From Branchiostoma floridae (lineage: Eukaryota > Chordata > Leptocardii > Amphioxiformes > Branchiostomatidae): a stretch of DNA of 64,000 nucleotides. Below are positions 1 through 64,000 of this stretch, piece by piece. Below the pieces are notes generated by a model. That model was not told the DNA's origin. It made no database searches and worked only from the letters and a program-made list of their open reading frames with translations. The first letter of the stretch is position 1; every line of letters starts with the position of its first letter. Position numbers and translations under genes: made by a program. The DNA is taken from positions 15,805,576 through 15,869,575 of the forward strand of contig NC_049980.1 in the NCBI RefSeq assembly GCF_000003815.2. Reading direction: 5' to 3'.

Positions 1-100
1 TATGCTAGACTTAAAATGGGAGTAGAATCACTTTCATGAGGATTAGTTGTTTTTTTCCAATGAGATGTGTCTGTTATAACAAACCTCTTTATTTTGCTAG

Positions 101-564
101 GATATGGTAGCTCTGGAGAAATTCTCCCCTCCACTCCAACCTGCAGACTTCTATGTCCAGGCCTGTAAATGTTTCCAGCAAGCCAAGAACATCTACGAAA
201 GTTTCCCCAACCAAACCAAGGAGGTACAAACGCTCTGTAAAGTTGCCAAGACCAACTTCGTAGTCGTCAAGCTTCTGCTGGGAGGTCACAAAAGAGAATC
301 TAAGGTATGTTTCCACTTGTGTTGAAAGTTGATTGAATATGATTCAATGTACAAATTTGTACAATGCATACTTGTATTTAATATATTGTGCATGTCACTA
401 TTGATAATTCCATTTTTGCTTTTGCTGAAGTCTTGTAATTGTATTGACTGTGTATTGAATTTCATACAAGTTGAACTCATGGCTTGACATGTTAACTGTT
501 GCAGTCACCACCTGAGTGGGATTTCACAGAACACAACACTTTCCCCATCATAAGACTGACCTGA
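101..564 (+). CDS. 3' end (last two exons) of an unrecognised helical protein
   Basis: Two coding exons read in frame: 101-304 (acceptor TTTTGCTAG, donor GTATGT, 68 codons, phase 0 at both ends) and 505-564 (acceptor GTTGCAG, 19 codons plus TGA at 562-564). The first exon encodes a helix-rich segment with aromatic/alanine spacing (FYVQACKCFQQAKNIYESF) that resembles a TPR-type solenoid helix pair; the last exon gives a short acidic/hydrophobic C-terminus ending in FPIIRLT. The start of the gene lies left of the window. I do not recognise the family and the TPR resemblance is only an impression. A canonical AATAAA follows at 886-891, which fits a terminal exon. It is convergent with the desaturase gene on the other strand. 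Confidence 0.7.
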
Positions 565-885
565 GGCTTGTCCTGACATCTGGGGTCTGCTGAAACTTTC
601 AATCATCAGCCTTGGGAAATGCTGGCTAGACACCAACATACTTTGCTCAGCAGGGTATAGGATATGTGACAGATACAGTGTACTTGCCATTAACCCCCAA
701 AACTTGTCGATACTCAGAGAAAGACTGCAGTGTTCATTTAGGTTGTCATGTTAGCACATCAGTCTATCAACATCATGTTGAGCTGAAGCTGGGGGATCTG
801 ATAGCTAAGTGAAGACATAAACTCCTGTTGTATGTCAGAGTTCACACTGTTGTAACAACAATGTACATGTATGACCAATGATCCA

Positions 886-891
886 AATAAA
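886..891 (+). terminator. Poly(A) signal of the leftmost gene
   Basis: AATAAA lies 322 bases after the TGA of the terminal exon. It is the first canonical hexamer on the plus strand after the stop, so a 3' UTR of about 340 bases is likely. Confidence 0.5.
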
Positions 892-2560
892 AAGATGTTG
901 ATATATGTTAAATTGCTGCATTGGCTGTTTTGAAAATGTGTGAACACTCGATATGCTTAATTGTAATATTAGCTGTACAAGTTTGACCACAAGGATACTA
1001 AAATGTTGACATTGAATGAAAAAGCTGCTCAGGAAAGAAATGCAAAGACAAAAATTCCAAGCAAATAATCCTGTGTCCACTACTGTTTATTACTACCATT
1101 AGTCAAAGTTGCAAAAAATTGCTGTACGTTTCTTGTTGAATCCTCCATAGTGTATGTAGGTGCAATACAATGTTCATAAACAATATGCAACAGGTGCAAC
1201 ATTTCATCACAGCACATCACAGCATTGCTACATTGAGTGCATACAAGAAGGCAACAATAAACACAACTTAATTGTGCGTACAAAGACCTTAGTAGATTTT
1301 GTCTTCAGTAAATCAAAATATGTAAAAAATCAAATAAAAATTGCGATGCTTGGCACAAAGTCAGCTCTGCAGAATAACACATCACATAAAATCACATAAA
1401 TAATAGGGGTCTACACTACAAGCTGGTAAACAGAATTCTGTACCAGTCCTATAGTATAGGTCCAACTAAACAATGGCTTCATTACCTTGTTTTCTTAGTA
1501 ATCCTCCAGGTTTTATATAGCTTATACAAAAATGTTGGCAGGATCGAAAGTCTAAATTGGTTAGTTTTCAATAATCTCCAAGCAGATCTAGCCACCTGCC
1601 TAGCCACCAATAGGTCTGCTTGGAGACTTTTTTTTTAAACCTAAGGCCACAGTAAGTAAATGTTATGGATGATATCTGCACGATCATTACTCTTCACCTA
1701 ATTTCAGAAAAAATTCTTCTTCAGGGTAGGCCTAAGCACTACATGTGCAAAATTGCAATGATGAATTTGATGAGTGGAAAAGGCCTCTTTTTTTAAACCA
1801 GTGCAACAACATTTTAAATCATTGCAAAATAGCTACATGTAAGTCACATAAATATCTGCCTTTTTACATCTTGTACAAAGTTTCTTATTTTATGTCCTAT
1901 CATGGTTATGTGTTATATCTACTCCCATGAATGTACAGTTAACCATATTGTCATGTACCTCATATAACTTCCTTACTCACACACACCTCTTTACTGCTGA
2001 CAATCATAGTCACACACATATATGGGTAAGTATGTCACATACCAACAATCATCAATTCCAGTATACTTCCAACTTTACAGATACTGGTACAAAATTTATA
2101 CCAAAAGTACCATGTTTTATCAGACATGTATGTGTGCTAATGTCAATCCAAAACCTTATCACAGTTAAATCCTATGGTAGTAGATCACTTTTTTTAGAAA
2201 GCAAGATGCAAAGCTTCTCGGAATAGGAGATTTTGAAACCTCATTACTATTATTGCAGACTTCATCTGTATCTGTATCACCAGTATAACCAACCTTCAGC
2301 ATAACACACCAGCTTCACAGGTACACGGCAAAGCAGCAGCTGGTTATATTATACATTTGTACTGAACCCACTGTCACACCTACATGTAACTGCCTCAGAT
2401 TTAAGTCATACTCTATTACACATCTACTGGTTGTATTCAGTACTTGAGAAATGTAACTTCTATTTGACTTTATCATCTAAGATTAGATTAGATTATGGAA
2501 AGAACTGGCTTCTAGTATTAATTCTATTTTTCTATGGCTGCCTTAGTTTAGCAACTGGGC
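892..2560. other. Intergenic stretch, no gene; small inverted repeat at 1575-1626
   Basis: AT-rich DNA with no credible exon on either strand. The only structure seen is a 52-bp inverted repeat: TCTCCAAGCAGA at 1575-1586 and TCTGCTTGGAGA at 1615-1626. The same 12-mer or close variants recur elsewhere in the window (about 4610, 15213, 15355, 15740, 20395), so it is the end of a dispersed inverted-repeat family and not a chance hairpin. No clear target duplication flanks this copy. Confidence 0.5.
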
Positions 2561-2564
2561 TATC

Positions 2565-2846
2565 AGTAATTACCTGACAGGACCCTGTTGTACAGCACTG
2601 GGCTGGGACCAAATACTACCTGACGAGGCTGAATCACAAGGGTCTGCCATTCAACCAAGCCAACCTCAATACGACAATTACGCACGGTTCGGCCATTGAG
2701 CTGTATGGCTATCAAACACTCACACCGAGAAGAACCCCTACTCTTTTTGTGTGTGGTAAGTCGTGTTAACTCCCTTTCCTTAGGGCACAAAGGCAGTGAC
2801 ATGACAGGGTTAGAACCCAGGACCTCTTGGCCACATGATCCCATTG
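2565..2846 (-). repeat. tRNA-derived SINE-like unit
   Basis: Read on the minus strand from 2846, the unit begins with an A-box-like TGGCCAAGAGG followed by a B-box-like GGGTTCTAACCC, then a body with GTGCCCTAAGGAAAGG and GTTAACACGACTTACC. That layout (tRNA-like head with pol III boxes, then a conserved body) is typical of metazoan SINEs. The A and B boxes are closer than in a real tRNA, so this is not a functional tRNA gene. Ends are approximate and no target duplication was confirmed. Confidence 0.45.
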
Positions 2847-2849
2847 CTC

Positions 2850-3742
2850 ATCATGAAATATGTTGACAATTCACCACAATTTACATAAACATTAAGATAT
2901 AATTCTTTAAACGACAAAAGCAGAAAAGGGAATACCACCAGATGTCCAAAAGCTTGAATACTTGAGGTATAATTCCATGGCATACAGCCAGACTATGTTT
3001 TCAAACCATTGCAAACAGCCAGATCATACTTAAAATCCATGAAGAATTTTTATACAACTTCAACTAACTGAGGATAGTTATATTTAAGTTAGTATCAAAC
3101 TATAAGATATCATAAGAATGGCAGTATTTGTTATTCATTCATGATAACACTGATTCCATAATGACTACAGTGAAATTAATAAACTGGATCTTTACCGGTT
3201 GTGTTGGTAACTGACAACATAAGGCATAAGCTAACTTGACAGGGTTAATTCTATTCAACTGTGATTGGCCCCAGTTCTCACAAGGTAGTGACAACATCTT
3301 TGACTTGTATGAAATCTGTCTTACTCTGACATTGGTGAAGATCAGTAGAGCATTTTCTCTACGTAGCACAACATCAGACAATCTTATAATTGTACCTTAC
3401 AATTGATCAATAAATACCCTTGTTGGACCTACCTGTATGTTTGATCACATTGCAACTCAAAGGACATCTGTATTCATCAATACAATTTTTTCTCGTAAGT
3501 TAGATTAAACAACTACCAGTATGATTTTCTACTTACTATATATAGTTATTTCACAATGGAAATATTGTGTTCCATATTGACAACTAAGTCATACAACATA
3601 AAAACTGAGAAGCTACCAGATGTCCACTTATGACACCCTGTTCTCAATGCTGTTTCCTTGTTTTATGTATGCTCATACTTATGTGTAGCTTAGCTATAAG
3701 CAGTAATGTGAATCTTGCGGGTTGTTTTGGGCTACAGACCAT
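2850..3742. other. Desaturase 3' flank, no other gene seen
   Basis: This stretch follows the stop of the minus-strand desaturase and probably contains its 3' UTR. I found no reading frame with splice signals and no clear AATAAA on the minus strand close to the stop, so the transcript end is not placed. Confidence 0.4.
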
Positions 3743-6700
3743 CTAGCGCGGATCAAGCTTGAACAAGAACTTCATGTTGTAGAGGGTGTTCAGCGTGCGC
3801 CAGATGACTGTAGTGAATGGGGAGGAGTCGTAGGGAACGTTGTGCTTGCGGCATATCTCCTGAATCATGTCTCCCACCTGTAGAGAATGGGTACAAATAT
3901 CTTTAGACAATAGCAGATTACATTTTGTACATTTTGAGTATAGTTGCCGCACAATCCACAGAAGACATTTCATTCATTCCAGTCTACAGAATACATTTCA
4001 CTTTGAAATGTGTAACTCTGGGAGGGTAGCAGCTAAGTCTAAGTATCACGGGAATACAACTGTATATTAGGTAATGTTTTCATAGTAAGTGGCCAGGCTT
4101 TTATGAAAGAGCTAGTACAGTCAAACCTGTATTAGGGGTTTCCACAGAGGGGCCACCTGTCCATAGTGGCCACTTTTTGTCGGTCCCTTAAGTATTTTAT
4201 CTACAAGTTACCACCTCTATACAGAGGCCACCTGTCTATAGTGGCCAAATTTGTCCGGTCCCTTGAGTGGCCGCTATAGACAGGTTTGACTGTATGTTTT
4301 TCAGGGGAGTGGGCGGTGCCTTTGGGCAGTAAAACTATCAAACCCGTCCTCGACCTCAGCTTAGTACCTTAACACAAAAAGGTGTGTGTAGAGGCCCTCA
4401 ATCATTTGATCTTAAGCTTAGCTATTCTCCATGCAGTTTTTGGGCCCCGGCTTGTTTTGGATGTACCGGGTACTGCTAGGAGATGGTTGCTGGAATTTCT
4501 AATTTGTCTGTTTTTCTTTGTGTAATATCATAAGGCCTATATCTTTCTAGGAAACTTACAAAATGGAAGGCCATCACAAATTGGCTAAAAAGACTCAAAC
4601 AAATCTCTGCTTGGAGAATATAGGTTTACCTGGCTGATGGCACAAGGGCTGAGCTGAAATAACTTTCTAGGCCAAACAACTCATCGTTGTGTATCATGTA
4701 TTCTGCTGTTGTATTGTACTGAAACAATCCGAGTGAACAGACACGGACCATTTCCCATCTTTCATATTGATGTGCATTTTGTGATACAATATGTGATTTA
4801 CTATGTACAGTATATTCATAAATTTATTAGGACTAAAGTCATGTAATAAGTTCATTCATTTGGACCCTTGTGTTAGGGGACATGTAGCGATGCAAGTTTC
4901 AGTAGCAGGGTATAATAAAAAAAGCCCTTCCACTTTTTATGTGCCTAAGGGACGTCCTCTAATATGGGACCCCAATTTTCAACAAACATGTGCAGCCCTG
5001 ACAGAGATGCTCTATCCAGGATTCAATGGCTTCAACCAGTTACCAACTGCTTGGAACCAAAAACTATGTGGCGGCTACCAGTTCTGATAAAACCGCCTCT
5101 GTCTGGCCCTTCCCATTTCTCTCATTACTGATAGTAAAATGAAAAGTGGCCGGCAGGCTATTTTTTCATAACTTAACTTTTACATGAATTCTTGATAGGC
5201 TTAAACAAAGAAAACAAACCTTGCGCAGGTTGTGGCGAGGAACACGTGGGAAGCAGTGGTGCTCGATGTGGAAGTTAAGACCTCCGTGGAACCAGTCCAT
5301 CCACCAAGGGTTGGAGATGTTGATGTTCTGCTCCGTCTGAGGGGTGGAAAGAAATGAGTACTGACTAAACTACATTTTTTTTCAGCTTTCCTATACTATA
5401 ATAACATGTATCCTTGTATTTGGCACAAATTTCTTTCATTCACCTTGTGGCAGCCTGTACTAGTGAAACACAGCATTATAGAAAGGCTTCAAGAAAAATA
5501 AAAAATAACCCTGACTGAAACCTCTGTTTAGAGAGTAAGTTACGCGTAGAAAGGAAGGCAATGGTGGTAATAACTTGAATAAGACAGCCAGCAGTCTTGA
5601 CAGGACATTTCCCCACCTGGTATCTGTAGAACTCCATCTGATGGAGCTCATCCTTCAGGAAGATGTCCTTGGCATAATGGTTGATGAGGATCTGGATGTG
5701 CAGGAGACCCTCTCCAAATGCAGCAATGGTATAGAACATTGCTCGCTCCTGAGATGAGGATAACTGTTCATTAATGTCCCTTATCGTAAGCTCCATTTGT
5801 CCATATATTTAACAGAAGAAGCGGAACCTATAATTTGTTACAAGTATACTTTCTTTTTTGGTCATTGTCAATGTGCAAAAGTTAGGTGTAATGGGTCATT
5901 CAGTATAATAAAACCAGCTGCTGCCGCATCGCTACCTGAGAAGCTGGTGTGTTGCGCCAAAGGGCGGTTATACTGGCTAAATTGATACAGATACAGATGT
6001 AATATAATCAATACTAGTACCACATGTTTATGAAGGTTGGACATCCAGGTTAACAATATTCAAATACAATTCAATCATTACAACTGGATACAAATGGAAA
6101 TTTACTCTAGATTTACATTTCTAGTGACATCCATCACTCTTCTTCAGTTCAATTCATTTTTAATCATATCCGCTAATTCATTCTAGTGATGCTGAAGGAG
6201 TCCATAAGTCAATCTCTGTATTTATCTATACTAGTAACAAATTTATTACACACATATCACACATGTATGGTAAGTTGTCTTCAAATATTTCATACACTGG
6301 ACAGAACTAGGTTAATTTTGACCTTCCAAATCCTGATCAGGTTATGTCCATTCTGTTAGTCACTACCAAATATGGGAATCTACAGCAAGGCAGTCAGTTT
6401 GGCTGCTTCTTGCCAGAAATGAAGGAGCAAAAAATGTCACTCTGTATCTCCATACTGACCTGCCAGTTGGGTAGGAGGGACAGCAGTGCACACATCCACA
6501 TCCAGTGGAGGCCAAAGGCAATGTACTGCCGAAACTCCTTCTCATCTTTGTAGCTGCCGATGATGGCATCAAGACGGCCACCGATCATGCAGGCTGGGAT
6601 GAAAATGATGTGCTGAATCTGCCGACAACAGAATTTTGCAAACATGTTACACTTTTCAAAGTTCATTTGCAAGTTCATGCTCAAAGGCTAATTGCAAGAG

Positions 6701-8120
6701 AAACATAGCAGACATACAAATACATGTGGCAATGGACAGTGAATGACAATATTGTGGAAACAAAATACTAAAATGCTGGTGATGACTACTAGTTGTATGT
6801 CTAAACAATTTGGGTTTGGCAATAACATATTCACACTTCAAAACAAAAATGACATGTGGGGGCAGCATGGTTTAATCAGAAGTCCCAAAATAACCAAGGT
6901 TGTCGGGCAAAAGTTAGTGCAAATCTTTAACTGAGTTGATCAGACTTTCAGTAATACTGACTCCAAAACAAGGCTGGAGGACATGTTCCATGTTCTTCCA
7001 TGTTCTTTCTTACCTAGTCCTTACCTGAACAAGGAAGGCCTGAAAGTTGGTCTTCATTAGCGGAAACAGCATGACATTCTGGGCCCAGGTGGGCTCAAAC
7101 ACCTGTGGGTCTTGGAAGTCTGTCTTGTAGCATATCGTGTTGGTCAACATGTGGTGCACCCAGTGTTCGTCACGCCACCAGTTGGCACTCACACCGAAAC
7201 AGACGGACCCAACAAATGTGCCCACAAGGTTGGTCACCTGTGGAGGAAGAAATGCAGTTTATTACGAATCATTGGTGTTTTTAACTCCCATTCATCTGGT
7301 GACTGTTTTAACTATTCCAGCATAGGAGACACCACATACAATAACATAGATAACAAAAATCTACTGTCTATGTACATCTTATGCAAATGACCTCAAAAAG
7401 AAAAAAAATCTGAACAATAATGAAAATCTTGTCCTCATAGCTTTTGTCATCAATCTTTTGCTGTGATATCACCAAACAAGGTCCTATAAGGGCACTAGTT
7501 TTCCTATCTTTAGGGATAAAGATCATTCAGACAGGTACAAACCACTAGACAGGTGCGTCAAGTCTTACCTTTTGGGTTTCAAATATCTGGTGGTGCATGA
7601 GATCATGCATCATGAAGCCGATCTGCTGCCAGAAGATGGCGAGCAGTACCCCCGCCAGACAGTGGACCCAGGTCTGCTGGAACCCCACCACCAGCCACAC
7701 CATGGCGGCGAAGATGAGCCCACACACAGCCGCTTTCCGTGCGTACCACCAAAGGTTGGTCTTGTAGTAGCCCTCCTTCAGCAGCCGCTCGTACAGGCCC
7801 CGCATATCCTGGTTGAAGGGGTCCGCGGTGAAGTCGTACTTGTACGTGCCCACGACCTTCAGCGATTTGAGGAACTTCTCGGACACGCCGCTGACGGGGT
7901 GCGAGCTGCGGAACACATCGGTGGCGTCCTTGTTCAGGAAGTATTTCAGAACGTCACCGCCCGGGTGCCGGTCCACGAACGTGGTCACGTCGTACCACTT
8001 GCCGGCGACGCCGACGACCTTCCTGTCCGCGGCCAGACCGTTGGGCGTGGGTCCGGAGCTATCAGCCGCCTTCTGTCGCTGCGTTAAAACCGTCTCCATG
8101 TGCTCTTTGTAGGCCCCCAT
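3743..8120 (-). CDS. Cytochrome-b5 front-end fatty acid desaturase (FADS-like), six exons, complete
   Basis: Membrane di-iron desaturase that adds a double bond between an existing one and the carboxyl end of an acyl chain, with electrons from its own cytochrome b5 domain. Exons on the minus strand: 8120-7569, 7237-7025, 6618-6460, 5748-5617, 5336-5220, 3877-3743, all phase 0 with GT-AG borders; 435 residues, close to vertebrate FADS length. Exon 1 carries the b5 domain (heme motif HPGG, second heme histidine in FRSSHP) and histidine box 1 (HDLMHH). Box 2 is HWVHHM in exon 2. Box 3 in exon 5 reads HIEHH where most front-end enzymes have QxxHH. Hydrophobic helices flank the boxes. An acceptor (CCCGCAG, ending 8133) just before the ATG suggests a 5' UTR intron. 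Regioselectivity (delta-5, delta-6, delta-8 or sphingolipid) cannot be read from sequence. Confidence 0.93.
4116..4294. mobile_element. 175-bp MITE with TA target site (Tc1/mariner-pogo type)
   Basis: The element at 4118-4292 starts CAGTCAAACCTGT and ends with the reverse complement ACAGGTTTGACTG, and is flanked by TA on both sides. Inside are internal direct repeats containing GGCCACCTGTC and TAGTGGCCA. No coding capacity. It sits in the last desaturase intron. Degenerate relatives lie at 23938-24065 and 36664-36851. Confidence 0.75.
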
Positions 8121-8235
8121 GTTTCAGTCAATCTGCGGGAAAAGCGTTAAAGTCAGTAACAAAGGCGAAGAGTAACGTGTACCGTGTACATACAAATATT
8201 GATGGGGGGGGGGGGGGGTGTCTAACGTTAGTTTA

Positions 8236-8485
8236 NNNNNNNNNNNNNNNNNNNNNNNNNNNNNNNNNNNNNNNNNNNNNNNNNNNNNNNNNNNNNNNNN
8301 NNNNNNNNNNNNNNNNNNNNNNNNNNNNNNNNNNNNNNNNNNNNNNNNNNNNNNNNNNNNNNNNNNNNNNNNNNNNNNNNNNNNNNNNNNNNNNNNNNNN
8401 NNNNNNNNNNNNNNNNNNNNNNNNNNNNNNNNNNNNNNNNNNNNNNNNNNNNNNNNNNNNNNNNNNNNNNNNNNNNNNNNNNNNN
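8236..8485. other. Assembly gap (250 N)
   Basis: A run of N between the desaturase 5' end and the upstream region. A homopolymer of G lies just before it (about 8203-8218), a likely cause of the break. The untranslated first exon or promoter of the desaturase may be hidden here. Confidence 0.95.
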
Positions 8486-8615
8486 ACTGATCAAATCAAT
8501 AATACAAAAATCAAACCATGTTAGAAAGCCTTGTTCTGAACTGGACGAAATATTACAAACTTGCATCAAACCAGGTCTCGTCTTTATATTACTCTACCAT
8601 TAATATAACCAACCT

Positions 8616-8636
8616 ATATAACCTCCTTGATATAAC
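8616..8636. repeat. Putative transposon excision footprint (7-bp repeats around CTCCTTG)
   Basis: ATATAAC at 8616-8622 and again at 8630-8636 flank the heptamer CTCCTTG. CTCCTTG is the outer end of the terminal repeat of the CAAGGAGG transposon family at 60186-61336, which also makes 7-bp target duplications. The simplest reading is an excised copy that left one terminal heptamer. Short low-complexity repeats could do this by chance, so confidence is moderate. Confidence 0.4.
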
Positions 8637-10194
8637 CACACAGGTGACCGCCTGAAGTGCTAATTACTGTGCTGAATGCCGGGTACCGGTGGCGTGACCA
8701 TTCAGGTGCTCCAGACTGAAGTCGTCGGGTCACACTGTATCGTCGGGTATGAGAAAGCGCAACAGGATTTTTGGGGACATTAACATCGCCCTCCAGAGAC
8801 TGAAAATACGCACTAGAGACGGCTATCGTCAAAAATAATGTATGCCATGCAATGGCTGTCATTTCCTTTTACTCATGCTGCTTTTACTAATCTTATTCGC
8901 TGACATATCAAGACGAGACACCCCCGTACATTATGTAGTTTCGGCCATACTCGTACCGGCACCCGGCAACACGGATGATTAATGACGTCAGTATGTGCCT
9001 ATTGTAAATACCCCGAACAATGGTGGGGTGGGGAACGTTACTTATCTTGGTTACTACGGATAAACAACAACCCGGGTCACCTCATATAGAAAGGAGGTTG
9101 TCAACATGAAACCACGTGAAGGCTGGTGTGATCTCAAAGCAGATGCAAGGGCCTGACTTGGGATTTATGCACCAGGATCTACGCGTGTAATTTAATATAG
9201 TAATAGTAATATTTATTGCATGATATTTATAGATGAACGGGAAATAACATCTATATCTACTTCTACTTAATAATGCTATCTTCTTCTGATAAAGCACCTT
9301 CGAGATTAGGGGGGCACACACCAGTTTATTTGGGGGTTCAAATGGAGGCGGCACACCCTCAAGTCTAGCGACCATCTCTTCCAGGGAATTATCCTGAAGG
9401 AAAATAACTGTATATGGGGTGAGAGGATACACCTTCAGCTTCAAGACCAACTGAGTTTCGATCCTTCAACTTCTCTAATTTTGAAAAATTATAGGGAAAA
9501 AACATTATTTTCATGTCAAAAATGATGCACAAAATCGGGCATTTTCGCATTGGATAAAACAGATGAAGAAGATTTTTCCGGCAAGCACGGCTGATACTGC
9601 CAGAAAGAGGAAAATCTAAAGACTAATCCAGCCAATTATAAAGAAAATTCTAGTACTACAGTTTTTTTAATCATCCACGGCGCGCGGCATTGCAACTTTG
9701 CTTGACACAGCGCTTCAGAGGTAAATCTAGGTCACCGGCCTCTTTACATTCAGGCGTAGGGATATCGCGGAAGCAACGCGCGGACCAAAACACAATTTGC
9801 ACCAAAAACACACCATTTCCTACGCTTTTCAGCCATGTAACCGTTTAATGTCATTTCGCAGGAAATAATGAGAAATGTCAACTCAAACATGGGCCCTCGG
9901 AAGCCTTTCGTCACTTTTTGGTCGCGGACTACGGAAGAACTGGGGTGTGCACCGTTAGGCTGTGTGACAGAGAAATAAAACATTCGTTGCCGTCAAATTT
10001 TAATGAGTAGGTTCAGTTTAATACCACCATATTCTCATGTAATATTCTCACGACCAAAAACAAGAAATATTGAAGTTGAACTGTACTATTATCCTCTATC
10101 ACAAGAGGAATATCAACAAAGAGTGTTTTTCATCGTTCGCCAGTTTTCGGTAATTTTACCCCAATATTCTCCCAAATAGTGGTCTAAACAAGTC
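8637..10194. other. Gene-free region upstream of the desaturase
   Basis: No exon could be supported. It contains a perfect CRE octamer TGACGTCA at 8983-8990 near CpG-containing sequence (about 8890-9070), possibly the remote desaturase promoter on the minus strand given the 5' UTR acceptor seen at 8133. The remainder, including two open frames of 77-122 codons, shows no family resemblance. Confidence 0.35.
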
Positions 10195-10889
10195 GAAACG
10201 ATGGTTGGGAAGGGAAACAAAAGACTGTACATGTTAAGAACACTGTCCAAGTATGGCCTAACTACTGGTGACCTTGTACTTGTCTATATTGGTTTTGTAC
10301 GCCTGGTATTGGAATACGCATGCCAAGTGTGGCATCCAGGATTGACTGTTGCTGAATGTAAGTCAATTGAAAGAGTGCAGAAGAGAGCTTGTAGGATAAT
10401 CCTCGGACAGAACTATACCTGCTACAGCTCGACACTGACTGAACTCTCCCTCACATCACTGTCTCAGAGACGTCATGACCTATGCAGTTCTTATGCTCGT
10501 TCACTGTATAGATCCCCGACCTACAGGGACTGGTTCCCTCCCTGTCGTAAGGAGATTACTGGCAGAAATACACGTTCAGCCAACAAACTGCAGGTCCCCA
10601 GAGCCAACACCTCTCGTTTAAGGAAAAGTCCAATATACTATATGGTCTCACTACTCAATGACGACATTGTATGAACTATGTGTTTCTACCTTCCCAGTTT
10701 GTAAATAAGTCTGCGTAATGAGGTGATTATTGATGTACATATGTATATAGTTGGAACAGTTTTTAAGCCATTTTTAACTGTTAACAAGCCCACCAATTCA
10801 GCCCTTGGGCTGCTATCAGAAGCTTGTACTTTTTTATTGTTCTGAACGAATAAACCTGTCATTCATTCATTCATTCATTCATTCATTCA
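10195..10889 (+). mobile_element. 5'-truncated CR1-like LINE fragment with (CATT)n tail
   Basis: An open frame from 10201 to 10674 (157 codons) encodes the post-RT C-terminal part of a non-LTR retrotransposon, with LEYACQVWHPGL, RVQKRACRIILG and YRDWFPP motifs. It aligns by eye with the last 160 residues of the complete LINE at 56753-59551 (LEYAAPAWSPGL, RIQRRACRIILG, YRDWLPP). A 3' UTR follows, ending AATAAACCTGT and a CATT microsatellite at about 10859-10889, the usual 3' tail for CR1/L2-type elements. Endonuclease and RT are missing: classic 5' truncation on insertion. Confidence 0.85.
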
Positions 10890-13285
10890 AATACTTTAGG
10901 TTATTACATTTTATCTGGCCGTTTATATTGTGATTTTTAAAATATTTTTAATTTCACATGTTGCGTCTTTGCTCTTGATAATGCTATATGGTAAGGGTTT
11001 GACTGTCACATCGCCAAGACTAAATCATCGCTTTGTAGCTTCGTAAAATTCTGGAACAGGCTCATAACTGAACACACGCCCCCTGTTCCCTGTCAATCTT
11101 GGTTATCCTGTCGGCACGCGAGTACAAGTACCACAAAAATGTCGCCGCGCTAGCCTGGGTACCATTCTCCGCGGTCGGCTTTGGGGAGCTTTACCCGGCA
11201 CCGGCCTGCTTCTGTCAGCCTGTCTGATTAGCTGCCCTTTGAGATTTCGCCTATAGAGCTTGTAGCCGGCCTTTTGAGTCGGGGCGCGACTAAATTAATC
11301 TAACCCCGTAAGAACTCCCCCGGCCTGTACCAATCAACTGTACGGGCGGTCACCTCTACACCGCCGAGCGCCTCGATGGTATGGTTCCCAGGCTATCGCC
11401 GCGCCAGACTGATGGAACATGAGACATCTGGCCCGCTGATAGCTGGCATACCATCCTGTCAAGTCACTGTCATTGTACAACAGCTGTTGTTACAGGTACA
11501 TCATGGCGGATGCAATGTGCTTAGATTTACTACTGCAAAGAGATGTAGCAACTCAACGAGATATCAAACATGTACAGTACAAGATCCTAGATTGACGTAC
11601 ATAGTATCATTGTTACATCAATGATCTATGATCTCCAGTTGAATCGATGTAATGCCGAAGCAAATGCTACCAAATGCGCCGAGATCTGCAGCCAAACGAT
11701 ATTTCTGTATAATGTGTTGATCGATGCATGCAGTGCCAAGAGCCGCTTCAAGTTCAAGTGGTCATGATGCTTTCTTCAAGACGTCGTCCCTCTGGGCCCT
11801 CCAGAAGGTACTGGCTGCTGTCAGACTATGATGGGATACTGATAAAAAGACTGAACCGATGAAATGGCAGCGATATCAAAACATGAGACGGTGCATGGTG
11901 CTTTTGTACAACCATGTAAATTGTGTTCTGGGAATTCTGTCCGCTCGAACATGTCTACTACTACATGTACCATTGGTACTGTACAAGGTTTGTCATACAG
12001 ACAGAATGCTTATTCAGTCGTAAATTGTTCAAAACGCGACAATCGAACGGATGTTATTGTTTGTACAAATGGAAGTATTGCAAAATTTGCTTGTAAGATG
12101 TTCCATGTACAGTATACATGACCTTGAAAAACATTCGACGTCTCCAGACAGATGAGTGGTGACATCACCATATGGGAGATCGCCAATATATACCTGATGC
12201 GTGACAAGAGGCTCGGCACGAGATTGGCACGAGATCTTGTCCGATATGCATGTAGATATTGTATCAGTCAGCAGAACTGCTTGCATAATATCCATAACGT
12301 TACTATGATCGCAGAGTACACATTTCATATTGGCCCCCATTTCACTAGACGCGATCGCGCTACGACCTCACTGCGACCTTACTGTGACTTGGCATTTGTG
12401 ACTTAATGATCTTGAGATCGACATTTAGGATATCATATGATAAATGTAAAGGAATGACTGAAAATGCGCCCCGTCAAATGTCAAATTTCAGGTTGCAATT
12501 GACTTGCCGCCCTAGCGGAATGGGGGTGTTATTCCCAGCCTTTGCAACAACCAAGGAGCTTTTATCACTGATAAAAGCTCCTTGCAACAACGGACATGAG
12601 TGATGAGAACAAAAGCTCGGGTGATTTTGTCGGCGCGTACTCCAGACTAGCGTACGTATATGAATATTTGGTGCAGGATCGGCACGGGCGCTATTATCGG
12701 CCCATCTGTCTGTCTGATGGCGTGAGATGTCTGAGCGCAGGTGGTTTTGTGGCGCTTGGCAAACCGCAAAATGATTGGGAGGCTTCAAACAATCTATCTG
12801 CTGGCGAAAAACAATAACCGGCTCTGTTACAATCTGAGACAATAGAATGCATATAAACACCAACACGCAACCTACCAATCTGAGACGACAGGCCGGTGGA
12901 GCAGTGACTTTATAGGACACCTCTCCAATCGTTCATACGCTGTGTAGTCTCCCCGCCTGCCTGCTGCAAATATTACATGCGACACACGAATTTCTTTAAT
13001 ATGGACGTGTACAGAAACTCCTTCTCCAGGACCGTAGACTGCGACAGGACACAGGCTATGCTCTGAGGCCCATGTTGGGTCGGGTTCTGAACGTGCGTGG
13101 GATGAGTGATGAGAAGGGCGGTCACAGGGGAGTCTGACTCGCATCGAATAGCGGAGAGCACCGTGAAATCTGGTCTGACTTGTCTCCAGCTCCACACAAA
13201 ACCCAGACCGTAACGTTTGTCAGGGTAGAGAGTTCCGCTGTTCCACCGGGAGCCGCCAAGAAATGTCATGGATTGCCACTCTACA
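10890..13285. other. Gene-free region, mixed repeats
   Basis: No exon supported on either strand. Several open frames of 65-148 codons overlap one another without codon bias or homology. It contains the 33-bp palindromic insertion at 12552-12584, listed separately. Confidence 0.4.
12545..12591. mobile_element. 33-bp palindromic micro-insertion with 7-bp target duplication
   Basis: Arms of 15 bases at 12552-12566 (CAAGGAGCTTTTATC) and 12570-12584 with a 3-base loop. CAACAAC flanks it on both sides (12545-12551 and 12585-12591). The outer end CAAGGAG matches the terminus of the 1.15-kb element at 60186-61336. Too short to be anything but two terminal repeats back to back. Confidence 0.65.
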
Positions 13286-13397
13286 TCTGCGTAGAGATTA
13301 ACGTTTATTTTACTATTTACTGACGCCCAACGCCTACATCTTCCCATCCAACCATTTAGATACTTGGACACTGGACATTAATTTCGACTAGCGCAAA
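13286..13397. repeat. 112-bp direct repeat, left copy
   Basis: Begins TCTGCGTAGAGATTAACG and ends GACTAGCGCAAA. An apparently identical copy stands at 14651-14762 on the other side of the hAT-like element. It codes for nothing I can see. Confidence 0.85.
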
Positions 13398-14650
13398 TGA
13401 GGGTCTGCATGGGGGGGTCTTGGTAACGCTTAACGGTGAATTCAGGAGGCCCGGTAACGCTTAACGGTGAATTCAGGAGGCCCGGTAACGCTTAACGGTA
13501 AATTCAGAATTAGTTACAAAGCATAACAGTAACATTGACGTGCATTCCTATTCATACAACGCTAGAGTAGTTATATCAATAGGTGAAAATACATTGTGAG
13601 AAGCAAAAGGTTCCCAGAAACCCGGAGGAATGACAGGGACAATGTCCATGACATTAGTAAATTGACGGAGGCAGAGTTCCGGGTCCGCCACAGAGACAGC
13701 GGCAGCAAATTTCTTATGGGGCGATTGAACTATTTTTTCAGCACATCGAGCGCCGAAGGCGCCACCCATTCCAGGGGGGTCCGGGGGATGCTTCCCCGGA
13801 AAAATTTAAAAATCAAGACCCTCTTAAATGCTATTTCCTGCATTTTCGGCAAATTTTGCCGACCGACTAAGCTAGGTTGATTTTGACATTTTCATCAAAT
13901 TACACATGATTATACTCGTAGCTTTGGCCTCCACCCCCAGAGCCCCGACATATTTTTACCATTTTGATCACGAGACGTTGCAATATAAGTCCGGGAAAAT
14001 TTTAAAATCTGGACCGTCTGAAACGCCATTTACTGAATTTTGAAGGACAGATTTTGCCGTAAGACGAAGCTAAATTAAATGACATTTTATTAGAGAGAAA
14101 AGTTTTTTTTGTGCGAAAACCCACGCCCCTAACATATTTTCGCCATGTCGTCGTGAGCGCCAAAGGCGCAAGCCGTCGCAATGGAGGTCCGGAGAAACCT
14201 CATTTTCTGCATTCTAAGAGAACTTTTTGCCTGAAACTAAGCTATGTTTGACACTGAAATCTGCATGAGTGATAAAGTTTTGAGGGCGACGCTTCCGCAA
14301 CATATTTTACTATGTTCAGAGCCGAAGGCCGGGAGGCTTGGAGAAATTTTGAAATCTGGACCCTTTGAAACGCCATTTCCTGCAATTTCAGGGGCTCTAT
14401 CTGGCATTTGACTTCGTGTGTATAGTATAACGGGTGCATAACGGGTTACGAAGAATTTCTTGGTAACGTTTAACGGTGAATTCGGGATAACAAATAACGA
14501 TTAACGTTGAATTAAAACGACCAATAACGCCTCACGAAGAATATACTGATAACGGTTAACGTTGAATTAGAGCGGGTCAGTAACGATTAACGGTGAATTA
14601 AAATGGCTCGTAACGCTTAACGGAAAAAGGCATGCAGACCCTCGCAAATG
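13392..14650. mobile_element. Nonautonomous hAT-like DNA element, copy 1 (1243 bp)
   Basis: The element at 13400-14642 starts AGGGTCTGCATG and ends CATGCAGACCCT (12-bp terminal inverted repeats). It is flanked by a perfect 8-bp duplication CGCAAATG (13392-13399, 14643-14650); 8-bp duplications are characteristic of hAT transposons. Both ends are packed with variants of the subterminal motif TAACGnTTAACGGTGAATTC, all in one orientation, as expected for transposase-binding repeats. The interior has recurring GCCGAAGGCGC-like motifs but no transposase frame. The copy at 18110-19345 is clearly the same family. hAT membership is inferred from duplication length only. Confidence 0.8.
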
Positions 14651-14762
14651 TCTGCGTAGAGATTAACGTTTATTTTACTATTTACTGACGCCCAACGCCT
14701 ACATCTTCCCATCCAACCATTTAGATACTTGGACACTGGACATTAATTTCGACTAGCGCAAA
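14651..14762. repeat. 112-bp direct repeat, right copy
   Basis: Matches 13286-13397 base for base by eye. The left copy is followed by TG then the element; this one is preceded by the second target duplication. Removing the element leaves a simple tandem duplication. Confidence 0.85.
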
Positions 14763-15020
14763 AGTTGACTCTCAAGGATTCAGTTTTACACTGCAGCACT
14801 CTTCATAAAACCGATACACAGTTTACCCTAAACGAGAGGCTCTTGTATTCACATAAATGTGTTATGCAACTTCATCTTTTGCAATAAGTTGTTAGCTGAT
14901 CAGAGAATGCCCAATTGGCCGAATTAAATACGAAATGGGTTCCTTGAGAACCACCCAATTAGTGTTATGATTTACGAGTTCTTGTGGGCAAACTGGACGC
15001 TCTTTAGTTTAGACAACTAC

Positions 15021-15053
15021 CAGGAACCAAGGAGGTTACCTCCTTGCAGGAAC
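15021..15053. mobile_element. 19-bp palindromic micro-insertion with 7-bp target duplication
   Basis: CAAGGAGGTTACCTCCTTG at 15028-15046 is a perfect palindrome (apart from the central base) flanked by CAGGAAC at 15021-15027 and 15047-15053. Same terminus as the element at 60186-61336. Confidence 0.7.
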
Positions 15054-15354
15054 TCATTTGACCTAGTTTTAAATGACCTCATTTTGACCTACTCTCCAAA
15101 AGGGAGGTTCGGCTGTGGTGACCGTCGGACTTCTTTCATTTCCCTCTAAATAAAAGAAATCACGGTCACACCTAATGGTGATACATGTAACGTTATATCC
15201 CCGACTGAAACCTCTGCTTGGAGAGTAATACTAATACTGAGAGTTGAACCGTTCTTTCAGTCGCACTGAAGAGGTGACGTCACATAAAAACATCATACGA
15301 TCATACGTCACGCTACGCGAGATCCCAACACAGTATGACCACGAATCCACTACG

Positions 15355-15749
15355 CTCCAAGCAGAGGTTTGGCTCTGACTGTTTTTGATGTGGTTTAGAC
15401 GTTTTTGTCGGGCTGACCAGCGGACATGACGGTACAGAATGAAAGCCCGACAAAACGCCTAAAAAACGTAAGAGTAAGAATTGCCCGGGCTTGACAAATG
15501 GTAACAATAATCTGTCATTCTGTATATGTTTTTACTATGTATCTTTCCACAGACGTATATATAAGAAAAGGTCATAATAGTAAAACAAGTTGTCCTACGT
15601 GTCAAGGGATTAGTGAATACTGAGGATGCATGCCCCCCTTTTTACTGATATGAACTTGTTAAAGAAAACAGTACAAAGTAGACAGCCCGACGTGGTAAAA
15701 AACGCCTAAAACACGTCAAAAACAGCAGGAGCTGAACCTTTGCTTGGAG
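15355..15749. mobile_element. 395-bp inverted-repeat element (CTCCAAGCAGAGG ends)
   Basis: Imperfect inverted repeats of about 65 bp: the left end starts CTCCAAGCAGAGGTTTGG and the right end closes CCTTTGCTTGGAG, with matching CTGTTTTTGA and GTCGGGCTG blocks inside each arm. No coding frame. No clear target duplication. Solo ends of the family occur at 1575, 15213 and elsewhere. Confidence 0.6.
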
Positions 15750-16319
15750 TTGGAGAGCATACACGATATACATTTTTGTTTACGATGTTGTGCAATATAA
15801 TTTGATACCATTTTGCTTCTTTTCATGTTAGCCCAACAATAACAAGAAGAACCGGAAGAGCGCCGGTGTAACTTTTCCGACTAACGTTTATACCAGGATA
15901 CTATATCTGCGCGATTCAACCTCCACCTCTGATCACCTCTGCTTAGAGAGTAAATAATAGCCTCTTCATCTTGTTGGCCGATTACGCTTGATTTGATGTA
16001 AAAATAAAATCATTTAGCAAGGAAAGACGAGTGTGCATTTGGATCACGCATTGACTACCTGATGATGTGATCATGTCATTGGTTAGGGACCATTATTCGC
16101 AAGGATGGAACAAGGGATAACATCTAGATTAATGAATGGGAATGATCAAATAGTGTGCATTCTGGTGACCTCTGACCCCGACATGTCAATTATTGCCGAC
16201 GACTCGGCAGCTGGACATCACGGGAAGAAGAAGAATTATCCTGCCTTTATCTTTGACAAGTTCGTCATCGATCTGGAATAACAGGCATAGGAGCTAGGGG
16301 TGGGTACCGGTACAGAAAA

Positions 16320-16389
16320 TTCAGGTCCAGGTCCGGTTCAGGTCCAGAGGAATCAGGTCCAGGTCCGGACCTGAACCTGGACCTGATTC
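16320..16389. repeat. AGGTCC-rich repeat with a 15-bp-arm palindrome
   Basis: GAATCAGGTCCAGGT at 16350-16364 pairs with ACCTGGACCTGATTC at 16375-16389. The segment before it repeats TCAGGTCCAGGTCCGG. It can fold as a cruciform; the role is unknown. Confidence 0.6.
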
Positions 16390-17550
16390 AGTATGTGAAC
16401 GTTGTGATTGGGCTATACTCAAAATGATGCACCATTTTGCTACAGAGAAATCTGTTTTGTGTAGTATTCTACTCCCACTGGCGTTTTAAAAATCCTACAA
16501 GGCTACCTTCCTCAGTACGATAGACTGCAAAAGTTGGTAAATTAACTATAGAATCTATTCTGCTTCGCTCTTGTACAGTGCGCAGGAAGGAAATTCTGTC
16601 GATTCTTTTTTATACCTCCTTTTGCAAAACGACGACTGACGCAACACAAGCGCTCGTTTAATATTCAGTCAATGTTCCGGAAATAGTCGCGAAAATTGCT
16701 GTTCTGTTCCGTCTGGGGGAGACAAGCTCTGCATCGGGCAGCTGTTTGGTATGGCCCAACCTGGTTACATCATCGCAGCATAACCTACATTTGAGCCAGC
16801 GCGTGGCCGTGGGTTATGGAGGGGCCAGAGCGAGGAAACACACATGATCGATCTGACACTCACAGTAAAACTCGTGCAAGGACAATTGCCAAAATCGTGA
16901 AGGGCAAAAAGTATAACATAACAAACCTTGTTGATGCCAAGATCAATCTGTCTGATCACTGTAAGTTCAGAGAAAAGACACCACTTGGACCATTCGTTCG
17001 TCTGCACCGCTCTGGACTACAGTCTGAAGACCGGCTTTTGTATGCAGCATGTAGGACGCCGGTTCGCTGCAAATGGCATGACGGTATCACGGTGGGCCGG
17101 TATCACGCTCGGGGGGCGTGCGGTCAATCCCGACATGCCTGGCAGGCGGGAAACTACGAAAAATTCCAAGATCTTCCAGCAGTGCACACATGAGATCTGA
17201 ATACTGATATCGTTCACCTTTCTAGTCGGTACTAACACTGAGTCAAAAGATGCAAGAGTTTATGGAAATGCTAAACATTATTGGATGTAAAAATAGTGAG
17301 TGGCCGTGGATGAATGTGTTACTGAATTATGCCAATGAAAATCTAACGTTAACAGTGCAAAGAAAGAAACTTTAAGGTAAGTCTGGTGCATTTATAGAAT
17401 AGCGGAACTGGAGATAAGGCTCATCTTTATTGTACAATAATGCAGCTGGCACTGTGGCTGCTCTTTTCCACACGATGGAAGCGGTAATATGACATTGAAC
17501 ACATGATCATGTGACATCCCCTCACACCTGAAGCACATGACCCAAACAAG

Positions 17551-20500
17551 ATGGCGGTCCTCAGTACGATACAATGCGTGTTCAGCGTGGTGTTGGTGTT
17601 GTTCGCCTCACCACTGCCTTGCCTCAATGTCCGAGCGTACCAAAGGCCCGTCATGGTACAACAGACGGGCAAAGTCTTGCCTAAGCCGCAAATGATGACG
17701 GTGTCTGCTGAAGCCTACACTCTGGCGATGTCCAGCTTTAAATTTACATACGGCTCTTCCTCCGAGATGTGCGACATCGTGGACCAGGCGTTTAGGCGGT
17801 ACTATGATCTTATATTCGACGTCGATGGACCGAAGAAAGCTCCAAAGGTACCTGAAAGCATGGCCGAGCTGACTGTACTACAGGTCATGGTGAAAGAGCC
17901 ATGCAAGGGAGCCTATCCCAGCTTGGAGTCCTCAGAAAACTGTAAGTACAGAAAATCTAAAATACAAAAATGTTACTGTAAAAAGGAAAATATTCGCGGT
18001 GGTTTCATGGTCGCGGTTTTAGCGAGGACCTCTTAAGAAGTTCAGTGCGAACTTAGAACCACGGTGAACACTTCCATCCTTTTACGTGTCAGTTTCAACC
18101 AATTTACAGAGGGTCTGCATGGGGGGGGGGGGGTCTTGGTAACGCTTAACGGTGAATTCAGGAGGCCCGGTAACGGTTAACGGTAAATTCAGGAGGCCCG
18201 GTAACGCTTAACGGTAAATTCAGAAGGAGTTACAAAACATAACACCGTTGAAAGTAACATTGTCGTGCATTCCTATATATACAGGTTTGACTGTAGTTAT
18301 ATCGATGGGGGAAATATCCGACTAATGACAAAGCAAAAGGTGCCCAGAACTCGGAGGAATGACAGGGACATTGTCCATGACATCTGTAAATTGACGGAGG
18401 TAGAGTTCCCGGCCCGCCACAGTGACGGCAGAAGTAAATTTCTTATGGGGGGATTGAACTATTGTTTCAGCACATGGAGCGCCGAAGGCGCGAAGCATCT
18501 ATTGGGGGTGTTCCGGGGGTGTGCTCCCCCGGGAAAATTTTAAAATCAAGACCCTCTTAAATGCTGTTTCCTGCATTTTCGGCAAATTTTGCCGACTGAC
18601 TAAGCTAGGTTGATTTTGACGTTTTCATCAAATTACACAATGATTATAGCTCCACCGCTGACATATTTTACCATTTCAAGCTCAGAAGGCACGAGACGTT
18701 GCAATATAACTAAGTCCGGGAAAATTAAAATCTGGACCGTCTGAAACGCCATTTACTGCATTCTGAAGGACACATTTTCCTGTAAGACGAAGCTGAATTA
18801 AATGACATTTTATTTGAGAGAAAAGTTTTTTGTGCCTACCCACGCCCCTAAATATTTTCACCATGTCAGCGTGAGCGCCAAAGGCGCCAGCCGTCGCAAG
18901 GAAGGTCTGGAGAAACCTCATTGTCTGCATTCTAGGAGTACTTTTTGCCCGAAACTAAGTCAAGTTTACACTGAAATCTGTATGAGTGATAAAGTTTTTG
19001 AGTGCGACGCTTCCGCAACATATTTTACCCTGTCCCGAGCCGAAGGCCGGGAGGCTCGGAGAAAATTTTGAAATCTGGACCCTTTGAAACGCCATTTCCT
19101 GCATTTTCCGGGGTTCTATCTGGCATTTGACTTCGTGTGTACAACGGGTTACGAAGAATTTCTTGGTAACGCTTAACGGTGAATTCAGGATAGCAAATAA
19201 CGGTTAACGTTGAATTAAAACGACCAATAACGCTTCACGAAGAATATACCGATAACGATTAACGTTAAATTAGAGAGGGTCGGTAACGATTAACGGTGAA
19301 TTAAAATGGCTCGTAACGTTTAACGGAAAAAGGCATGCAGACCCTCTTTACAGGTGCTTGATTTTCGCCCTACAAGTCCCCCTAAACATTAATCCGCGGT
19401 GGCAAATTTTACCCCTCTGCCGGCTGAAGTCCTTCCCCAGCTTATTGAAATAATCCAGAATAGATTCTGTAAAAATATTCTAGGAGTACAAAGAAGTTCT
19501 AGTAACAGTCCGTATAGTCAAATATTGGCTTCGACTCAGACAATTAAATATGTCTTCACATCCGTTACAAGTAGATGCACTTCAGTCACAACATTATTTA
19601 CCAGAGAACAGCCGCAGGAAAAACTGGATACATCATGTAAAGGAAGTACTTGATAACAGCGGCTATTCATACATCTGGAATACCGACATCATAGACAGCA
19701 GTTATTCATGTACATTGTTAAGGAGAAGGTTGAATGACATGTATACTCAAACTTTCTTTTACAAGTTATCTGTAGACGAAGGAAAACTTAGATTTTACAA
19801 AAACTTAAAAACAACATATGACATGGAAAACTACTTGTACCATAATAATTATGATTACCGCTCAGCAATATGTAAGTTACGAATTAGTTCGCACCCGTTA
19901 GAAATAGAGAAAGGAAGATACAAAAAGCTACCTNNNNNNNNNNNNNNNNNNNNNNNNNNNNNNNNNNNNNNNNNNNNNNNNNNNNNNNNNNNNNNNNNNN
20001 NNNNNNNNNNNNNNNNNNNNNNNNNNNNNNNNNNNNNNNNNNNNNNNNNNNNNNNNNNNNNNNNNNNNNNNNNNNNNNNNNNNNNNNNNNNNNNNNNNNN
20101 NNNNNNNNNNNNNNNNNNNNNNNNNNNNNNNNNNNNNNNNNNNNNNNNNNNNNNNNNNNNNNNNNNNNNNNNNNNNNNNNNNNNNNNNNNNNNNNNNNNN
20201 NNNNNNNNNNNNNNNNNNNNNNNNNNNNNNNNNNNNNNNNNNNNNNNNNNNNNNNNNNNNNNNNNNNNNNNNNNNNNNNNNNNNNNNNNNNNNNNNNNNN
20301 NNNNNNNNNNNNNNNNNNNNNNNNNNNNNNNNNNNNATGGGCATGAATTTGCAATAAACTTATTAAACTATGTACTGTTTTATGCCACCGAGGAATCTGC
20401 TTGGAGATTACCTAAACATTTCTCCTTTGTCAATATTTTTGTTGTAATGTTTAACATTTTCATGTTTTTATAATCATTTTACACGTCACATATTTTTCCA

Positions 20501-23500
20501 AGACAGCATCTATGTAACGTTAGCTTCTTTACGGGCAATTTAGTCCTGGACAGCGCAGTTTGCATTGCATAGACTGGGAACAAGTTTTCTGCGCGGGGAA
20601 AATTTGATCAAGCATTTTCTTTCACATGCAAATTTAAAAGTTTCAAACTTTTTTGCGCATGAAATTTGGAAGTCACTTAAAATTGAAAATCACTTGAAAG
20701 AAAAAGGTTTTGTTGTGTAGAATGTAACGTTAACTAATAGGATTGAAACGTACAAGAGGGGTGAGTAGAACAGAAACAAATAATATATACAAATATCCTG
20801 ACTCCCGGGAATCGAACCTGTGTAACTGACCAATTATGCCAAAAGCCTGACAGGCGTTTGGCATTGTCAGTTGTGTTAGCGCTACTTGAACCCCCACTGT
20901 TACAGGATACTTGTACTTAATTCCATTTTGTGCCATCTTTATCTTATTTAAACTTTTAAGTTTAAAACTCCCTTTACGTTTTTGAATCCCTTGGGAGCCA
21001 GCTTGTCTATTCCCAAGGAACCAGAAATTCAACCCAAAATTTAAGGCAACAGATATAGAGTAGAGTAGTACAGTAGAGTTCTTCAGGCACAAGTAGGAAC
21101 TCTAGTTCCAGTTTAGGCCGCTCTCTCGTTTCTCAGACACTGACATCCCAGGTAATTGCGGATCATCCAGGGCTCTAATAGTCTAAAGTTGTAGTACACA
21201 CTGTGTTTCTTCATGTGGTTGTCTAGTCTTTCTTTAAAGCAGTTTACAATAGAGATGTCACCACCGGTTCAGGTAGATTGTTCCACCATGAGGCAACCCT
21301 GATGCAGAAGAAATGTGACCTTCTGTTACTTTTCGTTGCTTTTTTCTTGATCCGGAGGCAGTGACCCCTTGTTTGTGTGCTCGTGTTTAACTCAAATGGA
21401 CATGAAGTGTCGTATATCCCATGTAACAACCTGTAGACCTGTGTTTATCAGATCCCCCCTAAGTCTCCTATAGACCAGTGTAGGTAAATTCAGAGCCTTC
21501 AGTCTCTCTTCATAGGGTAGACTTCTAAAATCATACATTTTATGAACATTACTTTTTCCCGCACAAATATATCCCTCACAAATTTTCCTGCACAAATTTA
21601 GATAGACAGTTTATGGTAATGATGATCTTTTTTGTCCATTCTTGTTCCCAGACACTCTGACAGTTACTGCTCCGATGGGAATGCTGGTTGCTGATTCAGC
21701 ATGGGGAGTGTTGAGAGGTACAATCTAAGCTATGAACCTTCTGTCATTGACAGTTTGGACAGTGGCAGGGAATAGGTAAACTTTGCCAAAGTTCTGTCCC
21801 ATGAATGACTCTCTGCAGTCAAAGTAAGGACATGTATCCTGTTGCTTTCCTAATATAACTTCCTGCTGGAATACAGCTTGTCCTTGTTATGTTATGTTGT
21901 AACATGTATGTTTCTTACTTCAGGTTTGGAGACATTTTCTCAGCTGATATACAGAACAGATGATGGCACGGTAAGTATGGAGACAAACTTACTCAAAGGT
22001 ATAACTATTTCAATGGAAAACAAGAGTGCAAAGATGCCATGCCATGATTTTTTTGTCCAATTGTAGGTCATTAATTATGCAAATAAGTTTTTGATTAACA
22101 TCACTTACTTTCATGATGATCACTTCCTGTCACTGTACAGTGAAGTTGACTATAATATGGAAAATGTATAACTGAGAACTCTGACAAGGAGACCATTTTA
22201 ACCTCCAATTGAATTTCACTTCCTGTGCATGCCAGTCTGCGGTAACACTATTCAGAGCCTCATTTCTTGTCACTCTAATGTATTCAAGTAACGATATAAA
22301 CGCAAGAGAACAAACATACAAAACACCCTGAAAACAAAACCTCTGTACATTGGTGTCGACTGTTATAGACCAGAACATAATATAGCCAACATCAGAAAAT
22401 TGCTTTGTAGGATGTCATTACATTTTGCTTTGTTACAACAGATGATCATCAACAAGACTACAGTAGATGACTTTCCCAGGTTTGCCCACAGAGGAATCCT
22501 ATTGGACACTTCCCGCCATTTTATTCCCCTCAAGTACATCAAGCAGAATTTGGTAAGAGTTTCATCTGTCTACAGCTGATTGGCTTCCCTTGTAATAATT
22601 CCTGGGGATAAATGGAGACTTGTTACACTGCAGCTAATTTTGGGCCCCTTCTTCATACATATCTTTAACTCTTATCCACTATTGATTTTGTTTGAAGAAA
22701 AGTAAAATGAAGAACATTTATAGGATCCTCTTGTTGTTAAATTGTAGGATGCAATGGCTTACAACAAGTTCAATGTGTTCCATTGGCACATTGTGGATGA
22801 CCAGTCCTTCCCATATCAGAGTGTTGTCTTCCCTGATCTCAGTGCTAAGGTAAGAAGATATTTGAATTACAATTATGTTTCTTACAAATTTTAGATTCAC
22901 AGTATCTATTGTAGTAGTGCTAATATGAAATTGTCGTAATATAAGAATGCATGGTAAGAGTTGTTATCAATACTAAGCAGTTTATCCAATAAGAGAATGG
23001 CTGCATGAAACTGCTGCTAGGTACATCTGCAATATTTCAGAATTTTGACCAAGATGTTTTTTTAACTCCTAAAAGTGTAGGCTGCTTGTTTAAAAACTGA
23101 ACAATGCAAATGTGATTAGGAGTATCTGACATAAACTTTACCATTGTTTCGACATTCAGATGGTGGGGTTATTAAAATTTTTATGTTGTGTTGATGACTT
23201 GATATTTGTACTCCAGGGAGCCTTTAATCCTTACACCCACCTGTACACGCAAGAGGATGTTAAGGATGTTATAGAGTACTCACGGCTGAGGGGCATCAGG
23301 GTTGTGCCAGAGTTTGACACCCCTGGTAGGCGCATTATGATTTACATGTGATCAGCAGGACTTGATGTTATTAGCTGTAAACTGTTTGCAGTGGTATATT
23401 TGTATGATGTTATTTTTATCCAGATACTTCCGTTATGTAGAATTTGAATGATCAAAACATTAAAACTAAAAGGGGGATTTCTAGTGGCCTAGGCCTGCTT

Positions 23501-26500
23501 ACACGTTGTTTACAAGTAGCAGTACTGAAAGTGTGAAAAATGACAAGTATATCTGAATGGAGATTTTAAGGTTCAAAATGTTTTCAGTTTTGATATCAAA
23601 ATTCTACAATGTGTACCCTTAGATTGGGGACCTGACCAATACTTAATGCCTACATGTTACCTTTGCAGGCCATACAGCCTCCTGGGGTGCAGGTCTCCCA
23701 GGGTTCCTCACACCATGTTACGATGGGTCCACACCCAATGGAAAGTACTACGCTGCTAACCCCATGCTGAACACCACGTATGACTACATGACTAAACTGC
23801 TGCAGGAAGTGAAGGATGTGTTTCCTGATAAGCATGTCCACCTGGGTGGGGATGAGGTGAACTTCAACTGCTGGTAAGTCCCAAAGTCCACTGCCTAAGC
23901 ATGTAATAAATACATGTACATGTCTGAGTCAATGTGAACACGTTTTGGTGGTCCCTTAGATAATTTTTCATGCTGATGTCAGTGTTAAAAATCCAGTGTC
24001 TATAGTGACCACCTGTCTACAAATACCAGATTTTCTCTATTTTTCTTGGGTACTTTTGACTGGTGAAGGTATTCCTTATGTCTATCATAAGCAGTAATTA
24101 GTTACATATTTCTTTGGAGTTATATATTTTTTTGTTTAATTATTGTTTTTGTTTAATTGATACGTAGTTCCCTGTGTTGTTCTTATCCAAACTAGTGACA
24201 ATTTGTTTGTTTATAGGAAGAGTAATCCAGACATCACCAAATTTATGGAGAAAATGGGCTTTGGAACAGACTATTCCAAACTGGAGCAATACTACATCAA
24301 AAAGTAAGATTCAAGAAATACTTTACAATGTATGTTTGGCAGTGCAAGGTATACTAAGTTGTTATGCTTACTTAATTTCATTGGTAAAATGATCTCATTG
24401 ATAAATTCTGGTCCAGTTTAGCTCACTGAACAGCTATTCATCCATTGGTTGTAAAAAGAGAAGACAGAGGCTATACACTATATTTACTGGTGTATTGGTC
24501 TAGTCTACATGTTGCTCTCTGTGACAAAAACAATAGATAGAGTGGAGAAGGTTTAACATCTTTTGCAGACTTCTGAGACCCTTTCCAATAGAGTGCATGT
24601 CAGGTGAGCAACGACAGCTGAGACTTGAACCCCCAAATTGTAGATGTAGAGGCAGATTTGATTACAACTGGACTATGCATGCTGCCAGCAGTGGTGAAAG
24701 ATACCAGGGATGATGGAATGATATATCAAGGAATTTCGGTTATCTTCAACGGAATTACTTTTTGTTGTGTTTGTGTTTGCATGCTTCTGTAAAATAATTC
24801 CGGCTGTCAAAATCCTGTAAATCTAAGAGTCCTACATGTGTGCCTGCAGTATCCTGGATATCTCCACATCCATCGGGAGAGACTATATTGTGTGGCAGGA
24901 GGTGCTGGATAATGGTGTGCAGGTAGGACAGTTTACTGTAGCAGCAGCTGGCTCTGACCCCACCTGATTGCTTACTGCTTTGCTAACTGCACTTTCATGA
25001 TGGCATGTCTAATTTCTAAACATCTATTTGCCATGTCTGGATAGCTATTTCAGCAAATAGCTGTTCCTGTTTTTTTCACGTTGCAAGAAGCACAATATAT
25101 TAACTCAAGACACAATTTGTAAGCAGTAGAGACTTGTACAGTGCACTTAATAATGCAAAATGTTCTAATAATTTTAGTTGTATATGTTGCTACTTACAAG
25201 TGGTATAAGTTGCATCAACAAAGTGACTCTGGCAACCATAATCATTGTGGGAAATATTCAGAAGCATTTCTGTGACAATGAACACCAGGAGCTTGTTAAA
25301 GCATCTTTTCTGATTATAAAAATAAACAAACAAAGGATTACCAAGGAGGTTGAAAAATTACCAATGCTGGCTATTGCTACAAATTTGTTCTGCACAATCA
25401 AGTACATTTCATCTCAATGTCTGTCCTTTATCAGCTGTCATGGTGACAAAGAAAGTTACAAATATAAACAAAAGGCAATAAAGTGACAGAAGAGGCCAAA
25501 GCATGGTGCATGTTGATACCACCATGTCATTTTTACTACTGATGACACATGTAAAACATTGCATTTGCTGTATTATTATCACCTTTATAGTCTGCACTCA
25601 TGGGAGTTACCTTGATTCTGTTTCTGGATGTAAAAAAAAATGCATGAGTAAAAATTTGAGTGCTAGTTGCCCATATTCCCCTCTAAAGTAGTTGTTGTTT
25701 TAGGTGGCCAAGGACACAGTAGTGGAAGTGTGGAAGAGCAATCCTCCAGTGCCCACTGAAATGGCTACAGTAACAGCCAAGGGCTTGCGGGCCATCCTTT
25801 CCTCATGCTGGTACCTCAATTACATCAGCTATGGAGATGACTGGGGCAAATATTACAGCTGTGAACCACAGGACTTCACTGGTTAGTAGACGTTGCTGCA
25901 AACTGCAGGTGGATGTTTCAAGTCCTGGAGACAATCATACCAATTTTTGATGCTCCCATTGTAGGTGTCAGTCCAATTGCAACAAGTGGTATACATGTAT
26001 GCTGCTTGATTAGTATTTACCGAGAGATGAAAAAGTGACTGTCATGACAACCATTTCAGAACAGTTCTCCTCTCTGGTATTGCTCACATTTCACCTTCCA
26101 TACTCCCGGCATGATATGCTATGTGTTCATCACATCTTCATTCAGAACATCACTACATTTACATGGTACATTTCCGTGTACTAACTTACATAACATAAAA
26201 ATGCCAACAAAACACAAACTGATCCCTACCTCCAATGAAGCAATGTTAGCTCTGCTGAATTCCACATTGTAATGTAGCCTCAGTTTTAACTGAGTTTATA
26301 ACACTTACATTTCTTAGTTCATAGTAAGCTGCAATAAAGATCTCAGATGTTAAAGAATTCTTAAACCCCTAAAGTTTAAAACATTCCAGCCAGTTTATCC
26401 AGCCTTTTTTGATATAGCAGTATACAGTGACAATGGAAACATTTCCTGTCAACCAACCAGAAAGGGGCCCTACAATCTTTGTAGCACTAAATGCTTTCAT

Positions 26501-29500
26501 TGCATAAAAGGAATACTTTTAATTTCACTGTTGACACTGCTGAAATCTCATTCAGTTAGGTTCAATAGAATGTCTCATCCATGTGCGGTCCATGAGAACT
26601 TTGTTGATGTAACATATACGTACTAGAAGTAGGGCAGTAAGGAAAAGTCAAGCCTTTGTTCTAAGCAATGTGCCAGGCTTTAGCTTCTTCATGTAACACA
26701 GTGCGTTCACTGTGTATTGTTGTTGCCAGGACAAATCAACTGTAGGGGAAGTATGGTTTGAAAACCCGACCATCCAGGCTGTACTAGAGAGGCTGACAGC
26801 CAAGGGTTATCGTGTGTTACTGGCAGCTGGCTGGTATCTGAACCATGATGTATACAACCCTGGAACTGACTGGGCTGATTTCTACAAATTAGATCCTCAA
26901 GTGTTCAATGGTTTGTTATTGATCGGGTTGCCCCTCTTATTTACTTTCCTATTTTGTACATTCATTCCACAATTGGAACATGTGAACATAACAAAATACA
27001 AAAGTATAGACTAGTCACACTGACCCACCATTTGGAAAACATCAGTGATTCTTTTTTTTTTTTTTTCAATCTTTATTCAAGATTCAAAAATACAGTACTG
27101 TAAATGCAGAAATGTTCGCGGTGGATTAATATTCGCGGTTTTCGCGGTGACCACTTCACCGCGAACTTAAATCCACCGCGAACATTTTTCTATTAAGGTA
27201 NNNNNNNNNNNNNNNNNNNNNNNNNNNNNNNNNNNNNNNNNNNNNNNNNNNNNNNNNNNNNNNNNNNNNNNNNNNNNNNNNNNNNNNNNNNNNNNNNNNN
27301 NNNNNNNNNNNNNNNNNNNNNNNNNNNNNNNNNNNNNNNNNNNNNNNNNNNNNNNNNNNNNNNNNNNNNNNNNNNNNNNNNNNNNNNNNNNNNNNNNNNN
27401 NNNNNNNNNNNNNNNNNNNNNNNNNNNNNNNNNNNNNNNNNNNNNNNNNNNNNNNNNNNNNNNNNNNNNNNNNNNNNNNNNNNNNNNNNNNNNNNNNNNN
27501 NNNNNNNNNNNNNNNNNNNNNNNNNNNNNNNNNNNNNNNNNNNNNNNNNNNNNNNNNNNNNNNNNNNNNNNNNNNNNNNNNNNNNNNNNNNNNNNNNNNN
27601 NNNNNNNNNNNNNNNNNNNNNNNNNNNNNNNNNNNNNNNNNNNNNNNNNNNNNNNNNNNNNNNNNNNNNNNNNNNNNNNNNNNNNNNNNNNNNNNNNNNN
27701 NNNNNNNNNNNNNNNNNNNNNNNNNNNNNNNNNNNNNNNNNNNNNNNNNNNNNNNNNNNNNNNNNNNNNNNNNNNNNNNNNNNNNNNNNNNNNNNNNNNN
27801 NNNNNNNNNNNNNNNNNNNNNNNNNNNNNNNNNNNNNNNNNNNNNNNNNNNNNNNNNNNNNNNNNNNNNNNNNNNNNNNNNNNNNNNNNNNNNNNNNNNN
27901 NNNNNNNNNNNNNNNNNNNNNNNNNNNNNNNNNNNNNNNNNNNNNNNNNNNNNNNNNNNNNNNNNNNNNNNNNNNNNNNNNNNNNNNNNNNNNNNNNNNN
28001 NNNNNNNNNNNNNNNNNNNNNNNNNNNNNNNNNNNNNNNNNNNNNNNNNNNNNNNNNNNNNNNNNNNNNNNNNNNNTCATTAATTACATTGCTGTATTCT
28101 GATTTGCAGAACTGTGAAACTACTGATATCAATCCATTGTAAACAAATTCTGAAGTAATTACATTAAATTTCAAACCTAATTCTTTATATGACAACATTT
28201 TTTTATCACCATCTAACACATCATGAACAAACAAAATACAGTGGTCTAGCATATCCTGCCATAAGAAAGGTTTATGGTTTATCTTAAAATTCGAGTTATA
28301 CCACAGGACATGTGATTGTGATTCAGTCTCGGGGGGGTTAAACTGGAATGCCAGCCAAGCTGATAGTACATCTCTGAAAAATACACTAACACAATGGAAC
28401 TCTAGCTTAAGAAACATGTCAATTTTCATTACGTCATTATCTATTTGAATAAATGGAAATAACCCTTTTTCAAAGACAACATGTGTGTTTGACAGAAGCT
28501 TAGAGCAAAACCAATGAGTATTATGATATAGTTTTGGTACCCATGATGCCTTCAATGAAGCGTTAAATGCACATAAATTAATAAGTCCTAATACTCCACA
28601 ATCACGTGACTTATGTAATACCTTTCTCTTCAGCCTCTCCGGACCATTGTTCCAAATGAATTTAAATATTCTTCTTTCGTACTGTTGAAAAAATGTATGG
28701 TCTGGTGAGGGTAGAACAAGGAACATGTGAGCAAAAAGGGACACTACCAAAGAGTTAATTATTGCAATTTTTCCGTACAATGATAACAATCTACCCCTCC
28801 ATGGCTGTAATGAGGAGTCAAGCTTCATAAGACATTTAGTACAATTAATAGAAACTATTTCATTCATTCTTATTGGAACATGTGTTCCTAGCATATCAAA
28901 TGGTCCATCAGTCCAATCCACTGGGTATTGACATGGAAATCTAAAATCAGTGCCTTTAAGGGACCCGATTCTAATTATATTACACTTTCCATAATTGGGT
29001 GTAAGGCCCGAGAGTTTACTGAAGTGATTTAGATCACTGGTTAATGCGTTCAGTGAGACAGGTGTAGGTTCTAATGCAAAATTTGTGTCATCAGCATACT
29101 GGGCCAATTTTGTTTCTATCTCATTTGTTACGAGACCTTTGATGTTTGTGTTACTCCTGATTCTAATAGCTAGTAATTCGACAGTCACAATAAAAAGATA
29201 GGGTGAAAGAGGGCATCCTTGTCTTACCCCTCTCTGGGGCTGGAAAGGTTCTGACAAATTTCCATAATTGACAATCCTACTAGAGATATTGCTATAAAGA
29301 ACTTGCACCCATTTGACAAAGGAGTTTCCAAAGTTGAAGAACTGCAATGCCCTTAAGATAAAGTCCCACCTAATGCGGTCAAATGCCTTTTCATAGTCGG
29401 TTACAAAAATTATTCCTGGTAAATTCTCTTCTTCATATTTTTCAATGATCTCCAAGATTCTGCGAATGCCATCTCCAATGTATCGTTTCTGCATAAAACC

Positions 29501-32500
29501 GGTCTGGTCACTTTCTATAATGTTATGTAGCACTTTACACATTCTCTTCGCTAAACATTTGGACAGAATCCGAACATCACATGTTAATAAAGTTAAGGGG
29601 CGCCAGTTCGTTAATATGGATGGGTCTTTATCTTTACCGTTCGAATCTTTCTTTAAAAGTAATGATATTACTCCCTCTCTCTGAGTTCCTGAAAGCTGAC
29701 CTTGTTTGTATGCATGATTTAAGCAATCTAACATAGGAGATTTTATGTGCTCAAAAAATACATCGTAGAATTCTACAGGGATGCCATCTTGTCCTGGTGT
29801 TTTTCCTTTTTTAAAAGACTTAATCGCATTTTTTAATTCAACTTCTGAAATAAGGCCCTCACATTCTTGACTCTGAACATCAGACAGACGTTTAGGATAG
29901 TCACCAGGGAAGAAGTCTTCACACAATTCCTCCGTAAGAGGATCAGGAGTTTCTTGGAACGAATAGAGCGCATAGAAATACTCAGTTTCTATTTTAACAA
30001 TATCGGCAGGATCGGTGTAAATATGTCCATCAGTATTTCTTAACTTCAAGATATTTTTCCTTGCATAATTTCTATGTTCCAAGTTTAGGAAATATTTCGA
30101 GCAACGTTCCCCTGATTCCATCCATTTACACCTTGATAAGAATCTTAGTCTCCCCGTCTTTTCACAATAAATCCTTTCCAATTCTTTTTGCTTACACTCG
30201 TAATTTTCAAGAATTTGGGGAGATGGGGAAGTGTCCTGGTCTAGTTGGGTTTTTAATTTGTCTATCTCTGCTATAATTTCTTGTTCTTTCGCAATGTATT
30301 GCCTTTTTTTCCATGACGAATATTTAATTGTATGACCCCGCACACAGCATTTAAACGTATCCCACACCACCTGAGGATCTGCCGAACCTGTATTGTGACT
30401 TAAAAAATCATCAATAAAGTTTTCGGTTTCTTTAAGATACTTAGGGTTTGACAATAATGATGTGTTTAGTTTCCAATAACCTTTTCCCCGAGGATAATTA
30501 GATATAACCAGTGACAAAGCTATGAGGTTGTGATCTGATCTTAGACGATCAGCTATTATTGTTTTAGATACTTTGGACAACAGAGAGAAGGAAATCAAGA
30601 AGTAGTCTATTCTGCTTGCTTGTTTTTTGCGTCGCCAAGAATAGCGGGTAGAATTTTGATTTCGAAATCTCCAAATATCTAACAGGTTGAACGTACTCAT
30701 TATGTCATGAATCTTCTCTCGTGCGTAGGGGTGGTAATCGAACACCCTCTGCCCTGCTCGATCCATTTTGGGATCAAGAGCTGTATTAAAGTCACCGACT
30801 ATTACAAGGTTCTCATAGGAGACATCTACTGCTTCGATACTTCTCTCCATTTCCTCAAAAAAATCAGGATCGTCCGAATTGGGACCATAAGCATTAACTA
30901 TGCAGAATCTGAATTCTTCTATCGTTATATCAAGCACCATCCATCGGCCCATTTCATCGAGTTTTTTATCGTTGATTGTGTAGTCTAAACCTTTCTTAAA
31001 TAGTATCATGACACCTTTACTATTGCTTGTTCCGTGGCAGAAAACAATGGAGCCTCCCCATTCGGAGGCCCATACATATTCATCGTTAGTCTTATTGTGT
31101 GTTTTCTGTAGGCAAATGATTTCATAAGGTTTGTCGGACAGCCATGTAAAAACTTCGTTTCTTTTTCGCTTGTCTCCAATTCCGTTACAATTAAAACAAG
31201 CTATTTGTAATTCGAATTTGGCCATTGGAAGTGTACGGCAGCAGAAAATTCCAGAAATGATTTGCCTGCAATAACAGAGAGAAAGGAGAAGTAATCGCTA
31301 TTTACATACCATTCAGATTCCATGCACAGATGCTGGGTGGCCAGGTGTCTGACTCTGATCAAGGCATTCCGGGCATCTGTCATCGGGACATCAGTGATTC
31401 TTATCATTTTCAAAATTAGTCCACTATTACTTATACCTTTAATTTTCTGCAATGAAGTAAGGTCACTTAATTTTGATTATAATGCCTCAGACGACTTAAA
31501 TGTGTGGAAAAACAAGGTCAGCCCCATAAAAAAAGAACCCCAAAATGGACGGATTTTAGAAGACAAATGTGGTTAGAAGGATTGAATAGATTAAATCTAA
31601 TACTCTTTTGTTTTGGGAACTTTAAACGAATAGTTAATGCCCACCTCACCGATATTCGCCAGCGTGATGCATTGTAAATGTCAATGTAAATGTCTCTTTT
31701 GTTTTGGGCTGAGGAAAAACAAACGCCATCTGTTAAATCAAGAATTTTGTTAGTAGTTTTTATGTCATCATATCCCTTTTGTCATCTGTTCAGATTAATG
31801 ACCTGCATTAAGTCCAGCTCTCCGAGAACTGAGAAGCAAAAAAACAAAATTGTTCAAATGTGCACAAAGATCTTAAAGGCATACTACGCAGTTTTTTGCG
31901 CTCAAATTTGAAATATTCTAGAATTAAGAAACATCAGATTTACTACTACTTTTTGTCACTTTTTGACACTTTTGTGTGATTATTTCACGTTTGCAACGTA
32001 AAGGATTAGCCTACAAACATTCCGCTCTAGGCACCCTGTAACCTTGTGTCCCCCCAAGTTAGACCCTCCAGGTCTTGCTTGCCACCGGTAGGTCCCCCGG
32101 GGTGGGGTAATCAGTTAGCACATGCATGGCAGACTGCAGATAAAGAACACAATGGAGATCTTCTTTGGAAACACCTATATCTAATCATTCTAAAATAGCA
32201 TATAATCATGAACTTATTAGTCTATTTTGTAGGATATCAACAAGCTAAGGTCATATTCCCTTCAAAACTGCAAGAAACCTTGTACAGAAAGCTAGTCTAC
32301 TGTACTCAGAGGAACTGTCAACTGGCCCCCCACTGGGAAGCCAGGCTGATAAGCAAGAAACAACAACACACAGAGGCAGTAACCAGCCTGTGCCCATCTG
32401 TTTCTTGGAAGATCACAATTTTTATACATCATAATGTGGTGCATTGATGTCGCAGCATCTCTCCATGAATATTGGTATGCAATGCTATAGGGTTGATTGA

Positions 32501-33875
32501 GCTAACAATGTAAAGAAAAAGTAGGAAAAGCTACTTTTTGTTTTGTTCAAAAATCCCGTAGTATGCCTTTAAGCAACACATGTGTAAATAGACTGGATTC
32601 ATTCCTCAGCTAACACCATCTTTTGTACTGCAGTTATCCCTCAGTAACACATCTGGGGCTTCATAGCTCTTGAGTGTTACAAACTTTCCTTCAGTCTGTC
32701 ACCCAGACCAATGTAGCCCATGTCACTTCTTCAGTGACTGGATGCTTGAATGACACAAGTAGATAAAGCTCTCAATTATATGCTGACTTGATATCTTTTT
32801 TTTTTTTATACAGGTACACAAGCCCAGAAAGACTTGGTGATTGGTGGAGAGGCCTGCATGTGGGGAGAGTATGTGGATGGCACAAACCTGATTGCCAGGC
32901 TCTGGTCAGTGCACACTTCATGTCAACCTGTTCTTGCAGTTAATTTGACTTTGTCCTGTCAAGTTCTTGAACTAGAATGTAAGATTGAGACAGAACTAAA
33001 GTCCAATTGCTGTGACATAGAATGTACATATAACTAAGTACAAAAATGTATATCTCTTTGTACTATGCTGTCAGGGTAGATCTAGTTGGGAGTTTCTGTT
33101 GACAGACTCTGATCGGAATGTTTCTGTTGACAGACACACCGTTTGTGATTTCTACCGGTAGGTTCGGCAATTTTGCTGGTAGTTATCCCGATCAGAGTCT
33201 CCCTCAACTGAAACTCCAATCAGCATCTCTACCGTCAGAATTGCCGATTCAACCAGATTGGAGTCTCTACCCTAATATATAGCATAACATGTAGCTGGTG
33301 TTATGATTTGGGCTTAATGTTGTCCTTCATAGTTAGTTTTACAATGTAACATGACGTTCATCCATATGAGTTTAGTTCATACTCAAATGACATGATAAAT
33401 ACTTATAGTACCCCCTATCTCCCTCCCAGGCCTAGGGCCAGTGCTGTCGCTGAGCGGCTGTGGAGCAACAAGGATGTGAAAAACATGGCAGATGCAACCG
33501 TAAGGATGGACGAGCAGAGATGTCGGATGGTCAGGTGGGTGTCCCTGCTTTGATAGCCTTTTGGCATCAAATCTTTCCTTGTTACAAAGATACAGATTAA
33601 GACAGTACCAAAAAGCTCACCAGAGGCAGAGTTTCTAGCTCTGGTCCAACAGAAGTACATTATACCTACCCTACAGATGTCTTCTTTACACAAAGGCATG
33701 ATAATAATAATGATACAATGATCACTGCTGATTCTCAGTACATGTCTTTTCAACTTATGCTGGAAGGTACATGTTCAACATAATTCACTTCCTTGATTGC
33801 TTTCTTTTTTATTGCAGGAGAGGACTGAATGCTGAACCCCTCCATCCAGGATTCTGCCAGTTTGAATATGACTGA
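17551..33875 (+). CDS. Beta-N-acetylhexosaminidase (HEXA/HEXB type, GH20), complete
   Basis: Lysosomal exo-enzyme removing terminal GlcNAc/GalNAc from glycans and gangliosides. Exons: 17551-17941, 21652-21717, 21924-21970, 22442-22552, 22748-22849, 23217-23325, 23669-23873, 24217-24303, 24850-24922, then 25704-25881 or 26730-26910, then 32814-32904, 33430-33534, 33818-33875. All phases fit; 540 residues with the first alternative, 541 with the second (human HEXA 529). A signal peptide is visible (hydrophobic [13 protein letters not shown]). Family marks: LLDTSRH (substrate arginine), [10 protein letters not shown], catalytic [24 protein letters not shown]. The 5' splice phase (AAC T|AC) restores the conserved ENYTLT junction, confirming exon 1. 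Introns hold many transposons, including a 4-kb antisense LINE. Convergent with GFM2. One gene here stands for the vertebrate alpha and beta pair. Confidence 0.95.
18102..19353. mobile_element. Nonautonomous hAT-like DNA element, copy 2 (1236 bp)
   Basis: The element at 18110-19345 has the same ends as copy 1 (AGGGTCTGCATG, CATGCAGACCCT), flanked by ATTTACAG and CTTTACAG (7 of 8 bases alike), i.e. an aged 8-bp duplication. Subterminal TAACG-TTAACG repeats and interior blocks follow copy 1 in order, with many substitutions and small indels. It sits in intron 1 of the hexosaminidase, next to a degenerate TTCGCGGTGG repeat (about 17970-18070). No transposase frame. Confidence 0.8.
19399..20473 (+). 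mobile_element. Broken C-terminal end of a LINE ORF2, interrupted by a gap
   Basis: Two overlapping frames (from 19399, then from about 19550) encode a post-RT region: [16 protein letters not shown], then [19 protein letters not shown], a signature common near the C-terminal zinc region of animal non-LTR ORF2 proteins. The frame change between them means at least one frameshift. The N run 19934-20336 removes the next part; after it the frame ends at 20473. Clade not assigned. It is a 5'-truncated fossil in hexosaminidase intron 1. Confidence 0.7.
19934..20336. other. Assembly gap (403 N)
   Basis: A run of N inside the LINE fragment in hexosaminidase intron 1. Confidence 0.95.
20800..20900 (-). 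repeat. tRNA-like/SINE fragment with a long imperfect hairpin
   Basis: On the minus strand GGTTCGATTCCCGG (complement of about 20801-20818) is a textbook T-arm/B-box. Next to it, AACTGAC (20824-20830), TGCCAAA (20837-20843) and GCCTG (20845-20849) pair in order with CAGGC (20851-20855), TTTGGCA (20857-20863) and GTCAGTT (20866-20872). No complete cloverleaf can be drawn, so it is not called a tRNA gene. Confidence 0.4.
21118..21560 (-). mobile_element. Frameshifted LINE RT C-terminal remnant
   Basis: On the minus strand two neighbouring frames encode [37 protein letters not shown] and [10 protein letters not shown], the familiar tail of jockey/CR1-superfamily ORF2 proteins (YEERLKxLxLPTLxxRRxRGD ... 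WNxLPxxVV). At least one frameshift separates them and everything upstream is missing. A fossil in hexosaminidase intron 1, just before exon 2. Confidence 0.75.
24590..24700 (-). repeat. tRNA-derived SINE-like fragment
   Basis: Minus strand: TAGTCCAGTTGT (A-box-like), then 33 bases on GGGGTTCAAGTCTC (B-box-like). Box spacing is close to that of a tRNA, but the acceptor stem does not pair. Lies in the intron between hexosaminidase exons 8 and 9. Confidence 0.4.
25704..25881 (+). CDS. Hexosaminidase alternative exon A
   Basis: 178-nt exon between TTTTAG and GTTAGT, entering at phase 0 and leaving with one base (ACT G). It encodes 59 residues with [28 protein letters not shown] and DDWGKYY, aligning along its length with human HEXA/HEXB (the segment around Trp392 and Trp420-Arg424 of HEXA, numbering from memory). 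It is the more HEX-typical of the two versions. Confidence 0.9.
26730..26910 (+). CDS. Hexosaminidase alternative exon B
   Basis: 181-nt exon between TTGCCAG and GTTTGT, same phases as exon A (0 in, 1 out: AAT G). It encodes 60 residues with [29 protein letters not shown] and TDWADFY. It matches exon A position by position but differs in the loop after WYLN, including two extra residues. Splice sites are canonical and there are no stops. A phase-1 donor and phase-0 acceptor cannot be joined to exon A without shifting the frame. Confidence 0.88.
27046..27200. repeat. T-tract plus hairpin repeat of the TTCGCGGTGG family
   Basis: A run of T (27051-27066) is followed by TACTGTAAATGCAGAAATG at 27095-27113 and a self-complementary block with arms TTCGCGGTGGATT and AATCCACCGCGAA variants up to the gap at 27201. 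The same unit is found whole at 46864-47454. Confidence 0.65.
27201..28076. other. Assembly gap (876 N)
   Basis: The gap removes the 3' end of the L1/Tx1-like LINE: the C-terminus of its ORF2, 3' UTR and target duplication. Any reading frame drawn through it is artificial. Confidence 0.95.
28077..31225 (-). mobile_element. L1/Tx1-like non-LTR retrotransposon ORF2 (partial, 3' end in gap)
   Basis: One uninterrupted frame of 1049 codons on the minus strand, antisense inside a hexosaminidase intron. N-terminus: APE-type endonuclease ([36 protein letters not shown]). Middle: reverse transcriptase ([63 protein letters not shown]) of the L1/Tx1 type. The endonuclease motif that normally reads LQET is LQKT here (codon at 31103-31105), so the catalytic glutamate is lost. 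No ORF1 precedes it: only about 650 bases separate its start from the next element. An intact long frame argues for a fairly recent insertion. Confidence 0.9.
31873..32572. mobile_element. 692-bp inverted-repeat element with TTAA target site
   Basis: Ends are AGGCATACTACG (from 31877) and CGTAGTATGCCT (to 32568), continuing with related CAGTTTTTTG and CAAAAATCC blocks. TTAA stands on both sides (31873-31876, 32569-32572), the target of piggyBac and Kolobok transposons. No transposase frame. Lies in the hexosaminidase intron next to the LINE. Confidence 0.75.
33073..33273. mobile_element. 201-bp MITE-like inverted repeat
   Basis: Starts AGGGTAGA and ends TCTACCCT, with internal complementary blocks GACTCTGATCGG and CCGATCAGAGTC, so most of it folds into a hairpin. 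No target duplication recognised. In the intron before the penultimate hexosaminidase exon. Confidence 0.55.
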
Positions 33876-33884
33876 ATACAACTC

Positions 33885-33890
33885 AATAAA
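33885..33890 (+). terminator. Poly(A) signal candidate for hexosaminidase
   Basis: AATAAA begins 10 bases after the TGA (33873-33875). A second AATAAA at 34622-34627 would give a longer 3' UTR; the sequence does not decide. Confidence 0.45.
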
Positions 33891-34740
33891 GAGAGCGAGC
33901 ATCTTTGCTGCAGATTGCAGAAACAAGAATTGAAAAATGATAGACTCAATATTTCACTATATGATCAGATACATTATAAATCTAATGTTTTAGTAGGATC
34001 AGAAGAATATGTATATGAACAATCACATTTTGTGCCCACTGCAATATTTGATAAATTTAAAGTCATTACTTTCATGGCAGACAAATTTGAAGTCTTGAAT
34101 GTTGAAATTTTTGTATGATGGAGCAGCTAGTATTTAATCGTGTGGATATTGAGAAACATCACAGACAGTCAATAGACAGTCAGTACAATTTTATGTCTTT
34201 AATGATGCAATCATTGTACAAATGTCTCTGCAACACACTGTAATGAATGTGTCATAAGTATTTCTTTGTGCATGTCAGTAAATTACCAATGAAAGCTGTG
34301 CTTAATGATGATGGTGTAATTGATTATATGATAATTGTTTTGTATAATTATGGTTCAATGTCAAATAGCAATTACTCAAGCAACTGGATATGATTTTGGA
34401 AATGGTCAGACGTGTCAGATGACATCCATTATCCTTCGTCAGTGACTCCAACTTAGTACATGTAGATCTTGTTGGAGACCAGATTTTATATCATAACTAA
34501 GAATTGATATGCAAAAGAGATGAGATTACACTCTTCAATTCCACTTTTTGTATGGTAAAATCTTTGCAGAATCATCTAATTTACTCACTATGTGTGGTCT
34601 ACAACAAGCAGTCCACATGGCAATAAAATTAATTTCAGGATAATGTCCATTCCTTTGTTCAGACCCTTGTAGTGCCAAGTGGTATATGTACGTACGGCAG
34701 CAAGTTTCTTTGCTGTTTAGTGGAAGGGTATATCTTTACA

Positions 34741-34905
34741 GGGAAGGCAGAACCGCCATTTTATATCCCTTCTAAAAGACAGGTACAGCTGCACCTGGGA
34801 TGCCCTTCCCAGGATTGAGTGGCAGTCGCCCAGTCATCCACTAATTAGAACCAGAAGTTCAGCTGTGAGGCTGCTACTAGTTGAGCTACAGGGACATCCC
34901 CCTTC
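34741..34905 (-). repeat. tRNA-derived SINE-like unit
   Basis: Minus strand from about 34905: ATGTCCCTGTAGCTCAACTA holds an A box, GCTGAACTTCTGGTTCTAAT holds a B box, then a body with GACTGGGCGACTGCC and GGGAAGGGCATCCC. The head looks like a tRNA gene copy; box spacing fits pol III. Between hexosaminidase and GFM2, right after the GFM2 stop. Confidence 0.5.
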
Positions 34906-34921
34906 AGGAAAATGACTTTTG

Positions 34922-37900
34922 TCAAGATCCTTCAACATTGAAAGTTGTCATTTTCTTGAGGAGTCTGTTCTGGTCCAGTGAGGTCATCTCCTCATAGCTG
35001 AACAGCTCCATGGTGAATGTCGCCTGTCCAGAGGTCACAGTTCGTATTGCTGTGGAGTAGCCCTGCATTGTAAAGGATACAGCATTAATATTTTCAACAA
35101 TCAGCTCATCACATCTACCAGACTGTTGAGGAGAATTTCTCTTTCAATGGCCAAAAAATGGCAACTTATTTTCGGCTTACATAGCTTCCAGCTGAGAATT
35201 ACTCTGATCAAAGCCAGCAGAACTTTCCCAACTTTACTTTTTCTAATTGAAAAGATGGTTAGTGGAGACTAGCAGGCAAACTCCCAATCACAGATGACTA
35301 TGCACACAGATGGGGAGGCAATGGTTGGCACGTGATAGACCTTACCATGAGTTCTGCTAGCGGTGCCTCTGCCTTTACCACCCTGGTCTCTGCCCGACTC
35401 TGAACCTCTGTCACACGACCACGCCTCTGGGAAAGGTCGGCCAGAACGGACCGCATGTGGCTTTCATCTGTGGTGATCTGATAGTAGAATATTCACACGT
35501 AGTTGGATATCGAGTTTGCAAATGACAGCAGAATTATACTAGTATTCTGTTATAATTGAAAGGGAAAGTCCAAGGGAACAGGGAAATCGAATGAAACAAT
35601 CATTACTAAGTCTTGTAAAAGGGAAGTGCATTGCATTATGTCTTGTAAACTATGGGAAGGGCACGACATCATGTCAGGGACTTCAACTACAGTAGTATAG
35701 ATATGAATGGTATCATTCAGAATGCCAGAAGTTTCATTTAAATCTATATGAACCATTGTCCAATACATGTATGCTTCTAATAGTGTATAATTTTAATATA
35801 TATTTTATGGTAAATACATTTTATACATAAAATTGCTTGGAATTTTGTAATACAAGACAGCTTTACCTCCAGCACCATCATTGGTTCTAATATTTTCCCA
35901 CCACTCTTCTTTAAAACCTGAAATGATAGAAGGTTCATCCATGAAAGTTCCTCCTTTTTCAGAAAGTCTGAAAGCAGTAGGCATGCAAGTAATACAAAGC
36001 ACACAATTGTAAAGATCCTATAACAGCATGGCCTGAACATGGCAAATGACAATGCAAGACTGGAGTACACTAGGAACTGTAGAATGCCCTACCTTCTGTG
36101 TTGCCTGTGCTGCACATGCTGACACCATTGCCAGAGATGTCCCTGGGCCAACCTCGATGGACTCTACAGTCACCTTTGCACCCACCACAGGATAGCCTAA
36201 CAAGGGACCTACAGGCACATACAGATAGAAGCATCACCATATTTTTGTATGTTATCATACATCTGTTAGAACAAGTATCAGTAGGTATTAGTACCAATTA
36301 CATTCTATTCCTGGAGAATGGATAAGAGATTACATTTAGCTGATATGCCCTTCTAAAAAAAACATCACGCTCCTTACCTTGGGTACAAGATGATGCAATG
36401 CCAGTTTTCACTGCTGTTAGAACATCCTTGTTCACTTTCCTTCTGTCTAGTCCAAAGTATACTGCAACATCCCTTGTCGGGCCATCTGCCTCCTCTGGCT
36501 GTACGGAGACAGTCACTACAGCATGGTGCTTCTGGGCACCAAGAACCCGGTCCACAGTCACTGGGGAGGAAACCAAGGCTATTTGTGGACAATCTACAAT
36601 GGGTAGATCTGTTCTTGAGTAGGTGTGAGATTCTGTCCTTGATACGGCCTCACTGTACATATACAGTTAAACCTGTACAAGTCACCACCTTGACATAAGG
36701 ACCACCTGAGCAATGTCATCACGTTTTGGTGGGTCCTCTGATAATTCATCCCATTGAAACAAGCATTGAGAGTTTTATGTAATGTGACCAACTGCCCACA
36801 TATACCAAACTCTATCAGTCCCCTAGATGGTCTTCTTTGTCATGTTTGACTCCTTGTTGCACATTGCCAAACACCACACAGAGTGGAGAGAGTTTGCAGC
36901 CAAAGATGCAAGCACATGCAGAAGGAAGTAAACCCAAGTTTACGTACATGCACTATGAATAACAGTTTTCAGTGGTATGCAAACTGATCCCTATCAGGGC
37001 CCACTTGATTGCGATTGCTGAGTGACTGTACGACAACCAAAATTGAATTTGTGTAACACTTGATTTCATATTTGGAATATGATGCAAGATGTTAAAGTGT
37101 GACTCAAAAGAAAATTCACAAAGGGTAAACTATTTAGTTATATCTATGAGATTTGTTGAGCACTCCTTGGTCACTCTCCTGTTGCAGCAGCATCTAGTGG
37201 AAAGGGTGTGTAACAGAGCAGGAGTACACACCTGTTTCCTGAGCCGTGCCACCCACTGTCTCCCTGTAGGCTACCTGTAGAGGCCCCAGGTGAGTCTCCA
37301 GGTTGTACTCCTTTAAGATCCTGTCATGTATGATCTCCAGGTGCAGTTCACCCATCCCTGATAAAACAGTCTACGCACAAATATAACATAAATCACTAAC
37401 ACATCTTCTGAGGGAGCTGCTTCAAGGAAATGACTTGGACATTCAGTTACTGCAATTACAAAACACATGCATATTTACCTCAGCCATATATATTTCATAA
37501 TTGACCATAGATGAAGTTCCCCAAGAGATGAAAATACCTGGGTGTTGACAATCAAAGTGGTGGTTTCTATAAACAAATTTTACCAATGCCATTTCAAATC
37601 ATCAAAGTTTTCACTAATGCAAGTGACCTAGCTAGACAGATTAAAACGGGCATGATGTCTTCAAGACACCACTATTTACCTGTCCAGTTTCAGGATCTAT
37701 TTTGACATGTAGACTTGGATCCTCTTTCTGAAGATTGACCAAAGCAGCATCCAGCTCTAGACAGTGTATATGATATTACAGCATCCACAATAATCAGTGT
37801 GCATTTTACACTATCGTGGAAAGGCTATTGCAATAGAAAAAACAAGAAAGGTTTTCATGCTAATTTGATTATCAATATGACAATACAATTATTGATATAA

Positions 37901-40900
37901 TACATAGTGGTAACTGTCATTTTGCACCAAGGACAGAGAAAGAGCAGCAATGAGATATAGATCTGTACCAAGGACAGCAAAAGAGCAACAATGAGACACA
38001 GGTCAGCACCAAGGACAGAGAAAGAGCAGCAATTAGAACAAAAGTCAGCACCAAGGACAGAGAAAGAGTAGTATTGGAAATAGAGGTCAGCACCAAGGAC
38101 AGAGAAGGAGTAGTATTGGAAATAGAGGTCAGCACCAAGGACAGAGAAGGAGTAGTATTGGAAATAGAGGTCAGCACCAAGGACAGAGAAAGAGCAGTAA
38201 TGAGACACAGTTACAGGTTGTAAGGTGTTGAGATTATGAATGAAATCCAGCTATGTTCAACTGGTATGGAACAGGTGAATCCTGTAAACCAGTTTCATAT
38301 ATTCAGGGATTGGCAATCTCTCCTGATTGGTCATACCCTGTTGTTTTGACATTGATGGTGCTTCTATTGTGCAGAAGAAGACAGGTTCAGGAACATCCAA
38401 TCCTGCAAGCACTGGGGCATCCTCGTCCCCCATAACAGATATGGACTGTCCTTCCTCCTGCAGCCGACCTCTTACTTTCTTGGCTGATACCACTGCAGAT
38501 GGGGAGGACACAAGCGTGTCTCCTGTGTATGTCTGAAAAAGCAACAAACAGCACGTAATAAGGCAATATTTTGAAAGCTACAGATATACCAATAATAAAA
38601 TATGAGTAAGAGAAGAAAGTATACTAACTGTACTGTTAACAATCAATATCATAGTTCTCTACTGTGATAACAGAGATGGTAATCCAGTGACTTGGTATAT
38701 GTACATTCATTCTTGTTTCTGTAACTTTATCTAGGATTTTGCATTACTCTACATGACAGAGTGAAACTGGTATCAAGGAAAGAATTGCATACAAACCTGT
38801 TTTAGCCCCACCACCATGGCTATGTTGCCAGCAGACATGGAGGACATTTCTCTGTACTCATCAGCAAACACCAGCAGTAGTCTGTTCACACGTTCTCTGT
38901 AGGACATCAGGTAGGAGGCAAAGTGTTACATGTTCCTACTTGAGACCTACTAAAAGTAGCAACAGAACACAGTAGCTTCTCTTCAGACCCAACCAGCGCG
39001 GGAATAAATTTCGTCTGAGTTTGTTAGATACCTGGACTTTGATTTTACATCGCTATGATAATTGTAAAAAGGACAGTAGACCTACAGTACAACATAAGAC
39101 AATATGAGGGGTTATCAATAAGTTCAAGGCCCTAACCTAGAAATATGGTCCACCAAAAAAATTATATTTGAACAGTCACTGCAGATTCATCTTTCTTAAA
39201 TATTCTGCTCATAGACTCGAATTTTGGGGCATAATTACTAAATATCAAGTCTATGAACAACCCAGACAGCTCTGAAAAAAAAGTCTGATAACAGTTCACC
39301 TTGTTTTTCTCACTGCACTAAAATGGACATGGAATGGACTGGAAAGTAATGGCCATGATGATTTAAAATTTGGTACATATTGGTAAAAGACTTAATGCTA
39401 TGATTATGTTTTATCTTCTTTACCTATGTCGATTTGGGAGGGTGTATAAATCTGATGGCTTTACATGTATCTTTCCCCCAGCAAACAAGGGGTGATCAAT
39501 AGGTTCACAGTCTCACACAAAAATAAGGTGCACAACTCAAATTTTGGGGCATAATTACATAATATAGCATGTAGTACACTGAAGATAAGAACTGAGTTTT
39601 GTCTTACGTGCAGTCTCTGCTGACATTGTAGATGGTGGACTGTGGTGTGATGGTGCCTGAGTAGATCCTTAGGAAGGTCAGGGGTCCCCGCTGCTTATGA
39701 TGAGTAATCTTGAATGCATACGCACACAGGCTATCTTCATACAGCTGCCTAGTAGACAGAAAGATACCAAACTCAATATCCATACAGCATGAGTTTGCCT
39801 CTTTGTTTTTGTTTAGTCATTTAAAACTCAAATCGGCTTACTCACCACTTGTATTGAGGTCATGAGGAAAAAGGTACAATGTACATGTAAGGGTCAGACA
39901 AAATATTACAAATGCATGTAACACTAGCTGATTAGTTCCCATCGATGTAAAGGACTTCTGCAGCAGTAAGATAAAATACTTGTTACCACTACTACTACTA
40001 CTACTTGTACTACTACTATTACAGTTACTGTTAGTGGTACTACAGATTACATGATTGTTGTGATAGATCCATAATTATATGGTGCGAATCAATATATAAA
40101 CATAAGGTAAAATATGACCCATGATGTAAAATATAAAACACATAACAAATTAAAAGTTGGCATATGGACCTTGTCCAGCCATTTGGGTCATTTCAGAGTC
40201 TTGTACAACTAAAATCTAAACAGCATCATTTACTAGAATAAAAGATGGGATTTGTTCTGACTACTTACTCCAGCTCCTTCCCCTTGTCCTGTGGGTCAGG
40301 CAGGTACCTGATGATGGCATCCAGCAGGGGCTGGACACCTTTGTTCTTTAGGGAACTGCCACACAACACAGGCACACCAGTCTGGGCTTGGGTAACTCTC
40401 TGCAAGGCCATATGGACCTGCAGAGATGTAGATGGAGAAAATCTTTTAGCTATCTTGCACAAATGGTTACTTCACTGTTACAGTAGCATTTGCCAAACTT
40501 TGTTGTATGAGTTTGGCTGTGACAGAACTGCTGGCAAGGATCACAGACTATCTTGACATATGAAAATATCCATGACTTTTTTTTAATGAAGATGCATTAA
40601 GATTTAAGACAGAATATGTACTTCATGTAAATGAATAACTCTCTCACTTCTTCAGCAGGAATGGACCCCAGGTCACATGTGCCATCTCCACTGAGTAACA
40701 AATCTGCCATCTTGTCATCCAGTTCAGCCAACTGGGAGAAAACAAGTACTGTCAATACAGCTCTTCATCTGGGTTGGAAAACTCCTTAAAGTAAACTTGT
40801 ATCAGATACTAAAATGGCAAAAGGTGCTCACAAAATTAGTAAGGAGATTTTCTGTGAGGAGAAGAGAAAAAGCAGAATAGTTCTTTTATTTATATGACCA

Positions 40901-43900
40901 TGACCAGCAGAAAAGCTAACACAAATGCACCTGCTCTATCAGGATAGCCCTCTCCTCCAATGCTCTCTCCTGGAGTTGTGCATCATCCACGTCCTGCAGC
41001 AGTGTAGTCTGGTACACTGACCCATCATTCCCTGGCCCAAGGGTCCATGCTAACTTCTCCATGGACACCAAGTCCACCATTCCATTGAAAGTCTTCTCTA
41101 TGCCAATGGGTAGCTGAACACAACATCATTCATATCAAAGTTGTGCAATTGAAATTATTGTTAATATCTGTAGTTTAAAAATACCAGTCTTCATATACAT
41201 AATCAATTTACTAGAAATTATTACAACACATACGTGGAGCACTAGAGGAACAGTCTTCAACTTGTCTCTGATTGAGTTGATGGAATACTCCAAGCTGCAT
41301 CAAGGAACAACATAGAAGAAACAAAAGAGTGTTAAAATATTGAAGCACCATATTTTCTTGAACAATCACTAACCTCTGCATAACAAAAACAGATCCTAGA
41401 TGGCAATACTTACTAGTATTCTATTGGCAGCATTAAGATAGGTACTTTTTGGTTAAGAGCAACTTATCATATGAAGTGAGTGTGAGATGAAGCCTTTTAA
41501 AGAACACAGGTCAGCACCAAGGACAGCAAAAGAGCAACAATGAGACACAGGTCAGCATCAAGCACAGAGAAAGAGCAGTAATGAGACACAGCGACAGCTA
41601 CACTTTTGAAAATAATTTGGATGAGATCGAGCCTATCATCAAATATTAATGTGAGTCTTCCATTTAATCATTTTCAAATTATATACCATGTCTCCCTGTG
41701 AATAGAACCTAGTACCTTGCTCCAGTCTTGTCCATTTTGTTGAGGAAAGCAATCCTTGGGATAGAGTATCTGTCTGCCTGTCTCCACACTGTCAGCGTTT
41801 GTGCCTGCGGCAACAAGTAACAATCAAATACACAATGTCACCAAAGTTATGGCATGACAGAACTTTCACCAAATAAAAAGGGTTTGCAGGTTTATCCTGA
41901 TTTTAGATCTTGATTCCTTAGCAAGACAAGTATAGCATAGGAGCCATTCTCTGTATAGCTACCACTGGCTCTTAGTGTTTTTGCTTCATTACCACAAGAA
42001 ATCAGCCAAATGGGGACAGCCAGTGGTAAGTATAATGGGATCCCAGTCTAAGACAAGTAAAACAGTAACTAGACTAATTGTTACTGACTTCCACACCAGC
42101 TGATGCATCAAAGACAGCCACTGCTCCATCTAGAACCCTGAGAGAGCGTTCCACCTCCACTGTGAAGTCAACATGGCCTAACAAAGAAAACACACATACA
42201 CAAACAACAATGAATGGAGTTAGGTGAGGGCTATACTGTGTCTACAATTCTATGTTCAGAGTTATCATTTTTTTCATGACTTTCCTTTTTCTGCCAGTCA
42301 TCCAAAGTAACAGGAATCTTGACTTCACTCTACATTTGTTTCTTTTGCATAATTGGTAAACTGCCTTCATGTTTAACGTACCAGCTTTTGCATAGTAGGT
42401 ACAAGCTGAATAATACCTAACTGTAAGGTTTGATCCACTTACACAGGGATGGATCTCTCCTCTTGTCAATAAGTGTAGCGGGATCTTTAACATTGTCTGG
42501 GTACAGTTCTCCTCAAACACTGAGGCTACAGCTTTATGCCCAATCTAAGAGGCCATCCTTAAGCAAAACTTGGTAGTTGTTTTTACCTGAGTCAATTGAG
42601 GAATAGGATTAAAGAGCCGTTCTCAATGGCACAACAATGTGGCCTGCTATGTATTTAAAACAAGAACATTTAGAATAAGATAGAAAGTTGATAACAGCCC
42701 TAACAACAAGACCACCATGCCACCTGTGTTCAAACATCCACTCCATGTAGCCTCACCAGGTGTATCAATGAGGTTGATCCTGTGGTTCTTCCAGTTGAAG
42801 GAGATGGCAGCAGACTGGATAGTGATACCCCGCTGTCTCTCCTGACTCATGTAATCCATCACTGTGTCACCATCATCAACATCTGCGTGTCAACAGCAAA
42901 TCAAAGTTTTCATTCTAGTCATGTTCAGCTATCCTAAAGAAAATTCCTGCAGGCTGACTTTTTTCTGAAAGTCGAAACCAAATATGCTGCTTCAAATGTG
43001 TGTCAGATGAATACTTTTGTTTTCAAATTATAAACTAGCCTTATAGCATTTCCATTAAGTAATACTGTACTAATAATATGAAATAATTCTAGAACTTTGA
43101 GACAGGTGATAGTTGATGTCTCCTTGTCTTAAAGCTCTTATAAATACATCTCAACCTTACCTCCCAAAGCTCTGGTAAAGCCTGTATAATACAGCATTCT
43201 CTCTGTGGTGGTGGTTTTCCCTGCATCTATATGTGCCATGATGCCTATATTCCGTATTCTGTGGCAGAAACAAATGAAAGTGTATAGAACAGGAGTGTTT
43301 AAGTGTATATCTAATGGAAATTTAATTTCTTCCTTTACATCTTTTCTTCCCAGTTGACATATCAACAAATCAACAATTTACATTATCCATATTTCTCACC
43401 TGGTCATCTCAGCCTCGACGATCTCTGTTCTAGACTTCCCTGAGACAAAAAAAAAAGATAAGATGTCTATGATGGATGTGACCTACAACATAGGTTAAGT
43501 TAATGATGTGATATAAGTACAATATCAGTGAACTAGACAGCAGGTGAGTTTTAACGATTTTGTTACATAACTTACCTGAGTACCATCTGTAGTGGTAAAC
43601 ATGTCTCCCTCCTCTCAGGCAGGGATGAGCAAACCGCATTAGCTGGAGGTGACAGGCAAAACATAATTTGTGATATTCTTTATTGCCCTGCACAAATGCT
43701 CATTTTATTATATAACGTTAATAATAATCAAGGAGGTTAAAAATCACCTTTTTAACCTCCTTGTAATAATAAAACAGAGGAAGAATGAATCCAACACTCC
43801 CCACCCCCACCCCGGGAAAAGGACCTTTACTCTTCTTCTTCTTTTCTAAGACCTCTAGCTGCAGTTCTACTGCGTCAGATCCCAACATGTCACTCAAATC

Positions 43901-44024
43901 ATATACAAATCATATGAGAAAATCATCACATAATCGCCCCCCTCCCCCTTAATTTGTCGTCTGCAAAACCAACTTGTTCCGTTCTCACCTTGCGGATACA
44001 GTCGATTCCGGCAACACCTATCAT
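34922..44024 (-). CDS. GFM2: GFM2, mitochondrial elongation factor G2 / ribosome-recycling GTPase, complete
   Basis: GTPase that with the recycling factor splits mitochondrial ribosomes after termination. Minus-strand exons: 44024-43989, 43642-43576, 43439-43400, 43258-43161, 42882-42757, 42177-42089, 41804-41716, 41294-41234, 41113-40931, 40731-40648, 40417-40269, 39748-39608, 38896-38797, 38532-38337, 37756-37680, 37370-37232, 36593-36378, 36208-36093, 35917-35867, 35477-35346, 35062-34922. All phases join; 776 residues (human 779). G motifs: [36 protein letters not shown]. Later domains show [14 protein letters not shown] and a C-terminal [16 protein letters not shown]. The short arginine-bearing N-terminus ([12 protein letters not shown]) fits a mitochondrial presequence. 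Shares a divergent promoter with HAUS1. Introns carry a 42-bp minisatellite. Confidence 0.96.
36664..36851. repeat. Degenerate copy of the CAGTCAAACCTGT MITE
   Basis: Begins CAGTTAAACCTGT and closes CATGTTTGACT with internal ACCACCT and GGTCC blocks in the same order as the element at 4118-4292. Many substitutions. In a GFM2 intron. Confidence 0.5.
37924..38213. repeat. 42-bp minisatellite, seven units
   Basis: Units start GCACCAAGGACAGAGAA and recur every 42 bases. Three central units are almost identical; the flanking ones carry shared variants. The unit length is a multiple of three, so a frame stays open on the minus strand (repeats of [14 protein letters not shown]), but it lies inside a GFM2 intron and is not a gene. 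Confidence 0.85.
39988..40022. repeat. (ACT)n microsatellite
   Basis: About eleven ACT/ACT-like triplets, slightly interrupted, in a GFM2 intron. Confidence 0.8.
41505..41592. repeat. Second two-unit array of the 42-bp minisatellite
   Basis: Two units, the first nearly identical to the second unit of the array at 37924-38213 (shared GGACAGCAAAAGAGCAACAA variant), 3.4 kb away in a different GFM2 intron. Confidence 0.75.
43722..43770. mobile_element. 35-bp palindromic micro-insertion with 7-bp target duplication
   Basis: CAAGGAGGTTAAAAA at 43729-43743 and its reverse complement at 43749-43763 with a 5-base loop, flanked by TAATAAT on both sides. The 15-base arms equal the termini of the element at 60186-61336. 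In GFM2 intron 1. Confidence 0.75.
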
Positions 44025-44206
44025 ATCTTTCAGCTAACTAGCTCTTTTACGTTGGTACAGATATGAAATCTAAGACAAGAACAGCTGGTATCACGTATCT
44101 AAGACCGATATTTCACCAGAACCCAACCAGCACGCCATCCGTAACGTCGTCTGCCCTTGCACTCTAACCCTTGACCTTTTGGCGCCAATTTCAAGTAGGA
44201 ACCAAG
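44025..44206. promoter_or_regulatory. Divergent GFM2/HAUS1 promoter
   Basis: Only 182 bases separate the two start codons, which point away from each other. No TATA box; the HAUS1 start sits in ACCAAGATGGCG, a YY1-like initiator context common in housekeeping promoters. Co-regulation is inference. Confidence 0.7.
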
Positions 44207-47200
44207 ATGGCGTCGCTTCAGGACAAACATCGTAAGGTCGGTTTTCGCTGGGTATCTCTCTCTGTTTTGTTAAATAAATCATGAATATACGTTTTTCTAT
44301 AACGAAATATATTTATGTGGTGTAAAAGTGTGTATAAATGTAGCACAATAACGTTATTTCATGCAGGAGAGAGTGGTCTTTTGGCAAATCATTTTCGACC
44401 AGATGGGCGGTACGGTGCGGTGTAACTGCCTAAAATCATTTTTTAGCTGCTCTGTAAAATTTAAGGTGTTTAATAGACTCTTTTGTGTTTTGTTGTTGTT
44501 CCCGCTTCATATAAATGTTTGTCTGATCAAGGAAGTCTCTTTTTCAACCTCCTCGGTCTGATATTGTAGATATTTGTTTGATCCTTTGTTTCTTCCTGAA
44601 AAATTGAAATCGGCCTGCTGACCACCTTTCATCGAGGTCATAAATATAATATATATCATAAAATATATATGACTAAGAGAGTCAGAAACATATATAACAA
44701 AGATACAGATTATATCATTGTTGACAATAAATCCATAAACATGTTCTTGATAATAATAAATGTTGATTAATGTTAACTGTTATATCCCAATCACAACTGT
44801 GGAATATATGCCTGATGTTGCAGGTACGATACTGGTTGGAGCAGATGTTTGAAGGAGAGACAGTTCCTCAGTATGAGGTGAATGAAACCACCATCACCGT
44901 CCTGTACGACCTGGCCTGTAAGAATGAGGCTGTTAACAAGGACACCAGACTTCTGCTGGAGGACCTGGGGCAGAAGGCTGAGGAGTACAATGCAGAAGGT
45001 AATGATGGGCGATGATTCGAAATTCCATTTTTTAGCAGAAGTGTTTTTGGACTGGTCTATTTTACCTCTCTACATGTGGTGCACAAGTATCAAGTAGTAA
45101 GTACATGTGGTGCACTGGAAGAGTTCAGTCTTGCATGTTAAGATTTTTTAAGATTCTTTTTTTGGGGGATTAAGTGTGTCATTTTAAGGAGAAGTGTTCC
45201 ATTTTTGCACATGGGCAATTTTGGAACAGTCTACTAGTATTGTTGGAGAGAGATGGCTGAGATATGCTGTATTTGCTCTCATTTGTTTTTACTTAAGGCC
45301 ACACCAATTCAAAATAATATTAACTTTGAAGCCAAGATAAGTGCTTAGATAACATCAAGAAAACTACATTTTCACCTTGGAATAAACAAACAAGCATTCT
45401 ATTGCAGACCATCAGGACCTTCAGGAAAAAAAACGCAAACATTAGAATTGGCAAACAAAATCTATACAATTTTAAATTTCCCACTTTTTGTAGTTACAGA
45501 AAAGAAATCAAAATACGTACTTTCAAGTGACTGAAGCTAGGATACCAAAAAGGTCTCATTATGCAACACGGCAGCTACTGACCAGCACCTAATGTGAATA
45601 TTCTTCTTCACTTCTCTTTCAGCAAGAAGACTTTCCAGAACCCTTCGGTCAGTAGGCTTAACACCAGAGAGCCTGACCAAAACTGGGACTACAGCTCTTA
45701 GCACACTGGTCGGCACAGCCCAAACACTAGAACTCAAAAACACATCAACAACAAGGTATGAAATGTTATAACAGACTTTGGTTCACAGCAAAGCACTTGC
45801 AAACATGTAATGGATAATGGTGGAGATGTGTGAATAAGGTGTGCTTTTAATGAGAATGTATTACTGCAAGTGTTTTGAAGTTTTCCCTTGTTCTCTTTTA
45901 CTGAGTGCAGACAACAGCATTCCTGTTCTTTCACATTCATATTTTTGCAAAATGATGAAGGTTAGACATTCAGATAATGAGATACTCAATACAAAACGTA
46001 TTCAAGCAATTTTGTAGATTTCAAAACTCACACAGTTGCTTCAGAATATTTTGTTTATAGTATCTTTTTCATGTTGTAACAGATTTTGTCATTCATTTCC
46101 AGCTATCTGTTGGCCATGAAGGACATTTCCCAAACAGCATTAGATGTGGAAGACTCTCGTAGGGAAGAGCAGCACCTTAGTAAGGAGCTTCTTAGGAAAA
46201 CTACAACTGCCATGGCACATCTCAATGCTATTCAAAGGTGAGGGAGGTGTGGAGAGGGCAAAGAAAGCTGACTTAAATATGCATAATTATGAACATGGCT
46301 GTAAGTGTAAGACTAAGAGAAGTAAAAGTAGCAAAATGCAAACAGATGTCAACTAGGAAAAAAGCAGAAAACATTCCTTGTATATGTACATAAAGCATTG
46401 AATTTGAAGATTTGTACTCAATATATTAAGAAACCTGGCTGGTATGGTGATGTAGTTTGACCTGACTGAAGAACAGCTACCAGGTTAAGAAACTAAAACA
46501 GATACAGTATGATATACAGTATGCTGCATTCCTCCCAATGTACTCTACAGAGATGAAGAATCACTGGATCAGAGAGAGAAGATGAATGGTCCAGACCTGG
46601 AAAAGAAGGCCCAGACTGCTGTCTTCTTACAGAACAAGGCAGCAGAGTACAGGAACTCACTTCGACAACTTAGGGTGAGCAGCAAACTATGACTTAGTTA
46701 TCTAGTTGGTAACAAGTGCTGTGAGTCTTCTGGGATAGAACTGGCCAGTGTAATGGCCTGGTGGGAAGGGTGTTTGCCTTGCATGCAGTAGGCATATCAT
46801 CGGCTGAGTTTAACCAAAGACCTTTAGAATGGTACATACTGCTTTCTCTACACTTGCTGAAGTTACTGTAAATGCAGAAATATTCGCGGTGGATTAATAT
46901 TCGCGGTTTTCGCGGCGGCCGCTTCACCGCGAAATTAAATCCACCGCGAATATTTCGTCTGCTGGCGCCGCCTAAGGTGCCCCTTTCCCGCTCCATGTAC
47001 ATACTACTACTGTCTTTGTCACTGTATAATGAAATGTTTGACATACTTACTACGGTGAAGTCTTGACTGAAGACACACATGTAATTTTTTCATACGACCA
47101 ACTGTATTACAGTACTGTACAGTATGTTCACCATGATACAAAGGTCGTACTACTGTATACTATTACGTATTGAGAGGGTAGATACGATTAGATCAGTAAC

Positions 47201-48035
47201 AGTGGCTCACGCAAGAACAAGTCAAAAGCATGGAAACTGTTCTATCCGTCTGTATAGGACCCTTTAATACCGGGTAACCAGCAAGTGTTTTCCGACTGGC
47301 GGTTTGTAGAGGCGCCGGGTTTTACACGGCAGTTCGTGACTACAGTGCAGTGCTGAAAATGCATTGAATTTCGCGGGATGGCGCTACCGCGAAATTAAAT
47401 CCACCGCGAAATGTCCATTTTGCCGCTACCGCGAAATTAAATGCATTTACAGTATTGCACAAAGTTGTGTGACCTGGAGGAGTTGGGGATGGGTGCTGCC
47501 ATAGTCACTGTCAATGTATGGTCGGAAGGACTTTGTAGCTTTTTGCTGGGACTAACTCATTTTGCTCCTCGCTGCAACCATACTGAGAAAACTCTTATAG
47601 AAGAATTGTAAAAAATGATACATTGAAGTTTTCCCATATAGGGGCAGCTGGAAGATTCAGGAGTGGATTCTTCCTTGTATCACCATAAGTTGGTCAATCA
47701 GGCTGAGGAACTGGACAAGAAAAGGGAGAAAATAGCTGACCTCAAGGCACAACTGGACTCATACCACAGTCTGCCACCTGTAAGTATCTGCATATGATTC
47801 GTCACTTAGCAAAGGAAAATGATGACAAAAAGCGTGAAGGTTTATTGGTCATGCAGACCAATAAGCACATTGATTATTGTTGTCAATATGTTTTCTAAAG
47901 GTGACTTTGTCAAAGTTGAAAACATCTCTTTTACAGGACATTTCCCTGGCCAGGGTCAAAATAGAGGAGGCCAAGAGGGAACTGGCTGGACTTGAAGAAG
48001 AAATCAACAGAAAACTTGAAATGATGACTTTGTGA
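44207..48035 (+). CDS. HAUS1: HAUS augmin-like complex subunit 1, complete
   Basis: Subunit of augmin, which brings gamma-tubulin to spindle microtubules to branch them. Exons: 44207-44236, 44824-44998, 45623-45755, 46103-46237, 46551-46674, 47642-47779, 47937-48035; phases agree; 277 residues against 278 in human. Recognised by VPQYEVNETT near the N-terminus (human IPQYEVN) and by the C-terminal ARVKIEEAKRELAGLEEEI. Most of the chain is predicted coiled coil, rich in E, K, Q and L. Exon 1 is only ten codons and its donor (AAG|GTCGGT) is weak; the neighbouring stronger GTAAGG would break the frame. ATTAAA at 48134-48139 is the likely poly(A) signal. Intron 5 contains a 591-bp MITE. Confidence 0.94.
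46864..47454. mobile_element. 591-bp MITE of the TTCGCGGTGG family
   Basis: Starts TACTGTAAATGC and ends GCATTTACAGTA. Each end carries nested inverted blocks (TTCGCGGTGGATTAATATTC near the left, ACCGCGAAATTAAATCC near the right). With TA as target site the termini are CTGTAAATGC. No coding frame. Shorter or decayed relatives at 17970-18070, 27095-27200 and 62788-62884. Confidence 0.7.
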
Positions 48036-48608
48036 GATCGCTAAACAAAAATGTACATGTACTGCAGGGTACTACCAGTGTCATGACAAACATCAGCTGT
48101 TACAAATGTGTATAAGGAAAAAAAGTATTATTGATTAAAGTCTTTCTTGATTGTAACCTTTGTTGACACTTTTTATTAGCATTTATATAAATGATTAAAT
48201 ATGTGATGGCTTTGTGGCATCTGACATGAAGTATTTCCTCAATGAAAATAACAAAGATCGGCAAAAGATGTACTCGTATATGACATTGTTATGGCACTTC
48301 ACTAACCAGTTAGTCTGGTATAGACCGTATAGTATCACTTACATGAAAAGGAACGTCTAAATAATTGCCACAAAATGCCAAATACTATCTGCTCATTGAC
48401 ATATTCAAAATGGTAAGGTAGGAACCAAGAAATATTGTAAAGCTCTGTATTCTTGGAAGTATTTGGTACATACATAACAAAGTTTCCTTAACATTTGACA
48501 ACTTTGTCTTTTTATTAACTGGAAGGGCAAAAAATTCTAGGTCGCACAAATAGACATTGATGGAAAAGATTGAAATTCTTCAAAAATAGACAAAGTTACT
48601 ACCCTCTT
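48036..48608. other. Convergent 3' flanks of HAUS1 and the C9orf85 homologue
   Basis: HAUS1 poly(A) signal ATTAAA at 48134-48139 on the plus strand; AATAAA on the minus strand (TTTATT at 48511-48516) serves the neighbour. Nothing else seen. Confidence 0.55.
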
Positions 48609-49643
48609 TCATATAGAAAGTTGTTCACATTTTTCCACAGCATTGTCAATGCCTGCTGCCATATCTTCTCTATCTGCCAAGTTGCCCTGCTGACCTGTAT
48701 CTCCAGAGTTTTCAGTACTTTTCCCATCTTTAGCAACCAAATCCCCATCTGAAACACTGTCTGGGTTTTGAAGAACCTTTTCCTCTTCTAAATCATCACT
48801 GCTGTCATCTTCACTATCCTCTGTGTTATCCCCAGCTGAGGGTTTTCTGTCTACATCCCCTCCCTTCTCCACACAGCGCATGAAGGTCCTACGCTGCCTC
48901 TCAGACATGAACTTCAACTCCTGCTGGAGCTCAGCATCCCTGGCAGCCTCCTCTGCTGGAGACAGGGTGGCTGGTGTCACCACCTCCTCACTCTTACCAC
49001 ACTTAGCACACACACCAGCAGTCCCTGGAGGTGATAGAAAATCATGACCATTAGCATGATTCAGTTAACTTCAACAAAGGATGTCAAGCATATCGCATAT
49101 CAAAATCATCCACTTATATTATTATGAGTGGCTTTTGTAAATGAAAAAAAAATGATTTGGGTATTTCATATATCTTGTTAACTTTCAGCAATGATGACAA
49201 CCATTGTTTCCTCAGCTAACGTAAAAGCACTAAGAAATCCAGTTGGGCCGAGACCATTATTTCTTTTAGTTCTATGCTTACAATCTACATCTGTGGTGGT
49301 GAACATGTATTAACTAATAAGTTTAACTTTTACAAAGGAAGGGGCAAGCAACTTGCATATACTTCTACCTACTTGCACATGGCATACACATGATGGTGTA
49401 GGCCTGTTTGACAGTCTTCTGTTCACACCTGACACATTTCTTGGGTTGAGACAGTGGTTTGTACTTCTTGTATTTAATCTTCCAGTCGATGACGGATTTG
49501 CAGTGTGGGCACAGTCCTCCCACCACCATGGCGTTCAGCTTCTTCGTCTTCTGACTCTGATCGTGCAAGTTGTTCTTGAAAGCCTTTGAATTCTTGTACT
49601 TCTGCGGGCGTGAACGCGCAACATTTCCTCTCTGTGAACTCAT
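48609..49643 (-). CDS. C9orf85 homologue (DUF2039 zinc-motif protein), complete
   Basis: Two exons on the minus strand: 49643-49373 and 49024-48609 (junction GCA A|GG), 228 residues. Begins MSSQRGNVARSRPQKYKN, almost the same as human C9orf85. Four CxxC pairs (CPHC, CVRC, CMPC, CAKC) within the first 105 residues can form two zinc sites; YKPLSQPKKC is another family block. The C-terminal half is acidic and disordered (TEDSEDDSSDDLEEE) and longer than in human. Function of the family is unknown to me; an RNA/ribosome-linked role is only a guess. Divergent from COMMD1. Confidence 0.92.
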
Positions 49644-49953
49644 TTTGACAAACCGTAACTTAACCGTTCAAGTCAGAAAAGGGAACTGAAAAGCAATCCA
49701 GCTACATGGGGGCAGCCATCTTGGTTTAGGACGTACCACCCCATTATAGGTAAGCTAAGCTACAAGATGGTAGCCTAGTTTTGTTACCGTATTCGCGTGT
49801 AGTACACCGTTAATATAGTTTACACTCTCTATATATAGTATCTATACATAAGAATATGAAATCAAAGTCTAAAGCGTACAAAATTCAAAGTATAAGGCAT
49901 CGCCAAAACCACACCGCCCCTTCATCAAACATGGATCAGTCCCGCGGGTCAAG
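49644..49953. promoter_or_regulatory. Divergent promoter between C9orf85 homologue and COMMD1
   Basis: 310 bases between two start codons pointing apart. No TATA box evident. Contains CAGCCATCTTGG and AAGATGG-type motifs (YY1-like) near both starts. Confidence 0.6.
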
Positions 49954-49990
49954 ATGGCTGACTCAAGCAAAAGTTTTCTCGGTCTGTTGA
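49931..49990 (+). promoter_or_regulatory. Upstream ORF overlapping the COMMD1 start
   Basis: ATG at 49931 in AACATGG (A at -3, G at +4), 23 bases before the COMMD1 ATG and in another frame; it runs 19 codons to TGA at 49988-49990, past the COMMD1 start at 49954. It matters only if transcription starts upstream of 49931. Confidence 0.5.
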
Positions 49991-52245
49991 ACGGCCTGGC
50001 TAGACGGACGTATTATGGGGATGAGAACATCACAGACGGCTTTCTGAAGGAAGAGTTGTACCCGGAGATGCCAGAGGGTGACTTTGAAGCATTGTTGTCT
50101 AAATGCAATGGCTTGATAAAGGTAGATATTCTGACGGTTACCCGGGTGGGGTGGGGGGCGTCACAAAAATTTTATGATTATGATAAGATCTAGAGTAGAG
50201 TTCTGGCGCAGGTAAGATATGATGTAAATAGATGACGTAAAATATTTTGTACAGCACGGCTATTAACATTACTAGGTAAAAAGTTGCGATACTGAACATG
50301 GCCTATGTCACATTTTTAATGATTTTTCATGAAAACTCATGATTTAATAATCATCTGGTGTATTATAATCATAATCATCTGGTGTATTTTGCCAGCCAGT
50401 AGGTACCCAAAGTATGAGTAATGAGGCTGTTTAACGTGGTCGAGGCACCTCCTCGAGCACGGGACCCCCGTTTTACGTCCCTCCCGGAAGACGATTTCGT
50501 GGAAAACTTCGTGAGGCTACAGCAATCCGGACGGCTATTAACATTACTAGGTAAAAAGTTGCGATACTGAACATGGCCTATGTCACATTTTTAATGATTT
50601 TTCATGAAAACTCATGATTTAGTTTTGATAGTTGGGAGAAGATCTTTTAAAACACCTCTCAGTAATCTGTAATTTGACAAATTAGAGCATGGTGTCAGCA
50701 GACATGGACTTCAAGCAGTTGGAGGCATTTGCCACCTCGCAGACCAAGCGTAAGCAAGGTGGAATCACGGAGGAGGAGGCTCAGATGCTGACCAAGTTTT
50801 GGAAAACCCACAAGTCGAAGATCCATCAGGTTGTTGTCAGCAGGTATGTCAGGCTATCTTAATCTTATATCTATTTCTGGGGACCTGCATGCCCTTTTCA
50901 GTTTGGCATACTCAGAGTTTAAATTCTAAATGTAGGGCTCTAATTCTGCAAGTAGTGCAATGGCCCTTTAATTCTACATTATCATTATGGATAGTAGCTA
51001 CCCTGATCTTACCATAAAATGTACATACAGTAATTGTCAAGTGTAATATTTCAAAGTTAAGGCCTGTACTTCTCAAACACAAAACATCATCAATTGCAGA
51101 TGTGCTTGGAACAACAAACTGAAGGATGTGAGCTGGAGGATTGATCTGAAGATGCAGGCTAAACATGTGGATCAGATCAACCAGCCCACAGCTATTGTAG
51201 AGCTGCAGGTACAGAATGGGGACCAACAGGTAAACACACTTAGTGTCACTACCTGTATATCATTCTCATATAGTAAAATTCTCTTAAACGCAACCAGGCT
51301 AGTACTCATTCTGTTCATATGTGCACTTTACCTTCTACAGCAGAATTTATGGAAAGATTTCATCAGAACATGTGGTATTAAACTATTATATGGCATAATG
51401 GCTATCTAAAGGCATTTGACCCTCTGAAATGCCCTGATGTTGTTTTCTTGGAAAAGACACTTTACTGAGTTTACACAGCTTTCCTCACTTTAGTGACGTC
51501 CATTGGGCATTTTGTTTGGTCCATTGTCTAATACTGATGAAGATGAAGAAGCTAAGTCACCCACTGATTTTATGTGCCAACATGCCTATTTGGCTGTAAG
51601 AAAAGTAGGAAATAAAGTTAACAGCAACCAATGTATTTATCAAAGTAGCAAAATTAAGCCAACAGAAGGTGAAGACTATAGTTGATGAAGAGAACAGTTT
51701 AAGATGTCTCACTCAAGTTCAGAATCTAAAGGTCAGAGCAGCTCAGGCACAATTTAGCCACCCAGCATATCTGTACACCTTTAGCTAGGTAATTAAACAA
51801 CTATTATCACTATTACAGATGCAGGTGACAATGATAGGTGTAGATAGATTGAAGGTACCTTAATATCTCTATGTGTATCTTGTTACTGGTATATTGGTAC
51901 TCCATACAATGCCATCAGCGTCACACACACACATTGTCTTAAAACATTTTCTACTCAATAAAATACATGTAATAGTAGTTTAGAGCAAAGTAAATTGGTT
52001 ACCACGAGGTTGGTAATTTGCTGTTTGTAAATATTTTGGACCTTGTGAACTCTGCAGTCTTAGCAGTAGCTAAAGCCATTTGTACACAAAAATGTATGTA
52101 AACGGAGATGATTGAGACTTGCTTATGGTTTCTTTTTCAGGAGTCTAATGTTGTCAGGTTTGAGATGGACGAAGAGAGGTTATCCAAGGTCGTCAAAGAC
52201 ATAGAGAAGATTGAGGAACAGATCAGTGCTCACTGTCAAAAATGA
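49954..52245 (+). CDS. COMMD1: COMM domain-containing protein 1, complete
   Basis: Commander/CCC-complex subunit involved in endosomal recycling, copper handling and NF-kB turnover. Exons 49954-50121, 50686-50843, 51100-51229, 52141-52245; phases agree; 186 residues (human 190). Conserved blocks: SADMDFKQLEAF, GGITEEEAQ, KFWKTHKSKI, and the COMM domain WRIDLKMQAKH ... AIVELQV ... RFEMDEERL. ATG in good context (AAGATGG). Intron 1 contains a perfect 91-bp direct repeat. Poly(A) signal ATTAAA at 52864-52869, only about 40 bases from the AATAAA of the convergent neighbour. Confidence 0.95.
50256..50621. repeat. Perfect 91-bp direct repeat around a 184-bp spacer
   Basis: 50256-50346 and 50531-50621 agree in every base by eye; both begin ACGGCTATTAACATTACTAG. 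The spacer contains a duplicated ATAATCATCTGGTGTAT and a GC-rich block GGGACCCCCGTTTTACGTCC. In COMMD1 intron 1. Confidence 0.9.
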
Positions 52246-53053
52246 TACACAAGAAAGGAACTTTTCCTAGTAGATCCTCTGTAATTTTGGACATCAACTC
52301 TAGTTATGGATGAATAATTTTTTTGTCAATTGATATAAGTTTTTAAAATCATCTGCGGGGTAAACAGATAATGTATTTGTAATTGATTTAACATGTATTA
52401 AGAATATTTATCTCAGTTGATAACTATGTCATACCTCACAAGATTCTGAAAAAACTGCATTTTGAATGTAATAGGAGATAAGAATACATGTCGCATGCAA
52501 AAAATATTTTTAGCATATTCACATGTATTGATTGAAGGTATATATGTTCTATGACAGTAGATGACTCTGTGATTTGAGGAAATCCAAATTTGTACACTCT
52601 TAGAAGGAAACTGGATATGTTACATTGGGATCAGATTTTTTTGTCTGCATACATTGTGAAATGTATGAGCCAATTCTACAAATCCAACCATTAAATCATT
52701 CACTGTATATCATATTTCTGTTGCAACCAGTATAATGTAGATGTAATGTAATGTAACAAACATTGAATTTAAATAATTAATCTTTGTAACAGCAAAGGTA
52801 ATGAAAATTGTAACATAGATTTCAACTTAACCTTTGAATGTTTCGTACAAATACGAAGTTCAAATTAAAGAAATGTTTATTTTTCTTTTTCAAAACCACA
52901 TCAGGCTTTATTGATTCTTTCTGCACAGAAAGAGGCAAAGTACTGATGAACAGTACAACATTTTTTTTACGTCATCCCTGCTACTGGTAGCCTTTGGCAT
53001 CAACCGCATCAACCATTAGTTATGACATAAAGCTGAACGTTAACTGGAATATG
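52246..53053. terminator. Convergent 3' ends of COMMD1 and the orphan gene
   Basis: COMMD1 ATTAAA at 52864-52869 (+) and AATAAA of the neighbour as TTTATT at 52907-52912 (-) lie 38 bases apart, so the two transcripts probably overlap tail to tail. No coding sequence. Confidence 0.6.
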
Positions 53054-55842
53054 TCACTCCTCTGTGTACAAATTCATGAATCTCTGGAAGACTTCGGGCC
53101 CTCGCTGACGCATTGTGGCCAAGATACCAAGTGGGTCAGGATTGATGATGCAAGCAGAAGACTCAACATCTTGTGAAGGCAGAGAGGACACTAGTGGAGT
53201 TTTCTGTGCAGTCTCCACAGAGTTTGGGAAGTGGTGCTGTCCTTCAGGGATTGTCAGGCTAGCTTCTGTGGTAAAGTATGATACAGTTGGAGTTGGATTG
53301 CACCAGAAGAAAAATCCATTGAATTCTTAAGTAGTCTCTAACACAAACATACCCATTCCAATAATGATCCTTGTAGTTTGAAATGTGCTGTTTAATGTGA
53401 TAAATGTCCTACCTGAGGAATACTGCTGGTGATAGGTTTGTTGGGGCTCCATAGCTTGTGTTGCCCGAGTCCAGTATGATGCCTTTGAAAAAGAGATCCA
53501 GTAATGAATGTCTGCTTTGTGGATTGATCTTCATGTTTACAAAATACCATGGAGACTAACAAAACGTAATGAAAATTACTACAAGTTACATGAAACAAAA
53601 TGTAGCGATACTCACCCGGCAGCAGTGTGATGATGTCTTTCTGGAGTGCTGTCTAAAGCAATTACACAAAAGGTACATTAACTCCATTTATATCAGCTGG
53701 GTAACCATGTACCTGATCAAAGCAAGGATTTCCAGCATTGCCGCCATCCAGACCTGTGCTGTACTGCAGGAAGCTGAGCTCTAATGGAGACATTGATGGA
53801 ACCTGAGTACAAAGAGAGGTATGTCAGGTATACTATGCAAGCTTTTCACCCATTTCACTTTTTAATACTTTATCAAGCATTGATTTATTCCCCTAAATTT
53901 CAGATAGATATTCCATACAGGCCAAAACTAGCCTGAGTCAGGGGTGAGTGTCATCTGATTTACTACTTTTAATAGTTGCTCGCCTTAAAATGAATTGAAG
54001 AACCTGGAAGTAAATTAGATGGCACCAAGGCTAGGACAACACACACTTCATCATGCTTTGCCAATGATATTGCTAATCAGTCACAGTTAGAAAAACTTTG
54101 TGTTAGGAAGTTTGTGGCATCATTTTAAATTTGTTCTTTAGATTGCTATAATTATTATTGTGTACAGGCAATTGGTGGCAAGTACCATTATTCTTTAAAA
54201 GATAGTACAAAGAAGGACATCAATACCTGCTGCACCCCAGGTGTCATATTGTGGCCAGAGATATCCCATGCAGATGATGGTGACCCAGGACTTCCATAAC
54301 TCTCCCTATTCCTAGTGGACTTCACACTGTATGTATGTGGTTGAAAATTCTCTTCTTCTTGAACTGAGTCATCACTATCTCTTTTGGCCCTTGCCCTTAC
54401 GTCAGTAGCATTTGTTGAAGCCAACCTGAAACTGAACAAAGAAGATGTACAGTAAAAAGCACCAGTAGTCAAATTGAAAGGTGCTTTGCATGGCTCTTTT
54501 ATTATATATTAATGCAAATGTGTCCTTGGTATAGTTAATTCGTAATTTGATATCAATATTCAGGTTCTTAAACCAGTTCCCTGCCAAGTCAGCCTCTTGA
54601 CACCAAATGTGTATTATATCACAGTTAGGCAGTGGAGAAAAGGGTAAGCTTGTTCACCATATATGGTAATTCTTTATTATGTTAACTTTTACACTCACCA
54701 GTCAAAGTCTGTCCGCTTCTTTTTTAGTTGAGCAACATGATGGTTGACATGATTGTCATCTCTCCTCCTCCTCTTCTTGTCTCTCCCTGATGATCGCAAC
54801 TTGCTGGGATGAGGCAGGTCCTTTCTATCCAACCAGTATCTTGCTTTTGATGATGAGGATGCAGAAGAGACCTCTCTGTTCACCCTTTGACTTGACTTCT
54901 AAAATACACATGGACTCATTTCAGATCAATGTGACAATAATAACTTTGGTGTTGATGCAGTATTGTTTAGGGTAAGTTACAAGGTGTGAAGTTGCATGGA
55001 AAGAAAAGCAAAAATTAAGTAAAATATAACCCCAACTAAATGGTCTTACTTGCAGGCATTAGCAAAACTCACCACTCCAAGTAGATCATCAAGAGTTGAG
55101 GAATTGTCGAAGAATGACCTGTTTTTAACAAAGATCAAAGGTTGTGTTAAGCTTAGCCATTGCAGGTTATGTAACACCTATTTGTTTCTTGAGTTCATTT
55201 TTAATGTTCATGGTAATGTTATCTAATATGATCAAACTAAGAGTATAGTGCATTTATCAATTTAGCATGTGATACAAATACTAAAGCAGCAACGTTAATG
55301 CGACTTTTCATAGTCCTGATCCAATGTTGCCTACAAATGTTTGGTTAGAAAAACTTTGTTCAAAAAGCAACACAAAATACAGATAAAGTTAAACCACTGA
55401 CGATGATTCATCACATCCAATGGCATCCCAGTCAAAGGTCTCATTACTTGGGTGGACCTCAGCATCCTCCTCCTTTCTGTACCGCTTTACAGTCTTGGAC
55501 ACCCTGACATCGATGACAATGGACAATTGTATGGGTCATGTATTCTTAGAAGACAACACTTACTAGTATTATTATTGTCTTAAATAGACCCTCGTTTTGT
55601 ACAATCAACGTGCAATTTCCACAAGTTAAGTGACGTCAGTCTAATAACCCCAAAACTTTTTTATAAAGATAAAGAAGAAATGCTTACCTTGCAAACGGAA
55701 GTTCATAGACACCTTGTGGTCTCCTTTTGACCTCAGTTTGAACAGGATCATCAGTCAAATTTGAAAGTTCGTTGCTCTGGACACCACTTTCGTCGTATCT
55801 TCTGCCGATTTTACTCGGCGGTTTAATTGTTGGAGTTTGCAT
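53054..55842 (-). CDS. Unrecognised 370-residue basic, probably nuclear protein, nine exons
   Basis: Minus-strand exons 55842-55688, 55503-55402, 55118-55073, 54898-54699, 54431-54227, 53802-53713, 53648-53616, 53482-53413, 53265-53054. All borders are GT-AG and the phases give one frame of 371 codons. N-terminus MQTPTIKPPSKIGRRYDESG; then FDWDAIGCDESSFFDNSSTL; a serine run and a strong basic cluster GRDKKRRRRDD plus LKKKRTDFDW (nuclear signals); C-terminus DPLGILATMRQRGPEVFQRF, likely a helix. The rest is Ser/Gln/Pro-rich. No domain recognised. The 33-nt seventh exon uses the second of two nearby AGs (TTTAGACAG); the first gives a stop later. Driven from the CRE-bearing promoter at 55843-56180. 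Confidence 0.75.
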
Positions 55843-56177
55843 GTTAATTATATACGTGTGCTAGATATGATCCGTCGTCCTCTGGCACTAAAAATCTCAT
55901 CATTTGTGAAAAAGTGCTTTCACCCAAAGCTTGCAGGAAGAAGAAAAGGCCATTAGAGCCATAGTGTCTGGTTACGTCTGGGTATTAAACATGCTCCAGT
56001 CGTTGTGAAATATTTAGCGAAATCAAGAAGTTAAACTCTCGATAAAGAGAAAATTTCCTCAGCGACAGACGACAAAACAGACTTCTGTCGTCTGCAACTT
56101 TCGTAATCCCGCGCCATTTTGGTGACGTCACATTGACGTCATCGCATTAATTGCTTGGAGACACAAAAGCTACTAAG
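55843..56177. promoter_or_regulatory. Probable divergent promoter with two CREs
   Basis: Two perfect TGACGTCA octamers at 56123-56130 and 56134-56141, centre to centre 11 bases (one helical turn), next to GCGCCATTTT (E2F/YY1-like). It lies between the orphan gene's ATG and a plus-strand AAGATGGCGG. Confidence 0.6.
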
Positions 56178-56221
56178 ATGGCGGAAAGTTGGTGCTGAAG
56201 TTCGTGACTAAAACGTCAAAT
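56160..56221 (+). other. Putative untranslated first exon of the 62-kb gene
   Basis: Contains AAGATGGCGGAAAG and ends at a canonical donor (AAAT|GTGAGT, donor at 56222). The ATG opens only six codons before TGA, so it would be 5' UTR. The next plus-strand acceptor leading to a coding exon is at 61927. The link across 5.7 kb is inference. Confidence 0.35.
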
Positions 56222-56430
56222 GTGAGTATTTCCCTGTCAGATTCTTGCCCATGAATGCGACTTGTTTACATGGAGAGTTTGAGGATTGTTTGATTAAGAA
56301 AATGTTGCAAGGGACCTTGGGGTGGTCATCAATAGCGTTACTTTTTGGGAAACAGAAGGTGGGAGGGGGAAATAGTTTCCATGGGCCATAATTAAGTTGG
56401 CGTTGTCAGTTGTGATGGAAACATGCCCAC

Positions 56431-59400
56431 GAAATCTTTGAAATCTTTGAAATCTTTATTAACATACCACGTTGCAGACATTTAGTTATGTCTGAATTGT
56501 GTTGGCATTTACATGTGCTCCTCCAGGGAGAAATACACTATAAGTTAAGTACATCAATCTAAAAGGACACCATTGTTCAAAGTCTTAAATGCTACCAATA
56601 CGACTTTTATCACCGATAAGGGACCATTGGTCTTAGACTACATATCACAATCAAGACAAGTATTCTGTTATTATGGACAGACATGCACAATATAATAGTC
56701 GATATAATTTGTTCAAAAGATGTGTTCAAAAGTCACTCAATTCTTTCAAAAGTCACTCAGTGATCAGGCCATACTTGTTAATCAGTTGGCACATGTACGG
56801 TATTGGCGAGTTTCTATATCTGTTGGTTCGTGCTGCTGGGCAATCTACCTTATCACTGTTTCTGGTAGTGCGGCCAGTTATCTGAAATCTTTGCGGAGGT
56901 AGCCAGTCTCTGTACTCAGATTTCAAGAGTGACTTAGCAAACTTTACACATAACAGTTCCCTTCTCTCGGATAGCCATGACAGTCCTAGCCGTTGGAGTG
57001 CAAGGTCGTATCCTACGTAGGAGTCACCAAGAATAATGCGGCATGCCCGTCTTTGGATCCGCTCAAGGTTTCGTTCTTGGGTTTTAGTGAGACCGGGGGA
57101 CCAGGCAGGGGCTGCATACTCCAGGATAGGTCTAATGTATCCTGTGTAGATGGTGGTGAGGTCACTATGGGAGAGGTTAAACCTTTTGAGTCGTTTAAGG
57201 AAGTACAGCTTCTTAGCTGCTCTCCCCTCCATGTAGTTCACTTGTTTGTCCCAGCGTAGGTTGTTTTGGACAAACACACCAAGTAGTTTCAAGCTGGGGA
57301 CTTCGGGCAGTGACACATCACCTATTTGTAGCGATGGCAGCAATGGGGGATTCCGGCTAAAGTAGACATGCATGACCATACACTTACCACTGTTCAAAAG
57401 CATATGGTTAGTTTCAGACCAGGAGTTTAACTCATCCAGATCACTTTGTAGAGTAGATGCCTGGTTGAGGGTTCTAGTTTCTAACATGTTCATATCATCG
57501 ACATACTTCCACACAGAACTGTCGGCGTTATTGCAGGCATCATCAATTAAGACTAGGAAAAGTATGGGCCCTAGCAGGGTGCCTTGTGCAACCCCGCACG
57601 ACAGATACTCCCATCCGGACAGAGACCCTCGGTAGCGTACAACTTGCCGCCTGTTGGTGATAAAGTCACATATCCAGGGCACAAGTTCCGGTCTTAGGCC
57701 CTTATCTATCAGTTTTGTGATCACTGTGTTATGGTGCAGCCTATCGAAGGCCTTTGAGAAGTCAGTGGCCAAGATTGAGCAAGTCGTAGATGGTTTGTCT
57801 GTAGCTTTGCATATACTGTCGACTAGGCTGACAATAGCGTGTACAGTCGAGCGCCCTTTCAGGCTTCCAAACTGACGCCTGTCAAAGTCAATGTCGTTCA
57901 AGATCCAATTCAGAGCGAAGTATTCAGCAATCTTGGAAAACTGAGATGTAAGGGAAATTGGTCTTAGTTGGTCAAGTGTGGGTGGCTGAGATTTTGGAAT
58001 GGGGACTACCACAGCTTCTTTCCACTGACTCGGCACGAGACCTTCCGCAAAGGAGGTGTTGAGGATATGACAAAAGGGATCGGCAAATTCACAAGCGAAC
58101 TCCCGTAGTAGCTTCAAAGGTATATTATCAGGGCCGGGTGCCTTGCTTGACTTGGTTGCTAAGAGGCGCTTGTACACGTCCCAAACCTGAAGGGGAGGTA
58201 ACTGTTTGGAGGCAGGTAGAAAGCTTGGTAGTGTGGTGAAGTCAAGCGGAGGGAGGGTCTGGGATATTCCGGCAAACTTGGAATTGATGGCTTTAGCTAT
58301 AGCGGCATTATCCTCAGTGTCTAGGCCCGGGACCTTGATCTCGGTCTCACCCTTTCTAGCGTTGGCCATGTTCATCACTTCCTGGTGCCATTTACGTGGG
58401 TTGGCAGTTTTGAGGGAGGCGACTCTGTCTGTGAAGTGGTTCTTCTTGGCACGGGTTATAGCCCTGTGTGTCATGTTTCTGTATAGTTTCCAAACTGCTG
58501 GGATCTGCTTGTGGAACGCCTTCTGCCTCAGGGCGATTAGACGTTTGATGTGGGGTGTCATCCACGGTTTGTCGGAAATGTGCGTCTTGATGGTTTTGAT
58601 TGGGAAACAGGTAGCAATGGCATCCACGAGTGTTGCATGAAAGGCATTTGCCTTTGCGATCGTGCCAGATGCGTTGTACACCTCTGACCAGTCGTGGGTC
58701 GTGGCCCACCGGCCAAACTCAAAAAGATTTTGTTCACTCAGGTGTCTGATTTGTTTTACTGTAGGTTTAATGCGAACATGTTCCTCCTTGGGGGTCCAGA
58801 GAACTGACAAGTGGTCACTCAGACCCACGGGAGGCAAGACTGTAGGGGGGTGATACTCGTTTTTCATATTCGTTACAATCAGATCCAGCATGGCGTTCCC
58901 TCTGGTGTTGTTTCGTACGACTTGAGACATAACAGTACCTCTGCACAGTCCCGATATGTCGAGTCTGTTGAAATCACCAAGAATGGCAATTCCACAGTCT
59001 GGGTGTTTACTGCGAATCTTGTCAGAAACAGTCAACAGATGATCAATAAGGACGTCTCCGTTAGGTGAGCTGGGGGGGAAGTATACTCCACAGACAATGA
59101 TTGCCGACAGGGGACGCGGTAGCCGCCGTGGTCTCGTCCAGACCCACACGCATTCAAGGCCGTCCGGTACGTCGTATTCTGTCAGCTGCCTTGACATTAT
59201 CTGTTGTTTGACATATACTGCCACACCACCTCCTCTCTTGTCAGTTCTGTGTGTTGAGAAGACATTAAAATCACTAACCGCAATGGCAGTCTCGGGGTGG
59301 GTGTTTGATTCCCAAGTCTCAGACACAATGGCGATCTCTACATTGTTGTAGGCCAGCGTCGCTTGGAATTCGTCTATTTTGTTTATTATAGATCTCGGGT

Positions 59401-59590
59401 TGCATAGGAACATTCGAGGGATAGAAGCACGGCCAGAAGACTTGGTTTGGGGGGCACAGTCAACGGGTACGTTACGCAATACTCTGTCCCTCTTGACCAC
59501 CGATGACGCACTGACTGATTTGCATCTGAATCGGTCAAGCAGAGAGGGCAAATAAGTGATTATTCGCAGGTTCGTGTGTAGGATAAGATA
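56431..59590 (-). mobile_element. CR1-like LINE with an intact 932-codon ORF2
   Basis: Frame 59551-56753 on the minus strand has no interruption. APE endonuclease: NPRSIINKIDEFQ, SETWESN with catalytic Glu present, GDFNRLD, GLSDHLSV. Reverse transcriptase: SKAPGPDNIPLKLL, LRPISLTSQFSKIAE, TDFSKAFDRLHHN, GVAQGTLLGPILF and the catalytic YVDD in KYVDDMNM. The C-terminal part has RIQRRACRIILG. The 3' UTR ends in three TTTGAAATC-type repeats (56431-56457, plus strand GAAATCTTT), the short tandem tail of CR1-type LINEs. All visible catalytic motifs are kept, so it may have been active recently. No ORF1 seen; sits in the putative first intron of the last gene. Confidence 0.9.
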
Positions 59591-59882
59591 GCTTATACAT
59601 GTTTTTGCTTCTGATCATACCACCTACGCGCACCACGTACAGTTTGGGGCGAGACTACCTGGAAATCAAGAGTCCAAAATGTAATGCAAAATTGTCCCAT
59701 TTGGGAATGCCGCCGGCCATGGGTGCTAAATCGTAAATGTTACTTTTTTGTAGTACCAAGAAGGTTGTTAGATCCAAGAATATTCGTCTTATCAAAGAAA
59801 CCATGGTAGGAAAAATATTTTTATGGACCACATAGACATGAATACGGAATATTAATTTAATTAAAGTACTAGTTAGTTTTCG

Positions 59883-59921
59883 GTTAGACCAAGAAAGTTT
59901 TTTAAATCTCCTTGGCTAGAC
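59883..59921. mobile_element. Aged 25-bp palindromic micro-insertion of the CAAGGAGG family
   Basis: A partly decayed palindrome from CAAGAAAG (59890) to CTCCTTG (59914) between GTTAGAC and GCTAGAC (6 of 7 bases alike). Weaker than the other members. Confidence 0.4.
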
Positions 59922-60178
59922 AGAAGTACATGGGTCAGAATACCAGTGCATAGTGGTGTTCAGAACCAGTCCATACTCTACAGTATGGCCCAGGCTTTGA
60001 AGTTGTATTGCACTGGCAGCTTTATTGATTTAAACCCACTTCGCATGCACTGCTGTCAAAAGTTTGACTACCATGTTTGGAATTCAATACAATGTTACAA
60101 TATTTTGTTCGCGAACACCACATTGTCTCAACTTCTGCTGCATTCCACATTGGAATGTTCAATGCTTTTTCCTGGTAC

Positions 60179-61343
60179 GTGTGACCAAGGAGGTTAAAAA
60201 AAGAGAGGAGAGAGTTCCTATTGTTCCGATCTTTGCCGCGAGTGTGAATCACATCGAAGTGCTAATTACCCCAATCTGCATCTCGCCAGGCTAGTGTGGG
60301 CCTTTGTTTACGAATCAGTTTCAACATCACTTGTCCAGGAACATCGATTTGGGGCCGGGATTTCAGTGATTTTGAGGATGATTCTCATTAAATACAGCAC
60401 TACTTTTACTAAAGAAACAGATATCAATAGTGACGATACTTCGCCGGAAGCAAGTGCGAGCAGAGTTCCCCACGGGCCACAGAAATGTGTGTAACAACAA
60501 GTCACGCGGTGTAGAAGAACGCTGGGTCGGCTTTCATATCCTGGACACACGGCAAAAAAAAAAGTTTGGAGCTATTTGTAAGAAGCTTGAGAAACGCTAT
60601 GCAACTTTATTTTCAAGTCTGTCAAATTTAGATATCAAGCCATCTGTGTAAAAAAAAATTGCGTTCCTCGTGAGGCGAAAATTCCCTCAATACCAACAAG
60701 ATAAATTTCCTCGGAAATATTATCTTGCTTCCCATCATTGCCATGAACATCCACGGAGCCCTCATAGTACAAAATTCATGCATCACGAACAGCAAAAATC
60801 GATCGCGAACAGCAACAACAAATACTTATTTGCCACACCCAAGCCCTCTACTTTCGTGGAAAAAAAGTCTCTTTTGCGGGGCAAACGTAATAATGTTTTA
60901 ATAGACACATGAAGTAGAGAATATTGTTCATAATTCTGAGACAAAAAATCGGGGATACAGGGACAAAAATGCCTGTAAATTCACTCAACTTGGTCGCACA
61001 GCGCCTATCTTCATGATCGCCATCTTGGTCTCTCCACAACAGTACTGTTTGCACACGTCACCTTCGTTTCCCAAATAAGGAAATTCGCGGAAACTGCGCT
61101 CATCTCGCTCTCAGTTCGGCAACCCTCGGTCGTCCTCGGCCGGGATCGCGGCGCATGACGTCATGGCTGGGCTCATGTGATTGGCTGACACAGAAATGGC
61201 GGGAAACCCCGCGGCCATCATGGTCATCAAAGACGCACCGCCGGAGGGCGGAAACAATGGGCCCGGAGGGTCTGAACAATAGCGCGCAGCGGGGTATTAA
61301 TGGTTGAGCTCTCTCCTGTGATTTTTAACCTCCTTGGTGTGAC
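60179..61343. mobile_element. 1151-bp inverted-repeat DNA element, long member of the CAAGGAGG family
   Basis: The element at 60186-61336 begins CAAGGAGGTTAAAAA and ends with the exact reverse complement, flanked by GTGTGAC on both sides (60179-60185, 61337-61343). The left part is AT-rich with short overlapping open frames; the right 300 bases are CpG-rich with a CRE (TGACGTCA, 61156-61163), an inverted CCAAT (GATTGG) and a 28-codon frame. No transposase recognised, so nonautonomous or carrying unrelated cargo. The superfamily is not clear: 7-bp duplications are unusual. Confidence 0.75.
61196..61282 (+). other. 28-codon open frame in a CpG-rich module inside the transposon
   Basis: ATG in AGAAATGGCG to TAG at 61280-61282, encoding MAGNPAAIMVIKDAPPEGG and nine more residues. 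It follows a CRE and an inverted CCAAT box within 120 bases, so it looks like a promoter with a first coding exon. A short frame can arise by chance in GC-rich DNA; no donor clearly follows. Confidence 0.25.
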
Positions 61344-61540
61344 ATGAATAAAGCACAACATATAGGTGTTCCGCATCACCCTCAGTCCTAGGCCTTTCAT
61401 GGGTCAGATCAAGATTCTTATTCTACCCACGTTACATCTATTGTTACGTTATTAGTTTATTCATGTTAAAAAGCTAGTTGTCTGATACAATATACCTAAG
61501 CTTGCCTTACATTATGCCCGTTTTACAAAATGTTAATTGC

Positions 61541-61572
61541 AATAAACTTTGACTTGACTTGACTTGACTTTG
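61541..61572 (+). repeat. LINE-type 3' tail with (GACTT)n
   Basis: AATAAACTTTGACTTGACTT and two further GACTT units: the form of a CR1/RTE-type LINE 3' end. No coding part of the element precedes it closely. Confidence 0.45.
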
Positions 61573-61927
61573 GGCTGGTGCCTTGGCTGATATGGAATAC
61601 ACCATGTCGTATTGAATATATTCTATAATATGAAAACCTATCTTTATCATGCAGGTCATCAAAGTTCATATTAATTTTCAACTGTACAGTTTTTTCAACT
61701 ACAAAATACAATTTCTCTCAAGCAACTTGATCACTTTTGCAAATGGTCAGACATTTCAGATGGCATCCATTGTCACTGTCAAAAGATAGCACAATGCTAC
61801 AATCAGAATTGTCTGGCTGTTTACAAATCTTATCCAATTGTTTGAGCAACTTGACCTGATGTGATTTTTCTTTTAGTTTTACTGTTTAAGAACAGTTAAT
61901 GACTTCAAGCCCTTTCCTTTCACATAG

Positions 61928-64000
61928 AGGATCCTGCTGGTCAGGTCTGATCAATAGACTGAAGTGATGGCGACTGTACAGAAAACTCGTCCAGCCAAGA
62001 AGCGCACACAGGTGGAACCAGCTGCAGAGGACAGCCCTCCCCCTGCAGAACAAGGTACTGTCACCTGCAATACATCTTTACTTTAGGGCATTATTAATAT
62101 CATATTTCCATAACACATGCTTCAGCATCTTTTCTGAAGATGTGGTATAAGAACTTGAGGTTGGCTTGAGGTTGTCCTTCCCCACATACTCTACAGGGTA
62201 TAGGAATGTTGTTTTCCGCTACATTTTTTCTTTGTCTCTTTCTTCCATTTGTCATTTTTCAGCCAAATAAAGTGAAATTTTGCATGAAAGTTCCACCAGG
62301 CATTCTTTTCTTTATTCCTACCTGTTCCAGAAAAACTCTACTCTACTCTATATAGGCCTTTAGATTTATTTTATGGTTTTTCCTCATCAGTTTCAGACCA
62401 GAAATGTACAATAGGCCTGCTGTGCCTATGTTGAATGTTCCTTTGTTTTCTCCCATACTTTAGGTGTCTGGGAAGATGAGAAGGAGAAGACAGACTCAGC
62501 CTCTCGGGGAAGTCTGATATCTGTCAAGGCTGCTGAAAATGGCAACATGGCTGACACTGTGGGTGAGGAAGGTGGCCAGCCAGCTCAGGTAGGTACAAAT
62601 TCCTCCTTACTATTTGTAGGGACATCAATGTAGGGGAGAAAAAGTCACAGAAGTTACAGGACCACACTGAATACTGAGTTTGAACACTTCCATTCACCAT
62701 TTGAATATTGAGCTAGATGATCCATTTCCTCAACTCAGTCCTTCTTTTTGGTGGTAACATTGATATTGATTGATGTTTTTGTTATATACGGTAAAAAGAG
62801 GAATGTTTATGATGGTTTAAAGTTCACCATTTTTGTAGTGACGTCTTCACCAAGGATTTTAAACCACCGCAAAAATTTTGTCTCATTTTGTCTCCACAGG
62901 CTGAAGGTAGACCCACAAGTCCTGCAGGCAGGTCTCAGTCCTCCAGACCTGGCACTCCTTCCAATGACCTGGATGGAGAGAAGAAAGGAGGGAAGAAAAG
63001 GAAGAAGACCAATGCTGTCGAGCCCACTGACAGACCTGTATCAGCAACTCCCTCTGGTGGGGATGCGGCAAAAGACAAGGACCATAAAGGTATGCTAAAT
63101 CCTGGGTTGTCCATGCCCTAAAGCTTGTTCAAAATATTTGCAGTGATGTGCACAGTATTGTATCTCTATCAAATATTAATGATAATGTTGTAAAGAAAGG
63201 AAAGCTTTAGTTTGCTAATGGGACCTTGTCTTTAACCTCACTCATTATTCTTCAACAGAAGCATGGGATGAGAGCAGCATGACTTCAAGTACAGCTGACA
63301 TGACAGAAGCTAAAGGCAAAGTAAAAGAACCAGCCACAGAGATAGATGCAGACCAACCCGGGACGACACCAGTCCAGAACGGTCAGACAGACATCCCAGG
63401 CAGTGTGTCTGATCTCAAGACAACTTCAGAAGGAAGGCAGACCCCCACTCCCAAAATGACTGAAATAGACATGTCTGATGATGGAGACACGCAGAAGAAC
63501 AAGCGTAAGGCTGTGAAAGTTGACGGTACAGAGAGGCCAGGAAGTGCTGCATCCACTAAGTCTGGACAGCTGAAGAGGCCGTCCACTGCACCGATGTCCA
63601 GGCCTTCAACCTCAGACCAAGCCCAGATGAAACGGCCGAAGACTGCAGGGTCTACCCGCCCATCAACCGGTGAGCCCTGTCTATTCCAACAAAGTTCTAA
63701 GGTGACTGACATAAGAAATTGCACTTAAAAGCAAGATGCTGTGGTGAAAAGAAGATAACTAAAGCCAAGCTTATAAAATGTACTTAAGTAAGATTTGTTC
63801 CTGCTTTTCTCCTTTTGTCCATTGCCTTTTTGATGAGCTACCTACAGTTGTTATTTGGCTTTTGCTTACAGCCACTTTCCTGGATATTCCTGTCTGTTTA
63901 ATGATTTGAGTGCTTTTTGTGCTCAGATTATTATGCAATGACAAGAAAGGCTAGATTACGAGATTGATATTTGTTTACTTCTGTTGAATAGCTGGCACCA
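61928..64000 (+). CDS. 5' part of a disordered Ser/Pro/Lys-rich protein (runs off the window)
   Basis: Exons: 61928-62054 (acceptor CACATAG; ATG at 61967), 62464-62588, 62900-63089, 63259-63669, and the next starting at 63992 (acceptor GAATAG). Phases join cleanly for 272 codons. An in-frame stop and short 5' UTR precede the ATG, so the start is good. The sequence is low in hydrophobics, with a basic stretch KKGGKKRKKTN and RPxT/S repeats (RPSTAPMSRPSTS, RPKTAGSTRPSTG) that look like phosphorylation-rich linkers of cytoskeletal or ciliary proteins. I do not recognise it and no folded domain is reached before the window ends. Confidence 0.8.

Follow-up and report, generated by a model that had tools for sequence, protein, structure and literature searches.

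Two homologous, phase-interchangeable exons in a lancelet hexosaminidase gene, probably spliced as alternatives at the substrate site

In this work, we have analysed a window of 64,000 nucleotides from the lancelet Branchiostoma floridae, which carries a hexosaminidase gene of the HEXA/HEXB type with two tandem exons, 10A and 10B (A and B below). Our results show that these exons are homologous and phase-interchangeable, and that the reading frame is kept only when a single one of them is included. Judging from the sequence, both are quite probably used as alternatives, so that one gene would give rise to two hexosaminidases. Mutually exclusive splicing, proposed in an earlier sequence-only reading of this DNA, is the best explanation: the frame logic, the homology of the exons and the signs of selection on exon B all fit it, while the actual exclusive use is what we infer. 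That the exchange would, on top of this alternative use, also change the substrate preference of the enzyme is in our judgement an even chance.

Gene structure, reading frame and splicing

The model spliced with exon A coincides over 540 residues with the NCBI protein ‘beta-hexosaminidase subunit alpha-like isoform X2’ of B. floridae, and it is a GH20 enzyme of the HEXA/HEXB type, with matches to Pfam Glyco_hydro_20 (1.4e-92) and Glycohydro_20b2 (2.1e-18) and with the catalytic Asp-Glu present. The gene lies on the + strand. Coding exon 1 extends from the start codon to the first intron (17551..17941; tblastn of P0001 with 100% identity, the spliced model being equal to P0001), and the final coding exon, which includes the stop codon, was placed from the spliced model at 33818..33875. 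The splice partners of A or B are constant exon 9 (24850..24922) on the upstream side, with AG/GT borders and an open frame, and constant exon 11 (32814..32904) on the downstream side, followed by constant exon 12 (33430..33534, located by tblastn). Exon 10A (25704..25881, 178 nt) is the one present in isoform X2, and exon 10B (26730..26910, 181 nt) is its homologue. They had been described as versions of an active-site exon, and this stands in so far as both carry substrate-binding residues, but the catalytic Asp-Glu pair (HLGGDEV) belongs to a separate constant exon (23669..23873), with D337 and E338 invariant in a 50-sequence alignment.

When re-derived, the coordinates of A and B, their AG/GT borders, their phases (0 in, 1 out) and their open frames came out as first described. 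The two share 26 identities over 59 aligned columns, with one 2-residue gap (44%), and find each other by tblastn with E values of 8e-14 and 1e-13, against at least 0.78 for any other match of either exon in the window. Being adjacent, homologous, alike in length and equal in phase, they have the features of a tandem duplication; a duplicated intron flank was not shown by short direct repeats near the A and B exons.

Spliced with A alone the gene is open over 540 residues, and with B alone over 541. The prediction that including or skipping both exons would break the frame was borne out by an early stop in both spliced models: the A+B message meets a TGA at nucleotides 30-32 of B, 149 nt ahead of the next junction, and the message lacking both has a stop 64 nt ahead of the next junction. 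We propose that either 10A or 10B is spliced in, each in some tissue or stage, and that double- and zero-inclusion mRNAs would be cleared by nonsense-mediated decay.

Steric exclusion by an intron too short for splicing does not apply here, the A-B intron being 848 nt long (25882-26729), and the intron borders at A and B are GT-AG. The motif TGCATG occurs at 25507 and 25641, upstream of exon A. An imperfect inverted repeat on the + strand, with 27 of 35 positions in Watson-Crick pairs, has its left arm at 25190..25224 and its right arm at 26598..26632, some 100 nt ahead of exon B; pairing of the arms would loop out exon A and could possibly aid exclusion, a role that is speculative. None of 100 shuffles scored as well in a first ungapped control and 1 of 1000 did in a larger one; among placements on the real window, 6 of 276 were as good, at four loci of which one is the A/B locus itself, and this weakens the support for the hairpin. 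G-U pairs were not enriched among its mismatches (1 of 8), so these lend no support to an RNA pairing under selection. For the three intron pairs compared, whole-intron duplex energies were no better than those of shuffles (37, 42 and 49 of 60 as low), and with respect to docking-site/selector control we found a single hairpin and no competing partner.

The substrate site and the consequence of the exchange

The A form was modelled by AlphaFold (pLDDT 90.7), and there the A/B exon corresponds to a pair of adjacent beta-alpha units of the barrel, with limits that sit between secondary-structure elements. This model compares with human HexA (2gjx_A) at TM 0.87/0.95, and a PDB search with the B form, a query of 410 residues, gave the human alpha chain as the best match (E 2.8e-172, along the full query). 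Human alpha W392, Y421, N423 and R424 all have their counterparts in the exon, which also includes a loop aligned with human alpha IPV398. At the position equivalent to R424, A has Tyr where B has His, and the following loop counts 7 residues in A and 9 in B.

A study of the human subunits (PMC3587417) attributes their difference on charged substrates mainly to alpha N423-R424 versus beta D452-L453, and hybrids built on beta with N and R at these positions cleave charged MUGS. Since the exon replaces two beta-alpha units, including the R424-equivalent position and the following loop, the swapped cassette may shift substrate preference while the catalytic Asp-Glu remains constant. Both Tyr (65) and His (21) are common at the 424 position among 172 homologues, so the change from Tyr to His alone need not alter specificity. 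As to ganglioside breakdown, the same study reports that the residue swap in human beta did not suffice for GM2 hydrolysis with the human activator (PMC3587417), so the cassette would be insufficient for ganglioside use; this leaves the odds of a preference change as they were, because that claim concerns charged versus neutral substrates.

The strongest alternative has the splicing in common with our explanation and differs in the outcome alone: both exons would be used but the substrate preference of the B enzyme would be unchanged, the exon acting instead, for example, on dimerisation, stability or activator binding, or producing an inactive regulatory or decoy subunit. We consider this rather unlikely, though well ahead of the other alternatives. 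It would agree with the requirement of the human subunits for dimerisation in order to be active, with the inclusion in the exon of the loop aligned with IPV398, proposed to be important for the activator complex (PMC3587417), and with the change in B of a conserved Asp, Glu, Ser and Ile; however, the same study describes the activator-binding role of the IPV loop as lacking experimental confirmation, and the active-site region still has its Trp, Trp-Tyr-Leu, Asn and Asp-Trp in exon B, which is what one expects of an active enzyme.

Selection on exon B and its relatives

Exon B was compared with 172 homologues (from 184 proteins, 8 of which were dropped by length and 4, the lancelet rows, set aside together with the B form). 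It retains 17 of 21 conserved columns, departing from the other four, and equals A at just 9 of 36 variable columns (Fisher p=5e-5), or 10 of 38 with two leading columns added (p=6e-5). Differences between A and B at codon positions 1, 2 and 3 number 17, 19 and 39 of 57 (p=3e-5). Neutral decay was simulated with A as ancestor, without insertions or deletions, on 20 of the 21 conserved columns, the last one falling on an intron-split codon: at the A/B divergence 13% of runs were stop-free, and 0 of 20,000 combined an open frame with 16 or more of the 20 conserved residues. Conserved columns, codon-position bias and simulation, all based on the B. floridae B sequence, point to selection at the protein level, and these statistics support the view that exon B has kept the GH20 pattern and is unlike a relic.

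It is improbable that only A is used, B being a duplicate with intact frame that was silenced recently or never spliced. A lower GC3 (0.45 in B, 0.59 in A) and a weaker donor (6 of 9 consensus matches against 7 of 9 in A, within a range of 5-8 over the 12 scored donors of the gene) would be in line with such a relic; apart from the outcome of the simulation, the intact splice borders and phase of B and the annotation of other isoforms stand against it, though a very recent silencing would be compatible with them. This annotation shows through the labels of the exon-A proteins: among the matches listed there are four lancelet records, of which one, from B. lanceolatum, is named HEXA and three, from B. 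floridae, B. belcheri and B. floridae x japonicum, are labelled ‘isoform X2’, implying that another isoform is annotated in those three. NCBI customarily numbers isoforms by length, and if it did so here the longer B form (541 versus 540) would fit the label X1.

A B-type lancelet sequence was absent from three protein searches, in which clustering at 90% identity could conceal one. Region 265-327 gave none among 91 candidates at E<=0.001, and with the region widened to 250-345, 70 of 136 passed at E<=0.01, with the four lancelet A forms on top. In the homologue search, which scored the 7,988 candidates with most words in common, 119 of the best 120 of 4,327 homologues score nearer A than B, so B does not merely represent the version of HEXA or of HEXB. 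Five of the 184 proteins are nearer B (a fish, a green alga and three of transcriptome or metagenome origin), none of which looks by eye like a B orthologue. The B-length loop of 9 residues also occurs in one hemichordate and two crinoid enzymes. In a tree of 35 rows and 60 columns the branch of B has a length of 2.31 and none of three groupings is rejected, B with the hemichordate and crinoid enzymes having a p-AU of 0.13 and B with lancelet A one of 0.33.

Still less probable is a role of double inclusion as a deliberate off switch that reduces the output of enzyme, with B as a mainly regulatory poison exon: the stop in the A+B message does lie 149 nt ahead of a junction, but the conservation of B at the protein level is unexpected for a pure poison exon. 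Finally, the remaining coding exons have one significant match each in the window (tblastn, E <=6e-5; others at least 3), so that the claim that all other exons are single copy holds within it. The window contains 1,529 N bases in three gaps, 876 of them in the intron downstream of exon B, where the N stretch is flanked on both sides by an antisense retrotransposon frame. These gaps notwithstanding, a misplacement of B from another hexosaminidase gene or haplotype is the least credible alternative and very improbable, as A and B, only 44% identical, are not alleles, no N lies between them, the other exons of a second copy were not found in the window, and the phase of B fits the hexosaminidase gene exactly.

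Meaning and comparison with known systems

If both forms are made, mutually exclusive splicing would provide a natural swap of the very stretch on whose HEXA/HEXB differences the use of charged substrates largely depends, the same that engineers have altered so that human HexB accepts them, and an enzyme pair differing solely in a substrate-site cassette; it would also offer a testable pre-vertebrate alternative to HEXA/HEXB gene duplication. We put forward, tentatively, that the lancelet exon choice corresponds to the charged-versus-neutral substrate diversification that vertebrates acquired by that duplication, with about a quarter of the barrel exchanged as a cassette while the catalytic pair at its centre stays fixed; the boldest form, in which the deuterostome ancestor already had the A/B pair, draws on the hemichordate and crinoid loops of B length and on a tree that is equally compatible with B beside lancelet A, and we rate it lower. 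The sequence-only reading knew of no such switch in HEXA/HEXB-type enzymes, and our search agrees, none being found in titles and abstract beginnings of the open-access literature.

Enzymes with duplicated mutually exclusive exons include PKM1/PKM2 and CYP4F3A/B, of families different from that of hexosaminidase. PKM is a barrel enzyme whose exons bear not on the substrate site but on regulation and tetramer contacts, and exon choice in CYP4F3 alters substrate preference. Ketohexokinase is, as enzyme and gene, unrelated to hexosaminidase. Its forms KHK-A and KHK-C, from the usually exclusive exons 3A and 3C, differ in substrate affinity and tissue use (PMC6464065); unlike the lancelet hexosaminidase, whose tissue use and kinetics are putative, those of KHK are known. 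In the docking-site/selector exons of Dscam and srp, intronic pairing can hide or expose an exon of the cluster (PMC6071210), whereas the lancelet gene has one possible hairpin and no competing partner was found in it.

Closer in substance are modB (PDB 5bro) and the hybrids H1 and H2, in which changes at the 423-424 equivalents, within the stretch of the lancelet exon, move the use of charged substrates; they are, however, laboratory designs with few substitutions, some of them outside the exon (312-315), and H1 and H2, which cleave MUGS, fail to cleave GM2 with the human activator (PMC3587417). Vertebrate HEXA and HEXB are likewise GH20 enzymes, the vertebrate matches listed being 53-63% identical to the 410-residue query, and they differ from each other at the same place that the lancelet exon covers (PMC3587417). 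Vertebrates have two genes for what in the lancelet is one gene with two exons.

Two versions of one exon in the hexosaminidase gene

The coding span of the hexosaminidase gene runs from 17551 to 33875 on the forward strand, as placed by a spliced model and by exon matches. The protein read from its 13 exons including exon A is identical at 540/540 residues to P0001, which NCBI lists as 'beta-hexosaminidase subunit alpha-like isoform X2 [Branchiostoma floridae]', and this A form bears the Glyco_hydro_20 and Glycohydro_20b2 domains. Exons A (25704–25881) and B (26730–26910), both on the forward strand, had been read from the sequence as homologous, with canonical splice sites and phases 0 and 1, and our analysis confirms this: both have AG/GT borders, are entered in phase 0 and left in phase 1, and are identical at 26 of 59 alignment columns. 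The intron between them (848 nt) contains no N. No further copy of either exon was found within the window, all remaining matches having E values of at least 0.78. The intron after exon B holds a retrotransposon frame (27167–31297, reverse strand), with an endonuclease domain above the Pfam cut-off and, in the piece scanned, a reverse transcriptase start below it; an 876-base N gap lies between the flanks of this element, which makes it less likely that the gap conceals a third copy of the exon.

Exon A alone gives a reading frame of 540 residues and exon B alone one of 541. Double inclusion and double skipping had been claimed to break the frame, and they do: the A+B message meets a stop after 466 residues, 149 nt ahead of the next junction, and the message skipping both after 405 residues, 64 nt ahead. 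Nonsense-mediated decay acts on stops lying more than roughly 50–55 nt upstream of a junction, and both distances exceed this value. Since both messages stop early, enzyme is predicted from single inclusion only.

The encoded segment and signs of selection on exon B

Exon A encodes residues 398–457 of the A form. In an AlphaFold model of this form (50 sequences, mean pLDDT 90.7) the segment has a strand (403–406), a helix (413–422), a strand (426–429) and a helix (444–448), which by our own strand count would be units six and seven of the eight in the barrel. The model matches the human HexA and HexB structure (2gjx_A) with a TM score of 0.87 by model length and 0.95 by target. Alignment with the human chains puts counterparts of alpha W392, Y421, N423 and R424 in this exon, all four of which are counted among the active-site residues in a portion of PMC3377590. 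Passages of PMC3587417 attribute the use of negatively charged substrates mainly to alpha N423-R424 versus beta D452-L453, describe cleavage of charged MUGS by beta-based hybrids bearing N and R at the 423–424 equivalents, state, in the abstract, that neither hybrid tested there hydrolysed GM2 with the human activator, and propose the alpha IPV398 loop for the activator complex, a role given there as lacking experimental confirmation. One such hybrid served in mice as a HexA-like modified HexB, according to an extract of PMC3243693.

At the alpha 424 equivalent, B. floridae has Tyr in exon A and His in exon B. The conservation set (184 proteins, minus 8 for length and 4 lancelet rows) comprised 172 non-lancelet homologues, among which Tyr (65), Arg (61) and His (21) are found at this position; all three are frequent, and the residue is therefore variable in general. 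The B. lanceolatum A form (P0003) has Arg there, B. floridae and B. belcheri Tyr; judged from these sequences, a key specificity residue varies between lancelet species inside exon A. The loop that follows was compared in 35 segments, exon B and 34 chosen from the 184 proteins. It has seven residues in A and 26 more, including all ten vertebrate segments examined, nine in B, one hemichordate and two crinoids, ten in one sea star and five in three others. The hemichordate, crinoid and sea-star hexosaminidases with 9- or 10-residue loops are P0140, P0137, P0141 and P0146; P0140 and P0146 carry isoform X1 labels, and hexosaminidases of these groups may have further isoforms.

At the 21 exon columns conserved in at least 85% of the 172 homologues, A keeps the residue at all 21 and B at 17, and A and B agree at 9 of the 36 other columns (Fisher p=5e-5 against the conserved columns) or, with two leading columns added, at 10 of 38 (p=6e-5). 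Differences between the exons fall on codon positions 1, 2 and 3 in 17, 19 and 39 of 57 cases (p=3e-5). A neutral simulation was run 20,000 times to about the observed A–B identity, with exon A standing in for the ancestor; the frame was stop-free in 13% of runs, on average 9.0 of 20 conserved residues were left, and 16 or more of the 20 were never kept together with an open frame. These comparisons argue for long protein-level selection on exon B; silencing in the very recent past would be compatible with the same statistics.

By score, 119 of the 120 homologues listed (4,327 found) are nearer A than B. In the segment tree (35 rows) B sits on a very long branch close to lancelet A and two further sequences. 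None of three groupings was rejected: the p-AU was 0.13 for joining B to the long-loop ambulacrarians, 0.20 for joining it to just the hemichordate and 0.33 for joining it to lancelet A.

Possible use of exon B and choice between the exons

The A form is labelled 'isoform X2' by NCBI in B. floridae, B. belcheri and a B. floridae x japonicum record, and therefore another isoform is annotated in all three; the B. lanceolatum A-form record is named HEXA. The B form would be one residue longer than the A form, and label and length together are circumstantial evidence that it is this other isoform. Protein searches gave no lancelet sequence of the B type, in a database reduced to representatives at 90% identity, where the B form would be near enough to P0001 to go unseen.

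Removal of the A+B and skipped messages by decay would be enough as a filter for exclusivity. An imperfect inverted repeat (25190–25224 with 26598–26632; 27/35 Watson-Crick pairs) is a lead only as an exclusivity element; its pairing would loop out exon A. Its score was equalled by 1 of 1000 dinucleotide shuffles and by 6 of 276 real-window placements at four loci, the A/B one included, and its mismatches showed no G-U enrichment. Two of the other three loci resemble transposon ends by eye. Both exons have GT-AG borders, and their donors start GTT and match the consensus at 7/9 (A) and 6/9 (B) positions, inside the range of 5–8 across the 12 scored donors of the gene. Steric exclusion is ruled out, the 848-nt A–B intron being too long.

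Genomic setting and precedents

Next downstream, tail to tail with the hexosaminidase gene, lies an EF-G-type factor gene (about 34922–43377, reverse strand), of which a 45-residue piece (within 42647–42889) has mitochondrial ribosome-releasing factor 2, GFM2, as its best PDB match. Human HEXB adjoins GFM2; from this neighbourhood and the GFM2-like piece, the lancelet locus is possibly HEXB-syntenic, a case of conserved microsynteny. A second retrotransposon (56753–59614, reverse strand) has a 953-codon open frame with a reverse transcriptase domain (Pfam RVT_1, 2.4e-20). Inverted-repeat ends with the look, by eye, of small DNA transposons occur at 31872–32573, 46883–47410 and 27115, the unit TTCGCGGTGGATTAATATTCGCGGT having exact copies at 27115 and 46883. 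A repeat of ~1.2 kb is present upstream of the gene (13400–14642) and in its first intron (18110–19345), with 86% identity over 1,269 columns; each copy begins AGGGTCTGCATG and ends in the reverse complement of AGGGTCTGCATG, as would a DNA transposon.

The sequence-only reading knew of no such switch described for HEXA/HEXB-type enzymes, and a search of open-access literature agrees: judged by titles and abstract openings, none of the papers listed, on hexosaminidase with mutually exclusive or duplicated exons, on amphioxus or Branchiostoma hexosaminidase, or on exclusive or duplicated exons in these animals, describes an A/B switch of this kind. A second isoform may already be present in the NCBI annotation. 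Mutually exclusive duplicated exons are themselves of a known kind, enzymes included, and KHK is such an enzyme in the part of PMC6464065 that treats it.
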